From: Polytrichum commune
Taxonomy: Eukaryota > Streptophyta > Polytrichopsida > Polytrichales > Polytrichaceae
NCBI GenBank assembly: GCA_950295325.1
Contig: OX485804.1
Location: 7,750,001 to 7,814,000 of the forward strand
DNA: 64,000 bases
Reading direction: 5' to 3'
The position numbers were made by a program, and so were the translations under genes. Below are positions 1 through 64,000 of the stretch, piece after piece (within the stretch, counting starts at the first letter, position 1; each line of letters begins with the position of its first letter). Below the pieces are notes generated by a model that saw nothing but the letters and a program-made list of their open reading frames with translations, searched no databases and was not told the DNA's origin.

Positions 1-393
1 CATATGGATTTTTCCAAACAAATGTAATTGACGAAAACTCTCCAATTTGACTTGGATTCATTTTGAACTCTGAAGTTGAAGCTGTGGAAAATGGTTAGAT
101 GACCATAACCGCAATAAATGATGGGGAATTGTCCACATGCAAATTATTTCATGGACAATTCTCAACCTAGACAAATTGATCATTTTATTGTCTAGTAAAA
201 ATAAACCGAACATATTTCCATGGTGTTTCTAAATTACGGGTTCTTCAATGTCAAAGTGTTGCCACGTCTTTTGGTATAGGAAGTTTGCTTCAAATGTTAG
301 ATTTTTTTCTCAATTTTTGCAAACCTATATCGAACTTGACCTCGTTAGGTTCATGCCATGATAGTCATGTGTATTTGTGTGATTCTTGAGCAG
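1..393 (+). other. 3' part of the intron before the Roc exon of Roco gene 1
   Basis: This stretch matches the last part of the corresponding introns of gene 2 (about 27536-27930) and gene 3 (about 63180-63583) almost base for base. It ends in an AG acceptor (cag at 391-393). The LRR exon of gene 1 therefore lies off the left edge of the window. Confidence 0.8.
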
Positions 394-1679
394 GCAAGAC
401 AACTCTTTCTCAAACCATAATGAAAGCAGTCAAACCCTCGGACCATAATGCAATGTCCAAGCGTAAAAAACAATGGACATTTACAAGTTTACTATCAGGC
501 ATGCTCCGCAAGGGCGAGTCAAACGATGATCCAAAACAAATGACACCACGAACGCGGGGCATTGAAGTACATGGTATGTCATTTGATGACAACATGGTCA
601 CTATTTGGGATATGGCAGGTCAAGATGATTATCATTCTTTCCATGACCTTGTGATTCCAAACCTTACTGGCAACTCCGGGAGTTCATGTTCTTTTTTACT
701 TGTGTGCAATCCACTCCAATTTGGAACGTGTCGCCTCAAGAGTGTCCAAGTAATAGGAGATGAATTGTTATATTGGTTGCGGTTCATTGCCTCAAATTCA
801 AGAATATCAACAGCCTATAAGCCACATGTGATCATTGTGTTGACAAACCTTGACATGGTAGGTCCCGACTATGAAAGTTTCAATCTACCAAGAATCAAGG
901 ATAAGGTTGAATGGCTTAGAAACCTCTTCAAAGATATTCTTGAGATTGATTTACAAGTGTCTGCAGTCAACGCCTTGTCAATTGACTCCATCAATGTTTT
1001 GCTCCAAACAATGAAGGCGCACTTGAAATTCCTATTGGGAAGATTGCCACATGTTTTTGAGGCTTGTTCAAGGATGCAAGTTCTTATTGCCAACTGGAAC
1101 CGTGAGCACCCCAACCAACCTCTTTTGCGGTGGAACGAGTTTTCTAAATTGTGTGACAATGTGGAAGAGTTGAAATCTCTCGAGGGGCTTGGACCGGAGG
1201 TTGTGAAAAGGAAAAAAGAAGTTGTGGCAATTTCTTTACACGATAGCGGACACTTGATGTACAATGAAGAGCTTGATTTTGTGGTCTTGAACCCTCATTG
1301 GTTTTGTCATGATATCATCGGACGTGTGTTGAAATGCAAAGGGCTTGATAACTTGGATGGAATCACAAATGGTACCATGACCAAAATTGATTTCAAGCAT
1401 GTTGTGAATGCCTCCCTCCAACCGAACCTACAAGGGTTTAGTTTTGATGATTTGTTGCAAATGATGATAAAGTTGGAGTTTTGTTATGAGCATGATGACG
1501 ATAAGGTGTTGATCCCTGCCTTACTCAAAGATGACAACGATCAAGCTTGTTTGGGGAAACGACAATTGCAATGGCCTTCGCAAGAGAAGCATTCAAATTG
1601 GGGATATGTGGGTCGGAGAATATTATGTGATGATAAAGTTCGAACCGTCCTCACTCTTGGGTTTTTCCCACGATTACAG
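394..1679 (+). CDS. Roco (LRR-Roc-COR, TORNADO1-like) gene 1, Roc GTPase exon (5' part of gene off-window)
   Basis: Middle exon of a Roco-family protein: the Ras-of-complex GTPase domain and the start of the COR linker. It opens after cag at 391-393 with a split glycine codon (phase 1) followed by KTTLSQT, the second half of the P-loop. G3 is intact as DMAGQ (near 610-624) and G4 reads TNLD (near 841-855). The frame is open through the exon and ends phase 0 at the donor cag^gtac (1679/1680). Arabidopsis TORNADO1 is a family member, a roughly 1,380-residue plant Roco protein involved in leaf and vascular patterning; function here is inference from family. Some 20 residues differ from gene 2 over about 428 by eye. 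The ATG at 420 is internal, not the true start. Confidence 0.85.
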
Positions 1680-2098
1680 GTACAAAAGTTAAACCATATC
1701 AACGGCCATTGGTGAGCATAAGAACCTTACAATGCATTTATTGGTTACGAACATGTGAGCATCACAGTTACGTAAGAAACAAACTATAATTAGTAAAATT
1801 TCTTTCTGGTATATTCCATGTCATTGGATTTCCCTTGTGTACACTATGTAGTCATGAAGGAAGCAATGGAAGTGTAATTCTTCATTGTGATAATTTTTTG
1901 TTTTGGGGTTCTTCTCATGTATTTAGAGTATACGAGATTCTCATGATGTAAATTGTTTTGCGCTCAAGCAAAAAATAGTACCACAAAACAATCTTTTGGA
2001 AAGAATTCTAGTACCTTCATTGTTTATCATTGTGTTAAAAAGTAACGCATTTACAAATCAAAGAGAGCGCCATTTAATGAAATTTTCTTTCATCGCAG

Positions 2099-3499
2099 GT
2101 GGTATTTCAAAAGCTTTTTGGAAAAGACAATGGTAAAAATAGCTACAAGCTCGCCAAGAATGTGATATCATTCTACATGAGCGGGATGGAAGTCATCGTG
2201 GAGAGTAGTGGTCAAATCGGTTTTTACATTGATATCATGGTGCGCTCTGCAAGAAACAACGAAGATGTTATGTTGGAGTTCCTACATACACATGTTATGA
2301 AACATATCTATGACCTTTGTGCTCATCCTGTCTTGGGTTGCCAAGGAGTGAAACTTGTTGAGGGAATTTTACGTCCCACATGTGTGGAACGTTTGATTCC
2401 ACGGATCCACAGGGAAGATCAAGTTGTTTTGGTTGAGGATCTCCAATCTATTGTTTTGGCAACTTGCGATTTTTCTTATGAGCACAATTGGAAAGAAGCT
2501 GGTCCGTTGGAAGGAGGTCATGATTATGCACAAACATTGTTGGGCAAGAAGGCATGGGAGAATATACTAAATAGACATCTCCGAGACTTGCAAAAGCTAC
2601 AAAAGGTGCTCCCTTGTGATACGAAACATGAAGAGTTGATGCTTACACAACCACAATGGATGGATGATGGTGATGATGTCATGGATGAAGTGACCAATGC
2701 AGATGTATATAAATTGGTTCAACGATGGGGACGAAGGGTGTGTTACGACATACAAGAGGGTAATACCAAGGTAATGACGAGGTTGGATGAAATGGAGAGC
2801 CGAATAACCATAAAATTGGACCACATCATTTCCATGGAGAAAGACATGCTACCAAAGATATGTGAGAATATCGACAAGTTGATGACATTCTCAGTGGAAT
2901 TGCAACAATCTCAAGTGCCACGACTTGTGTACTTCACCACAACTCCCAAGAAGAGTTTGAAATGTATTGTGACACGCATGGTGCCTGGCCTTACCAATTT
3001 GAAAATGCATTTCATGTGTGAACATCGTGGAGGGTTTCACATTGTGAATGATCAAAAAGGTTGTGATGTAACATTTGGCACAGAAGCAACAAGAGTGTTT
3101 CAAACGATTTTGGTGTGGGGATTGAGGATATTCACTATATTGGCGAAAGTTGGTGCGCATTTGACGGCCGGTATGGGAACAATGATTCCAGATCTAGCAA
3201 AGGATTTTATGTTGGTCGTTGATACGCCAGGCTTACTCGATGGTTGGGAATTACCTTATGTTGATGAAACCCTTGACCATGAACTTCAAAGATTGACAAT
3301 CATGGATGACGATAAACGTACAGCTGAACAATGGTTGATTGATTTTTTGAAAGGAAAAAACTTGTATGGTTCGTTCTCTTTGCAAAAGGCTATGTACAAA
3401 AATAATATCAGAGGATGTCATGGAACCATTGCATGGCTTTGTAGTGACCACATAAAGGAAGGTGAAGATGAGTCTTCGTTAGTTTTGCTTCCTTGCTAG
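2099..3499 (+). CDS. Roco gene 1, COR and C-terminal exon
   Basis: Last exon of gene 1, read in phase 0 after the acceptor cag at 2096-2098; the intron 1680-2098 is 419 bp. It begins with VVFQKLFGKDN, so the GTG at 2099 is a splice junction codon and not a start. About 466 residues run to the TAG at 3497-3499. In Roco proteins the COR (C-terminal of Roc) region mediates dimerisation and couples to the GTPase. A charged, probably helical stretch lies around residues 200-275 of the exon, followed by a conserved C-terminal part containing MHFMCEHRGGFHIV. No kinase domain follows, as in plant Roco proteins. It differs from the gene 2 exon at about 21 residues by eye, several in the last 60. Confidence 0.82.
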   Translation: MVFQKLFGKDNGKNSYKLAKNVISFYMSGMEVIVESSGQIGFYIDIMVRSARNNEDVMLEFLHTHVMKHIYDLCAHPVLGCQGVKLVEGILRPTCVERLIPRIHREDQVVLVEDLQSIVLATCDFSYEHNWKEAGPLEGGHDYAQTLLGKKAWENILNRHLRDLQKLQKVLPCDTKHEELMLTQPQWMDDGDDVMDEVTNADVYKLVQRWGRRVCYDIQEGNTKVMTRLDEMESRITIKLDHIISMEKDMLPKICENIDKLMTFSVELQQSQVPRLVYFTTTPKKSLKCIVTRMVPGLTNLKMHFMCEHRGGFHIVNDQKGCDVTFGTEATRVFQTILVWGLRIFTILAKVGAHLTAGMGTMIPDLAKDFMLVVDTPGLLDGWELPYVDETLDHELQRLTIMDDDKRTAEQWLIDFLKGKNLYGSFSLQKAMYKNNIRGCHGTIAWLCSDHIKEGEDESSLVLLPC

Positions 3500-6072
3500 T
3501 ACACAATTTGAAGACACAAACATAGTGATTTCCAAACTGTGCAAGTGAATCACATATGCACATGTGATCCAACCAAGGTTTAGCCCGTGAATGTAGAAAT
3601 GTTTTGTGCATGACAAATACTCGACAAGCCAACGTATGTTCATTTTATTTCAAAGGTCATAGCATGCCAATTTGGTTCAAATTCGTTACATGTAAGCTTG
3701 ATTTCATCACTCAATTTGTTGGCTTGTGACGTGGTCAAATGTTCACATTTCACTTAGAAGGTTAAATTATGGGTTGTTGGTTACATGTGTTTCCAAGGGA
3801 GATTTTTTGTGTGAAGCCTTTAAGGCATGTTTAAGTTTAAAATCTACACAAATGACTTGTCCAAAATTTGGGCATGACTATCCAAATACATCCTTTTAGT
3901 AGTGTATTTTTGTAGGCATTCAAGGTGTTCAGGTTCAATAAATAAACATGTGACATCCCTTGGTCTATTGAATTGTTGAAGAAAAATCACAGTGGTTGCG
4001 ATCAATGTGACATGATCCAATGTAGTTGTAATTTAATTGCTCATGTTTCCAGCATGAGTGCAACTCATACAAAATATAATATGTGCAAATCCCAGTACAA
4101 ACCATCCATGTAGCATCCATTATGCATCTATTGCAATCTTGATAAAGACAACCTAAAATGTGCATCCACGTCAAGTTTTATGTATATTATTCGGAAGCAA
4201 CAAAAATATATCATGAACAACATACATGATGATTAAGTTTCATTAACATTCATTTTGTGAATTGGTTCAAAACTTAGGAGGGTTTTTTTGAATATGTAAG
4301 ATAGGTGGAAGTTGCTAAGATGCATACTCAACCTTATTGCGGGTGAGAGCGTTCGCTTAGACAAAGGCAATGTTCCCCTTTGTGGATCATTTTCTTACAC
4401 CGCCTCGTTCAGCAGACATATCCTCAATAAGCCATTGGAATTGACCAAAGTTATGTGTTTTTTTTAAAACATTCTTGTATCCTTATCACACCACTACATC
4501 GTTTGTGGTATTTAGGGTCACATGCAAAACAATGTTACTTACCCTCTTTTGAAGCGTATGCTAGGTCATATTGATGATTAAGTGTTTGGCGTTTGGCGTT
4601 AACCCATGACATTTGGGGTTCAAATACACTATGTATGGTATTTAGTGTCGCATGCATAATAGTGTTACTTACCCCATTTTGAGGTGTATGCTAGGAGACG
4701 TTGATGACTAACAACTTCACCATTAATGTCACCTCATGACACTTGGCGTTCAAGTGTGCTTACTATTATATTGGCATGAGTAAGTACAATAATGTTATAA
4801 GGTGTATGCCTATGTTACAAAGTGGTCTACAAGATGATTAAATTGTACACAATTGGCACTTGGCATGAATATCTTCCTCTTGCATACCAAAATGCAAACA
4901 CACTTGCCGTTAGTATGCTTAAGAATATCGTCCACTTGCATACTAACCTCGCAAAAGTCTCATTTGAAGTATCCCAATGTGCTACTCTAAATGTCATAAT
5001 GTAAATAAATCATCTCTTGAAAAAGTAACTTATGTTGACAAATAGTATCATCTTGGCAATTCATGGGCATGACTATTGGAGACTTGTAGGCATCTAGTTT
5101 AGGCCCTTTGCAAACAATGTACGTGACACTAAATACCATAAACAATGTAGTACACTTACTGATATTTTGGCGTGACTATGTCAATAGTGTTATGATGTGC
5201 ATGCCGAAGTTACACAATGGTCTACAAGTTGACTAAAGTGTACACAAATGACACTTGGCATTAGTATCTTCAAGAATATCTTCCTCTTGCATACTAAATT
5301 GTAAACACATGACACTTGCTAGTGGTACGCTCATAAATATCTTCCACTTGTATGCTAGAACACAAGACCATCATGTAAAGTATCCCAATGTGCTACTCTA
5401 AATGTCATAATGTAGATATTTTTCCCTTGAAGAAGTTAGTTATGTTGGCGAATGAAAGCATATTGGGCAATTAGCGGGCTTGACACTTTGACACCTCTAG
5501 GCATCTAGTTTAGGCACTTCGTAAATAGGGGACATGAGACTAAATACCATAAACGGTGTACTATGAATGTCTAAAGTGGTGTTTTTTTATATTCAGGCTA
5601 CATATGATTAAATAGTTTTAACAATAACTTACTCGATGGCACAGGTGCACTCACTTGTCAACAAGTTAAGCATGAAAAATAAGTGCCGCCAAAAGGTACG
5701 TGTTGCATTAAGGCACTACGCTAGATATGATGAAGTGTCATAGGGTATTTAATTTCACTATGGTAAATATTTAGATGACACTTCTTATGGATAAGTGAAC
5801 AAATATTGTCATGGATGGTGGATGAGTGCATCCATCGGCCAAAACCCCACCTTCTCTTATCAACAACTTGTGATGAAATATTGTCATGGATGATTAAAAT
5901 TTGGATGAAAAATATCTTGGTAAGTGACAGTAATTGCAACACTGTAAATCTATAATCCCCCAAAAAATTCACAAGGAATGACAAATAATGTTGGGTTATC
6001 ATTTTGTGTTACCGTGATTTACACTATACCACGATTTACAATGAGTATTGAGCAAGACAATTAGAATTGGTG

Positions 6073-6095
6073 ACACTAAATATCATACTTAGTGT
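6073..6095. repeat. 23-bp palindrome ACACTAAATA/TATTTAGTGT family member
   Basis: One of at least a dozen copies in the window of an imperfect dyad made of two 10-bp arms around a 3-bp spacer, always 23 bp. Here one arm base differs (ACTTAGTGT). The paralogous copy is at 43157-43179, inside the duplicated flank. Its nature is unknown. Confidence 0.6.
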
Positions 6096-6782
6096 ACTAC
6101 CTTATGCAACTTGTAGAGGAGAGAGATTGAATTGGACGTCTGTAAGGGGATAAAATATCAATATTTAACAATCTTTGACAAAATAGAGTCCAAACTTCTA
6201 GTCTTTCTATTGAGAGCCTTGTGTACAGTAATGACAACCAAGAACATGGGAATGGGTTCCATGGATTTGTGTTTTTCATTTCAACAACACATGTTTTAAT
6301 GAATCAACATATAATTTCGATCATGACACCCACAACTTTAATTGCTTGTTTAAAGTGAATGTATGGAACATATATGAAGGAACATCTCTCCTTTGAATTA
6401 AAGTTACCCAATTCAGCATATTGTTTGTGTTAATGCTTGGTGTACACCCTGTGACGATCCCCGGTTGGTCACTTAGAAAAGTTAGGAAACCATGTGCAAT
6501 CAAATATGGGTCACATCTTATTCTTTTGAGATGAAGGTTTGAACATTGTGAGAGAGGAAAAAAAGACCCTAATAATATATGGGAGTCATGTGTATAAAAA
6601 ACATGGGGGTCCAATTACTTCTCATAGTTTCTTAAGTTTTAAATATTACCAAAGGGTTTTAAACCAAAAAGGGGAGGGAAAACGTACCTACATGTATAGT
6701 TGGTTTTGTATTTGAAGACAGATGAAAGATGGTTCATCTTTATTCGCTATCATGGATGATTTCGAAGGACATGTTTCCTCCT

Positions 6783-6842
6783 ACGGTTGTGCGTACGGTT
6801 GTGCGTACGGTTGTGCGTACGGTTGTTTGTGCCTACGGTTGG
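6783..6842. repeat. 12-bp tandem repeat (acggttgtgcgt)
   Basis: Three perfect 12-bp units from 6783 to 6818 are followed by two degenerate ones. The paralogous position near 44010-44030 has only a single unit (gtgcctacggttgg), so the array grew after the duplication or was lost in the other copy. Confidence 0.75.
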
Positions 6843-7342
6843 TGCATTTGTGTGGTTTATCATTCTCTTTTCCACAACACTATGTGTTTTTATGGTAACT
6901 TTGAATGGGATTTTCATGGGTGGGAATTGTTTTTTAACAAACATACCCCTTAATAAAATCATTGCATAGTTTATTTTTCTAGTTGACTATTGAGTATCAT
7001 TAGATCAAGGAACAACAAAGATAATTATGACTTAATGGGTCCAAAAAATACTACGGTGCACCAAACTACCCCCCCCCCCCACCCCCAATTTAATTACATT
7101 ATGAACACAAGTGCATATATGAAAACATGCTAAGGGATCGATCTGGGATGGTGATGGTGTTTACACTCCATTCATAAGCACCTAAACAACTAGAATTGTT
7201 CTATTTGTTCCCTAGAAACAAGATTTGTTAAGTCTGTACATTGGGACTATACACACCGTTAGTGGTTCATCTAGCACATCTTTGATGCATTGCCCATCAA
7301 AATTTGTAAATGTTAGAATTTTGCACATTGTTGAGGTGAAAC

Positions 7343-9087
7343 TCTGAGCCCAAGATTGTGCCCACATGTCTACTTAATCTTAAAAATTAGGAAAACCTTA
7401 GAATTGTGTTTGCTCGATTAGTCAAAAAGATTTTTAAAAAAAACGATGTGTTAAAGTTTGGATATTGTTGAGTTAAAGTTGTGAGGCTTGAGTTATTAAA
7501 AGAGAAAAAAATTAGACTTGGGTGATGCCACGTTCAAGGGGCGTGAGTCCAAGGTAATTGTTCATTCAAGGGGGGCTCCTCCCAAGTGAGGATCAGGCAG
7601 CTGGATTTCCGGCTCCGAGAGGGGTCCGGAGAGTTCCGAGTGAACCTCTCTCACTCTCTCTCACTCACACAGAGCAACACCGAGACTGCTCAACCCGGGC
7701 GAAGCCCTGCTAGTTTTTCTTGGGATTCGTCAGAGAAGTCGCAGCGTGAGCTGCCAAAGAGAGGAATGAGAGGAGGGGAGTGCGGGCTTGGCTCCCTCGT
7801 GAGTGAGGCAGCTCTGTCACGCGGTACCAGTCTCCGCAGGAGGAGCAAGGAGTCAGCACGAAGAGAATGACGAATGGCTCTCCCACAAGAGGGGGAGTTG
7901 GAGCAGCTGCGAAGTAAAGGCAGACATTTTGTAGCGTTGGCGACTCACGGCGGGACGTCCCCTATCGCTCCTTACGCATCGCCCTGATCGCTCTTGGCCC
8001 ATCAATCGGGCATCACCAATTTCTGGTCCGTTCCGTCACTCTTGAGTGCCAGGTCTTCCTGCCATAGCGTGCAAAGGGGCAGGGCATCCCCTAGCGATCG
8101 ATCCGTTTCGGAGTTAGGAGACGCGGGCAGAAGAGAAGCCAACAGTTATTCCCCGAGGCACGATGACTGCGAAGCATCGGTTCAGTCGACGAGGAAGCGG
8201 AAGAGAGTTGAAGATTACTTGGCGGGCTTCCTGCCCCCTACACGATCACTAACGGGCTTGGTAATTGGCGGTCTCACTGCTGATGCTCTGTGGTGAGAAG
8301 GCTTCGACCGAGGCAGCCAAGGTGGGATGTCTCGATGGAAAGGGACGGCAGACCAGAGCTAATGTGTGGGGGTGCAGAGTGAGAAGCGGTGCCTGCGTTA
8401 CTTTGAAGTTGGGGAGCACAGTCTGAGTCGACGAGCTGCAAGGTAGCCGGCCTCTAGAGGGCAGAAATCTCCGACAAGGGCCTGCAACGACTCTCACAAC
8501 TTGGAGCAGAAGAGGGAGCAGCGCTGCCAAGAGGAGCAGCCTCGACTTCGAATGCAGAAAAGGGCGACTAGATTGGGGGAGGGAGCCAAAGGGAGGAAGC
8601 TGACGGAATTAGCTCCCTCTGTCTATTGTTGGCTTCTCAATTCGCTGGTCCTTACAGGTCTTACACTGCATCTGTGTCGACAACCTTGCACTCACCAGAA
8701 AACAATGTGATTGGGTGGGAGCGAGTTGTGTGGAAGTGTTGAAATTGAGGGCCTGTATCTGCTTCCCGAATAATGCCAGAAAGGGGAGCAACCTGGTATT
8801 TGGCATTGTGTGGAGTTCGAGCATGTGTCAATGCTTGTTGGGTTCTGGGTTGTGTGGGTAATAGATAAAGAAGGTAGATGGGTGTAGGAAGGGTGTTGTT
8901 CAGTAGCTAGGTACACAAGCAAAAGCATTTGTTAATGCTATTGTATGATGACTTTTTCATTATAAAGTGTGGTTGTATATTAAACTCACTCAAGGGTGCA
9001 TTGAGGAAATGGTCGAGAAGAACGAATTAATCTAAACAAGCCTCTACCCGGACACTGACGCATAAATGGTGGAGGTTTGGGCTCACA
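7343..9087 (+). mobile_element. Solo-LTR-like insertion (1,745 bp) with 5-bp target duplication
   Basis: The element starts TCTGAGCCCAA and ends TTGGGCTCACA, an 11-bp inverted terminal pair of the TG..CA kind. It is flanked by GAAAC on both sides (7338-7342 and 9088-9092). The duplicated flank at about 45855-45875 reads straight through with one GAAAC, giving the empty site. A 5-bp duplication with TG..CA ends and no internal coding region fits a solo LTR. The middle (about 7560-8700) is GC-rich with short open frames that I do not trust. Related ends occur at 31242-33075 and 33136-35159. Confidence 0.65.
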
Positions 9088-9119
9088 GAAACCTATTAGA
9101 CTCAAATTTTATGTACATG

Positions 9120-9560
9120 TTTGATAAGGTATGCGACCAACTAACACTAGCATGAATGGAACGTCACATTGTGGAAAGTTGTTGCGCCCTTAAACGAAGG
9201 GTACCTACATGTCACTTGCCGGGGTAGGCTTTAGAGTGGCACCCAAGTCCCCAAATGCAACAAATGTGGTGGTGATGGTCACATGAGGTTTCATTTGATG
9301 CGGGTAAATGAACTACCATTGGAAAACTATTAGACTATTAGAACGGAGTCAAGGGTTTTCCAACAATTTACTATTAGACTCGCAAAGTGGCTTGCAAAGC
9401 CCACCAAAGTTTGTTGGGATGTTTAACCACATAATTGGCATCGGGCCATACTTTACATGGACGTTCCATTCTTTGATGGAATGGTGGGGTCCTACATGAA
9501 GGATAAGAGGTTGCTTTAATATGAGTGGGGAAGGATAACTAAGTCACGGATGGTGTCCCA
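9120..9560 (+). pseudogene. Possible hAT-type transposase remnant (BED-like finger plus DUF659-like segment)
   Basis: Two short patches look coding-derived but lie in different frames with stops between. One is KCNKCGGDGHMRFHL (near 9255-9300), spaced like a C2H2/BED finger. The other contains FVGMFNHIIGIGPYFTW (within 9308-9499), resembling the DUF659 region of plant hAT transposases. The same decayed sequence lies at about 45900-46390 in the duplicated flank. This is motif reading by eye and is weak. Confidence 0.3.
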
Positions 9561-9619
9561 TGGATTCCCCCACTCTAGTCCAATGCAACCAGTCCCCATG
9601 GAGGTATTTTCTCTTTTTA

Positions 9620-10269
9620 TTTGCCCGTACCAGTCAGAACGTGACCCAAAAGCTAGGATTCTAGGGAAGTCTCTAAGTGGAAACAACATCATGTGGGGAG
9701 TTGGGAGATGTCATCATGTTTTGATTTAACTGTCAATTTTCTTTTTAATCCAAATCACCATTCATGTACCTTTAAATAACAAGTAGTGTTATATGTAGGC
9801 TTTAAGGCATGTTTAAGTTGAAAATCGAGATAAATAACTTGTACAAAATTTGGGCATGTCTATCCAAAAAAAAAAATTATTATGTACTTTTGGACATCTA
9901 AGGTGTTCATGAATTTATTGCAATGTAAAGACATTGTGTGACACCCCTTGCTTTAAAAGATTGTTGAGGGAAAATCATAGTAGTTGTGATCGATATGACG
10001 TTATGCAATGTAGTTGTAACTAGTTGCACATGTCTCTATCATAATGCTCCAAATCCCACCGCAAATTATACATGTAGCATGCAATGTATCCACTGTGGTT
10101 GTGATACAACAATTGAAAATATGTCAAATATCACATCACATGTCAATAATTGCATGTTCTTTAAGAATTATTTGAAAGCAAGAGACTTTTATCACGGTTA
10201 ACATGCGTATCTAACACAATAAGAAGAGATTCATAAAAATTCATAAAAATTGATTTTCTTCTACAAAAT
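9620..10269. other. Intergenic, diverged repeat of the Roco downstream flank
   Basis: The homology between 9088-9620 and 45868-46395 stops here. About 9796-10030 is a diverged copy of 3815-4030 (shared ctttaaggcatgtttaag and ttgggcatg.ctatccaaa). I see no supported gene. Confidence 0.5.
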
Positions 10270-11240
10270 TTTGTAATGTTGCCCTCAAGTTTAAAATGAA
10301 TTCAAAGAACATGAGAAAAAATCCAACTTTAAAATATTTAAGGTCTTGATATCTACATCCAAAACCAAATTTAGTCAACACCTTTTGACTAGTAATTTTA
10401 ATGATGAATTTGGAAATCTCATTTTCATATTCTATATTTGAGCACCTAAAACAACAATAGAGGGCACCATGAAAAAAGATTCTAAATTAAACAACACTTT
10501 GCTACTACTTTTAGGTGTTTGACCAAAAATATTAAAGTTTTAGTATACCGAAGAATTTTTTCCGTATACTTGATCGTGTTTGCTCTCCTTACGTTGAAGC
10601 AACATCATTATAGAACATCTAGCATCTAAGCCTTCTCCACACAATCCTGTAAAAATTCTTGAACCATTGTTATGTCCCACTAGTGATGGCCATTAACAAT
10701 GCAGTAGGACAATGGGAGTTGTGACTGTAGATTGACCTTCACTTCAAATTGAAGACTACAAAATACAAAATGAGGAGGAGAGATGAACTATGAGAGATTG
10801 GTGACTATAGATTAAGATTCAATTCAAATGGAAGACTACTAAATGCAAAATGAAAGGAGAGTTGAACTAGATGAGATGAGCTATGGGAGTTTGTGACTAT
10901 AGATTGAGCTTCACTTTGGGTTGAAGATTGTTGTTAAAGAATGTTCTTATTCTACCCCTTTGGTAAAATTGGACATTCTCACCTAACCATTCTTTCTCCA
11001 CCGTCGATTACTAGACCACGCTACCGGGTTCACCCCTCCACCGGAAGTGGCCTCCACTACCTCGTTCACCAACCGGGTCACACTCTCCATTGGATTTCGT
11101 CCCTCCATGTAATAATACAAAACCACTTGGTGGATACCGATATTGTCTTCATGTGCGTCACTACACTAAATAGGATATTTAGTGTTTGATACACTAAATA
11201 TGAACACATACACTAAATACCAGTAGCCCTATTAAAGTAA
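10270..11240. repeat. Local duplication, copy A (copy B at about 12080-13330)
   Basis: Non-coding DNA repeated at about 12080-13330, with copy B carrying an extra 286-bp MITE. The shared part includes the short frames at 10941-11189 and 12999-13247. These are conserved only because the DNA is duplicated, and I do not call them genes. A 23-bp palindrome at 11163-11185 (ACACTAAATA, gga, TATTTAGTGT; perfect arms) closes the unit. Confidence 0.7.
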
Positions 11241-11257
11241 GTAGCATTAAATATACA

Positions 11258-12060
11258 CTTTCGGAATACGCTACAAGTTTTTGTTGTTGTTGAAGACTTT
11301 ATCATTCCAACAAACCCGGATGGCTCAACTCCACATGTTTGAGGACATATGGGTGCAAGATGCACCTGCCCAATGAATATGGAGAATCGACTGCTAGTTA
11401 CAAATGAACCGGTGGAGTTGGAGATAATAATAAGCGGTTGAAGTTCAAGGCTTCAGTAAACTTAAACCCAAAATTGTAGAGGAAGAAACTGGAGGATGTG
11501 CACATGCAACGCGTTGGACTTGGAAACACTAGAATCTCGACTGATAATGCCCAAAAACCTCCACCAACACTGCTTGGAATCCTCCCGAACTTGCGTAAGA
11601 AGTGGCCCCACATATAATGAAAGCTAGCCTTTGTGTGTATTTGCAGACACTTTGAAAATGGGGCCAAGACGATTTCATGTATGATGAATGTATGTGCCGA
11701 CTATGGTGGAGCATTCATCCTCCGCCTAATATCTCTCCCAAGTCTTAGCGGATGAAATTCTACATGTCTGCACATTACCTAGTGCGAAGCACTACTATGG
11801 CCTAATTAGGTGTGGCCGTGCAAGCTCATTGAGACCCAACAAGGAATTTCGCCTCACTCGGTCGGGGTTCAAAGTGTGACCTATCTTGACGTTGTACCCA
11901 ACTAGGGTGAAGTTGCACCTCCTTCATGAAATATATAAATAACCCTATTATTTTATGTATTATTTCAGGCATTACCGTACATACTATACGTAAGGAAGAG
12001 AACGTCTTTTTTTCTAGTGTGTACATTTAGAAAGAGGTTTTTCGTAATGTGAAGTAAAGG
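11258..12060. repeat. Repeat related to the Roco upstream flank and to 17367-17841 plus 19430-19540
   Basis: The first part (cgctacaagtt..gttgaagactttatcatt) is a diverged version of the sequence upstream of Roco genes 2 and 3 (about 24550 and 60090). From about 11569 to 12060 the sequence recurs at 17457-17841 and continues at 19430-19540, where the third copy is interrupted by about 1.6 kb. No gene is seen. Confidence 0.6.
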
Positions 12061-12130
12061 CATGTGTACAAACATGTGTAAAAAAATCCAATTTCAAAAT
12101 ATTTAAGGTCTTGAAATCTACATCCAAAAC

Positions 12131-12416
12131 CTCGGGGGGTTCACTGGCGAAAATCGTAGAACAACGTGCAATAAAAAATACGGTCCAATATATTCATTGT
12201 AGATAAATTTTGTAAAAAATGTACATGTAAAATAAGGGATTTTAAAATAGTGAAACATGTTTACATGTAAAATACCATCACATATAATATTTTCAGGCTT
12301 TTTACATGTAAAATACCGTCTCCTTATAATCTTTTCTGCAAGGTAAATAACCCCCCCAATAAATAGGTCCCGAACGCATGTGTATGCAACATATAAGAGG
12401 GAGTGAACCCCCCGAG
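12131..12416. mobile_element. 286-bp MITE with perfect 14-bp TIRs and 8-bp target duplication (hAT-like)
   Basis: Ends CTCGGGGGGTTCAC and GTGAACCCCCCGAG are perfect inverted repeats. The element is flanked by TCCAAAAC at 12123-12130 and 12417-12424. The duplicated copy of this locus near 10358-10370 has a single tccaaaac and no insert, so the empty site is visible in the window. An 8-bp duplication is the hAT signature. The interior is short, AT-rich and non-coding. Subterminal sequence (ataaaaaatacggtccaa) resembles that of 44220-45563. Confidence 0.85.
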
Positions 12417-12424
12417 TCCAAAAC

Positions 12425-13330
12425 CAAATTTAGTCATTACCTTTGGATAGTAATTTTAATGAAAAGTTTGGAGATCTCATTTTCATATTCTATATTTGAG
12501 CACCTAACACAAAAATAGAGGGCACCATGAAAAAGAAATTATAAATTAAACAACACTTTGCTACTACTTTTAAACGTTTGACCAGAAATATTAAGGTTTT
12601 AGTATACCGAAGAATTTTTTCCGTATACTTGACCATGTTTGCTCTCCTTACGTTGAATCGACATCATTATGGAACATCTAGCATCTAAGCCTTCTCCACA
12701 CAATCCTATAAAAATTCTTGAACCATTGTTATGTCCCACTAGTTATCGCCATCAACAATGCAGTAGGACAATGGGAATTGTGACTGTAGATTGACCTTCA
12801 CTTCAAATTGAAGACCACAAAATACTAAATGAGGAGGAGAGATGAATAATGGGAGATTGCGACTATAGATTGAGATTCAATTCAAATGGAAGACTACTAA
12901 ATGCAAAATGGAAGGAGAGTTGAACTAGATGAGATGAGCTATGGGAGTTTGTGACTATAGATTGAGCTTCACTTTGGATTGAAGATTGTTGTTAAAGAAT
13001 GTTTTTATTCTACCCCTTTGGTAAAACCGGACATTCTTACCTAACCATTCTTTCTCCACTGTCGATTACTAGACCATGCAACCGGGTTCGCCCCTCCACT
13101 GGAAGTGGCCGCCACTACCTCGTTCACCAACCGGGTCACACTCTCTATTGGATTTCGTCCCTCCATGTAATAATACACAACCACTTGGTGGATACCGATA
13201 TTGTCTTCATGTGCATCACTACACTAAATAGGACATTTAGTGTTTGATACACTAAATACCAACACATACACTAAATACCAATAACCCAATTAAAGTAAGT
13301 AGCATTAAATGTAAACTCAAACACTAAATA
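12425..13330. repeat. Local duplication, copy B (after the MITE)
   Basis: Continuation of the copy of 10360-11240 after the MITE. It ends with palindromes of the 23-bp family (13221-13243) and several half sites (acactaaatacc). No gene is supported. Confidence 0.65.
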
Positions 13331-13447
13331 TCAACTATGGTAATATGTGGAAGTTACATGTTTGAATTTAGTGTGACTAAGGATGTGAAAAGAAAGGATG
13401 TAATAAGGGAGGTGGCAGTAGGGAAGGTAGCAACACATCTATGTCTT

Positions 13448-13479
13448 ACACTAATTTTCAAAGTATTGAAAATTAGTGT
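13448..13479. repeat. Perfect inverted repeat, 14-bp arms, 4-nt loop
   Basis: ACACTAATTTTCAA, then agta, then TTGAAAATTAGTGT. Close to the 23-bp palindrome at 13502-13524 and starting with the same ACACTAA, so possibly a longer member of that family. Confidence 0.7.
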
Positions 13480-13501
13480 TGAGGAGGGTAGGGTGGTAAG
13501 A

Positions 13502-13524
13502 ACACTAAATATCCTATTTAGTGT
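13502..13524. repeat. 23-bp palindrome family member
   Basis: ACACTAAATA, 3-nt spacer tcc, then TATTTAGTGT: perfect arms. Confidence 0.75.
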
Positions 13525-15735
13525 ACTTTATGAACCAACACTACTGTCGGTAAATAATGTCGTAACCTTTACCATCCTGGGAGTGATGCCGACTATCATC
13601 CACGTCATCGATTTGGGCAAATCGACCCATACACTCGTTCCTTGTTGGATGCCTAAACCCTTGCCTTAAAGGAACCAGTGTACGGGTTGGTTCACCCCAA
13701 CCCACATCACCAATGTTAATCACTACTAGCTACTTCTATCATCCTAGACTATCCTAATATGGTTACCCCCCTTATAATGCTTTCCGGTAGCGCTTATACT
13801 ACCAGTAAGATGACGTCGATCTCTCTCTAACAATAGTTTATGATGTTTACCTGATAAACAACAGTCATGCCCCAATCACATCAAACTTTCCGTCCAATTC
13901 TAACCATGAAATTGTTGGGGATCATGTTCAAAAAATAAATGTCGGCCCAACACTTTTCACATTATTACAACCGGAGATGCCAACGGATGGTGCCAAAAGT
14001 GGCCAGTGTGATCGACCCCTGCGTCTCACCATAATTCAACTATGGGTGTGTTTTCTATTGTCCGGTTTACTTTTACTACTTCCTTGGCTACTAGTTCCAA
14101 CCACCATTACTTTTAAAGCTTGAGTAACTTTCATTGCCATGATTCAAAATTTATACCAGGAATACACTATATTGCCTGTTATAACCTTCATTGGCTAAAT
14201 TTTCCCACTACTACTGGATATTATCTCTAATTGAACATCCTCAAGTTTCCATCAAGAGAAATGATAAATCAAGTCCATTCTAACTCTCAGACCTTGCACA
14301 ACCAAGTCCTTCTTGCCAACATCTATTGATTTCAACATTCCTTAATCAATCTCCACATACACATACAATCCAATCCAATCTAATTTAAACAACTTCAACT
14401 TCACATATTCTAAAAGGAGACAACCCTTGTACATAACTACTTAATAATTTGGTCACCCAAAACACTGTTCCCTCTTATCTCATATACATTTCAAATCCAA
14501 GTCTCTATTTCCTATCCTTCATTCCCAACCATTCCTTAAAACAGTGGCTCCTCTTGCACATAACCTTTTACCTTATTCTTATCTAGTGTCTCCTAATCCT
14601 TATCCATTCTTACTACCGACACCCCTATTACGGGAAAAATAAGCATAACTGCTAAATGGAAGGAGATATGAAGTATATGAGCTAGGTGAACTTCCATAAT
14701 ACCATGTGCATGATTAGTGGAGGCTCTCCCATACATCAAACACATGTGCATGATAGAATTGAGGCTATGCCATAATGCAACTTTTCACACATGGAATCAT
14801 TCAACCTAACAAGGGGATAGTCATCATGCAACATGGAAACAAGGACTTAAGGTAATCGTAGACTGTTCAATAGTTACTGGGGAGTTTTAATGACAGAGTA
14901 TTATAAGTAATATGTAGGAGCAGGTCTTCATCTAGAAGTAGGTTGGTTGCTTTGGTTACTTTTATCAAGTAACCCACTTCTACTAACTTAAAGATTGTCA
15001 TTATCTATAAGTGTCATCAACACATATTCAAAGGTAGCTTCCCTTAACCATTAACTTCATGAGATGCCACGTTTGGGCTAGCGAATGCTCTTGAAGGCAA
15101 ACTCATCCAAAAGGAAGGTGCTAGGTAGGTCACAATAGGTATCACTCTGTTCCTCATGAGACTTTCTCGTCAATGGCGATGATCCCATTCCAATATGAAA
15201 AGATGATTGTTCACGAGAGATTTTTAAGGCAAGAATGAACCAACTTTTGCCTTTGTTGATATGCTACTATATATGATAAATCCATATTATTCTCGTCGAA
15301 AATTCTCAATTGTACATAGACTCGTTTTCTTACCCCAAAGTGTATCTCAATTCTTGATATAATCTTGAAAGCTTGGACTATAATTTATTTGATCTATTTG
15401 GTGCATTTTCTTGAAGTTTAATGATTTTAAATCAATTATAAACAATTCATTTAAGTTACTAGATATTTCTCCCATATAGATGTGATCTTGAAGTCATTAG
15501 CAACAACTTTTCATTTAAGTACAATTAAAATTGAGCTCTTAAAAACTTACTTTTGAGATGATCTAATGAAACCACTATACGCTTCAAGAGGTTAAGGGTT
15601 ATTGAATTTTCAAACCTCTATGGCATTAACCCCCCACTCAATTATTAGTTTGGAAAAGGACATGCTCAGAGGCATTTCACTATTACATTATGCTCGTACG
15701 ACTGGCTGGATCAAGGAAAAACATTATTATGTATT
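13525..15735. other. Intergenic DNA without a recognised gene
   Basis: AT-rich sequence with frequent stops in all frames. The open frame around 13337-13669 lies over palindromes and repeats and has no recognisable motif. I see nothing else here that I can name. Confidence 0.5.
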
Positions 15736-15739
15736 TTTC

Positions 15740-16620
15740 ATTAAGGATAATGTCTGTTAGATGTTTCATGGCTATTTGTGAGACAGGTTCCATTCATTTG
15801 TGAATTTTGTAGGTGAGACTTTTGAGTTCTTGGAGATGTTTGGTAGTTGAATTGTGTATGATGCCTTTGATGCATGTTGTGAGGATGAAGGGTAGTAGGG
15901 ACTTCCACCCTTGTTGAGTTGTAGGGGTTGTAGGATGATGTGTTTATCTCGTTTCAAGGTTATGGCTTCCGTAAAGAATTTGTTGTTGTAATAGGTAAAT
16001 GCAAATATTTGAATTTTGAGGCTTGGTCTGGGTGTGAAGGGGGATTTGTTTGTAGGTGTAGTGCCGAAGACACATAGTACGTATTGTATTAGTCTTTCTG
16101 ACCATTTACATCTAGATAGGTAGCATGTACATGGGAGTAGCCATGAGGGAATGGTGTTATCGGGTGAGCGATCTTTGGTTTTACCCGCATTTATTACTGC
16201 AGGGCATCATGTTGTGGGGTGGGCAAGTAGTGTGTTGGCTATTGTGTTTATGGCTTTGTTATGCCGGTTGGATCGAAGTTTATTGATGTGTTTAATGTTG
16301 TAGCATGAAGTAGGTGTAAGCACGTGTCATTTTGTTGGGATGTGCATAGATTACATAGGGGGCATATCTTTGGTATGAAGACGTATTTGTTTCTTGTAGT
16401 TGCCTAGATATCTACCACATCTAAAATTCAGGGCTTGAGTAATTTGTGCATTTGTGATCCATGGGGCATCCTAGAATAGATTGGACCACTTTAGGTGGAG
16501 GTTAGTGTGGAGTCATTTGTGTACATAGGGGAGTCTGTTTTTTGCTTGTGAAGGTATTGCATTTTCATATTGTTTAGATTTGTGGACATATCCGTCATGT
16601 TGAGTAGAGATTGGAGGGAT
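15740..16620 (-). pseudogene. LINE (non-LTR retrotransposon) ORF2 C-terminal remnant
   Basis: Read on the minus strand, broken frames show the usual order of the end of a plant LINE ORF2. First comes FRCGRYLGNYKKQ, then a zinc-ribbon-like CPLCNLC..D.CLHLLHA, then RHNKAINTIANTLLAHP, then DNTIPSWLLPCTCYLSRC, then a tail around 15772-15957. The frame changes several times, so it is a dead fragment. No endonuclease or reverse transcriptase core is present nearby. The assignment rests on recognising this C-terminal pattern by eye. Confidence 0.55.
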
Positions 16621-17340
16621 GGAAGGCCAATACATAGCCTAGGGGTTTGGGCAACTACATTGATGTGTCCTATAAGTGTATTGGATTAATATACTAGGTA
16701 CAAGTTGCTAAACATTTCACTAGGAATATCATTTTCTACAAAATAATTTGTTTCCATTTTTTTGATGTGCAGATTAGCTATTTTATTATTATTATTATGA
16801 AGGACACATACTTATTATTATTATTATTATTATGGGGGGTGGGGGGTGGGGGAGGGAACATATTATCCCTAAAACATAACATCAACATGGAACTCTAGTT
16901 GGTAACTTATCTTACTAGGTGTCACAAGTTACAGATGAGCCAATTACCTTTTCAAAATTGTTGATTTTACAGCAAAACTTTTGACAGTTCACTGTTCACT
17001 TATATGTCAAGAAAATGTTTAGATCGAGTAAATGTACCTATAGAGAATAACAAAAGCATTGCAATGAACAGTAGCCAAGTGCTGATTCGAAAGTAAAGAC
17101 AATAGTTGACATGATAATTTCATGTAATATCTGAAACCAAATGGCTTGTCATTGTATCTAAGGAAATAGTCACAACTAGGACATCGAGAAAGACCCGTGC
17201 TCAAAGGTGACTGGACCAAGGACACTCGTCGTACAAAAAGAACCAAGTGACCACATGACCAAGCAGAATTGTTAAATTACTACACTAAATACTACATTTA
17301 GCGGCACCAATTCTGGTAATAGAAATTGGGCATTATAGAT
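16620..17340. repeat. Diverged repeat shared with about 57890-58460, with microsatellite
   Basis: The sequence caactacattgatgtgtcct and the following ~650 bp are found again at about 57910-58460 with many indels. A TTA microsatellite and a G-rich run lie at 16786-16856 and are absent from the other copy. A member of the 23-bp palindrome family lies at about 17282-17304. No gene is seen. Confidence 0.6.
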
Positions 17341-17366
17341 TGCCTTGTTGCAACTATAGTCACTTA

Positions 17367-17841
17367 CTAAGTGTTTTTCATCCAAATCTCAATCGTCCAA
17401 GACAATAATTCGTTACTAAATGTTAGGATGCAGAATATACCAAAGTTGCCAAAACTGCTTGGAATCCTCCCCGAAATTGCGTAAGAAGTGACCCCACATA
17501 CAATCAAAGATAGCCTTTGTGTGTATTTGCAGACACTTTGAAAATGGGGCCAAGACGATTTCATGTATGATGAATGTATGTGCCGACTATGGTGGAGCAT
17601 TCATCCTCCGCATAATATCTCTCCCAAGTCTTAGCGGATGAAATTCTACATGTCTGCACCCTACACACATTACCTAGTGCGAAGCACTACTATGGCCTAA
17701 TTAGGTGTGGCCGTGCAAGCTCATTGAGACCCAACAAGGAAATTCGCCTCACTCGGTGGGGGTTCAAAGTGGGACCTATCTCGACGTTGTACCCAACTAG
17801 GGTGAAGTTGCACCTCCTTCATGAAATATACAAATAACCCA
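17367..17841. repeat. Copy of repeat 11529-11950
   Basis: Near-identical to 11569-11950 (cttggaatcctcc, then gtgtgtatttgcagacactttg, then cctccttcatgaaatata). It is followed by unrelated DNA until the homology resumes at 19430. Confidence 0.7.
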
Positions 17842-19429
17842 ACATTTGTATCTAAGTAAAGTTGGACATATTCTCAAAATTTGGACTTTTGGGGTGCCTC
17901 GTATCTATGGGGGGTTCGTCGATACACTTCCAAGATATGTAATATTCTATGAGAGATATGTGAATCATTGTTGAAAATTTGAATGTCATGATGATAAAAC
18001 ATGATAAGAATATAACATACCTATTCCTTGGTGTTAAATATATATAACTAAATAATGTGAATGGTGCACATCATATATTTTTGTATTAAACTTGCGATTG
18101 CAGTCTGGAGCAAGCATCACCAGGACCCCCTATTTGTAAATCATTTCTTTTTTAATTCATACGCAAATTATATCAATGATCTCCCCTCATGCATGTTAAC
18201 TTATGTGGTCCTGTTGTGGACACTTCCAATTCCACAAACAAAACAAAAAGAAGAGATGACTCTCTTGTTGCCATCGGTGTAAATGTTGGTGTTGTTTCAT
18301 CTTCAACTCTCTCCAAGTGTACATGAAATCTTGAAATGGGCATCACGAGAATTAGAGGCCCATTGAAGGCTATTGCCTCTTTTAACAAATGAACACCTTG
18401 AACATGCACGGACAAGCCAACCTCCACCCATCTTCCCCAAGGGCAAGCTCCTAGGTTCCTAGATGATTTATTAAGAATCCATGGTCAGCCATCAACCCCC
18501 ACTTGGTATGATTGGGTGGACTATAAGTGGCATGGTGCACTAGGAATTAAGTGCTAAGAACGTCACCCATCTAAGTAACATTTTGGCCCTAAGTGGCTTT
18601 AACCTTGGAGTTTCAATGGAATCCAATTTAAAGATTTGGGTTTAATCCACCTTCATTCCACAAACAAGTTGATTGTTTGATCATTTTGGGAATTGTCTCA
18701 TTTGGTCCATGGGCCAACAATGGAATATGGACATGTTTAAGGAAGAAGGGCAACCCTCTCTCCAATGAGGGTTGCAATAATTTATTTCCTTTATCTTGAA
18801 CTAAGAACCGGTACAAATCCACTCTTTTAAAAATAGCTGCCCTCATTACGATTCACACACTTTTACTACTGCATGTTGGAGAGTTTAAGAGATTAGGAAT
18901 AGAATCAAGGATCCGCATACATATTTTATTTAATTGAATGTAATGATTTCTAATCAACATTTACATGCTCCCTTTTGTCATTTATGGGTAGGATAAAGGA
19001 CATGAAACAACATTTTGAATTAAATAGTTTGACTTGGTAAGAAAACATGTGTGAATGCGTGCATACGAGGGTGCATTGTCACCCCACTCTTCACTTTTCC
19101 AATACTAACCCACTCACAAAGACTGGGTTGTGTTGCAAATGGAGAGAGCCCCTTATCCCTAGTGCTATTAAAATTCTATGTATTTTAGGAAGTTTGTGTG
19201 GTGAGTGGGAAAGGCTAAGGGTGATGATTGGCTCCTCGTAGAGCGAGGGGGTACACTGGGCATATGACTATGGGCTACCTTGATTGGTGAGACTCCTAGA
19301 AACAAGGCATCAAGGGTAATTATGTAGTGGAAGCCGAGAGCAACTTACAACAAAGATTTTCCGACAAGCACATAGGCTCCTGGAATGGACTCTTCATACC
19401 ATGTACAAACTAACGTGAGTGGAAGGGGT
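17842..19429. other. Insertion-like block interrupting a repeat; no recognised gene
   Basis: This 1.6-kb block sits between two halves of the repeat that is continuous at 11569-12060. It must be an insertion here or a deletion there. I did not find clear terminal repeats or a target duplication. Short frames such as 18173-18427 (minus) have no recognisable motif. Confidence 0.4.
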
Positions 19430-21735
19430 ATTATTTTAGGCATTACCGTACATACTATACGTAAGGGAGAGATCTTCTTTTTCTCTAGTGTGTACATTTA
19501 GAAAGAGGTTTTCTTAATTTGAAGTAAAGGCATGTGTATAAACACAGGCCCTAAGGTTTGGAGTAAAAATTGGCAATAGATGTACTCGTTTCATCCAATT
19601 CATGTTTTCATCCATTGTTGTCTAATGGTAATAGTCCTCAATGACTACCTTGTGCATTCTTGTTAGGTTTGCATTTGGGTTCTAGGTTTTCACAAATTGG
19701 AGGGTCTTGGACAAATCATGGGCTTCCTTGAGTTTTCCTCTCCGGATTGTGGCTAAGTTATTGTCCTATGCTCTTTGTTTATTTGATATAATTCTTGAGT
19801 TATATGCTTGATGAAAAATTGTTCAATGACTTTCAAATTGGAAAGTGAAAGTAGATACAATACATAATAAGGGCCTATTTAAATCATGATTCATATTTTG
19901 TACATGTAATGGAGGCATTTATCACATTCAATTCAATATCCTAGAAAATAAAAATATTTTCTAGGATATTGTTAGTAAATATACATTTGTTTCTCTTCAT
20001 AAAATTCCCATATATAATGGGTTTAATTTCATAGTGACTCATATATATCATTTAGGTATTAAATGAAGCGTCCACTCCCCGGGCACATAGGCAATGTTGC
20101 CATTAGCAATTACACTACTTTGGTTCAAATACAAGCAATTTTCTTGTGCTACAATCAAGTTTATGAGAACAACATTCCGGTGATGCCAGAATCTACAAAA
20201 TTTTGAAATTTGTATAAATTTGGCTACATTTAAATTCCTAAATGTTGCCACTCGATTTGTAATCACTTTCAATTTAACATGCAAATGCAACTCTTCTTTG
20301 CGCATTAAACTGCAAAATCACCCGATACTTGGAAAGCAAACCCAAATTACCCACTCCAATGCCAAAGAAAAGTAATAACAATTGTGGAATGATGCCAAAA
20401 TTTAAGAAAATTGAAATTTCGTGATCTTGAATTGAATATCCTAAATGTTGGCACTGATTTTGTCATCATTTATGCCACTGAATTTAGAAGGGCAACTCTT
20501 CATTGCACATTGAACTTCAAAGACACCCAAGACATGCAAAACATACACAAATCACCCCATTCGATGCTAAAGCTAGTAATAATAATTCGAAAAAACGAAT
20601 AGAAAAGATGCACAATGTAACATGCTTCCCACTCCATGGGGGGCTTGTAAAAGAAACACCATGATAAGCCCCCGATGCCCACAATGACAACTACCTTCTA
20701 TATGAGCATATATCATGGAGCATGCAATGGTTGTGAAGGAGTGGAGGGCATCCACTCCTTAGCATTATGGGTCTTCATTGCAACGTTTTCTCCCTTATGT
20801 GGCACCATATTGCCTTGGGTGGTGTTGTAGTGTTGTTTCAACTTTTCCAAATGTTTTGGAAGTGTCGCTCTTGGATTGGAAAGTGATGTTTGCTCTCCTA
20901 TGCATGCTTGATTTATTACAGAGAACAAATGCCAAGTGCACACATGAAATCTTGCACATAAATCCTCTTCAACTCAATTGAGTGGCATGCAACAAGGTAG
21001 AGCATGTCCTTCACGGACCCCCAATATGAGCTATTAATCAATGTGGGAAGCGTCACGACCATTTTATGGTTGCATAGGACATTAGGGGTTAAGAAAACTA
21101 GCATGAATAAAGTTTATATTGTCCAAAGGTTAGACAATGGGTACATATGTATTTAGATTTGAAATTAAAGTTCGGTGAGCACGTTCTCAAAAAATCTATT
21201 TGCATGCCATTTTTCCATATATTGACACTATTTTAGGAAAGTTAACAAGAGAATGTACAGTTTGGATTTGACGACGAGGAATTCTCACCCGTGATGGAAG
21301 GTAAACTGTCTCTGGCAGCTTTTTCATAAAATGATTAATTTCCAAGGTGCCTAAATTTTTGAGAAATTAATTTTGCTTAGTGTCCAAAAAAAACATTCAA
21401 AGACTGCCTAAAATCATAATAATGCAAGTGACATTCATTGGAATCCAACAAAGTAGTACCAAATAACTTCAACAGTGCCTTCATGCAGCATCAAAATCAC
21501 TCATATTATATAACAATACAAGCATGAATCTGCTCCACAAGTCATGCTGACACACTACCATAAAAATGGGAATGAGACAAGAAAACGGAAGTGAATGTCT
21601 AGATTATTTTAAATTACTTTTGAGTTTGTTCAATTTTAGAATATTATTTTTTGGGCTACCTAACTTACTTTTTCACTTTAATTAATTACTAGACAAAAAG
21701 ATGCCCAAACTGCTAGAGAACTACAATACTTTATC
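19430..21735. other. Intergenic, no recognised gene
   Basis: 19430-19540 completes the repeat described for 11258-12060. The rest is AT-rich with short unconvincing frames. Two related segments (about 20120-20330 and 20330-20560) share words such as ccaaaatt and aaattaccc, suggesting an old local duplication. Confidence 0.4.
19934..19971. repeat. Perfect 16-bp inverted repeat hairpin
   Basis: CAATATCCTAGAAAAT, a 6-nt spacer, then ATTTTCTAGGATATTG. It lies in otherwise featureless AT-rich DNA. Confidence 0.75.
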
Positions 21736-21739
21736 CAAT

Positions 21740-22640
21740 AACATTTATGAGTTAAAAATTTTCCTTCCACACTTATGAGCTCAAGAACAAGAACCCCATA
21801 GCTATAAACATCAATCTTTCTCACTTCGATGATCCATTTGTAACATACTTATGCGCTAAATGGTTTACACAATTTAGTAGATTAAAATGGCTTGATTAGT
21901 CTATTGGAAGCATGTTTGTTTAAGATCAACAAATCCTTAAAAAAAAAAAACAAAAAACAAACAAACATAAAATTTAATGTGTATGTACTTACTTTGTGCC
22001 AACAATGTGCATTGTCATCATGTGAGTTTATTCATTTGGAAACAACAACACTAAACCAAAATTTGCCCTCAATGCTTCCAAATTTTTGTCCCACAAAATA
22101 TTGCCTGCTTTGACATCCCCATGAATGAATCTTAGTTTGAATAAAGCATGTAGATAATGATGGCCTTGGGCTACTCCTTGACAAATATTTAGTGTATATG
22201 CCAAGTCACTAATAAACCACCTTCGTGCCCTGCCTTTAGAATTAAAAGGACAAAGATTCATACACAAGCCATAAATTGCTAAAATTCCACCAACGTCAAA
22301 TAAATCTCAATGGTTGCTAGATTGCATCATTATTTGAGAGATCACTATGACATCATCATCCTAGTATTAACATAAAATAAAGCAACATTAGGGACAAAAT
22401 TGTACCAAAAAGGGTTTGAGCAAATCCATTGTTTTCAATGTACTCATACACCCAAAGCATTTGATGCCCATGTAAACAACAACCTTGTAATTTCACAAGA
22501 TTTTGGTGTTCGACGTTTCTAAGAAGGATTACTTCATTCAAAAAAATTTATCAAATTTTTGATGGGATTTGAGGAAGAGTAGTTTCATGGCTACTTGGCT
22601 CCCGCTATCAAGACAACCTTGAAATTGTCAAAAACAAATG
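21740..22640 (-). pseudogene. Receptor-like protein kinase pseudogene
   Basis: Minus-strand fragments line up in kinase order. VAMKLL (ATP-lysine region, about 22570-22600) is followed by FLNEVILLRNVEHQNLVKLQGCC (22450-22541), which matches the alpha-C and beta-4 regions. Next come the catalytic loop IHGDVKAGN and NFG (about 22060-22160), and then DVYSYGVLVLELIS (about 21775-21830), the conserved lobe after the activation segment. The wording resembles plant receptor-like kinases of the DUF26/LRR type. It is dead: HRD is HGD, DFG is NFG, frames shift between blocks and stops interrupt. No extracellular or membrane region was found. Confidence 0.75.
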
Positions 22641-22644
22641 TAAC

Positions 22645-24500
22645 ATGAAACTTGTTAAAAGTTAAGAAAGAATTTAATGAAATGCAACCTTCAATCCCTT
22701 GCACAAAATGCTCGAGGTGCATTGGAATGCTTTGTGCATCCAAAGTCTTGTAGCACATAGTGCACAACATGCTGTTGGATCTTTGGTCTACACCTTTGAA
22801 GGTGTTATTTCTAGTGGATTGACATCTACCCTCATTTCAAAGATTAATATATCTAAACACAATCGTTGTGCATACATAACATTACTCAACTGATGAGTTG
22901 TGTTCAAAGGCTTTATTCTTGAATCTACCACATGGCCCATCAACACAACTCATCAAATGTGTATTGTTATGTAACATGTCAACACATATCTTTAGGTGGG
23001 TGGGCCACGGAATTCTAGGAGTATAATCACAACGTCTTGCAAGTTTTCACCCTCCACACTACAATGTTGTTCTCTAAAGGGAGAACATTGACCACTCAAA
23101 TTGAACCACATTACCGTGCCAAGTCAACTTTAAACTAGGTACACAAAATATGAAAATTAGGGGTTGATTATGCATCGGCCTCATGAGTTAAAATCCGTTT
23201 AAATATTTAGGTTGACACCTTGTTGGTTAGACATATCCGGTCAATCCCATGTTGACCAAAGTAGAAAGGAAAAAGAAAAAGAAAAGGAATGTCAATCTCT
23301 TTCTAAATTTAAATTATTTCATTCATTTTTACACTAACATGCAATATGCGTTTGCCATCTCCTATCCATGGCGATATGGTCAAGGGGGGGAGGGGGGGGG
23401 GGGCAACACGGTGGCTTAGTTCCTATTCTCATTGGATAGTGGGTGAGTGTTAGTTATATGTCATATGAATGTTAGTAATTTTTAGTCACATTTGACCCGG
23501 GCTTGCTTATTTTTTGGTTTTTTTTGTTTTGTTTAGTATGATAAGTGTTAGATATCTTATGACTATTTGTTGGATTACATGATGCTCAATGTCCCACTCA
23601 ACCATCATTTTTGTTATGACAACCTTGAACCTTATGGAGGAGATGTGCACCCACATAAGAGGGTTGTCATTAACACCTCCAACGACATTCATTCTCTTTC
23701 TATATAGGACATTTGGTCAACATGAAATAATATGACCTTACTTGATTCTCCCATTATACAAGTTGTTTCAAAATAATAAATTTGAAATTTCATGGCCAAC
23801 AAAATAAACATCGATGCATGTAAATGTATGACAAAATAAAGTCAAGAGAGACAAAAGAGGCGAACCAACACCATAGCCTACCTCACCCGATTTCAAGTCT
23901 GCATTGAAATCTTGAGTAGCTCTTTGAAAATCGGTGTAAGTGAATAATGTTGGTTTGAGATCAGATGCGGCAAACTTTACACATGATCAACTTCCAAATA
24001 ATGCAATACAATAGTTGCATTTTACGTAGTTCTTCGCTTGAGTATCTTAGTATATACAAAGTTAATAATTTCATTTATAATCAACTCTATATATTATTAT
24101 CATTAATATGTGATGAACTATAGTACTGCAACTTTCAAGACAATGATTGAAACCAGTACAGGATATTTGCATACTATGTAAAGTTACGGATTCAAGGATA
24201 GATATTCAATCTGCTTTGGACGGCCTTTGGACACTTTGTTTTGGGCTCTCGCAATTGCACGGCTCTATGCTAGATTATGGTAGATCCGTTGGATTATACT
24301 AGATTTATTGAATCAGCTTAGCTTCTTGGCCCTAAGGCCTTTACATATGGGAAAATTGGCCCCCGCTATAATCTTATCATAACGTGTAGTTGAGGCCGGC
24401 CTCCAACCCAAAAGAGGCTGAGATTTCATGCAATCGGCCTGAAGGGGAATTGACGCGGCCTCTCGGTGTAAAGCTGCCCTCAGTAGCCATGTGGTCACAC
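22645..24500. other. Intergenic, no recognised gene
   Basis: AT-rich DNA with a 13-bp perfect inverted repeat (gatgagttgtgtt at 22892-22904 and its complement at 22942-22954) and a poly-G run near 23384-23401. I see no supported coding region. Confidence 0.45.
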
Positions 24501-24539
24501 ATGGAGTGACGCAGTCAGTCTTTGTTTGTTGTGTGGTTT

Positions 24540-25456
24540 TGTGCTTTGAGATGCGCTACAAGTTGTGGTTGAAGACTTTGTCATCTCCTGCAAACCCCGA
24601 TGCCTCAACTCTCCGCGTTCAAGGACGGTACTGAACTGGTCCAGAAGAGGCAAGTGCCGCGTGTCGATGGGCCATTCTTTAGTTAACAAGGCCCACTTTC
24701 AGCACATTTTGGACCTTGGATTCTCCCCCAACTTATTACGCTGATGAATGCCTTCGATGGTGGAGCATCCATCCTCCGGAGAATCTGCTCTTGATTGAAA
24801 AAAAATGAAAAAAAAAAAAACCGTGTGCACGGACGGCACAATACACTACTCGACATGAACTTGGAAGTTGCATGATGTTGGTGCTGCCCACTTGCTACCT
24901 CAATGTTCTGAATATGATATACCGCACACCGTTTATTTTCATTCAGAATCCATGCCGTATTGTAGAGCTTCAGGAACTCCGGTGCGACCATGGTTCTGTT
25001 GACGACGGACAACCTTCCGAATCCGTGGAGTTTAGATGGGACTGGGGATTTCTAGGCGGCCTCGTGCAGTGCCTCGTTGGGAGCGTGTGCCCTTCAACCT
25101 ATTCTATGCGAGAGCTTTTCCGTGGTACATATATTAAAGAGAGAGGAAATTGCAGTGAGCAGTGGGATTGTAAGAATCGGAGAACTTGAGCAAGAAATAG
25201 TTTTAGCTCACTCTTGCCACGATCCATGTATGAAGACCTGCGTACAGCGCAGTTGTAGAGGGAACTGTTGTGCTGGTGGATGCAGAGTGTGCACCCTGTA
25301 AGTTCTTCCTCCAAACTTCGGAGTGGAGAGAGCATGCGTGGGACTCGTAGGAACTAGTCTGGGAAGGGAAACTTTTGGGGCGTCCTCAGAAGTGCACTAG
25401 TTTTGTAGCACACACTAAAATTGGTATAGTTGTTGCAAACCATCGACACAAGAGTA
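24540..25456 (+). promoter_or_regulatory. Upstream region and probable 5' leader of Roco gene 2, conserved in gene 3
   Basis: From about 24550 to the LRR exon the sequence matches 60090-61079 upstream of gene 3, with diverged and deleted patches. The conservation is part of the duplication unit, so it is not by itself proof of function. The core promoter and transcription start cannot be placed. The stretch 25060-25456 is the most similar and probably contains the leader. It holds a short Cys-rich upstream frame at 25230-25301. Antisense and sense frames here are mirrored in gene 3 for the same reason and are not called. Confidence 0.5.
25230..25301 (+). CDS. Putative Cys-rich upstream ORF of Roco gene 2 (23 codons)
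   Basis: An ATG frame of 23 codons ends 155 nt before the main ATG. It contains six cysteines after MKTC (the seventh is in MKTC itself), including an adjacent pair. The gene 3 copy at 60854-60925 has the same length with only two replacements (Ala to Gly, Arg to Gly). An overlapping ATG lies 4 nt upstream in another frame. Whether it is translated is unknown. It could be a regulatory uORF, a small secreted-type peptide, or just a conserved leader. Confidence 0.3.
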   Translation: MKTCVQRSCRGNCCAGGCRVCTL

Positions 25457-26990
25457 ATGATGCAGTGGTGGATTGCTTTCATTTCTCTGTTGGTGAGGGT
25501 TGCGGTTTGGTTGAAGTCGTACTTCCGTTCAATTTTATGGAAGCCCCAACCTCAGGATACCAGCTGTGTGGTTGGGCAGGCGGGCGGCTCAGCACCGCAT
25601 CATGGTGAGGACCAGCTTGTTCAGGGCACGGTGGTTGTGGATGCTTTGGATTCGACATCATGGAGGTCGCATGATACACCGGATTTTGGTCTGGACCCGA
25701 TTCTCTCTGCGATCTCCCCGGATGAGAAACTATGGTTCTCTGTTTCTTGTAAATCTTCGGGCGAAGTTGATGCGCCTAGCCCTCAGGATCCCGATGTATG
25801 GAGGAAGACTATTGTGAAAAGGGTTTCCAAAGATCATAATTTGTGCATCAACATCACCCGACATTCCGGAGCCTCTCAATCCGGGGTCGTCCTCATCTTG
25901 ATGGAAAAATTCTGTGTGGAGGAAGAAATTGCAGTTATGTTCATAGAAGAGTTTGCGAATGCCATACGCTCCAACCCAAGGATTGAAACGGTACTTATTT
26001 GTACTGATTTCTCCGGAGATAATGAAACACTCATAATGAACATGATTGTGGTGACCCTGGAAAACCCTAGCTTGCAAGATGTTGAGCTGTTTCATTGGGG
26101 AGAAGGCTTACTTCCACTCGACCGAGCTGCAATTGAAAGCTTAGTATCCGCTCTCCGAAGGAATTTGACCCTTACCCGTTTTACCATTCGCAACGGAAGG
26201 CGGGGTGTTTTTGACACGGAGGGGCTCAAATTGTTCCTTGAACCCCTCATGATAGGTGGGGAAGGGTCCTACCAAGGTTTAAAAACTCTGCGTCTGGACC
26301 GCACTGGAATCTACGATGAAAGGGCCGAGGTAGTAGCGTCCATGTTGCGGCACAACACTTCCCTTACATGGATAAGTCTCGACAGAAACGAAATCGGGCC
26401 ACAGGGTGCGGCGTACATTGCAGAGGCACTACGCTCCAATACTACGCTTCGACAACTGGACATAGGTCACAACCTAATCGGTGCAGCGGGATTGAAGGCT
26501 CTGGTTGCATCTCTGACCCATAACATGGCCGACGGTGACCTTCAACCCAATTCATCTCTTACACATCTTGATATGCGGGGAGACTTAAGGGTAGAGGACA
26601 TGGAGTTCTTGGAGACCCTCGTACGACAAAATACGTCCTTGGTGAGGTTGGATTTGTCCTACTCAAGCTTATTGCAAGTTGCAGATAACGTGATCCGACT
26701 GCTACAGGCCCTCAAAACCAACAAGTGTTTGCAGGAGGTCATATTATTGGGTTGTGGCGGAGTGGTTGGGCGGAGGGTGTTGGGGACAATATTCGATCTA
26801 CTGGATGTGAATCATCATCTTAAAGAGCTCGATCTGCGGGGTACACCGCTGGCAGAAGATGGAGGGGCGGGGATGGTGGAGGCGGTGCTGGAGCAGAAGG
26901 CCAAGCACAACATGTGGGAGGTGTTGCAGGCCATGGCCACTGCCAAACCCAATTCCGCCAGAATCTTCCTTTGTGGCTACCCCTTTGCAG
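25457..26990 (+). CDS. Roco gene 2, exon 1: N-terminus and LRR domain, first half of P-loop
   Basis: The start is set at the first of two adjacent ATGs (25457, 25460), since upstream in-frame codons lack ATG. The first ~30 residues contain a strongly hydrophobic run (WWIAFISLLVRVAVWL) that could be a membrane anchor or signal-like helix. About residues 190-470 carry ribonuclease-inhibitor-type leucine-rich repeats, for example NTSLTWISLDRNEIGPQGA and NTTLRQLDIGHNLIGAAGL, each with the LxxLxLxxN-type core. The exon ends with GYPFA plus the first base of a Gly codon at the donor gcag^gtgagc (26990/26991). Confidence 0.82.
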
Positions 26991-29900
26991 GTGAGCCCAT
27001 GGACCCAATTTCAGAAAGCAAACTCCTTGTCCTTCTCTTTTCAGGCTAAAAACAACTCTGAGCAACTTTTGTGCTTTATTATTTGTGATTTTGATCCTAT
27101 TTGAGTAGTACACAAGTGTGAGCGGTGCAAGAAAAACCTAGATAAGACATGTGCATATTTGATCTGGCAAGAAATTGATAATAATATTAGCTATATCGAG
27201 ATGAAACATATGGGAGTCTAAAACTCAAAGAAGTCCTCTTAAGATTGTGTTCCTATACTCAAAAAAGGGACAATTTAGAAGATTTTGACCCCACTTCAAC
27301 CCCATACTATTACAAACAACTCTAATATTCGTTCGATGTTGGTCAGATTGTTCATCTTTTAGGTATTTGAAGTAACTTGTTAGGTTTGCTTAATCTATGA
27401 TGTATCATTCTTGCCCCTTAGGGGAAGCTTAAGTACTTTGAAGTAGTTGAATTGGAATGATCTTTAGTACTTACACTAGTACACTTTCAATCACAAATCA
27501 GAGCCTCATGTAGAGTAGTATATGCATATCAACACTACATATAGATTTTTCTAAACAAATGTAATTGACGAAAACTCTCCAATTTGACTGGAATTAATTT
27601 TGAACTTTGAAGTTGAACCTGTGGAAAATGATTAGATGACCATAACCCGCAATAAATGATGGGGAATTGTCCACATGCAAATTGTTTCATGGACAACTCT
27701 CAACCTAGACAAATTGATCATTTTATTTTCTGGTAAAAATAAACCGAACATATTTCAATGGTGTTTCTAAATTACGGGTTCTTCAATGTCAAAGTGTTGC
27801 CATGTCTTTTGGTATCGGAAGTTTGCTTCAAATGTTAGATTCTTTCTCAATTTTTGCAAACCTATATCGAACTTGACCATGTTAGGTTCATGCCATGATA
27901 GTCATGTGTATTTGTGTGATTCTTGAGTAGGCAAGACGACTCTTTCTCAAACCATAACGAAAGCAGTCAAACCCTCGGACCGTAATGCAATGTCTAAGCG
28001 TAGAAAACAATGGACATTTACAAGTTTACTATCAGGCATGCTCCGCAAGGGGGAGTCAAACGATGATCCAAAAGAAATGACACCACGAACACGGGGCATT
28101 GAAGTACATGGTATGTCATTTGATGACACCATGGTCACCATTTGGGATATGGCATGTCAAGATGATTATCATTCTTTCCATGACCTTGTGATTCCAAACC
28201 TTATGGGCAACTCCGGGAGTTCATGTTCTTTTTTACTTGTGTGCAATCCACTCCAACTTGGAACGCGTCGCCTCAAGAATGTCCAAGTAATTGGAGATGA
28301 ATTGTTATATTGGTTGCGGTTCATTGCCTCAAATTCAAGAATATCAACAGCATATAAGCCACATGTGATCATTGTATTGACAAACCTTGACATGGTAGGT
28401 CCCCACTATGAAAGTCTCAATCTACCAAGAATCAAGGATAAGGTTGAATGGCTTAGAAACCTCTTCAAAGATATTCTTGAGATTGATTTACAAGTGTTTG
28501 CAGTCAACGCCTTGTCAATTGACTCCATCAATGTTTTGCTCCAAACAATGAAGGCGCACTTGAAATTCCTATTGGGAACATTGCCACACGTTTTTGAGGC
28601 TTGTTCAAGGATGCAAGTTCTTATTGCCAATTGGAACCGTGAGCACCCCAACCAACCTCTTGTGCGGTGGAACGAGTTTTCTAAGTTGTGTGACAATGTG
28701 GAAGAGTTGAAATCTCTCGAGGGGCTTGGACCGGAGGTTGTGAAAAGGAAAAAAGAAGTTGTGGCAATTTCTTTACACGATAGCGGACACTTGATGTACA
28801 ATGAAGAGCTTGATTTTGTGGTCTTGAACCCTCATTGGTTTTGTCACGATATCATCGGATGTGTGTTGACATGCAAAGGGCTTGATAACTTGGATGGAAT
28901 CACAAATGGTACCATGACCAAAATTGATTTCAAGCATGTTGTGAATGCCTCCCTCCAACCAAACCTACAAGGGTTTAGTTTTGATGATTTGTTGCAAATG
29001 ATGATAAAGTTGGAGTTTTGTTATGAGCATGATGACGATAAGGTGTTGATCCCTGCCTTGCTCAAAGATGACAACGATCAAGCATGCTTGGGGAAACGAC
29101 AATTGCAATGGCCTTCTCAAGAGAAGCATTCAAATTGGCAGTATGTGGGTCGGCGAATATTATGTGACGATAAAGTTCGAACCGTCCTCACTCTTGGGTT
29201 TTTCCCACGATTACAGGTACAAAATTTAACCCATATCAACGGCCAGTGGTGAGCATAAGAACCTTACAATGCATTTATTGGTTACGAACATGTGAGCATC
29301 ACAGTTACGTAAGAAACAAACTATAATTAGTAAATTTCCTTCCTGATATATTTCATGTCATTGGATTTCCCTTTGTTGTACACTATGTAGTCATGACACT
29401 ATGTAGTCATGAAGGAAGCAACGGAAGTGTAATTCTTCGTTGTGATAATTTTTTGTTTTGGGGTTCTTCTCATGTATATAGAGTATATAGAGTATACGAG
29501 ATTGTCATGATGTAAATTATTTTGCGCTCAAGCAAAAAATAGTACTACAAAACAATCTTTTGGAAAGAATTTTAGAACCTTCATTGTTTATCATTTTGTT
29601 AAAAAGTAAAGCATTTCCAAATCAAAGAGAGCGACGTTTAATGAAATTTTCTTTCATCGCAGGTGGTATTTCAAAAGCTTTTTGGAAAAGACAATGGTAA
29701 AAATAGCTACAAGCTCGCCAAGAATGTGATATCATTCTACATGAGCGGGATGGAAGTCATCGTGGAGAGTAGTGGTCAAATCGGTTTTTACATTGATATC
29801 ATGGTGCGCTCTGCAAGGACCGACAAAGATGTTATGTTGGAGTTCTTACATACACATGTTATGAAACATATCTATGACCTTTGTGCTCATCCTGTCTTGG

Positions 29901-31063
29901 GTTGCCAAGGAGTGAAACTTGTTGAGGGAATTTTACGTCCCACATGTGTGGAACATTTGATTCCACGGATCCATAGGGAAGATCAAGTTGTTTTGGTTGA
30001 GGATCTCCAATCTATTGTTTTGGCAACTTGCGATTTTTCTTATGAGCACAATTGGAAAGAAGTTGGTCCGTTGGAAGGAGGTCATGATTATGCACAAACA
30101 TTGTTGGGCAACAAGGCATGGGAGAATATATTAAATAGACATCTCCGAGACTTGCAAAAGCTACAAAAGGTGCTCCCTTGTGATACGAAACATGAAGAGT
30201 TGATGCTTACACAACCACAATGGATGGATGATGGTGATGATGTCATGGATGAAGTGACCAATGCAGATGTGTATAAATTGGTTCAACGATGGGGACGAAG
30301 GGTGTGTTACGACATACAAGAGGGTAATACCAAGGTAATGACGAGGTTGGATGAAATGGAGAAGCGAATAACCATAAAATTGGACCACATCATTTCCATG
30401 GAGAAGGACATGCTACCAAAGATATGTGAGAATATCGACAAGTTGATGACATTCTCGGTGGAATTGCAACAATCTCAAGTGCCACGACTTGTGTACTTCA
30501 CCACAACTCCCAAGAAGAGTTTGAATCGTATTGTGACACGCATGGTGCCTGGCCTTACCAATTTGAAAATGCATTTCATGTGTGAACATCGTGGAGGGTT
30601 TCACATTGTGAATGATCAAAAAGGTTGTGATGTAACATTTGGCACAGAGATAACAAGAGTGTTTCAAATGATTTTGGTGTGGGGATTGAGAATATTCACT
30701 ATATTGGCAAAAGTTGGTGCGCATTTGACGGCCGGTATGGGAACAATGATTCCAGATCTAGCAAAGGATTTCATGTTGGTCGTTGATACGCCAGGCTTAC
30801 TCGATGGTTGGGAATTACCTTATGTTGATGAAACCCTTGACCATGAACTTCAAAGATTGACAATCACGGATGACGATAAACGTAGAGCTGAACAATGGTT
30901 GATCGATTTTTTGAAGGGGAAGAATTTATATGGTTTTTTTTCTTTGCGAAAGGCTATGTACAAAAATAGTATTGGAGGATGTCAGGGAACCATTGCATGG
31001 CTTTGTAGTGACCACATAAAGGAAGGTGAAGATGACTCTTCGGTGGTTTTACTTCCTTGCTAG
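25457..31063 (+). CDS. Complete Roco (LRR-Roc-COR, TORNADO1-like) gene 2, spliced from three exons
   Basis: Exons 25457-26990, 27931-29216 and 29663-31063 total 4,221 nt and join in one frame of 1,406 codons plus stop, close to the length of Arabidopsis TORNADO1. Introns are 940 bp (phase 1) and 446 bp (phase 0), both GT..AG. Joining exon 1 (..GYPFA plus g) to exon 2 (gc plus KTTL) makes the Walker A motif GYPFAGKT, strong proof of the model. Domain order: hydrophobic N-terminus, ribonuclease-inhibitor-type LRRs, Roc, COR. It is the only copy complete in the window. Oddity: G3 reads DMACQ instead of DMAGQ. The gene is open throughout, so it is probably expressed but may be altered in nucleotide handling. 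Confidence 0.82.
27931..29216 (+). CDS. Roco gene 2, exon 2: Roc GTPase
   Basis: The exon starts after tag at 27928-27930 with the second half of the P-loop (KTTLSQT). The residue matching the internal ATG of gene 1 is ACG (Thr) here, confirming that methionine is not an initiator. G3 is DMACQ (GCA TGT CAA, near 28150), where genes 1 and 3 have Gly. G4 is TNLD. The exon ends phase 0 at cag^gtac (29216/29217). It is about 95% identical to gene 1 by eye. The Gly to Cys change is at the residue that contacts the gamma-phosphate in Ras-like GTPases, so this copy may bind or hydrolyse GTP poorly. Confidence 0.83.
29663..31063 (+). CDS. Roco gene 2, exon 3: COR and C-terminus
   Basis: Starts at the acceptor ag (29661-29662) in phase 0 and ends with TAG at 31061-31063. 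Exact same length as gene 1 exon 3, with about 21 replacements, clustered toward the last 60 residues (for example NNIRGCHG against NSIGGCQG). The 3' flank stays homologous to that of gene 1 up to 31241, where an LTR-like element begins. Confidence 0.82.
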   Translation: MVFQKLFGKDNGKNSYKLAKNVISFYMSGMEVIVESSGQIGFYIDIMVRSARTDKDVMLEFLHTHVMKHIYDLCAHPVLGCQGVKLVEGILRPTCVEHLIPRIHREDQVVLVEDLQSIVLATCDFSYEHNWKEVGPLEGGHDYAQTLLGNKAWENILNRHLRDLQKLQKVLPCDTKHEELMLTQPQWMDDGDDVMDEVTNADVYKLVQRWGRRVCYDIQEGNTKVMTRLDEMEKRITIKLDHIISMEKDMLPKICENIDKLMTFSVELQQSQVPRLVYFTTTPKKSLNRIVTRMVPGLTNLKMHFMCEHRGGFHIVNDQKGCDVTFGTEITRVFQMILVWGLRIFTILAKVGAHLTAGMGTMIPDLAKDFMLVVDTPGLLDGWELPYVDETLDHELQRLTITDDDKRRAEQWLIDFLKGKNLYGFFSLRKAMYKNSIGGCQGTIAWLCSDHIKEGEDDSSVVLLPC

Positions 31064-31241
31064 TATACAATTTGAAGACACAAAATTAGTGATTTCCAAA
31101 CCGTGCAAGTGAATCACATATGCACATGTGATCCACCAAGGTTTAGCCCGTGAATGTAGAAATGTTTTGTGCATGACAAATACTCGACAAGCCAAGATAT
31201 GTTCATTTTATTTTAAAGGTCATAACATGCCAATTTGGTTC

Positions 31242-33075
31242 TGTGAGCCCAAATTGGTGCCCACATGAGTTTTTAGTTCTGGAAATGATTAAATCATAGG
31301 CTTGGTGTTGACAATGAATGGGTTAAAACATAAAAAGAGTGAGGCTTTTATTTAAATGTCCCTGTAAGCTTAAGGGATTGAGTGTGTGTAATTTGGTAAT
31401 AAGATATTTAATAATTAGACTGTGTCGTTGTTAAGGCTAGGAATGGCTTTGATTAAGAAGGTGGCAAGATTTAGGTTGCTTTTGCTTCCATTGTCAAGGC
31501 TTGGACCGGGGGGTTATTGTTTGTTTTAGGCTTCCAGTGGGTTAGTTTAAGGGAAGGGGGTCGGATTATGTGAGCCCAAAATGGTGCCCACATGTGTGCT
31601 TAACCCTCTGAAAACACTACAAACTAGACTTTGATTTTTATGTTACGAGAAAAAAATATAAAAATAGTGAAAATTAGTTAGTAGCAAGGCAATTGAAATA
31701 ATAGCTTAGTCGGAGTGTTATGGTTGAGTATCGTCCAAGTGATGAGATTAGAATTGAGTATAGGTTAATGTGTTCTTTTATTCTTTTTACTGGAAAAGGG
31801 TGGGAGGAATGCCTTCTGCCGAGGATGGTGCTCCTTCAAAGACACCATTTAGGCTTGTGGAATGTCCAATTTAGGTTGTGAGCCCGTTGGTTTAAGGGGG
31901 AGGACTGGTCTTCGGTAGATCAGGTTACTGGTAATTCGGAGATAGGGGGTAGGAGGCCCTGGTTGCTCACGGAGAGGCTCTTTTGCGGCTGGAAAAAAAA
32001 GGAAAACGAAAGGAAGGGGGTGCGGCACTAGGTCGGAGAGCGGCTGGGGGAATGCGAGGACGATGCCTTGATGGGAGAAGGTTGCTGGTCAAATGCGAGG
32101 AGGCCGGCTATCCGACTAGCAAGGGAGGATGACAAACCTGCACCTGGGGAGGATTCAGCTGGAGGTCATACAGTTCAAATTCCGAACCAGGAGTAATGCC
32201 GCAATCTGGAGGGGCGCAGCATTGATCTACAGAGGTGAATCGTGGCAGGGGTCCCGTAGAGAATGAAAGCCAATCAAGTGTACCAGATTGGGATGTAGGG
32301 TCAACAGGAAGGAAGCGGAAGAAAAAACTCGGAATGCAGTGAACACTCTATATTAGGTTGATACACCGATCAAAAACTTGTTTTCCTCTCTGGGCCCTGG
32401 GGGCGAATGCACTCTGAATTCTGGTGCGGTCTAGACAGGCCCTAAAGCGCGACCAAGGATTGGCAGATTGCCAATGCAGGAGGGATGAGTGAGGATTCCG
32501 GGGAAGGATCGCAGCGCTGGTGGTCACAGACTGCGGGCATCCGGATAGACCAACTGCCGCAATGCGTTATACCAGGCCAGCACCGAGGCTGGTGCCAAGG
32601 GCCAGGTGGCAGCTATTGAGAGCCCGAGGTAACCGAATTGGGAGGGGCAACACAGTCTCGAACAGAAGCCAGTAGCCAAAGGTTGGCTGAGGCCGGTAAG
32701 AGTGCAGAAGGAGATGGAGTTCAGGCCAGAGAACCGAAGGGCCGAGGGGGTACTGGCAGGAGCCCACTAAGGTTACAGGGGTCTTAGGAGCCGTAATTAC
32801 TAGGGCATCAATTAGGAAAAATCGTGGTTTAAGGGTTAGTGAATAGTGGGAAGGGAATGTAGGTTTATTGGTGAATTAGTTAGGATTTTGTATACACACG
32901 AGTATTTCTAAATACTTGTGGGCTACATGTTTGAATAAAAGTGAAAGTGTTTGGTTAGAATATTATGGGGCCTTGGGTGGTGTCCTGGATTTTATGGAAG
33001 TGCCCGTCGTAGCACATGTGACTCCTAGCCTCCACCCGGATTACGACGCATAAGGGTGGGGGTTTAGGCCTCACA
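31242..33075 (+). mobile_element. LTR-like element, TGTGAGCCC..CCTCACA family, + orientation
   Basis: Starts TGTGAGCCCAAATTGGTGCC right where the gene 2 flank loses homology to gene 1, and ends GGCCTCACA. A second element-start (TGTGAGCCCAAAATGGTGCC) lies at about 31570, so one copy is probably inserted in or fused to another. The 3' end (CACCCGGATTACGACGCATAAGGGTGG) matches the end of 7343-9087 (CCCGGACACTGACGCATAAATGGTGG). The GC-rich middle has no convincing coding region. A clean target duplication was not found. Confidence 0.5.
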
Positions 33076-33599
33076 AATTCAAAGGGCGTGTGAGCCCAAA
33101 AACGTGGCTCACCTGTGTTCTTATGTCTGCGCGGTTGTGAGGCCAAACCGCCCACCCTTAAGCGTCCTAGTCCGGGTGAGGGAATGGATATCACATTCGT
33201 GTTCCCTTAACTCCATCTTACCAACTTCGTGAGAATCCATCACATTTCCCATCAATCATTGCACACCAATCCATTCCACGATAATATTACAAGCGTTGAA
33301 AAACGTTCTTCTCTATTATCTCAATCATAACACTCCCTATTGCGACCCCAATATCATTCACACCCCAAAATCAACCGCTAATCCTACCATCCAATACTTC
33401 TTGTTCTCCTAGCTTACTAATGAACTAATTATTTAAACTAATATTAAGTGACAACCTAATTAACTATCTATCACCTAGTCTAATGTGGCACCACGGGCTC
33501 CCCCCTTATATCACCTTGGTCCCCTTTTAGTCCTCTAACTAAATCCCTCAAGGCCTAGCCTTAGGCCCTTGCAACCACTACTCCGAACTTCCTTGTAAG

Positions 33600-33725
33600 A
33601 CCGGCAGTTGCTGCCTTCAATCCCAACTTAATCTTCGAAGCTGCTGCCCCAACAGTCCTCGGCAGTTGCTGCCTTCAATCCCAGCTTAATCTTCGAAGCT
33701 GCTGCCCCACCAGTCCTCGGCAGCT
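33600..33725. repeat. 58-bp tandem duplication (gcagttgctgccttcaatcc unit)
   Basis: Two nearly identical units of about 58 bp, followed by a partial third. Lies inside the inverted LTR-like element. Confidence 0.7.
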
Positions 33726-34339
33726 GCTTTCCTAATTAATCACACTAAGCCCCTACCTGATCTCACTAATTTCCCCAAGACCCTCTTACTAATCCCCTAC
33801 CTAAATACACTAACTCCCCTAATACCCTCTTACTAATTCACACACTTTTTTCTAATTCTAAGAGCTCAAAATCCTAGAGAGGAAGGGGGGAGAGAGAGAG
33901 AGGAGAAGAGAGGAAGAAGAAGAAGAAAAGAGAGGAGAGGACATATGTGAGGCCAAACCACCCACCCTTAAGCGTCCTAGTCCGGGTGAGGGAATGGGGA
34001 TCACATTCATGTTTACATAACTCCCTCTTCCCAACTTCGTAAAAATCCGTCACATTTCCCATCAATCATTGCACACCAATTTATTCCATAACATGAGTAC
34101 AAGCGTTTACAAATGCTCTTCTCTATTATCACAATCCTAACACCCCCTATTGTAACCCACAATCACTCACATCAAGGCTCACCCAATAATTCACCACCTC
34201 AAGCCTCGTGTATTCCTACTTGCCAATGAACTAATCATCTAAATCAATATTATGTAATAATCTAAATAACCAAATATTACATAATCTAATTTGATCTATT
34301 AGTTCCCCCCTCTAATATTCAAACTCAGTCTCGCTTCAC

Positions 34340-34545
34340 CATAGAAACCAGCTGCCGTAGTAGCCCAGCTTCAATATATACCAACTTCAGTTGAGGCCAG
34401 CTGCCGTAGCAGCCCAGCTGCAGTATATACCAACTTCAGTTGAGGCCAGCTGCAATATATACCAACTTCAGTTGAGGCCAGCTGCAGTATATACCAACTT
34501 CAGTTGAGGCTAGCTGCCGTAGCAACCCAGCTTCAGTAGCAGCCC
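34340..34545. repeat. Minisatellite, units of about 35-50 bp (agctgc.. / accaacttcagttgaggc)
   Basis: Four or five imperfect units alternating an agctgccgtagcagccc-type block with atataccaacttcagttgag. Related agcagcccagttgc words continue to about 34720. Purine-rich GA tracts lie at 33884-33940 and 34722-34782. Confidence 0.7.
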
Positions 34546-35160
34546 AGCTGCGAATTAACGCCCACCTGTCCATTAATTAGCAGCCTAACCGCCACTAAGC
34601 AGTCTAGCTGCGGATCAACAACCCCTATTCCATTGATTAACAGCCTAGTTGCCCATTAGCAGCCCAGTTGCGAATTAGCAACCCCCTGTTCCATTGATTA
34701 GCAACCTAGTTGCCGCCATGAGAGAGCGAGAGAGAGAGAAGATGAAGAGAGGAGGAGAAGAGAGAGTGAGAGGAGGAGGAAGGGGCACCCAAGACCACAC
34801 CCCTTAAACCTTCTCCTACTTAGCAGGACCTCATCCTATCCACTAAACCCTCACCCCACAATAGGACCTTATTCTATCCACTAAACCCTCACCCCCTAAA
34901 CCAACAAGAACATGTTCTAAATCAAACATTTAAATCCAAGGCCCTTCCTCTTGCTTCATCAAACACTACACACTTAACCAAAACACTCCCTAATGCCACT
35001 AAGCTTCTAATTAACCACACAAAATAGGCTTAAGGCCTAAAACATAAACCACACCAAGCCTCACTCTTTTTATACTTTTGATTGTTTCAATAACACTCCA
35101 AATGCAATTCTAAATAAATTCTAAACATGAAACAAACATGAGCCACCATTTTGGGCTCAT

Positions 35161-37323
35161 ACATTCATCTTGGCAAGCATTGCCACCCAGTCAAGGTCGG
35201 CAACTGTAGAGATAGCCGCCAACGCATCGACGCCCTAATCGAGGAGCACGTCAAGCGAACGCCCCAAGCCACTCATAGCAAAATCATCCTTGAAGCCAGC
35301 AAGGACCTTGTGGGTGAGTTCCTCCTCCGTAATGATAGTGATCCTCATCACCTTCTCTCGTTGGAAGAACTTGAGCCCGTGTTTGATCGTTGCAAGGAGT
35401 TGAATTCCCCCCACCTCCGTAACAAGGTTACCAATTTCAAATACTTACGTAGGTTAGGGGTTATGAATGGCATCGCCAAGCTTCAAGGTGTCAGCAACTG
35501 GGCCTATGTTCAGCGTAATCAATTCCCGGGACAGGGTGACGATACGGACAAAGTTTTTGTTTTCAAGATGTCCGAGGTCGGCCCTCGTAGTGGGGTCGAC
35601 TTGGTTAAGCGCATGCAACCTGGTGGGGATCTCGAGCATGCTTGGATGATGTCTGACCATGTCAAACGCGTCGCCAAGTGGACCACCATGGCCTGCCACG
35701 TATATGATGGAACCTACCAGCGCATCATGACCATCGCTTGCTGCGACTTCCAATCCGAGGACAAGGATGCTCAAGTTTTTTTCTGGCAGAACCTCAACCA
35801 AGTCATGGCCCGGCACGGTATCCCACATCCAAACTTCATAGGCTTCATGGCAGACAGTGCCCAAGCCAATTGGAACGCTGTGCGCATTGTGTATGGTTCA
35901 GGTGATCCTAAAGTTCCAATGGAAGGCCGTGAGCGCACTTGTTATTTTCACCGGAAACAATCGCTCGAGAAACATACGAAATCGTATATAAAGCATGAAT
36001 TACAAGACCAACATAGACACCTTTGCCTTCAATATCGAAATGCGTCGTCTATGGAAGAGGCGGAGACTAGGTACCTAGCTATCAAAGCTTGGTGGGCGTC
36101 GTCGAATTGTACAAGTGAGGACGGTCTCAAGCACTTGCAGCTATGGCTTGCTTTTTGGCACTTCCGCTACCTTCAATGGGGTAGTTTCATGGAACTGGTA
36201 CATCTTCCTTATGTTTCATTTTTGTTCTTTCCTGCATTTAGTTTCCTCTCTCTGTGCTCGCTCTAATACTCCATTTCTCCAATCAGGAAAAGGTATTAAC
36301 CCCAGACCAATTGGCCAAGATGCCTTCGTACAATCTTGCGAAGTCCGTCCACAACAAGTGGCTTCAAGCCTCCGGCAACAAGGGTGGAGATCTCTACGTG
36401 GCTACGGAGGACGACTACATTCGCGCCTTCTTACAAGTTGTTGCATACTGCCAATTCCTTAAAGGCGGAGTTGGCGGTGATGGTCCAAGCAAAGAAGAAC
36501 TGAAGCTCAGGGGAGCTCAACGTCGAGCTCAGCGTACTGGCGACCCCACAGTGTTGCAGAAGGTCTTGCTTGACATGCCCGGTGCAGAAGAATTTTACAC
36601 CCGCGATCCACACCTTGAGGGCACCGAGGTGTTTGGATCGTAGAAGCGAAGACCGGACTCTCTAATTGGTGATGATGATGAGACGCACCGCCCGGATACC
36701 GTCAACTTCTCCCGCCCACCTCCCGCTAAGCGAGTTACTCGTTCTCAACCAGTACCACTACCTACTATCATTGAGGAGGCTTCCCCGTCTGTACAAGAGG
36801 TTCAAGTGCCTTCTCCAACAGGAATTGGTTTTCATCGTATAACCGCCGTACAAGAAACTAAAGTAGATGTCTCTCTTTGGCATATTGCCCACATACTTCA
36901 TACCTCTGGGAAGTCTTCTTGGGCTAATCATGCTGGCACGAAGAAGAAGTGCACCGCAAGAATCATCACCAATAATAAGAGCGTCCCTGCGCCGACCTAC
37001 ACCGGTATGTGACATCATTACACACTACAAACGGAGAAGCGAATGAAATTCGTTTTTTGCCCAGACGACATCGAGCGTTGTGTAAAGGACCCTCGTCGGA
37101 AATGGGTCATGCCGTTCTCTGTTGATGATCAGAAACATCGTATTCCCCCAATCTGGCCTGTCAAGATTGGCACCAACCTCACCCATTCGGAGATCTTCGC
37201 GCTTGAGAACGTAGGTTTTTAACTCCCACCAAATGAGCGCATCACCCCAACTCGACTCTTCACCAACTTTGCTCCCCGTTGGATATGTCTGGAATTCGTT
37301 CTCAAGAAAAATGTGCACTATCC
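35161..37323 (+). pseudogene. MULE-type transposase remnant, catalytic part
   Basis: The first exon (35161-36197) has lost its start to the LTR-like element on its left. It contains the MULE DDE pattern: HVYDGTYQ (first Asp, about 35700), FMADSAQANWNAVRIVYG (second Asp, about 35850), then CYFHRKQSLEKH. Exon 2 follows an 89-bp GT..AG intron (36198-36286) and stays in frame except for a TAG at 36641-36643. After about 37045, more frame reads MKFVFCPDDIERC up to a TAA at 37220-37222 and on to a possible donor near 37323. Two stops and a missing 5' end mark it as dead. Such elements cut and paste DNA with 9-11 bp duplications in this family; no terminal repeats were found here. Confidence 0.65.
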
Positions 37324-38640
37324 GGTAAACACGGGGCTCCTCTTTTTTATGGTAGTGTTTAAAAATTTATAGTACCTTTCTCTTCTCCTACACCCTTGTT
37401 GTAAATCCCTCTCAATGTTGTCCTACTAAACTTCAGAATAATATAACTCTCACTTTACTCAGTCTCTTCAAGTGAAACTTGGTACACTTATTAAATACCT
37501 TACTAAAAGTATCCACACCAAATTTCAGCACAGACGGAGTTCAGACTAAAACGTTATGCATGTTTTTCTAACTCTAACTTCCTAGCATGAATGTTGTGGT
37601 ATAACATTCGGTCACTAAAACTCTAATAACTTCTAACCATTAAGTTCAATCAATCTCAAATTTTAACACATAATAGATAGATAAGATTGAAAGGTAGTGT
37701 CAAAGTTTTGTAGCCATAGGAAAAATACTCAAAAAGATCCATATTTTCAAACCTTGTTATCCTAGTTGCCTTTGTTCCTAGACATCCTTTACTTCAATTT
37801 TTTACAAATTTTTCTCTCCAAAGACTGAAGCTTCCAAATTCTTACCTTAACTTTTATATCTCATAAAGAACATCCTCTCAAATTTTCATAACAATCGAAC
37901 ATTCTAATCATCCACAATTCACAAATCCTTCATTTCAAAGTTCTGCTCACTTAATAATGAATGAAACAATACAAATAGTACACTTTAGTGCAACCTAGTC
38001 ATTCTAAAACTCTCACCCTCTCACCCTCTTGTATGAATGAGCTTCCTAAACACTTATTCTTTCCAACATGCTCAAAGTTCCTTCAACTCTACACAAGTAC
38101 TAACTCAAAATCCTAACGTTCTCCCCTTAACACACTTCTAACACGTCTTTAATACTCTTCTTCCTTGCCCCCTTCGGCCAATAGAAACACATTGGGATAA
38201 GGATTTCTAGAACCCCAAGTAATAGGAGACCTTTTGGATAAAAGGTTTCTAGAACCTTTGTCTTGCTAGATATAGGAAAGGTTTGGGTTAAAGGTTTCTA
38301 GAACCCTTATCCCGCTAGAAATAGAAAAGTTTTGGGTTGAAAGCTAATCCGGCAAGCCAATAGGAAAGTTCGGGTTTAAGGCTTCTAGAGACCTTATTCC
38401 GCTAACAAATAGGAAACTAAAAGATTAGGCCTTCTAGAACCCCTAGGTAGTTAGGTAACGGTCCGCCGGTAAATCCTATCTTTCCCAAATCCTACCTACC
38501 ACATCCATCTACCGAGTCACCCGGTCTTGAACTTAAGACCAGTTCTCAATTTAATCAACTAACTTACATCATCATATAAATATCAATTTGAAAATAACAA
38601 TAACATATAAAATGCCTAAGTTCTAACTAGTAGTCAGCCC
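37324..38640. other. Probable intron or insertion inside the MULE remnant, with tandem repeats
   Basis: Non-coding. Contains diverged units of about 60 bp at 38195-38440 built around tttctagaaccc and gctagaaatagg. Coding-like sequence resumes near 38680. Confidence 0.45.
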
Positions 38641-38679
38641 ACATCATGACACCGTATTCCAGAACACCCAGACTTCATC

Positions 38680-39081
38680 CCTCCGACAAGATTGTCCAAG
38701 GTTGTTTGACGATCCAACAACGCACCTTCGGCAAAGCAGAGGCAGATGGTTGCCTCTGCTAAAGCTATGCATGCTATTGTTCTGAAGTTAACAATGATCC
38801 CTCAACCGGGATTTGGTTGCATTATCACTCTGCAGTCCAAGGCAGAACCGCAACCCCCCATCTACCAAGTGACAGTGAGTTCTCTTCCAGAGTGCAATTG
38901 CCCATTCTTCTTGGATATGATTTCCAAGTTCGGCCGCAAACGAAATTCCTATCTGAATTGTAAGCATCTCTATTATATCTTCATCAAAGTTTCTAATTTA
39001 GATCCGGAGGTGAATTTGTTCATTCACGCCCCGACCTTTAGCTTCAATGAAGTCAAACTCATCCTCGAAAGGGGTCTTTGA
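38680..39081 (+). pseudogene. SWIM zinc-finger exon of the MULE remnant
   Basis: The frame from 38746 (open further upstream to about 38710) contains PECNCPFFLD..NCKHLYYIF, a C-x-C..C-x-H SWIM finger, which follows the catalytic core in plant MULE and FAR1-type transposases. It ends at TGA 39079-39081. Its position 1.4 kb after the catalytic exons on the same strand supports one decayed element. Confidence 0.6.
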
Positions 39082-39269
39082 CACATTCTACTTTCTATAA
39101 TTCATCTCAGCCTACCAATACATTGTGTCCTACTAGATGTACCAATTGTTGACATCATGTGAACTCATAATTGTTTGCTATAATAAATAAAATTCCATAG
39201 ATTGTTTTTATTGCATTCAAGATGTTTTATTACAATACGGAATTGTGTCAAGCATGCATACTATGTCTA

Positions 39270-39811
39270 TTAACTATACTTCCGTGTTTTCATCCTCCTA
39301 CATGCTTCGGACTTCTTTTCGTCGTCCCTTCTTGATGGAGGTGGACCCGGTCTAAGCAAATCAACATACGAAACCGTTTTATCCGTCATTCGATCCTTCA
39401 ATGGACGATGGTGAGGCGATAATCCTCTCATCCTATCGCGAAACGATAAAGACCTCGAAGATTCGCCTATCATCTTGACTTCCTACTCGGTGTCGATTGC
39501 CTTGTCTTCATTCACATCAGCCGAATCATTTGCTTCACTATTCATGCACCTTGTTTCGTCCTTCTCTCGCACATCACCTCGCCTTTTATCATTTTTTGCA
39601 TATCGATTTTGCTCCTCCTGCATCCTCACCTCCAGGCTTGTGTGGACTGCGAAAATGGAGTCAGCTCGTAGTCATCACTATATTGATTTGCAGCACCTAT
39701 GTCATGTTCCGGCGATGAATTAAAAGGAACATGCGGATCTCCTAGACTTCTAATATCCTTCTCCCATCCTAGGCCAGCAAACATGTCTCTCTCCTCTCCC
39801 ATTATGTGCAT
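39270..39811 (-). pseudogene. Unidentified minus-strand coding-like remnant beside the MULE
   Basis: The first block (39626-39811) reads MHIMGEERDMFAGLGWEKD and on through DYELTPFSQSTQAW. It is followed, with a frame change, by a highly charged stretch and then SSRSLSFRDRMRGLSPHHRP (39270-39473), with one TAG between. The composition looks protein-derived and the MULE ends just before it, so it could be a second ORF of the element or a captured gene piece. I recognise no family. Confidence 0.3.
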
Positions 39812-40348
39812 ATGTCTCTACATCCGTATTGGATGCAAATATAACTTATGTCCTCATTTATATACAGCTGAAGATAATCCTATCGACCACAAACAATAAT
39901 TGTTGGAGTCCAAGCTCTAGAGTTGACTCACACATAGAACAAAGACAAAAGTGTTCGAATAAAAACAAAGCAACTTGATCGCCCTTCGTATTTTGATTGA
40001 CTCATTCTTCAATTATACCAACTTCGATAAAATTATTTTCATTCATTCTTTCTTGGTTCATCATTGGTTTTATAATATATTTTTCTATTTTATCTTAATT
40101 TTATATTATTTTAGCACTTCCCGATTTCCAAATGTAATGAGACCATTTCAAATTCAGGGCCTTTTGATTTATTTTTTGACCTATATATTCCATGGAAATA
40201 GGTCACATTTTTTACTACTTTTAAGAGAACATGGAATATTCTCAACATATTCGAGTCTTTTTTTAATAATTCTAAATTTGGTCTAAGAAGTTTACTAAAT
40301 TTATTTCCTCTCCGCTCCCCGCTCTACGCTCACATAGAAGTGTCGTCC
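39812..40348. other. AT-rich spacer
   Basis: The T-rich plus-strand frame 39975-40286 has low-complexity composition and no motif. Nothing supportable. Homology to the Roco COR exon starts abruptly at 40349. Confidence 0.45.
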
Positions 40349-40624
40349 ACGCCAGGCTTACTCGATGGTTGGGAATTACCTTATGTTGATGAAACCCTTG
40401 ACCATGAAATTCAAAGATTGATAATCACGGATGACGATAAACGTATAGTTGTACAATGATTAATCGGTTTTTTGAAGGGGAAGGATTTGTATGGTTCTTT
40501 TTCTTTGCGAAAGGCTGTGTACAAAATTAATATTGGAGGGTGTCATGGAATTATTGCATGGCTTTGTAGTGACCACATAAAGGAAGGTGAAGATGACTCT
40601 TCGTTAGTTCTGCTTCCTTGCTAG
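40349..40624 (+). pseudogene. Truncated Roco COR-exon tail
   Basis: Matches gene 1 from about 3224 to its stop (TAG at 40622-40624 against 3497-3499). It begins mid-exon with no splice site or upstream exons, and carries a premature TGA where genes 1 and 2 encode the Trp of EQWLIDFL. It is the 3' stub of a fourth unit of the array whose 5' part is gone. Confidence 0.85.
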
Positions 40625-43600
40625 TATACAATTTGAAGACACAAAATTAGTGATTTCCAAACCGTGCAAGTGAATCACATATGCACATGTGATCCACCAA
40701 GGTTTAGCCCGTGAATGTATAATTTTTTTGTGCATGACAAACACTCGACAAGCCAACATATATTCATTTTATTTCAAAAGTCATAGCATGCCAATTTGGT
40801 TCAAATTAGTTACCTGTAAGCTTGATTTCATCACTCAATTTGTTGGCTTGTGACATGGTCAAATGTTCTTATTTAACTTAGAAGGTTAAATTATGGGTTG
40901 TTGGTTACATGTGTTTCCAAGGGAGATTTTTTGTGTGAAGCCTTTAAGGCATGTTTAAGTTTAAAATCTACACAAATGACTTGTCCAAATTTTGGGCATG
41001 ACTATCCAAATACATCCTTTGAGTAGTGTAGTTTTGTAGGCATTCAAGGTGTTCAGGTTCAATAAATAAACATGTGATGTCCCTTGGTCTGTTGAATTGT
41101 TGAAGAAAAATCACAGTGGTTGCGATCAATGTGACATGATCCAATGTAGTTGTAATTTAATTGCTCATGTTTCCAGCATGAGTGCAACTCATACAAAATA
41201 TAATATGTGCAAATCCCAGTACAAACCATCCATGTAGCATCTATTGCAATCTTGATAAAGACAACCTAAAATGTCCATCCACGTCAAGTTTTATGTATAT
41301 TATTCGGAAGCAACAAAAATATATCATGAACAACATGCATAACAATTAAGATTCATAAACATTCATTTTGTGAATTGGTTCAAAACTTGGGAGGGGTTTT
41401 TTGAATATGTAAGAGAGGTGGAAGTTGCTAAGATGCATACTCAACCTTATTGCGGGTGAGAGCGTTCGCTTAGACAAAGGTAATGTTCCCCTTTGTGGAA
41501 CATTTTTTTACACCACCTCGTTCAACGGACAGATCCTCAATAAGCCGTTAGAATTGACCAAAGTTATGTGTTTTTTTTTAAACATTTTTGTATCCTTATC
41601 ACACCACTACATCGTTTGTGGTATTCAGGGTCACATGCAGAACAATGTTACTCACCCTCTTTTGAAGCGTATGCTAGGTCATATTGATGATTAACAACCT
41701 CACCATAAGTGTCAGCCATGACATATGGCGTTCAACTAAACTATTTATGGTATTTAGTGTCACATGCATAATAGTGTTACTTACCCTATTTTGTGGTGTA
41801 TGATAGGTGACGCTGATGACTAACAACTTCACCATTAATGTCACCCCATGACACTTGGCGTTCAAGTGTGCTTACTATTATATTGGCATGAGTAAGTACA
41901 ATAATGTTATAAGGTGTATGCCTATGTTACAAAGTGGTCTACAAGATGATTAAATTGTACACAATTGGCACTTGGCATTAATATGTTCATGAATATCTTC
42001 CTCTCGCATACCCAAATGCAAACACATTTGCCGTTAGTATGCTTAAGAATATCTTCCACTTGCATACTAACCCCGCAAAAGTATCCCAATGTGCTACTCT
42101 AAATGTCATAACGTAAATAAATCATCTCTTGAAAAAGTAACTTATGTTGCCGAATAGTATCATATTGGCAATTCATGGGCGCGACTATTGGATACTTGTA
42201 GGCATCTAGTTTAGGCCCTTTGCAAACAATGTTGTGCGCTTACTTATATTTTGGCATGACTATTTCAATAGTGTTATGATGTGCATGCCGAAGTTACACA
42301 ATGGTCTACAAGTTGACTAAAGTGTACACAAATGACACTTGGCATTAGTATGCTCAAGAATATCTTCCTCTTGCATACTAAAATGTAAACACATGAGACT
42401 TGCCAGTGGTACGCTCATAAATATCTTCCACTTGTATGCTAAAACACAAGACCATCGTCTAAAGTATCCCAATGTGCTACTCAAAATGTCATAATGTAGA
42501 TAATTTTTCCCTTGAAGAAGTTCCTTATGCTTGTGAATGAAAGCATATTGACAATTAGCGGGCTTGACACTTTGACACCTCTAGGCATCTAGTTTAGGCA
42601 CTTCGTAAATAGGGGACATGAGACTAAATACCATAAACGGTGTACTATGAATGTCTAAAGTGGTGTTTTTTTATATTCAGGCTACATATGATTAAATAGT
42701 TTTAACAATAACTTACTCGATGGCACAGGTGCACTCACTTGTCAACAAGTTAAGCATGACAAATAAGTGCCGCCAAAAGGTACGTGTTGCATTAAGGCAC
42801 TACTCTAGATATGATATAGTCTCATAGGGTATTTAATGTCACTATGGTAAATTCTTAGATGACACTTCTTATGGATAAGTGAACAAATATTGTCATGGAT
42901 GGTGGATGAGTGCATCCATCGGCCAAAACCCCACCTTCTCTTGTCAGCAACTTGTGATGAAATATTGTCATGGATGATTGAAATTTGGATGAAAAATCAC
43001 TTGGTAAGTGACAGTAATTGCAACACTGTAAATCTATAATCCCCCCAAAAATTCACAAGGAATGACAAATAATGTTGGGTTATCATTTAGAGTTACCGTG
43101 ATTTACACTATACCGCGATTTACAATGAGTATTGAGCAAGACGATTAGAATTGGTGACACTAAATATCATACTTAGTGTACTACCTTATGCAACTTGTAG
43201 AGGAGAGAGATTGAAAATGACGTCTGTAAGGGGATAAAATATCAATATTTAACAATCTTTGACAAAATAGAGTCCGAACTTCTAGTCTTTCTATTGAGAG
43301 CCTTGTGTTCGGTAATGACAACCAAGAACATGGGAATGGGTTCCATGGATTTGTGATTTTTCATTTCAACAACACATGCGTTGATTCAAATCAACAAATA
43401 TTATTCAATGCCTACAAATTGATATGTCCTACATATTACATGGTTCTCAGAGGACTGCACTCTTAGTGTATTTATCGACACGCACATAGTTGATAAGGGT
43501 GCTCTTCTATTGTTGTGGATAGTAATTGCGATCATGACACCCATAACTTTAATTGCTTGTATAAAGTGAATGTATGGAACATATATGAAGGAAGATCTCT

Positions 43601-44211
43601 CATCTGAACTAAAGGTACCCAATTTAGCATCTTGTTTGTGTTAATGCTTATTGTACACCCTATGACAATCCCAAGTTGGTCACTTAGAAAAGTAAGGAAA
43701 CCATGTGCAATCAAATATGGGTCACATCTTATTCTTTTGAGATAAAGGTTTGAACATTGTGTGAGAGGAAAAAAACCCTAATAATATATGGGAGTCATGT
43801 GTATAAAAAACCATGGGGGTCCGATTATTTCTCATAGTTTCTTAAGTTTTGAATATTACCAAAGGCTATTTAACCAAAAAAAAAAGAGGGACAACGTACC
43901 TACATGTATAGTTGGTTTTGTAATTGAAGATAGATGAAAGATGGTTCATCTTCATTCGCTATTGTGGATGATTTCGTAAGACATGTTTCTTCCTCGTCAT
44001 CCCTAGGGTTTGTGCCTACGGTTGGTGCATTTGTGTGGTTTATCATTCTCTTTTCCACAACACTATGTGTTTTTGTGGTAACTTTGAATGGCATTTTCAT
44101 GGGTGGGAATTTTTTTAACAAACATACCCCTTAATAAAATCATTGCATAGTTTATTTTTCTAGTTAACTATTAAGTATCATTAAATCAAGAAACAAAAAA
44201 TAAAATTATGA
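40625..44211. repeat. Downstream flank of the COR remnant, copy of 3500-7031
   Basis: Aligned by eye with the gene 1 flank over its whole length, including the 23-bp palindrome (43157-43179) and the tandem ~395-bp units. A few local differences occur, such as replacement sequence at about 43380-43530. No gene. Confidence 0.7.
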
Positions 44212-44219
44212 CTAAAGGG

Positions 44220-45563
44220 CACGGGGAGGTGACTATCGGAATTTTAGAAACCACGTGAGATAAAAAATAGGGTCAATTTAATTCGTTGAGGGTAAAATTT
44301 ATACATTCATTAGATTTACCATAGCTTTGGAAATATGTCCCCTACATGTTTATATGTAAAATAAGGCGGTGAATAATTCCTTCATTTTAGTAATCAGTAG
44401 AAAAAAATGGGATTATAGATATTGGATCCCCCCAAATGTGTGTAGTAGAATCAATAGAATAATTATGGGTTTGACTACTTGGATGAAGAATTGTGTAAAT
44501 TTTGTCCAAATTTGAATGAAACGCGTTAGTTTGGAGGGAAACGTTGTGGATTTTTTTGGGGGAAGGAATGTTGTGACTTCTCAACGGCCCTTGGGTTTGC
44601 TTAGGGTTTGGACAAGCATAGTGGTGTGAAGGCGGTGAAGTGTTTGGGTAGGAGGTCTTGCATTGGTGAAGCGTGGCACAAAGGCGGTAGGTAAGACACA
44701 TTTTTGGGAGCTTTCTTCTTTGCTCCATAGCATTCACAACATTCACACATGGTGTTTCACAAGCGCTAAAGATTCGGCTTGCTCCGCTCTCATGATGTCC
44801 GCCTCATGCCAACAATTAGTTTTAGTTCTTTGTCGTCATTGGTGTTAAACCTCTTCAAAAATTTTGTCTTATTATGACATTGTAGAGGATATTGATATGT
44901 ACCTTGACATGTATTGGAGGGTGCATAGTTATATCCTAACCCTTCACATTGTAAATATTTGGTACAAGGTTGAATGTATTTGTGAACACAATTAAAGTAA
45001 ATGTTTTCAATTTGTGTATTTAGTTTTTTCAATTGAATGCAATCTTTTGTTTTGGAGTAGATAATTATGCAAAATTTTCATGTCTTATGACAATTGATTA
45101 TATTTCTTGTTTTGTTCATCCGTGTTTACAACTTGTCTATGTTAGCTTGTACATTTTGTGATCTCCATGTTCATTGGTAATCTTTTCACTAAACTCCAAG
45201 TGTTATTGATTGTGGTTTGAATGACACTTTGAATGCTTTAGAATTGGTATAACTAATTGAAACCGATTAAATGACAAGATGGATGGTATGGAACGTTTGT
45301 TGCTCACATAGTCGATTTTGCAATGCTATAGTATTATGTTCATTATTTGGTACCTGTACAATTTATAAAAAAAAATATGATGCTAAAAATTGGTCTCTCC
45401 AAAAAATTACAAATAAACATAGGGTGCTTAAAAATATGTCAAAGCAACTTTATATCTACAAATAAGGAGGAAAAAAATTACCAAGAGGTGTATAAATACC
45501 CCCCATCAAATACCCCATTATCGCACGTGGTTACAAAATGTAAGAAGGTGTGATCCCCCCGTG
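44220..45563. mobile_element. 1,344-bp TIR element related to the 286-bp MITE
   Basis: Starts CACGGGGAGGTGAC and ends with the imperfect inverse (GTGTGATCCCCCCGTG). Flanked by 8-bp ctaaaggg / cttaaggg (44212-44219, 45564-45571), with one mismatch. The gene 1 flank has the empty site at 7031-7039 (cttaatggg). Subterminal gataaaaaatagggtcaa resembles the MITE at 12131, suggesting one hAT-like family. Frames inside, such as 44387-44746 on the minus strand, have no transposase motif, so it is probably non-autonomous. Confidence 0.65.
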
Positions 45564-45571
45564 CTTAAGGG

Positions 45572-46395
45572 GTCAAAAAATACTATGGTGCACCAAACTA
45601 CCCCCCCCCCCAATTTAACTACACTATGAATGCAAATACATACATGAAAACATGCTAAGTAATCGATATGGGATGGTGATGGTCTTTACACTCCATTCAT
45701 AAGCACCTAAACAACTCGAATTGTTTTAATTGTTCCCTAGAAATAAGATTTGTTAATTCTATACATTGGGACTATACACACCGTTAGTGGTGCATCTAGC
45801 ACATCTTTGATACATTGCCCATCAAAAATTGTAAATGTTAGAATTTTGCACATTGTTGAGGTGAAACCTATTAGACTCAAATTTTATGTACATGTTTGAT
45901 AAGGTATGCTACCAACTAACACTAGCATGAATGGAACGTCACATTGTGGAAAGTTGTTGCGCCCTTAAACGAAGGGTACCTACATGTCACTTGCGGGTGT
46001 AGACCTTAGAGTGACACCCAAGTCCCCAAATGCAACAAATGTGGTGGTGATGGTCACATGAGGTTTCATTTGATGCGGGTAAATGAACTTTCATTGGAAA
46101 ACAATTAGACTATTAGAATGGAATCAAGGGTTTTCCAACAATTTACTATTAGACTTGCAAAGTGGCTTGCAAAGCCCACCAAAGTTCGTTGGGATGTTTA
46201 ACCACATAATTGGCATCGGGCCATACTTTACATGAACATTCCATTCTTTGATGGAATGGTGGGGTCCTACATGGAGGATAAGAGGTTGATTTAATATGAG
46301 TGGGGAAGGATAACTAAGTCACGGATGGTGTCTCATGGATTCCCCCACTCTAGTCCAATGCAACCAGTCCCCATGGAGGTATTTTCTGTTTTTAT
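45572..46395. repeat. Continuation of duplicated flank (copy of 7040-7342 plus 9088-9620)
   Basis: Continuous copy of the gene 1 flank that lacks the 1,745-bp solo-LTR-like insertion; the empty site is at about 45863-45867. Also contains the second copy of the possible hAT remnant (about 45900-46390). Confidence 0.75.
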
Positions 46396-47643
46396 CTTGT
46401 CAGTCTTCAAGTTAGTAAACGAGCAACACATCCCTCGCGTGGCAATTTCTCTTGTGTAGACCACTTGTTAATAAATCTCCTATATTGCTTCTAATGAACT
46501 TTATGATTTGTTATTTCACTTAGAGGTCCAAGATGCTTGGCAAGAGGCCATTTGAGAGGAACTTAATGAAACCAAATGTGTTTTGAATTACAAGACATGT
46601 CGTTTTTGAACAACATTGAGACCATGGTGTTAATCCTAGGGCTACAACCAAGGTGGTCTCTGGAGAACTCTTGGCGGAAGCCTCCGTGGGTGCTTGACTT
46701 CCATGTCTTGCTTCTATAATCTCCTTATGAGAGGAAAACCTGCCTATTTTCAAGAGACATGTATGTGTACATAAGGACATCTCTCTCAAATTTTATGAAA
46801 TAAAATTCTACATATTTGTGCCCAAGACCCATTACCTATTGAGAAAAACTAGCCTAATTAGATGCGGCTGTGCAAGCTTATTGAGACACATCATAACCAT
46901 AGATGCATGGAAGAGGCCATGAAACTACCAAGGATTTAGGACATGCAACTACTCCAATATAAATTTGAGTTCGTGTGGCATTTAAATTGATGTGTCAAAA
47001 CCTTGATGTGAGTGGTCTTCATAAGTTGTCATGTAGCAAGAATCGTCCCATGGGAGCTCTGTTCGTTGTCACCCAAGTATTGGAAGATCCTTTATTTGGG
47101 TGGATGATGAATAATGTGGGCTACGTTAAATGAGATGGAGTGCAATCAACATGAGTAATAAACGCATTGACACACTTGCTTGTTCAATGCATCCTTTAGT
47201 TTGATCTTCATTGTCATGATTGTCCAAGAAAAGCGTACATGACACTATTCTACAAGCGTTATCCTTAGCTTCCATATCTCTTTGTGTCTCTTGCTCTCAT
47301 TGGTTGCAAGCCTTGTAATTCCTAACTTCTATAGGGTTCTTCAAACCACACTTGGTACACCGTGGTAACTTCTCTTATGACACTTCCTATGAATAAGTTT
47401 ACAAGTATTGTCACAAATGATTGAAATTTGGATGAAATGCATGACAATTATTGAAACCAAGTTTGGTATATTTTTCATCTTTACAATTTTGAATTGAAAT
47501 ATTGTCATGGATGATGGAAATTTGGATGAAAAATCACCAATTGAGTGACAATAAATTTTGCAGCATTGTAAAAATATAATGCCCATCTTTGTTTATGAGG
47601 AACGACAAGTAATGTTAGGTTTAAATTTAGTGTTGGTTACACT
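46396..47643. other. Intergenic, no recognised gene
   Basis: Low-similarity DNA. The last ~300 bp (gatgaaatgcatgac.., ggatgatggaaatttggatgaaaaatcac) are a diverged copy of the repeat at 5740-6010 and 58780-59030. This defines the insertion site of the retrotransposon. Confidence 0.5.
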
Positions 47644-47647
47644 ACAC

Positions 47648-48076
47648 TGTCACGTGAGTTGACATCGGGGGCTAAGTCACGTCAAATTAGGAGTAAATGG
47701 ACTCCATTAGGAGTCCATGTGTGTTTGGATGAGTGATGGACTCCATTGGGAGTCCTAGTTAGTTGTTCATCCACTCCATGGATGAAATCCACATGGGATT
47801 GGGGTTATGTGGAGAGGAAGGCATCTTGACTTGCCATTGTTGTCAAGTCAAGTCTTGTGAGTGTGTTTTGAGAGAGAGAGCTTGTTGTTGCTATCTTATG
47901 GCTATGGTGTAGTAGATCATGAGTAAAGCCTTTGCATTCTTTCTCCATCACTTGCACTCTTGGATTCTCCCTTTGTGGAGTGAGAGATAGCTTGACTCTT
48001 GTGTGTGAATTTCAGAGTTTCTTAAGCTTTGTAAGGAGACTTCTTAGTTTCTTGAGCTTTGAGAGAGAAACCCTCA
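47648..48076 (+). repeat. 5' LTR (429-bp shared block)
   Basis: Starts TGTCACGTGAG and ends CCCTCA; identical by eye over 429 bp to 56840-57268. It carries short hairpins (ggactcc..ggagtcc) and a GA tract. The true LTR may extend about 29 bp further to ..TTTTTCA (48105), followed by a weak match to the initiator-Met primer-binding site near 48108-48128. The exact end is uncertain. Confidence 0.8.
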
Positions 48077-49162
48077 TACTTGACAACAATTGCGCTTATT
48101 TTTCATTTTTGGTTGTATTTCTGAGCTAGAAGGGCCCAGTAGTGGGAGCAAATGAGGGATACAAGTGTGTGAAAGCTTAGTTTGCAATTCCTTGCAACCC
48201 TCAAGAAGATTTTGAGAAAAATCTCCACATTTCTCTTTTGGTGTCTCTTTGTGTTTTCTTGAATTGTTGATGGTTGAATCTTGAGACCAAATGGAATCTC
48301 AAGTCACATCTTTCTTGCTTTCAAATTGTGGAAGCAAAGTTTAATTTCTTTAATCAAATCCGATTTATTTTTAATTTTTAATTTTTAGTTCAAATCCGAT
48401 TTGTTTTTTTTATTTTTGTTGAGCTCCGGACGGATCCGGAGCTCACCGGACCCTCCTGGAGCTTCTGGAGCTCCTGGAGCTCCTGCTCTAAAGGCCGGGC
48501 GGGCGGCGCCAGCCTGGCCAAGGCGGGCGGGCGTCAGCCGGGCCGGGGCGGGCAACGTCAGCCAGGCCCCAGGTAAGCCTCTTTACCTTTTTTTTTTTTT
48601 TTTTTTGTTGGTTTTTGTTTTTGTTTTTAAAAAATAAAAACAATATTTTTATTTTCACATTTTTACTTTCACCTTTCAAACTTGGCATTTGACTCTCACA
48701 AACTTTGAGGTTCAAATTTGGGGGCATACTAGCTCCGATTGGAGTGAAATTTGAGCCTATCTTGTGTGAAATTTGCCAAGGAATCCAATGGTGTAATTGG
48801 ATTACTGATTGGAATTCAAAATCATTGCTGAAATTAGCAATTTCAACGCTGATTTTTGTTTTTGGGAGCAAATTAACTCCGAACGGAGTGAAATTTGAGC
48901 CTAATTTGTGTGAAATCTTCCTAGGAGTCCATTGGTGCAATTAGTTTGTTGATTGGAGTCCATAATTACCTTGGAAATTAGCATTTTCAACGCTGATTTT
49001 TTAATTTTAATTACCAATCTCGAAACCTTTGCACAATTTTGGAATTCTGGGGGCATAAATAAACACTTGGCATTTGGCAAGGGATTGCCATTTAGATAGC
49101 CCGCAACAGGTGCAGGTTGCCATTACCTTGTAGATAGTTGCAGGTACTCAAGTGATTATTTT
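48077..49162 (+). other. Retrotransposon untranslated leader
   Basis: Between the LTR and the gag ATG. Contains a strikingly GC-rich patch (about 48418-48575) in an AT-rich leader, ending in CCCCAG^GTAAGC, a good splice-donor consensus. A poly-T tract follows, then two diverged direct repeats of about 140 bp (about 48715-48855 and 48865-49000, sharing gagtgaaatttgagcct). A candidate acceptor (gttgcag) lies just before gag at about 49142, so the leader may be spliced. Confidence 0.55.
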
Positions 49163-50790
49163 ATGGTGCAAACTAGGAGCCGATATTATCGATCTCCATC
49201 ACCATATTACTTGGAGGACGTGCATACCACAAATCTTGAGCCAGAGGTAGATACCAACGAGGCTTTTGAGCCTATTTCGGCGTTGGACACTACTAGTAGG
49301 CTTCGGATTTGGAGTGTCGGCACGTTCGACGAAATGGAGGACGATCACCACAATTCAGTGCGTGATCGGTTTTCAGGTCGAGCTGGGGGCATTTCCTTGC
49401 CCGATTGGAAACTCCGGTTTCGTACCTGGATTAAGGAGAAACGTCAAAGGTCTTCCAATTTCAATGATTGGTATGCCTTTGAACTTCTGCCTCAGCATTT
49501 GGAGTATGAGGCACTCCAAACTTATGAACGCTGGACAGAGGGTCATTAGCGACAACTTCGGGAGGTGGAGCAGTATTGGGAGGCCCGGGTTGAGCTTATT
49601 TCAGCCCTTAAAGATGGGGCGATTGCCACCTTAGCTCCACCCACCTTAAAGGAGGAGGATCCACCGGAGGAGTCTAAGGACCAAGAACTGGCACTTAGGC
49701 CAATAGTGGCTGGCAGTAGCACGGCTACCCTTTCACGGATGGCACGTGCTACACAGGCAGCATTGACGGCTGTTGGTCCACCACCTCCATTTAATCCCCT
49801 TGCTGAATTTGTCACACATTTGGAGGTGGAGTATGGTGGATTTCGGCGAGACCAGATGCAGCGCATTCATGATTTCCGCCGAGAGAAGGATGACACTCCA
49901 CGGACCATGTATACGCGACTCGCACGCTTTGCTGTTGAGTCGGGAGGTGTTTTTGCTGAGAGTCAGCTTGTCAAAATCTTTTTGTCTAAGATTGACAAGC
50001 GGCTACTTGAGTTGGCATCACCTCGGATTATCCTTGACTACGAAGGCAGAGCTACGCTTGCACAAGCGTTTGCCGTGGTTGAGAGATGTGATCGTGCTCT
50101 CTGTCAACACGATGCCACAGACATGGTATCTTGGATGACAGAGAGTACGAAATCAAGAAGAATTGTCATAGCTACTAGTAGTTTAGCTGAGACTCAAACC
50201 GTTAAGGAGCAAAAGATTTTGCATTGTTGGGGTTGTGGAGAAGCTGGTCATTCGAAGAATGATCCCAATTGTCCTAAGAAGAAAAAAACCCAGCCTTTGG
50301 GAAAATTAAAGCAAAAGATAGAACCAGTAAAGGCAGGGGACAATTCTAAGAAGAGACAATTGAAATGTAACCATTGTGGTGGCACTAATCACGATGTGGA
50401 TCATTGTTTCCAAGTTCATCATGAGATGCGGCCTGCCAGTTATGTCACTGGCAAATCTCTAAGGGAGCAGAGTCTTGAGGCTAAGGTGGCAGAGCTTGAG
50501 CAAAAGCTCAAATCTTCTGCATCTTTCGCTCAAATTTCTGAGCCGCATGCAGGTGGTGGCACCTCGGGTGCGGACATGTATATGTTTGGGGCATCTGGAG
50601 AGGTGGTGGCCGCGGCTTCTACTCGATCACAAACATTGGCAAATGCGGTGGCTTCTACAAGTGGTGGTAGCAACGAGGTGTCACATCCTCGCCATGCCGG
50701 ACCAGCGGATCAAGTTGGTCAAGCACGTTTACCTCTCTCATTTGGATTGGTAGACACCACTGTTGTTGGGGCTAAAAGCCCTGTCCCTTT
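49163..50790 (+). pseudogene. gag region with two CCHC zinc knuckles
   Basis: The ATG at 49163 opens MVQTRSRYYRS. A capsid-like region follows, interrupted by TAG at 49547-49549 (the frame continues without shift). Around 50225-50420 there are two knuckles: CWGCGEAGHSKNDPNC (C-x2-C-x4-H-x6-C, slightly long) and CNHCGGTNHDVDHC (canonical C-x2-C-x4-H-x4-C). Basic KKK stretches lie between them. These bind element RNA in virus-like particles. The frame changes near 50788 by one missing base. Confidence 0.75.
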
Positions 50791-51560
50791 GAGAGATGGG
50801 ATTCCATCTCGAAGGATGTTACGCAGGCATTGGCATATAAAATTCTCCATATGCCAATTTTCTCGGGTTCGGAATTGATGGCTCCGGATTTCAAGCTTGC
50901 TGGAGTTTTCCATTTAGCTGGGAGAATGTTAGAAGGTAAGGCGGATTTGCCATCCCTTCAAGTATCCCAAGCTGTTGTTGACGTACCTGTGGCTGAGGAG
51001 GTGGAGGACTTAGCCAATTTGCGAGCGAGCCTTGCGGATGCGGCGATCATTGCTTTTGGTAAGCACACTGACATTCCTCCATCAACAATTTCAGCAATGG
51101 ACACGTCCTTTTCGAATTATGCAGCGGGAGCAGCATATCTTGCAGATATTTCTGCAAGGCCTGCTCGCGAGCGGCATAATTTGCAACCTGGAGTTGTACG
51201 GCTGATGAACGACAAATCTTTGTTTGTCGTTTCACGCACGGATATGCCTACTATTCGTGCTACACCACTGAGAGTTATGATGGATTCCGGTGCTCAACCG
51301 GTTATGATTGGCAAAGGACTTGCTGACAGTCTTGGATTGACGCCAGCAAACTTAGATCCTTGTCCATTCACAATTGTGACTTCAGTAGGGGGCACTGAAC
51401 GTGCAACAGGTTACACCAAGGCACCTCTACGTTTGATTTTTAATGTGGGGGCATGACCTACCTACACTCATTTGTCAATGAAGTGTGTTGTTATTAATGC
51501 TACCAACTATGATATACTTGTTGGTCAGCAAGCTCTTTATCCACTTGGCTTTGGTTTGGA
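50791..51560 (+). pseudogene. Aspartic protease domain
   Basis: Frame 1 opens near 50776 with coding-like WDSISKDVTQALAYK before the ORF's nominal start at 50830. The retropepsin active site reads MMDSGAQPVMIG (DSG at 51283-51291). A TGA at 51454-51456 interrupts the second half of the domain, and the frame resumes to LVGQQALYPLGF near 51510-51545. The family cleaves Gag-Pol. Confidence 0.7.
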
Positions 51561-51939
51561 TAATTGGACTGAAGAAGCATGGATTAGACCGGGATGGTCT
51601 TCTGGAGATGGCAGGAAAGTATTTATTCATGTAGCATTTGCAGCTACTTCTATGACTATGGTTGCGGAGGCAATGTTTGGTTGCAGCGGTTCAGTTGCGG
51701 ATTTGCCTTGTGCTCCAGTTTTGTTGGAGGAAACATTGGACTACGCTTGTAATGCAGCAGAACAACAAATTTTGCCAACTTTACAAATTTCTGCTCGACA
51801 TTTCAAGGATCCACCTCCACCATGGCGTACTCCTAAGGAGTTATCCGACCATTGTCAACACATTGTAGCGGATTTAGGGCTTGGAGAGACACCTCCAACG
51901 TCATCCTCATTTTCTTTTGCTCCACCCATTCGTTGGCAA

Positions 51940-52890
51940 CCACTACCTGAAGGTATTGTCCTTGTAGAAATCTTTGGGGGCATTGGCACAAGTTTGGCGG
52001 CAGTGTTGGAAGCTGGGATTACAATTAGGCGATATATTTATGTGGATAATGGATATGCAGCCAACAGAGCCGTCAGACACCACATTCAACAATTGTTGTT
52101 GAGGTACCCCGCACAATTGTCAGCCACTGCTATTCTTGGATGTTGTAGTCAACTTCCTCAAGATGTCACTATGATTAGTGATGAGGATTTGAGAAGATTG
52201 GGCCACGTGGATTTAATTATTGCAGGATGGCCTTATCAAGGCCATTCACGGGCAGGAACTGGCCAGGGTTTGGATGATCCTAGGTCTAGTTTGTTCGCGG
52301 ATTTGATGCGATTGATACAATGGTGGTTTACCCACCAATCAATTCCGCCAGGGTACATTTTTGAAAATGTGCCATTATTGGGTGATACACGGCACAAATT
52401 GGTGAAGGATGGTGAGTACATTAACCAAATTCTGGGTACTCCAACATTTCTGGATGCTGCATCCTTGGGATCCTTTGTTCATCGGCCTCGTTGGTTTTGG
52501 ACCAATTTGGTAACACCTCAGGTGCTGTCAGCGGCGATCGCCCGCATTGCCCGCCTTATGAATCGCAAGGTGGATGACATTTTAGATGCTCATCGTGTTT
52601 CTTTCGCAGTTACCAAGGATGACAGCTTGCCATTTGCATTAATTAACAAGGTGAGAATTCCGAGAGGTGCACTACCTACTTTTGTGACATATCCACGGTC
52701 TTTTGCATTTCGATCTAGTGGACCAGGCATGGTTTGGAATTCAAATTCCCAAACTCATGATGAGCCTACGGCAGATGAACGAGAACGCGCCATGGGTTTT
52801 CCTACAGGCACCACGGCTGCTCATGGGCTTCAAGAAGGTCAGAGACGTTTCCTATTGGGACAAGCTATGGATCTCAATAGCATGGTGTGA
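51940..52890 (+). pseudogene. DNMT3/DRM-type cytosine-5 DNA methyltransferase domain inside pol
   Basis: About 315 residues in frame with the protease and RT. Motif I is VEIFGGIGTSLAAV (SAM binding, about 51965-52005). The motif IV position reads AGWPYQGHS (52222-52248), with Tyr TAT at 52234-52236 where active enzymes have Pro-Cys. Motif VI is FENVPLLGD (ENV at 52363-52371). Motif VIII-like HRPRWFWTNL aligns with HRARYFWGNL of animal DNMT3A. The final motifs RERAMGFPTGTT and LLGQAM match the DNMT3 GFP and motif X region. The order is not permuted, which fits DNMT3 more than DRM proteins. The domain appears full length, but its catalytic Cys is lost and the reading frame ends at TGA 52888-52890. 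Confidence 0.85.
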
Positions 52891-53271
52891 ATAATTGGAA
52901 TTTGTCTTGCTGCTCAGCAACGTATGGGTGACCAATTGCTTCCTTTGAGGGCAGAGAACAATGGTCCGGGGGCAATGGAGTCGCAATCCAAGGATCACAT
53001 GGAAGTCAATGACACCGAGGCATTATTTTCTTTGAAACAACATGTTGCGGAAGAGATTCGAGCCCAACGTGTTTTTTCGGATTTGGCCCAAGATTTTGGG
53101 AAGTTGGAGGCCCATAAAATGTTTCCACTTCTATTTCTTGGTGACACTTCATATGTGAGTAGCTATTTAGCTACACAAACTGATTGTAGTGGAGAGGATA
53201 CGCATTTGAAATCAAGTGCAGATGATGGGGGCAGAGGTGTTGCCCTCTCTACGGACTAGCAATCACAGGCT
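52891..53271 (+). other. Linker between methyltransferase and reverse transcriptase
   Basis: Frame 1 continues past the TGA at 52888 through an acidic linker (52924-53259) of no recognised family, then a TAG at 53257-53259. Confidence 0.5.
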
Positions 53272-54720
53272 GTGCTGGCACCAAGTGGCAATCCTTCTAT
53301 GACGAAGGAAACCACGGAGTTTGACGATTGGCCAATTGAAGTGGGGCCAAAACTTACTGGTGTCGAAGCACGAAAGGTACGGGCATTTATTCGCTCTTAC
53401 CGTAATTATTTTGCCTTTAGTCTTCATGATCTTGAAGGATACAAAGGTAAACCTGTGCGTATTCAACTCGAGGACGACCATCCTATTTTCAGACGGCCGT
53501 ACAGACTTAGTACATCTGAAAGGTTGGGTGTTCAAACTCGATGTTAAGAATTATTGGCAGCGGAATTGATTGAACTTTCCAATGGAGAGTATACTTGTGC
53601 CACGGTTATGCCTTCAAAGAAAGATATCTTTGGCAACTGGACGGAAAAACGGATGTGAGGTGATTATCGTCCAGTCAACCGCAAGACCAAGTCGGATCGA
53701 TATCCAATGCCGATGCCAGAGGAGTTGTTTGATGCACTGGGATTTGCTAGAATCTTCAGCACTCTGGATTTGAGGTCTGGTTATCATCAATTACCTTTGT
53801 TGTTGGGTGATCGGGTGAAGATCGCATTTTGGGGAGTTGATAAAGATGGCAAGGATCAACTTTATCATTGGAAATTTTTGCCATTTGGTCTCAAAAATGC
53901 ACCAGCTGAATTTCAGCGGGTAATGGACCAATTATTGGCTGGTTTACCGTTTGCTAGATGTTACATTAATGATGTTATCATCTTTAGTAATAGTCCACAT
54001 GATCATGTGAGATATTTGCAAGCGGTATTTGAACGACTACAGCGGTGGGGACTCCGTTTACATCATGGCAAATGTAAGTTTTTCCATGATCAATTGCCCT
54101 ATTTAGGCCACATGATTGTTCCTGGCGGTCTTGGTGTGCAACAGGCGAAGGTGGATGCTTTGCACAAAATTCCCGCACCTAGTGATGTACCACGACTTCG
54201 GGCATTTCTAGGATTGGCAAATTATTATAGAAGGTTTGTCAAAAACTTTAGTTTGATTGCCAAACCTCTCACCATTCTCACGGGGAAAGACCAACCATGG
54301 ATTTGGAGTCGGGAACAACAACATGCATTTGATACATTGAAGCAGAGGCTCGGTTCAACGCCAGTGCTTCGACGCCCGGATGTGTCTAGAGCTTTTCAAT
54401 TGCACACGGATTGGAGTGCAGTGGGATTGGGAGCGGTATTGACACAAAAAGATGAAGAGGGAAAGGAATATGTAGTGGCTTATGCATCTAGAAGCAATAA
54501 TAATGCTGAATCTAATTATTCTTCTTATGAAGGCGAGGCCTTGGCGGCAGTTTGGGCCATTGCACATTTTCGACCTTATTTGTATGGGAAAAAATTTACT
54601 TTGGTGACTGATCATCAACCTTTAAAATGGTTTATAGAATCAGATAAACTCACCGGGAAACTTGCTAGGTGGGCATTGTTACTTCAAGAATATGACTTTG
54701 AAGTTGTTCACCGAGCATGA
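53272..54720 (+). pseudogene. Reverse transcriptase and RNase H domains
   Basis: The RT core starts with RIQLEDDHPIFRRPYRLS. It continues through stops at 53545 (TAA) and 53655 (TGA) to DYRPVNRKTKSDRYPMP, STLDLRSGYHQ and LPFGLKNAPAEFQRVMD. The catalytic box is YIND (53962-53973) instead of YIDD, which removes an essential aspartate. RNase H follows with HTDWSAVGLGAVL, YEGEALAAVW and VTDHQPLKWF, its acidic residues intact. The next stop is TGA at 54718-54720. Domain content and order are those of Ty3/gypsy. Confidence 0.85.
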
Positions 54721-56220
54721 ATTGCCAACTTGGATGTAAACGGATTGTCTCGCAATCCAAGTCCTTCAGATGAGGATTTAAATGGAGCCAGGTGGCATGG
54801 AGATTGTGATCGTGAGGCAGTGCCGGGTTGGCATGCTGCCACATATCTCACAATGATGTCGGGATTGGCTGCTGAGATCCTTGTGAAAGAACAAGATGAG
54901 GAGGTTGATAAATCTCTCGTTGTTAGTGATGTGTGGGAAGACCAGGCGGTTTTGCACAAACTTCAACAAGGGATATTTTCTCTTGGACTATCTGCTATGG
55001 AACGAGATAGAGTTAGCCATCGAATAACAAGGTTCCGTTGGGCGAACGGCTTGTTATTTCGTGTGTGGCCAAACGGAACGAGGCGCATCGTTCCAAGGCC
55101 AGATCAAAGAGCTGCTTTAGTGCGGCAAGTATACGAGGAGCTTGGACATTTTGGAGTGCGAAGGACATACTCTATGTTGCGCAACCAATATTGGTGGACT
55201 GGTATGTATCAACAGGTTGCCACTTATGTTGCTAGGTGTGAAGTATGTGACCGGGTCAGGTCAAGTTTTAATACTTTATCACCTCAACTTCAGCCTTTAC
55301 CTATTATGGGCTTGGGATATCGTTGGTCTTTGGATTTTGCCGGACCGTTTACTATCACTCCACGTGGGGCAAAGTATGTACTTGTGATGGTGGAGCATTT
55401 TAGTAAGTGGATTGAACTCGTGGCTCTCCCCCAAAATTCCTCAGAACTGGCGGCTATAGCATTTCTTGATCGAGTTTTGGCACGGTTTGGAGCACCTGCA
55501 GAGGTGTTGACGGATCAAGGGAGAGAATTTCTTGGATCTTTCGAGGCTTTGTGTACTAAGGCTTTGATTGATCATCGAACAACTTCCCGAGATCACCCTG
55601 AGGCAGATGGGCTTAGCTGAACGAGTTGTTCAGACTGTCAAGCGCGGTTTGCGGAAGTATGGGTTGTTTCATGGCAACCATCGCGATTGGGACTTGATGT
55701 TACCATGGATAGCAATGGGTTACCGCTTCAACAGACAAGCATCTTTGGCATCCTATAGTCCTTACCAACTCTTGTATGGACGGGAACCAATTTTACCTAG
55801 CTCTGTGCGAGAGAAATTGGCTCCTGTAGTAAACTTGGATGATCCAGATGTTTGGGCTCAATGTCTTCATGACCGAGCAAAATTCTTTCAAAAGGCCATG
55901 CCTATGGCCATGGAGAACTTAAATATAGCTCAACATCATGATACATTACGGTATGCCCGGATCCGCAGTGGAGCTTATCGACCTCAGGTTCGTAGATTTT
56001 CCAAGGGGGATTATGTTTACTTGCAACGGGAGGCGCCTACGACATTGGATGTCAAGGCTGGGCGCACAATTTTGCGAGTAAAAGATGTTTTACCAAGTGG
56101 TATATTATTGCTTGAAGGCAAGGATGGACGGGAATGTCATGAGCATTCAAAGAATTGTGCTCCATGTCACCTTCCCATCGACGGCTCTGTGCATCCCGAG
56201 TTGGCGGTTGTACCACAGGG
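54721..56220 (+). pseudogene. Integrase domain
   Basis: An HHCC zinc-binding region around 55120-55260 contains LGHFGVRRTYSMLRNQYWW and CEVC. The catalytic core has LDFAGPF (first Asp, about 55335), LTDQGREF (second Asp, about 55510) and GLAERVVQTVK (Glu, about 55615). An extra base in a G run near 55607 shifts the frame between the second Asp and the Glu (frame 1 to frame 2). The C-terminal DNA-binding part runs to about 56200. The usual chromodomain of plant chromoviruses is not seen. Confidence 0.82.
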
Positions 56221-56404
56221 TCTGCCTTGTTATGTGTGTGGAGAGAAGAAAGGAGCTGCAACAATATTATTGTGCGACCATTGTCAACGTGGATGGCACA
56301 TAGCATGTTTGACACCTCCCCTTTTGACTCTTCCTTCTGGCAATTGGGTTTGTCCTCGTTGTCGGAAAGCCTCCCACTCTATGGCCGTTAATGGTCATGA
56401 TTGA
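56221..56404 (+). pseudogene. C-terminal PHD finger of the pol polyprotein
   Basis: A C4HC3 pattern reads CYVC, then LLCDHCQRGWHIACL, then NWVCPRC (56228-56366); all eight zinc ligands are present. It ends at TGA 56402-56404 shortly after. PHD fingers bind histone H3 tails, so it could target integration to marked chromatin, as chromodomains do in other Ty3/gypsy lineages (inference). Confidence 0.8.
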
Positions 56405-56729
56405 GGACTTTGTGGATATTTGCCACATGTCTTAGTGGTGAAGTTGTTATCTAGTTGGTCGGAAGTTTTATGGGATTGAAAATCACATTGGGAGAATTAT
56501 CAAAGAATTCAACATAAATTGTTGAAGGCGATTAAGGATGAGGCTCACATTGCACCCAGCCTACAGTTCTTGGGTTACTTCTTCAACCATGAATTTAATT
56601 CCTTAAATTACCATTACCCAATTGGATATGTACAGATGTAGCAACAACTTCATCATGTTCAACATCTCTACCGATGAGTGTGTTTGTTCCTAGCTGATTG
56701 GAGGGGCTCCTTATCTGCTAGGGGGGGCA
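56405..56729 (+). other. 3' untranslated region and G-rich (polypurine-like) tract
   Basis: Non-coding. The run ctagggggggcac at 56717-56730 is the best polypurine-tract candidate, but it abuts the 108-bp block at 56730 rather than the 429-bp LTR block. Confidence 0.5.
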
Positions 56730-56837
56730 CTTGAAGAGGTGGTTGTTTAGCATATTAGTTTGCTATGTTTATTTTGCTAATTGATGTTGATGACGACACT
56801 CGATCTGTTGTATTTAACGATCTTAGTTTACACGACA
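56730..56837 (+). repeat. 108-bp block A, duplicated at 57270-57377
   Basis: Starts cttgaagaggtgg, ends tttacacgaca. It lies between the polypurine-like tract and the 3' LTR block and is separated from TGTCACG by gc. One mismatch to the second copy was noted. Confidence 0.85.
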
Positions 56838-56839
56838 GC

Positions 56840-57268
56840 TGTCACGTGAGTTGACATCGGGGGCTAAGTCACGTCAAATTAGGAGTAAATGGACTCCATT
56901 AGGAGTCCATGTGTGTTTGGATGAGTGATGGACTCCATTGGGAGTCCTAGTTAGTTGTTCATCCACTCCATGGATGAAATCCACATGGGATTGGGGTTAT
57001 GTGGAGAGGAAGGCATCTTGACTTGCCATTGTTGTCAAGTCAAGTCTTGTGAGTGTGTTTTGAGAGAGAGAGCTTGTTGTTGCTATCTTATGGCTATGGT
57101 GTAGTAGATCATGAGTAAAGCCTTTGCATTCTTTCTCCATCACTTGCACTCTTGGATTCTCCCTTTGTGGAGTGAGAGATAGCTTGACTCTTGTGTGTGA
57201 ATTTCAGAGTTTCTTAAGCTTTGTAAGGAGACTTCTTAGTTTCTTGAGCTTTGAGAGAGAAACCCTCA
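56840..57268 (+). repeat. 3' LTR (429-bp shared block)
   Basis: Identical by eye to 47648-48076. It is followed not by host DNA but by a second copy of block A. Confidence 0.85.
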
Positions 57269-57269
57269 T

Positions 57270-57377
57270 CTTGAAGAGGTGGTTGTTTAGCATATTAGTT
57301 TGCTATGTTTATTTTGCTAATTGATGTTGATGACGACACTCGATCTGTTGTGTTTAACGATCTTAGTTTACACGACA
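57270..57377 (+). repeat. 108-bp block A', right end of the element
   Basis: Near-perfect copy of 56730-56837. It is followed by acac and then by DNA resembling the host repeat (cagacaattt..), so this is the boundary of the element. Confidence 0.8.
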
Positions 57378-57381
57378 ACAC

Positions 57382-60070
57382 AGACAATTTAATATTAGTG
57401 CTTACCACGGAGAATAGACTTAATGACACTAAATACAATATTCAGTGTAAGTCTTATTAGTTTGGGCCATAGTAACTCTCTAGAACTCACCCTAAATTCT
57501 CGTAATGAGGATTAATGTGGCCACATCAATTTTCAATTCATGCCAAAAACTTATTACTACACTAAGTATTGTATTTAGTGTCACAAACTATTTGGAGTTA
57601 CACATTGCCATATCTTCTTCTTGTTGAAATATTATTTTACCAAGTAAAGTCGTTAGTGTTCTATAAAGTTCAAACAACCAATTCGAAATTTGTTGGTGAA
57701 ATTTGAGATGTATAATAAATCAATATAACATTGCGTAATTCCAAATAGTAGGTGACACTAAGTACATGATTTAGTGTAGTACTTATGTTTGGTATTGATT
57801 TTGAATGAAAATCTTAGAAAATAGAGTACATGAGACTATACATCATCAACCAATCGAATGACATTTAAACATAAAAAGATTGGAGGGTCACCCTCAATGA
57901 TGTGGACGTTTAGGCAACTACATTGATGTGTCCTATTAACATACTGGATTATTATCGTAAGTGACATTTCATCGAGAATATCATTTTCTAGAGAAATTAC
58001 CTATTTCTAATTTATTGATGTGCATATTAAATTTTTACATTTATTGGAGGGAGAGGAACATATTATCAATAAAACATCGTATTAACATGAAACTCTAATC
58101 GGTAACTTATCTCGCTAAGTCGCAGATGAGTTTCAAAATTGTTGATTTTACGACAAAACTTTTGACAATTCACTCTTCACTTATATGTCATGAACATGTC
58201 TTTCAAGTAGATGCATAGAGAATAACGAAAGAATTGCAATGAAAAACCAATTCCTCATTTGAAAATAAAGATGACAGTTGACTTGCTTATTTGATATAGT
58301 ATCTGAAAACAAATGGATCGTCATTGTATAGGGCATCAAGAAAGACTCGTGATTAAAGGTGACTGGACCAAGGACGCTCATGGGACAAAAAGAACCAAGT
58401 TACCGCATAACCAAGCAGGATTGTAAATTAAATCATGTCACTGCGCCAAATAATGTATTTAGTTGTCACTGATTCTATTTGTCTTGCTCAAGATTGTTTG
58501 CAAACTGCCCATATAGCGCCCAGCAACCCTAAGTAAGGGTAAGCCTATCTTTATTAGTCATTCCTTGTAAAATAATTTGGGCATTGTAGACTACCTTGTT
58601 GCAACTATTGTCACTTAGTAAGTCTTTTTTTCATTCAAATTTCAATCGTCCATGACAATAATTCATGACACAAATGTTAGGATGCAGAATAGACCAAGTT
58701 TGTTTCATTAATTGGGCAGTCGATGAAACTACACTAAATATGATATTTAGTGTCATATGGTATTTTATGTCACCATGGTAACTTCTTGGATGACTCTTAT
58801 GCATAAGTGAACAAATGGTGTCATGGATGGTGGATGAGTTCATCCATTGGCCAAAACCCTACCTTCTCTTGCCATCAACTTGTGATATAATATTGTCGTG
58901 GATGATGAAAATTTGGATGAAGAATCGCTTCATAAGTGACAGTAATTGCAATAGTGGAAATCTATAATCCCCCAGAGTTTTTACAAGGAATGACAAATAA
59001 TGTTGGGGTTCACATTTAGTGTTGATGACACTATGCCATGGTTTACATTTAGTAATGAGCAAGACAATTAGAATTGGTGACACTAAATATCACATTTAGT
59101 GCATTTGTAGGTTGGGATGCCAAGACTTGTAAATTTATTCATAACAAGTGTCATTAGAAAAGATACCATAGTGATACAAACTACCATATGACACTAAAGA
59201 CAATATTTAGTGTAGTACCAAAGTAACCTCACAGTTGAACAACAAGGGAGAGAAGGAATTATGGCATAGGAGCTTACCTCTCATTCATCCAACATAGAAG
59301 TCCTAAGATAGTATGTAGTTTGGAGATTGTTTTTTTAAGTTGAGTTAATAGTAGAATTAGCTCTAAAGACCCTGATTAGTCTAGTCCAAGTCATTGAGAT
59401 GAGTAAGCCACAATCCTATAGGGGGGGGGGTCAAGTTTTATGTTGGAAGCCTATTTAATTAGGCTAAATATGCTTGATTACATTTAATCACACTTAATTA
59501 GTTTGAATGTGTTTAAGACCTTTTGAAAGTAGAATACATCACCTAAACTATATTAAATTGTACATACTAAAGTCAACACACTAATTTAAGTTTCATTTCA
59601 GAATGTTCAAGTCACAAAAATTATAACCTCAATGCTAACGAGGACTTTGTCATGGAATGCAATGAAATTGATTGTAAAGTCTTGGAAGCCATAAAGGCTA
59701 ATAAGACTAAAACTATATCATGATGGCTTCAAACCAACTGATTCTCTGGAATGGTACAGTGCAGTAACCTCCATAATGTTTATGACTTTTAAGTTACTTA
59801 CATGCTTTACTGACAATTCCAATTCAAGAATCCTCATCAATTGTCTATTTACTAAGTGGAAGTGGACATATATAATGGATTTAGGACGTTGAAGGTGAAA
59901 TACACTAACTAAATATGAGATTTGTGAACAAGTGGGCTTCAAGAATGCAAGGACAATTTTTTTTGGAAGTCGGGCAGGATGGGTAGTAGTTTCCGGTCGG
60001 ACTCACAAAAATCTCAATTTGTCTTTCTAGTGACTTGCCCATGCCCCTATCCACCTCACCCTAAAAGCTC
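57382..60070. repeat. Host repeat region dense in the 23-bp palindrome; no gene
   Basis: Contains copies of the 23-bp dyad at about 57426, 57559, 57755, 58438 (degenerate), 58731, 59080 and 59191. About 57890-58460 is a diverged copy of 16620-17290, and 58590-59100 of 5740-6095. From 59220 to 60070 I see nothing I can name; a poly-G run lies at 59420-59430. Confidence 0.6.
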
Positions 60071-61079
60071 GTATGGGAAGGTTTAACGTCTACAAGTTGT
60101 GGTTGAAGACCTTGTCATTTCCTACAATCCCGAATACCTCAACTCTCCACATTCACGAACCTTAACTGGTGCAAAAGAGGCCGCAACTGCCTCATGTAGA
60201 AGGGCAATTCTTTTGTTGACAGGGCCCACTTTGAGCACATTTAGGATCTTGGAATTCTCCCCCAGGAAATAATTACAGCCAGGCTTCTGTGCATTTGCCC
60301 CCTTACAGACATTTCTGAACGCGGCAAACATGATTCCAGCGATGCTCAAGAATGCTGTGGTGGAGCATCCACCCTCCAGAGAATCTGCTCTTCATTGAAA
60401 AAAATAACAAGCAATAAAATCATGTGCACAGACGCCACAACACACTACTCGACATGAACTTGGAAGTTGCATCATGTTGGTGCTGCCCACTTGCTACCTC
60501 AATGTTCTGAAAATGATTTAAAGCACATCGTTTCTGTTCATTGAAATTCCAAGTCATATTGTGGAGCTTCAGGAACTCCGGTGCAACCATGGTTCTGTTG
60601 ACGACGGACAACCTTCCGAATCTGTGGAGTTTAGACGGGACTGGGGATTTCTAGGCGGCCTCGTGCAGTGCCTCGTTGGGAGCGTGTGCCCTTCAACCTA
60701 TTCTATGCTCGCACTTCTTCTTCCCGGCTCGGAGAGAGCTCTTCTGTGGTACATATATCACAGAGAGGGGAAATTGCACTGAGCAGTGGGATTGTAAGAA
60801 TAGGAGGGCTTGAGCGAGAAATAGTTTTAGCTCACTCTTGCCATGATCCATATATGAAGACTTGCGTACAGCGCAGTTGTAGAGGGAACTGTTGTGGTGG
60901 TGGATGCGGAGTGTGCACCCTGTAATTTCTCCTCCAAACTTCGGAGTGGAGAGAACATGCCTGTGACTCGTAGGAACTAGCCTGCGTAGGGAAACTTTTG
61001 GTGCGTCCTCAGAAGTGCACTAGTTTTGTAGCACACACTAATATTGTTATCGTTGTTGCAAACCACCGACACAAGAGTC
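60071..61079 (+). promoter_or_regulatory. Upstream region and probable 5' leader of Roco gene 3
   Basis: Copy of 24540-25456 with local insertions, for example sequence at about 60265-60350 and 60708-60735 not seen in gene 2. The promoter cannot be placed. Holds the second copy of the Cys-rich upstream frame. Confidence 0.5.
60854..60925 (+). CDS. Putative Cys-rich upstream ORF of Roco gene 3 (23 codons)
   Basis: Same length as the gene 2 frame, with all seven cysteines kept. It ends 154 nt before the main ATG. It differs at two residues. Confidence 0.3.
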   Translation: MKTCVQRSCRGNCCGGGCGVCTL

Positions 61080-62640
61080 ATGATGCAGTTGTGGATTGGT
61101 TTCATTTCTCTGTTGGTGAGAGTTGCGGTTTGGTTGAAGTCGCACTTCCGATCAATTTTGTGGAAGCCCCAACCTGTGGGGACCAGATGTATGCTTGCAC
61201 AGGTGGGCAGATCAGCACCGCATCATGGTGAGGACCAACTTGTTCAGGGCACGGTGGTTGTGGATGCTTTGGATTCGACATCATTGAGGTTACATGATGC
61301 ACCGGATTTTGGTCTGGAGCCGATTCTCTCTGCGATCTCCTCGGATGAGGAACTGTTGTTCCAGGTTTCTTATAAATCTTCCGGCGAAGTTGATGCGTCT
61401 AGCCCTGAGGATCCCGATGTGTGGAGGAAGACTATTGTGAAAAGAGTTTCCAATGATCGGAATTTGTGCATCAACATTTTCCGACATTGCAAAGCCTCTG
61501 AATCCATGGTCTCCCTCTGGTTCAGCGGAAATTTCGTTGTGGAGGAAAAAGTTTCAGTTATGTTCATGGAAGAGTTTACGAATGCCATGCGCTTGAACCG
61601 AAGGATTGAAAAGGTATCTATTGAAACTACTTTCTCCGGAGATACAGATAGGGCACTCGTAACATGCTTCAGAACACTTGTAGTGAACATGTTTCAAGTG
61701 ATGCTGGAGAGCCCGAGCATGCGACATGTTTCCCTGAGTAATTATGAATATTGCGCACTTCCACTGGACCGAGCTGCAATTGAAAGCTTAGTATCCGCTC
61801 TCCGAAGGAATTTGACCCTTACCCGTTTTGAGATTGACAACGGAGGGGGGGTTTTTTTTGACACGGAGGGGCTTAGAATGTTCCTTAAACCCCTCATGAT
61901 AGGTGGGGAAGGGTCCTACCAAGGTTTAAAAACTCTGCGTCTGGACGGCACAGGAATCAACGATGAAAGGGCAGAGGTAGTTGCGTCCATGTTGCGGCAC
62001 AACACTTCCCTTACATGCATAAGTCTCCAACAAAACCAAATCGGTCCACAAGGTGCGGCGCGCATTGCAGAGGCACTACGTTCCAATACTACGCTTCGAA
62101 AACTGGACATAAGTCACAACCGCCGCATCGGTACAGCAGGATTGAAGGCACTGGTTGCATCTCTGACACACAACATGGCCGACGGTGACCTTCAACCCAA
62201 TTCATCTCTTACACATCTTGATATGCGGGGAGACTTAAGGGTAGAGGACATGGAGTTCTTGGAGACCCTCGTACGACAAAATACGTCTTTGGTGAGGTTG
62301 AATTTGTGCAGGTCAAGCTTATTGGAAGTTGCAACTAACGTGATCCGACTGCTAGAGGCCCTCAAAACCAACAAGTGCTTGGAGGAGGTCATTGTATGGA
62401 ATTGTGGCGGAGTGGTTGGGCGGAGGGTGTTGGGGACAATATTCGATCTACTGGAAGTGAATCATCATCTTAAAGTGCTCGATTTGTGGGGTACACCTCT
62501 GGAAGCAGATGGAAGGGCGGGGATGGTGAAGGCGGTGCTGGAGCAAAAGGCCAAGCACAACATGTGGGAGGTGTTGCAGGCCATGGCCACTGCCAGACCC
62601 AATTCCGCCAGAATCTTCCTCTGTGGCTACCCCTTGGCAG
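61080..62640 (+). CDS. Roco gene 3, exon 1: N-terminus and LRR domain
   Basis: The start is placed at the first of two adjacent ATGs (61080), aligned with gene 2. The exon is 27 nt longer than that of gene 2. The N-terminal hydrophobic run is kept (FISLLVRVAVWLKS). The region before the LRRs (about residues 130-220) has diverged most from gene 2, while the repeats from NTSLTCISLQQNQIGPQGA onward are nearly the same. It ends with GYPLA plus the first base of Gly at gcag^gtgagc (62640/62641). The P-loop therefore reads GYPLAGKT after splicing. Confidence 0.82.
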
Positions 62641-63583
62641 GTGAGCCCATGGACCCAATTTCAGAAAGCAAAACTCTTTCTGCTCCTATTTCTAGGCTAA
62701 AAACAACTCTGAACAACTTTTGTGCTTTATTATTTGTGAGTTCGATTCTATTTGAGTAGTACACAAGTGTGAGCTACGCAAGAAGGGCCTAGATAAGACA
62801 CGTGCATATTTGATTCGGCAAAATATTGATAATAATATTAGCTATATCGAGATGAAACATATGGGCGTCTAAAACTCAAAGAAGTCCTCTTAAGATTGTG
62901 TTCCTATACTCAAAAAAGGGACAAATTAGAAGATTTTGACCCCACTTCAACCCCATACTATTACAAACAACTCTAATATTCGTTCGATGTTGGTTTGATT
63001 GTTCATCTTTTAGGTATTTGAAGTAACTTGTTAGGTTTGGTTAATCTATGATGTATCATTCTTGCCACTTAAGGGAAACTTAAGTACTTTGGAGTAGTTG
63101 AATTGGAATGATCTTTAGTACTTACACTAGTACACTTTCAATCACAAATCGAAGCCCCATGTAGAGTAATATATGCATATCAACACTACATATGGATTTT
63201 ACCAAACAAATATAATCCATGATAGCTCTTTAATTTGACTCAATTTTCTTCTGAACTTTGAAGTTGAACCTGTGGAAAATGGTTACATGACCATAACTCG
63301 GAAAAAAATGGTGGGGAATTGTCCACATGGCAAATTGTTTCATGAAAAATTGTCAACCTAGAGAAATTGATCATTTCATTTTTTGGTAGAAATAAACCAA
63401 ACACATTTCAATGGTATATGTAAATTACGGGTTCTTCAATGTCAAAGTGTTGACATGTCTTTTGGTATCATAAGTTTGCTTCAAACGTTAGATTTTTCTC
63501 AATAATTGCAAACTTATATCGAAGTTGAGCATGTGAGGTTCATGCCATGATAGTCATGTGTAATTTGTATGATTTTTGAGCAG

Positions 63584-64000
63584 GCAAGACAACTCTTTGT
63601 CAAACTATAATGAAAGCAATCAAACCCTTGGACCGTAATGGACTGTCTAAATGGAAAAAACAATGGACATTTATAAATTTGCTACCAAGCATGTTCCGCA
63701 AAGGCAAATCAAATGATGATCCAAGAGAAGTGACACCACGAACGAGGGGCATTGAAGTACATGGTATGTCATTTGATGACATCATGGTCACCATGTGGGA
63801 TATGGCAGGTCATGATGATTATCATTCTTTCCATGACCTTGTGATTCCAAATCTTACGGGAAACTCCGGGAGTTCATGTTCGTTTTTACTTGTTTGCAAT
63901 CCACTCCAACGTGGAACGCGTGACCTCAAGAGTGTCAAAGTAATTCGAAATGAATTGTTGTATTGGTTGCGGTTCATTGCCTCAAATTCAAGAATATCAA
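63584..64000 (+). CDS. Roco gene 3, exon 2: Roc GTPase (cut by the right edge)
   Basis: Follows a 943-bp phase-1 intron (62641-63583; acceptor cag 63581-63583). Open to the end of the window. G3 reads DMAGHDD, with His where gene 1 has Gln. More diverged from genes 1 and 2 than they are from each other. The COR exon lies beyond 64000. Confidence 0.8.

Follow-up and report, generated by a model that had tools for sequence, protein, structure and literature searches.

In this work, we analyzed a window of 64,000 nt (the whole stretch of DNA under study) and found in it, at positions 47,648-57,377, a Ty3/gypsy element that carries a DNMT3-type C5 cytosine methyltransferase domain between its protease and its reverse transcriptase (RT). 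Taken together, the results make it reasonably probable that this copy represents a streptophyte Ty3/gypsy family in which (i) the methyltransferase is kept by selection, (ii) the two open reading frames (ORFs) are joined by read-through, (iii) the enzyme putatively methylates the cDNA or the new copy of the element itself, and (iv) a PHD finger would steer the integrase. Of the anatomy of the family, as described below, we are almost sure; the putative self-methylation of cDNA or new copies is a more tentative component, to which we would give slightly less than an even chance.

Identity of the methyltransferase domain

The domain occupies positions 51,940-52,940 of the plus strand and was detected by Pfam as DNA_methylase (E 1.3e-9, 38.4 bits, cut-off 22) in an open stretch at 51,457-52,887. 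It is unpermuted and is broken in the window copy, where a stop at 52,888 interrupts motif X, so that the domain extends slightly beyond position 52,890, at which a previous sequence-only reading had ended it. That reading had proposed a C5 methyltransferase domain lying between protease and RT in a common frame, with motifs I, IV, VI, VIII and X in canonical order. We read the motifs in this same order, and the Pfam hits are consecutive in frame 1 of the plus strand, with the protease followed by the methyltransferase and then by RT/RNase H (E 1e-26 to 8e-40).

The proposed likeness to DNMT3 is supported by sequence, by fold and, weakly, by phylogeny. The ranking of the window domain against PDB sequences placed DNMT3A first (27.3 bits), ahead of M.HaeIII (19.7), M.HhaI (16.6) and DRM (15.7). 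An AlphaFold model of the window domain made from one sequence (pLDDT 36.7) was excluded from the fold comparison, for which we used a model of the domain of a relative, lineage X (see below), made from 22 sequences with a pLDDT of 64.7 (residues 205-267 being weak); the best 50 of the 154 entries with E ≤ 0.001 all belonged to the DNMT3 family. The phylogenetic tree comprised 41 rows: ten retroelement domains, DNMT1, DNMT2, DNMT3A, DNMT3B, M.HhaI, a DRM fragment, 14 of 80 viral loci and 11 bacterial loci (12 picked from 57, one of which was too short and was removed), the viral and bacterial rows having been drawn by a profile that included DNMT3 and thus being no even sample. The ten retroelement rows form a single group (100/100), and the domain, which might have fallen outside the C5 methyltransferases, is placed inside them. 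In the best tree, the retroelement domains join DNMT3A/B at 63/84 only, on a long stem (2.3). Approximately unbiased (AU) tests rejected their placement as sister to M.HhaI (p 0.004), DNMT1 (p 0.005) or DNMT2 (p 0.009), and did not reject the placement as sister to the host DRM fragment (p 0.18).

Human DNMT3A and DNMT3B resemble the element domain in catalytic motifs and fold, but share only 26-28% identity with it, and the element domain forms part of a retroelement polyprotein. Plant DRM enzymes differ from it in their permuted motifs (VI-X before I-V), the order also observed in a host DRM exon of the same genome (E 5.9e-52 to DRM2). The presence of this exon supports describing the element as a plant one, at the level of streptophytes. 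Three scans of viral contigs revealed no near retroelement methyltransferase.

Extent of the family and selection on the domain

We searched the genome from which the window comes (407.8 Mb, 64 contigs, seven of them large). In the domain search, the best 124 of 572 first-look candidates were scored, and besides the window copy they comprised 123 loci at 85-91% identity; no stop was present inside the domain in 71 of the 124, and 15 of them had a stop-free frame of 1,386 aa. A Pfam search, in which the best 123 of 352 were scored, added 76 loci and brought the union to 200. Six of the added loci were read; five belong to a second lineage (II) and one is the host DRM exon. Up to 199 methyltransferase loci are therefore listed, this being an upper figure for those listed since 70 were counted by the Pfam search alone, and the total in the genome may be higher than the number listed, only the best candidates having been scored.

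Lineage II is 62-65% identical to the window domain, and all five members read are open and keep PCQ, ENV and HRPRWIWTN. Lineage X corresponds to contig CADCWO010000201.1 (L170), positions 1-9,285, binned as a Synechococcales cyanobacterium and 67% identical over 320 aa. It is a near-complete retroelement with one gag-protease-methyltransferase frame and one RT-integrase frame, whose ends overlap by 127 nt, resembling a collapsed repeat. The remaining 57 loci of the scan that found it were far weaker (E 5e-11 or worse), and X is probably a eukaryotic contaminant of the cyanobacterial bin. Judged from these sequences, the family is large and partly intact, with at least two deep lineages in the genome of the window and a third one elsewhere.

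These figures bear on the most trivial explanation, namely that a methyltransferase gene had by chance inserted into one decayed element. The state of the window copy, which is dead (see below), would be in its favor, but the domain occupies the same position in further copies, with up to 199 loci that comprise two deep lineages in this genome, and again in lineage X; we consider this explanation practically negligible. The PCQG catalytic box is present in 26 of 30 loci, the other four being the window copy, one locus that keeps the C but has a stop, and two unmatched to the pattern.

Within the genome, dN/dS was determined with 16 of the 30 loci, chosen for few stops, and amounted to 0.40 for the domain, 0.24 for RT, 0.46 for gag-protease and 0.93 for the tail between the domain and RT. 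Between lineages I and X, dN was 0.205 for the domain, 0.079 for RT, 0.41 for gag-protease and 0.56 for the tail, and between lineages I and II it was 0.27 for the domain, with synonymous sites near saturation in both comparisons (pS 0.74-0.77, and 0.74 for I and II). By these substitution rates, the domain is under purifying selection, looser than that on RT and tighter than that on gag or on the tail.

Coding regions and state of the window copy

All coding features lie on the plus strand. The gag region (49,100-50,875) was delimited by open stretches and by CCHC-type knuckles identified by eye; it is broken by a stop in the window copy and shares the protease-methyltransferase frame in the X copy. 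The aspartic protease at 51,262-51,405 (Pfam Asp_protease_2, E 7.9e-5) scored 23.7 bits, just below the cut-off of 24.3. Beyond the methyltransferase follow RT and RNase H (53,659-54,717; Pfam, Ty3 RT E 3.9e-69), an integrase with an H2C2 zinc domain and a DDE core (54,721-56,227; Pfam Integrase_H2C2 1.5e-17, rve 5.3e-15), with a frame break near 55,568-55,617 in the window copy, and, at the end of the integrase, a C4HC3 PHD finger (56,228-56,362; Pfam PHD 1.9e-10). The Ty3/gypsy domain order, protease-RT-RNase H-integrase, is thus present. The chromodomain that marks chromoviruses was absent from 55,568-56,401, where the PHD finger is found instead, and the tyrosine recombinase of DIRS elements was absent from the nine open stretches scanned, a DDE integrase being present. 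The scan of the window against Rfam gave no match.

The window copy itself is, from its coding sequence, dead in both the enzyme motif and RT, with PYQ at motif IV and YIND at the RT box. In addition, its gag-pol contains six in-frame stops and two frame breaks, besides one seemingly natural stop (UAG). As regards its age, the two copies of terminal repeat A are identical (430/430) and those of repeat B nearly so (107/108), so that about 7 substitutions, and at most about 38, are expected in 7.3 kb. Such a number is small for a copy that bears six stops and two frame breaks and has lost two motifs, so most of the lesions are probably older than the insertion. Barring homogenisation of its repeats, the window copy may thus stem from copying in trans, and, since a dead copy still seems recently inserted, the enzyme need not act in cis.

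Split terminal repeats and priming

The repeats are arranged in the order A-coding-B-A-B, all on the plus strand. The first A (47,648-48,077) starts with TGTC; a polypurine-tract-like stretch (56,717-56,729), read from the sequence and similar in the other copies examined and in X, precedes the first B (56,730-56,837), which is followed by the dinucleotide GC (56,838-56,839), the second A (56,840-57,269) and the second B (57,270-57,377), ending in GACA. The dinucleotide forms with its neighbours the palindrome GACAGCTGTC. Read with these repeats, a 4-bp target-site duplication, ACAC, flanks the element at 47,644-47,647 and 57,378-57,381. The pair of full-length terminal repeats of Ty3/gypsy elements is not found here, the repeats being split, and the element is placed in this group by its enzymes only.

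The right-hand B-A-B arrangement was observed in 23 of 29 copies; one of the others ends in B-A, three have only B and two show no repeat in the piece fetched. Of the 23 full copies, 20 have GACA-GC-TGTC at the inner junction, while two have GT and one has AC in place of GC; the GC junction recurs in one 3' end each of lineages II and X. Among the 29 copies examined, 24 were scorable for target duplications, which were exact in 22 and matched at three of the four letters in the other two. Re-insertion of a single aberrant circle was rejected as the source of the odd repeats, given that 23 of 29 copies show them. Random opening of a 2-LTR circle was likewise discarded: it should yield left A-B-A and right B-A-B ends with equal frequency, and A-B-A was seen in none of the 27 copies that gave a hit to A on the left. 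Three insertions (L175/L176, L195/L196 and L220/L221) consist of A-coding-B only and have exact 4-bp duplications; recombination between the two Bs, or another intermediate, are candidate origins for them.

Immediately after the first A, a presumed primer-binding site (48,078-48,090, plus strand) has an exact 13-nt complement in the element's own A, at 47,836-47,848 of the same strand (offset 188 in A), where we presume the 5' end region of the RNA to lie. In each of lineages I, X and II, the 13-15 nt after the first A are complementary to a site in the respective A, with letters that differ between the lineages; four tests were made, and in each of them none of 500 shuffles reached this complementarity. 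The 3' A repeat of lineage II allowed the letters at its left ends to be predicted, and both left ends, fetched for this test, fitted. With respect to a tRNA-type primer site, TGG occurred within 20 nt after the left repeat in four of 25 copies and never at the start. The compensatory changes in three lineages thus point to self-priming, with an RNA 5' end that would map to the complementary region of A. Self-priming is the mode of LTR elements of the Tf1 type. Like those elements, the window family has a stretch after its left repeat that would pair with its own RNA near the expected 5' end, whereas its split repeats, methyltransferase and PHD finger set it apart.

A conserved UAG between the methyltransferase and RT

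Between the methyltransferase tail and RT, at 53,257-53,265 of the plus strand, the element has the sequence TAG CAA TCA, a presumed read-through UAG in a CARYYA context. This motif was found in 29 of the 30 own loci and in X. It lies in the frame of the domain in 28 of the 30 (it is shifted in L150, and L151 lacks it), and in eight of the 30 the UAG is the sole stop across 3.96 kb. Lineage II has TAG-CAA-TTA in both stretches available, with other letters that yet fit UAG-CARYYA, which we take to be the read-through context of the tobacco mosaic virus type. A stem-loop follows 3' of the UAG (53,272-53,371, plus strand), and its folding beat that of shuffled sequences in four of four sequences (z -2.8 to -4.0). 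Over seven sequences, 95.5% of the cells pair, compared with 41-58% when the partners are slid, and the cell count and score were reached by two of 500 shuffles. Two pairs have changed on both sides, a count that 329 of 500 shuffles also reached, and the number of pair types was reached by all 500; the covariation support is thus modest.

These data suggest UAG read-through between ORF1 (Gag-protease-methyltransferase) and the RT-integrase region. If read-through holds, the methyltransferase would be a Gag-side product, because the domain precedes the conserved UAG. Because two open stretches overlap, we also considered a -1 frameshift from gag to protease; it was dismissed, since X reads gag, protease and methyltransferase in one frame and there are own copies with 1,386-aa frames. 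The description of the domain as built into the pol gene consequently needs amendment: the protease-methyltransferase-RT frame is as had been read, but a conserved stop leaves the domain on the side of Gag and protease, and it is expected to be made with Gag, not only with Pol. Many relatives are open, and in the family the UAG splits RT-integrase off from the ORF that holds Gag, protease and methyltransferase.

Possible functions of the methyltransferase

In the scheme that we favor, ORF1 would give rise to a Gag-protease-methyltransferase product, to which occasional read-through of the UAG, aided by the CARYYA context and the stem-loop, would add RT-RNase H-integrase-PHD. Because it is encoded in ORF1 with Gag, the methyltransferase would be present in particles at about Gag amounts, beside the nascent cDNA, and its most likely substrate would be the double-stranded cDNA of the element itself, or else the new copy right after integration. 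A copy methylated in this way might pass as host DNA or set its own silencing, and the PHD finger would steer the integrase to chosen chromatin; both the packaging of the enzyme and the PHD targeting are steps that we infer. Two retroelement DNMT3s from Symbiodinium produced CG methylation in yeast (de Mendoza et al. 2018, PMC5890265), while the KnitGypsy-Dnmt3 domain of Klebsormidium nitens gave no methylation there, a result that the text of that report presents as inconclusive. A CpG footprint of self-methylation was not detected in the coding parts, where the observed/expected ratio is 0.61-0.75, compared with a window average of 0.57.

Alternatively, the enzyme could act on host chromatin and, together with the integrase-PHD, methylate the surroundings of the target site or other regions, thereby hiding the insertion or disturbing host silencing. 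The PHD finger is conserved: of 28 other right-hand pieces, 24 keep it at the integrase end (three of the 24 with internal stops), as do X and, with Tyr at the zinc His, one piece of lineage II. Among solved structures, it is closest to chromatin readers such as CHD4, PHF12 and PHF21A. However, the UAG separates the methyltransferase from the PHD finger, so that most of the methyltransferase would be made without it, and we regard an action on host chromatin as rather unlikely. Less likely still is that the domain has a structural or nucleic-acid-binding function in Gag-Pol particles, or methylates the RNA of the element, DNA methylation being incidental. Its placement with Gag would suit such a function, and RNA methylation is raised for LINE-type elements in the text of PMC5890265, but the conservation of the PCQG box, in 26 of the 30 loci, and a kinship with DNMT3 instead of the tRNA enzyme DNMT2 (the AU rejection given above) argue against it. 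Methylation of the element's own DNA is our preferred, if tentative, reading.

Relationship to described elements

Retrotransposons with C5 methyltransferases had been mentioned in the sequence-only reading as reported from dinoflagellates and charophyte algae. Such elements are described from dinoflagellates and one charophyte in PMC5890265, and the likeness extends to the odd A-coding-B-A-B repeats. KnitGypsy-Dnmt3 is described there as a Ty3/gypsy element with an unpermuted, intronless DNMT3 domain in its polyprotein, under purifying selection, and with terminal repeats "the same as that of a DIRS retrotransposon". By this published description, it has the same enzymes and the same repeat order as the window family, which differs in being from another genome and in having far more loci. 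The PHD finger, the UAG read-through, the self-complementary primer site and the 4-bp duplications are found in the window family; the term "PHD" is absent from the main text of PMC5890265, and the other three features were not seen in the text consulted, though KnitGypsy-Dnmt3 may have them. On the basis of the shared enzymes and repeat order, we file the window family as a member of the kind published as KnitGypsy-Dnmt3. SymbioDIRS-Dnmt3 and SymbioLINE-Dnmt, as presented in the same source, are also retroelements with C5 methyltransferases, and the former, from Symbiodinium, has A-coding-B-A-B repeats too, but they possess a tyrosine recombinase and an endonuclease, respectively, whereas the window family has a DDE integrase.

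A literature search covering few subscription papers found no description of a methyltransferase-bearing element of this kind that has read-through, a PHD finger or self-priming, nor of any from a land plant. In the text of a 2019 paper, land plants such as tracheophytes are given as being without transposon-borne DNA methylases (PMC6338049), and that of a 2025 paper refers to reports, from streptophytes and dinoflagellates, of Copia and DIRS retrotransposons with DNMT3 (PMC12344493); the 2018 text gives Gypsy for K. nitens (PMC5890265). A land-plant host, if true, would change the known distribution of transposon-borne methyltransferases. The many loci and open copies in a DRM-bearing genome make it testable whether a transposon methylates its own cDNA, and to what gain. 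Experimental handles are offered by its read-through signal, its PHD finger and its self-priming design with split repeats.

It is tempting to speculate, as a possibility that we rate at roughly one in three, that an ancient streptophyte lineage common to Klebsormidium and this genome has a mode of replication distinct from those of ordinary LTR and of DIRS elements and combines self-priming, ends restored from the internal B-A junction, DDE integration at the palindrome, a DNMT3 "writer" kept at Gag level through read-through and a PHD "reader" on the integrase, in such a way that each new cDNA would undergo methylation inside the particle before being brought to chosen chromatin.

Other features of the window

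Within the element, repeat A (47,648-48,079) and the 3' untranslated part (56,403-56,732) are CpG-poor, with values of 0.16 and 0.23, and the leader and coding parts have values of 0.60-0.75. Outside it, the stretches 1-3,678, 25,430-31,241 and 60,358-64,000 are repeated (95.7% and 88.5% identical) and contain leucine-rich-repeat, Roc and COR-A domains; by their domain content, they are ROCO-like genes or pseudogenes clustered locally. A direct repeat of 0.9 kb, 93.5% identical, is located at 10,358-11,259 and 12,417-13,317.
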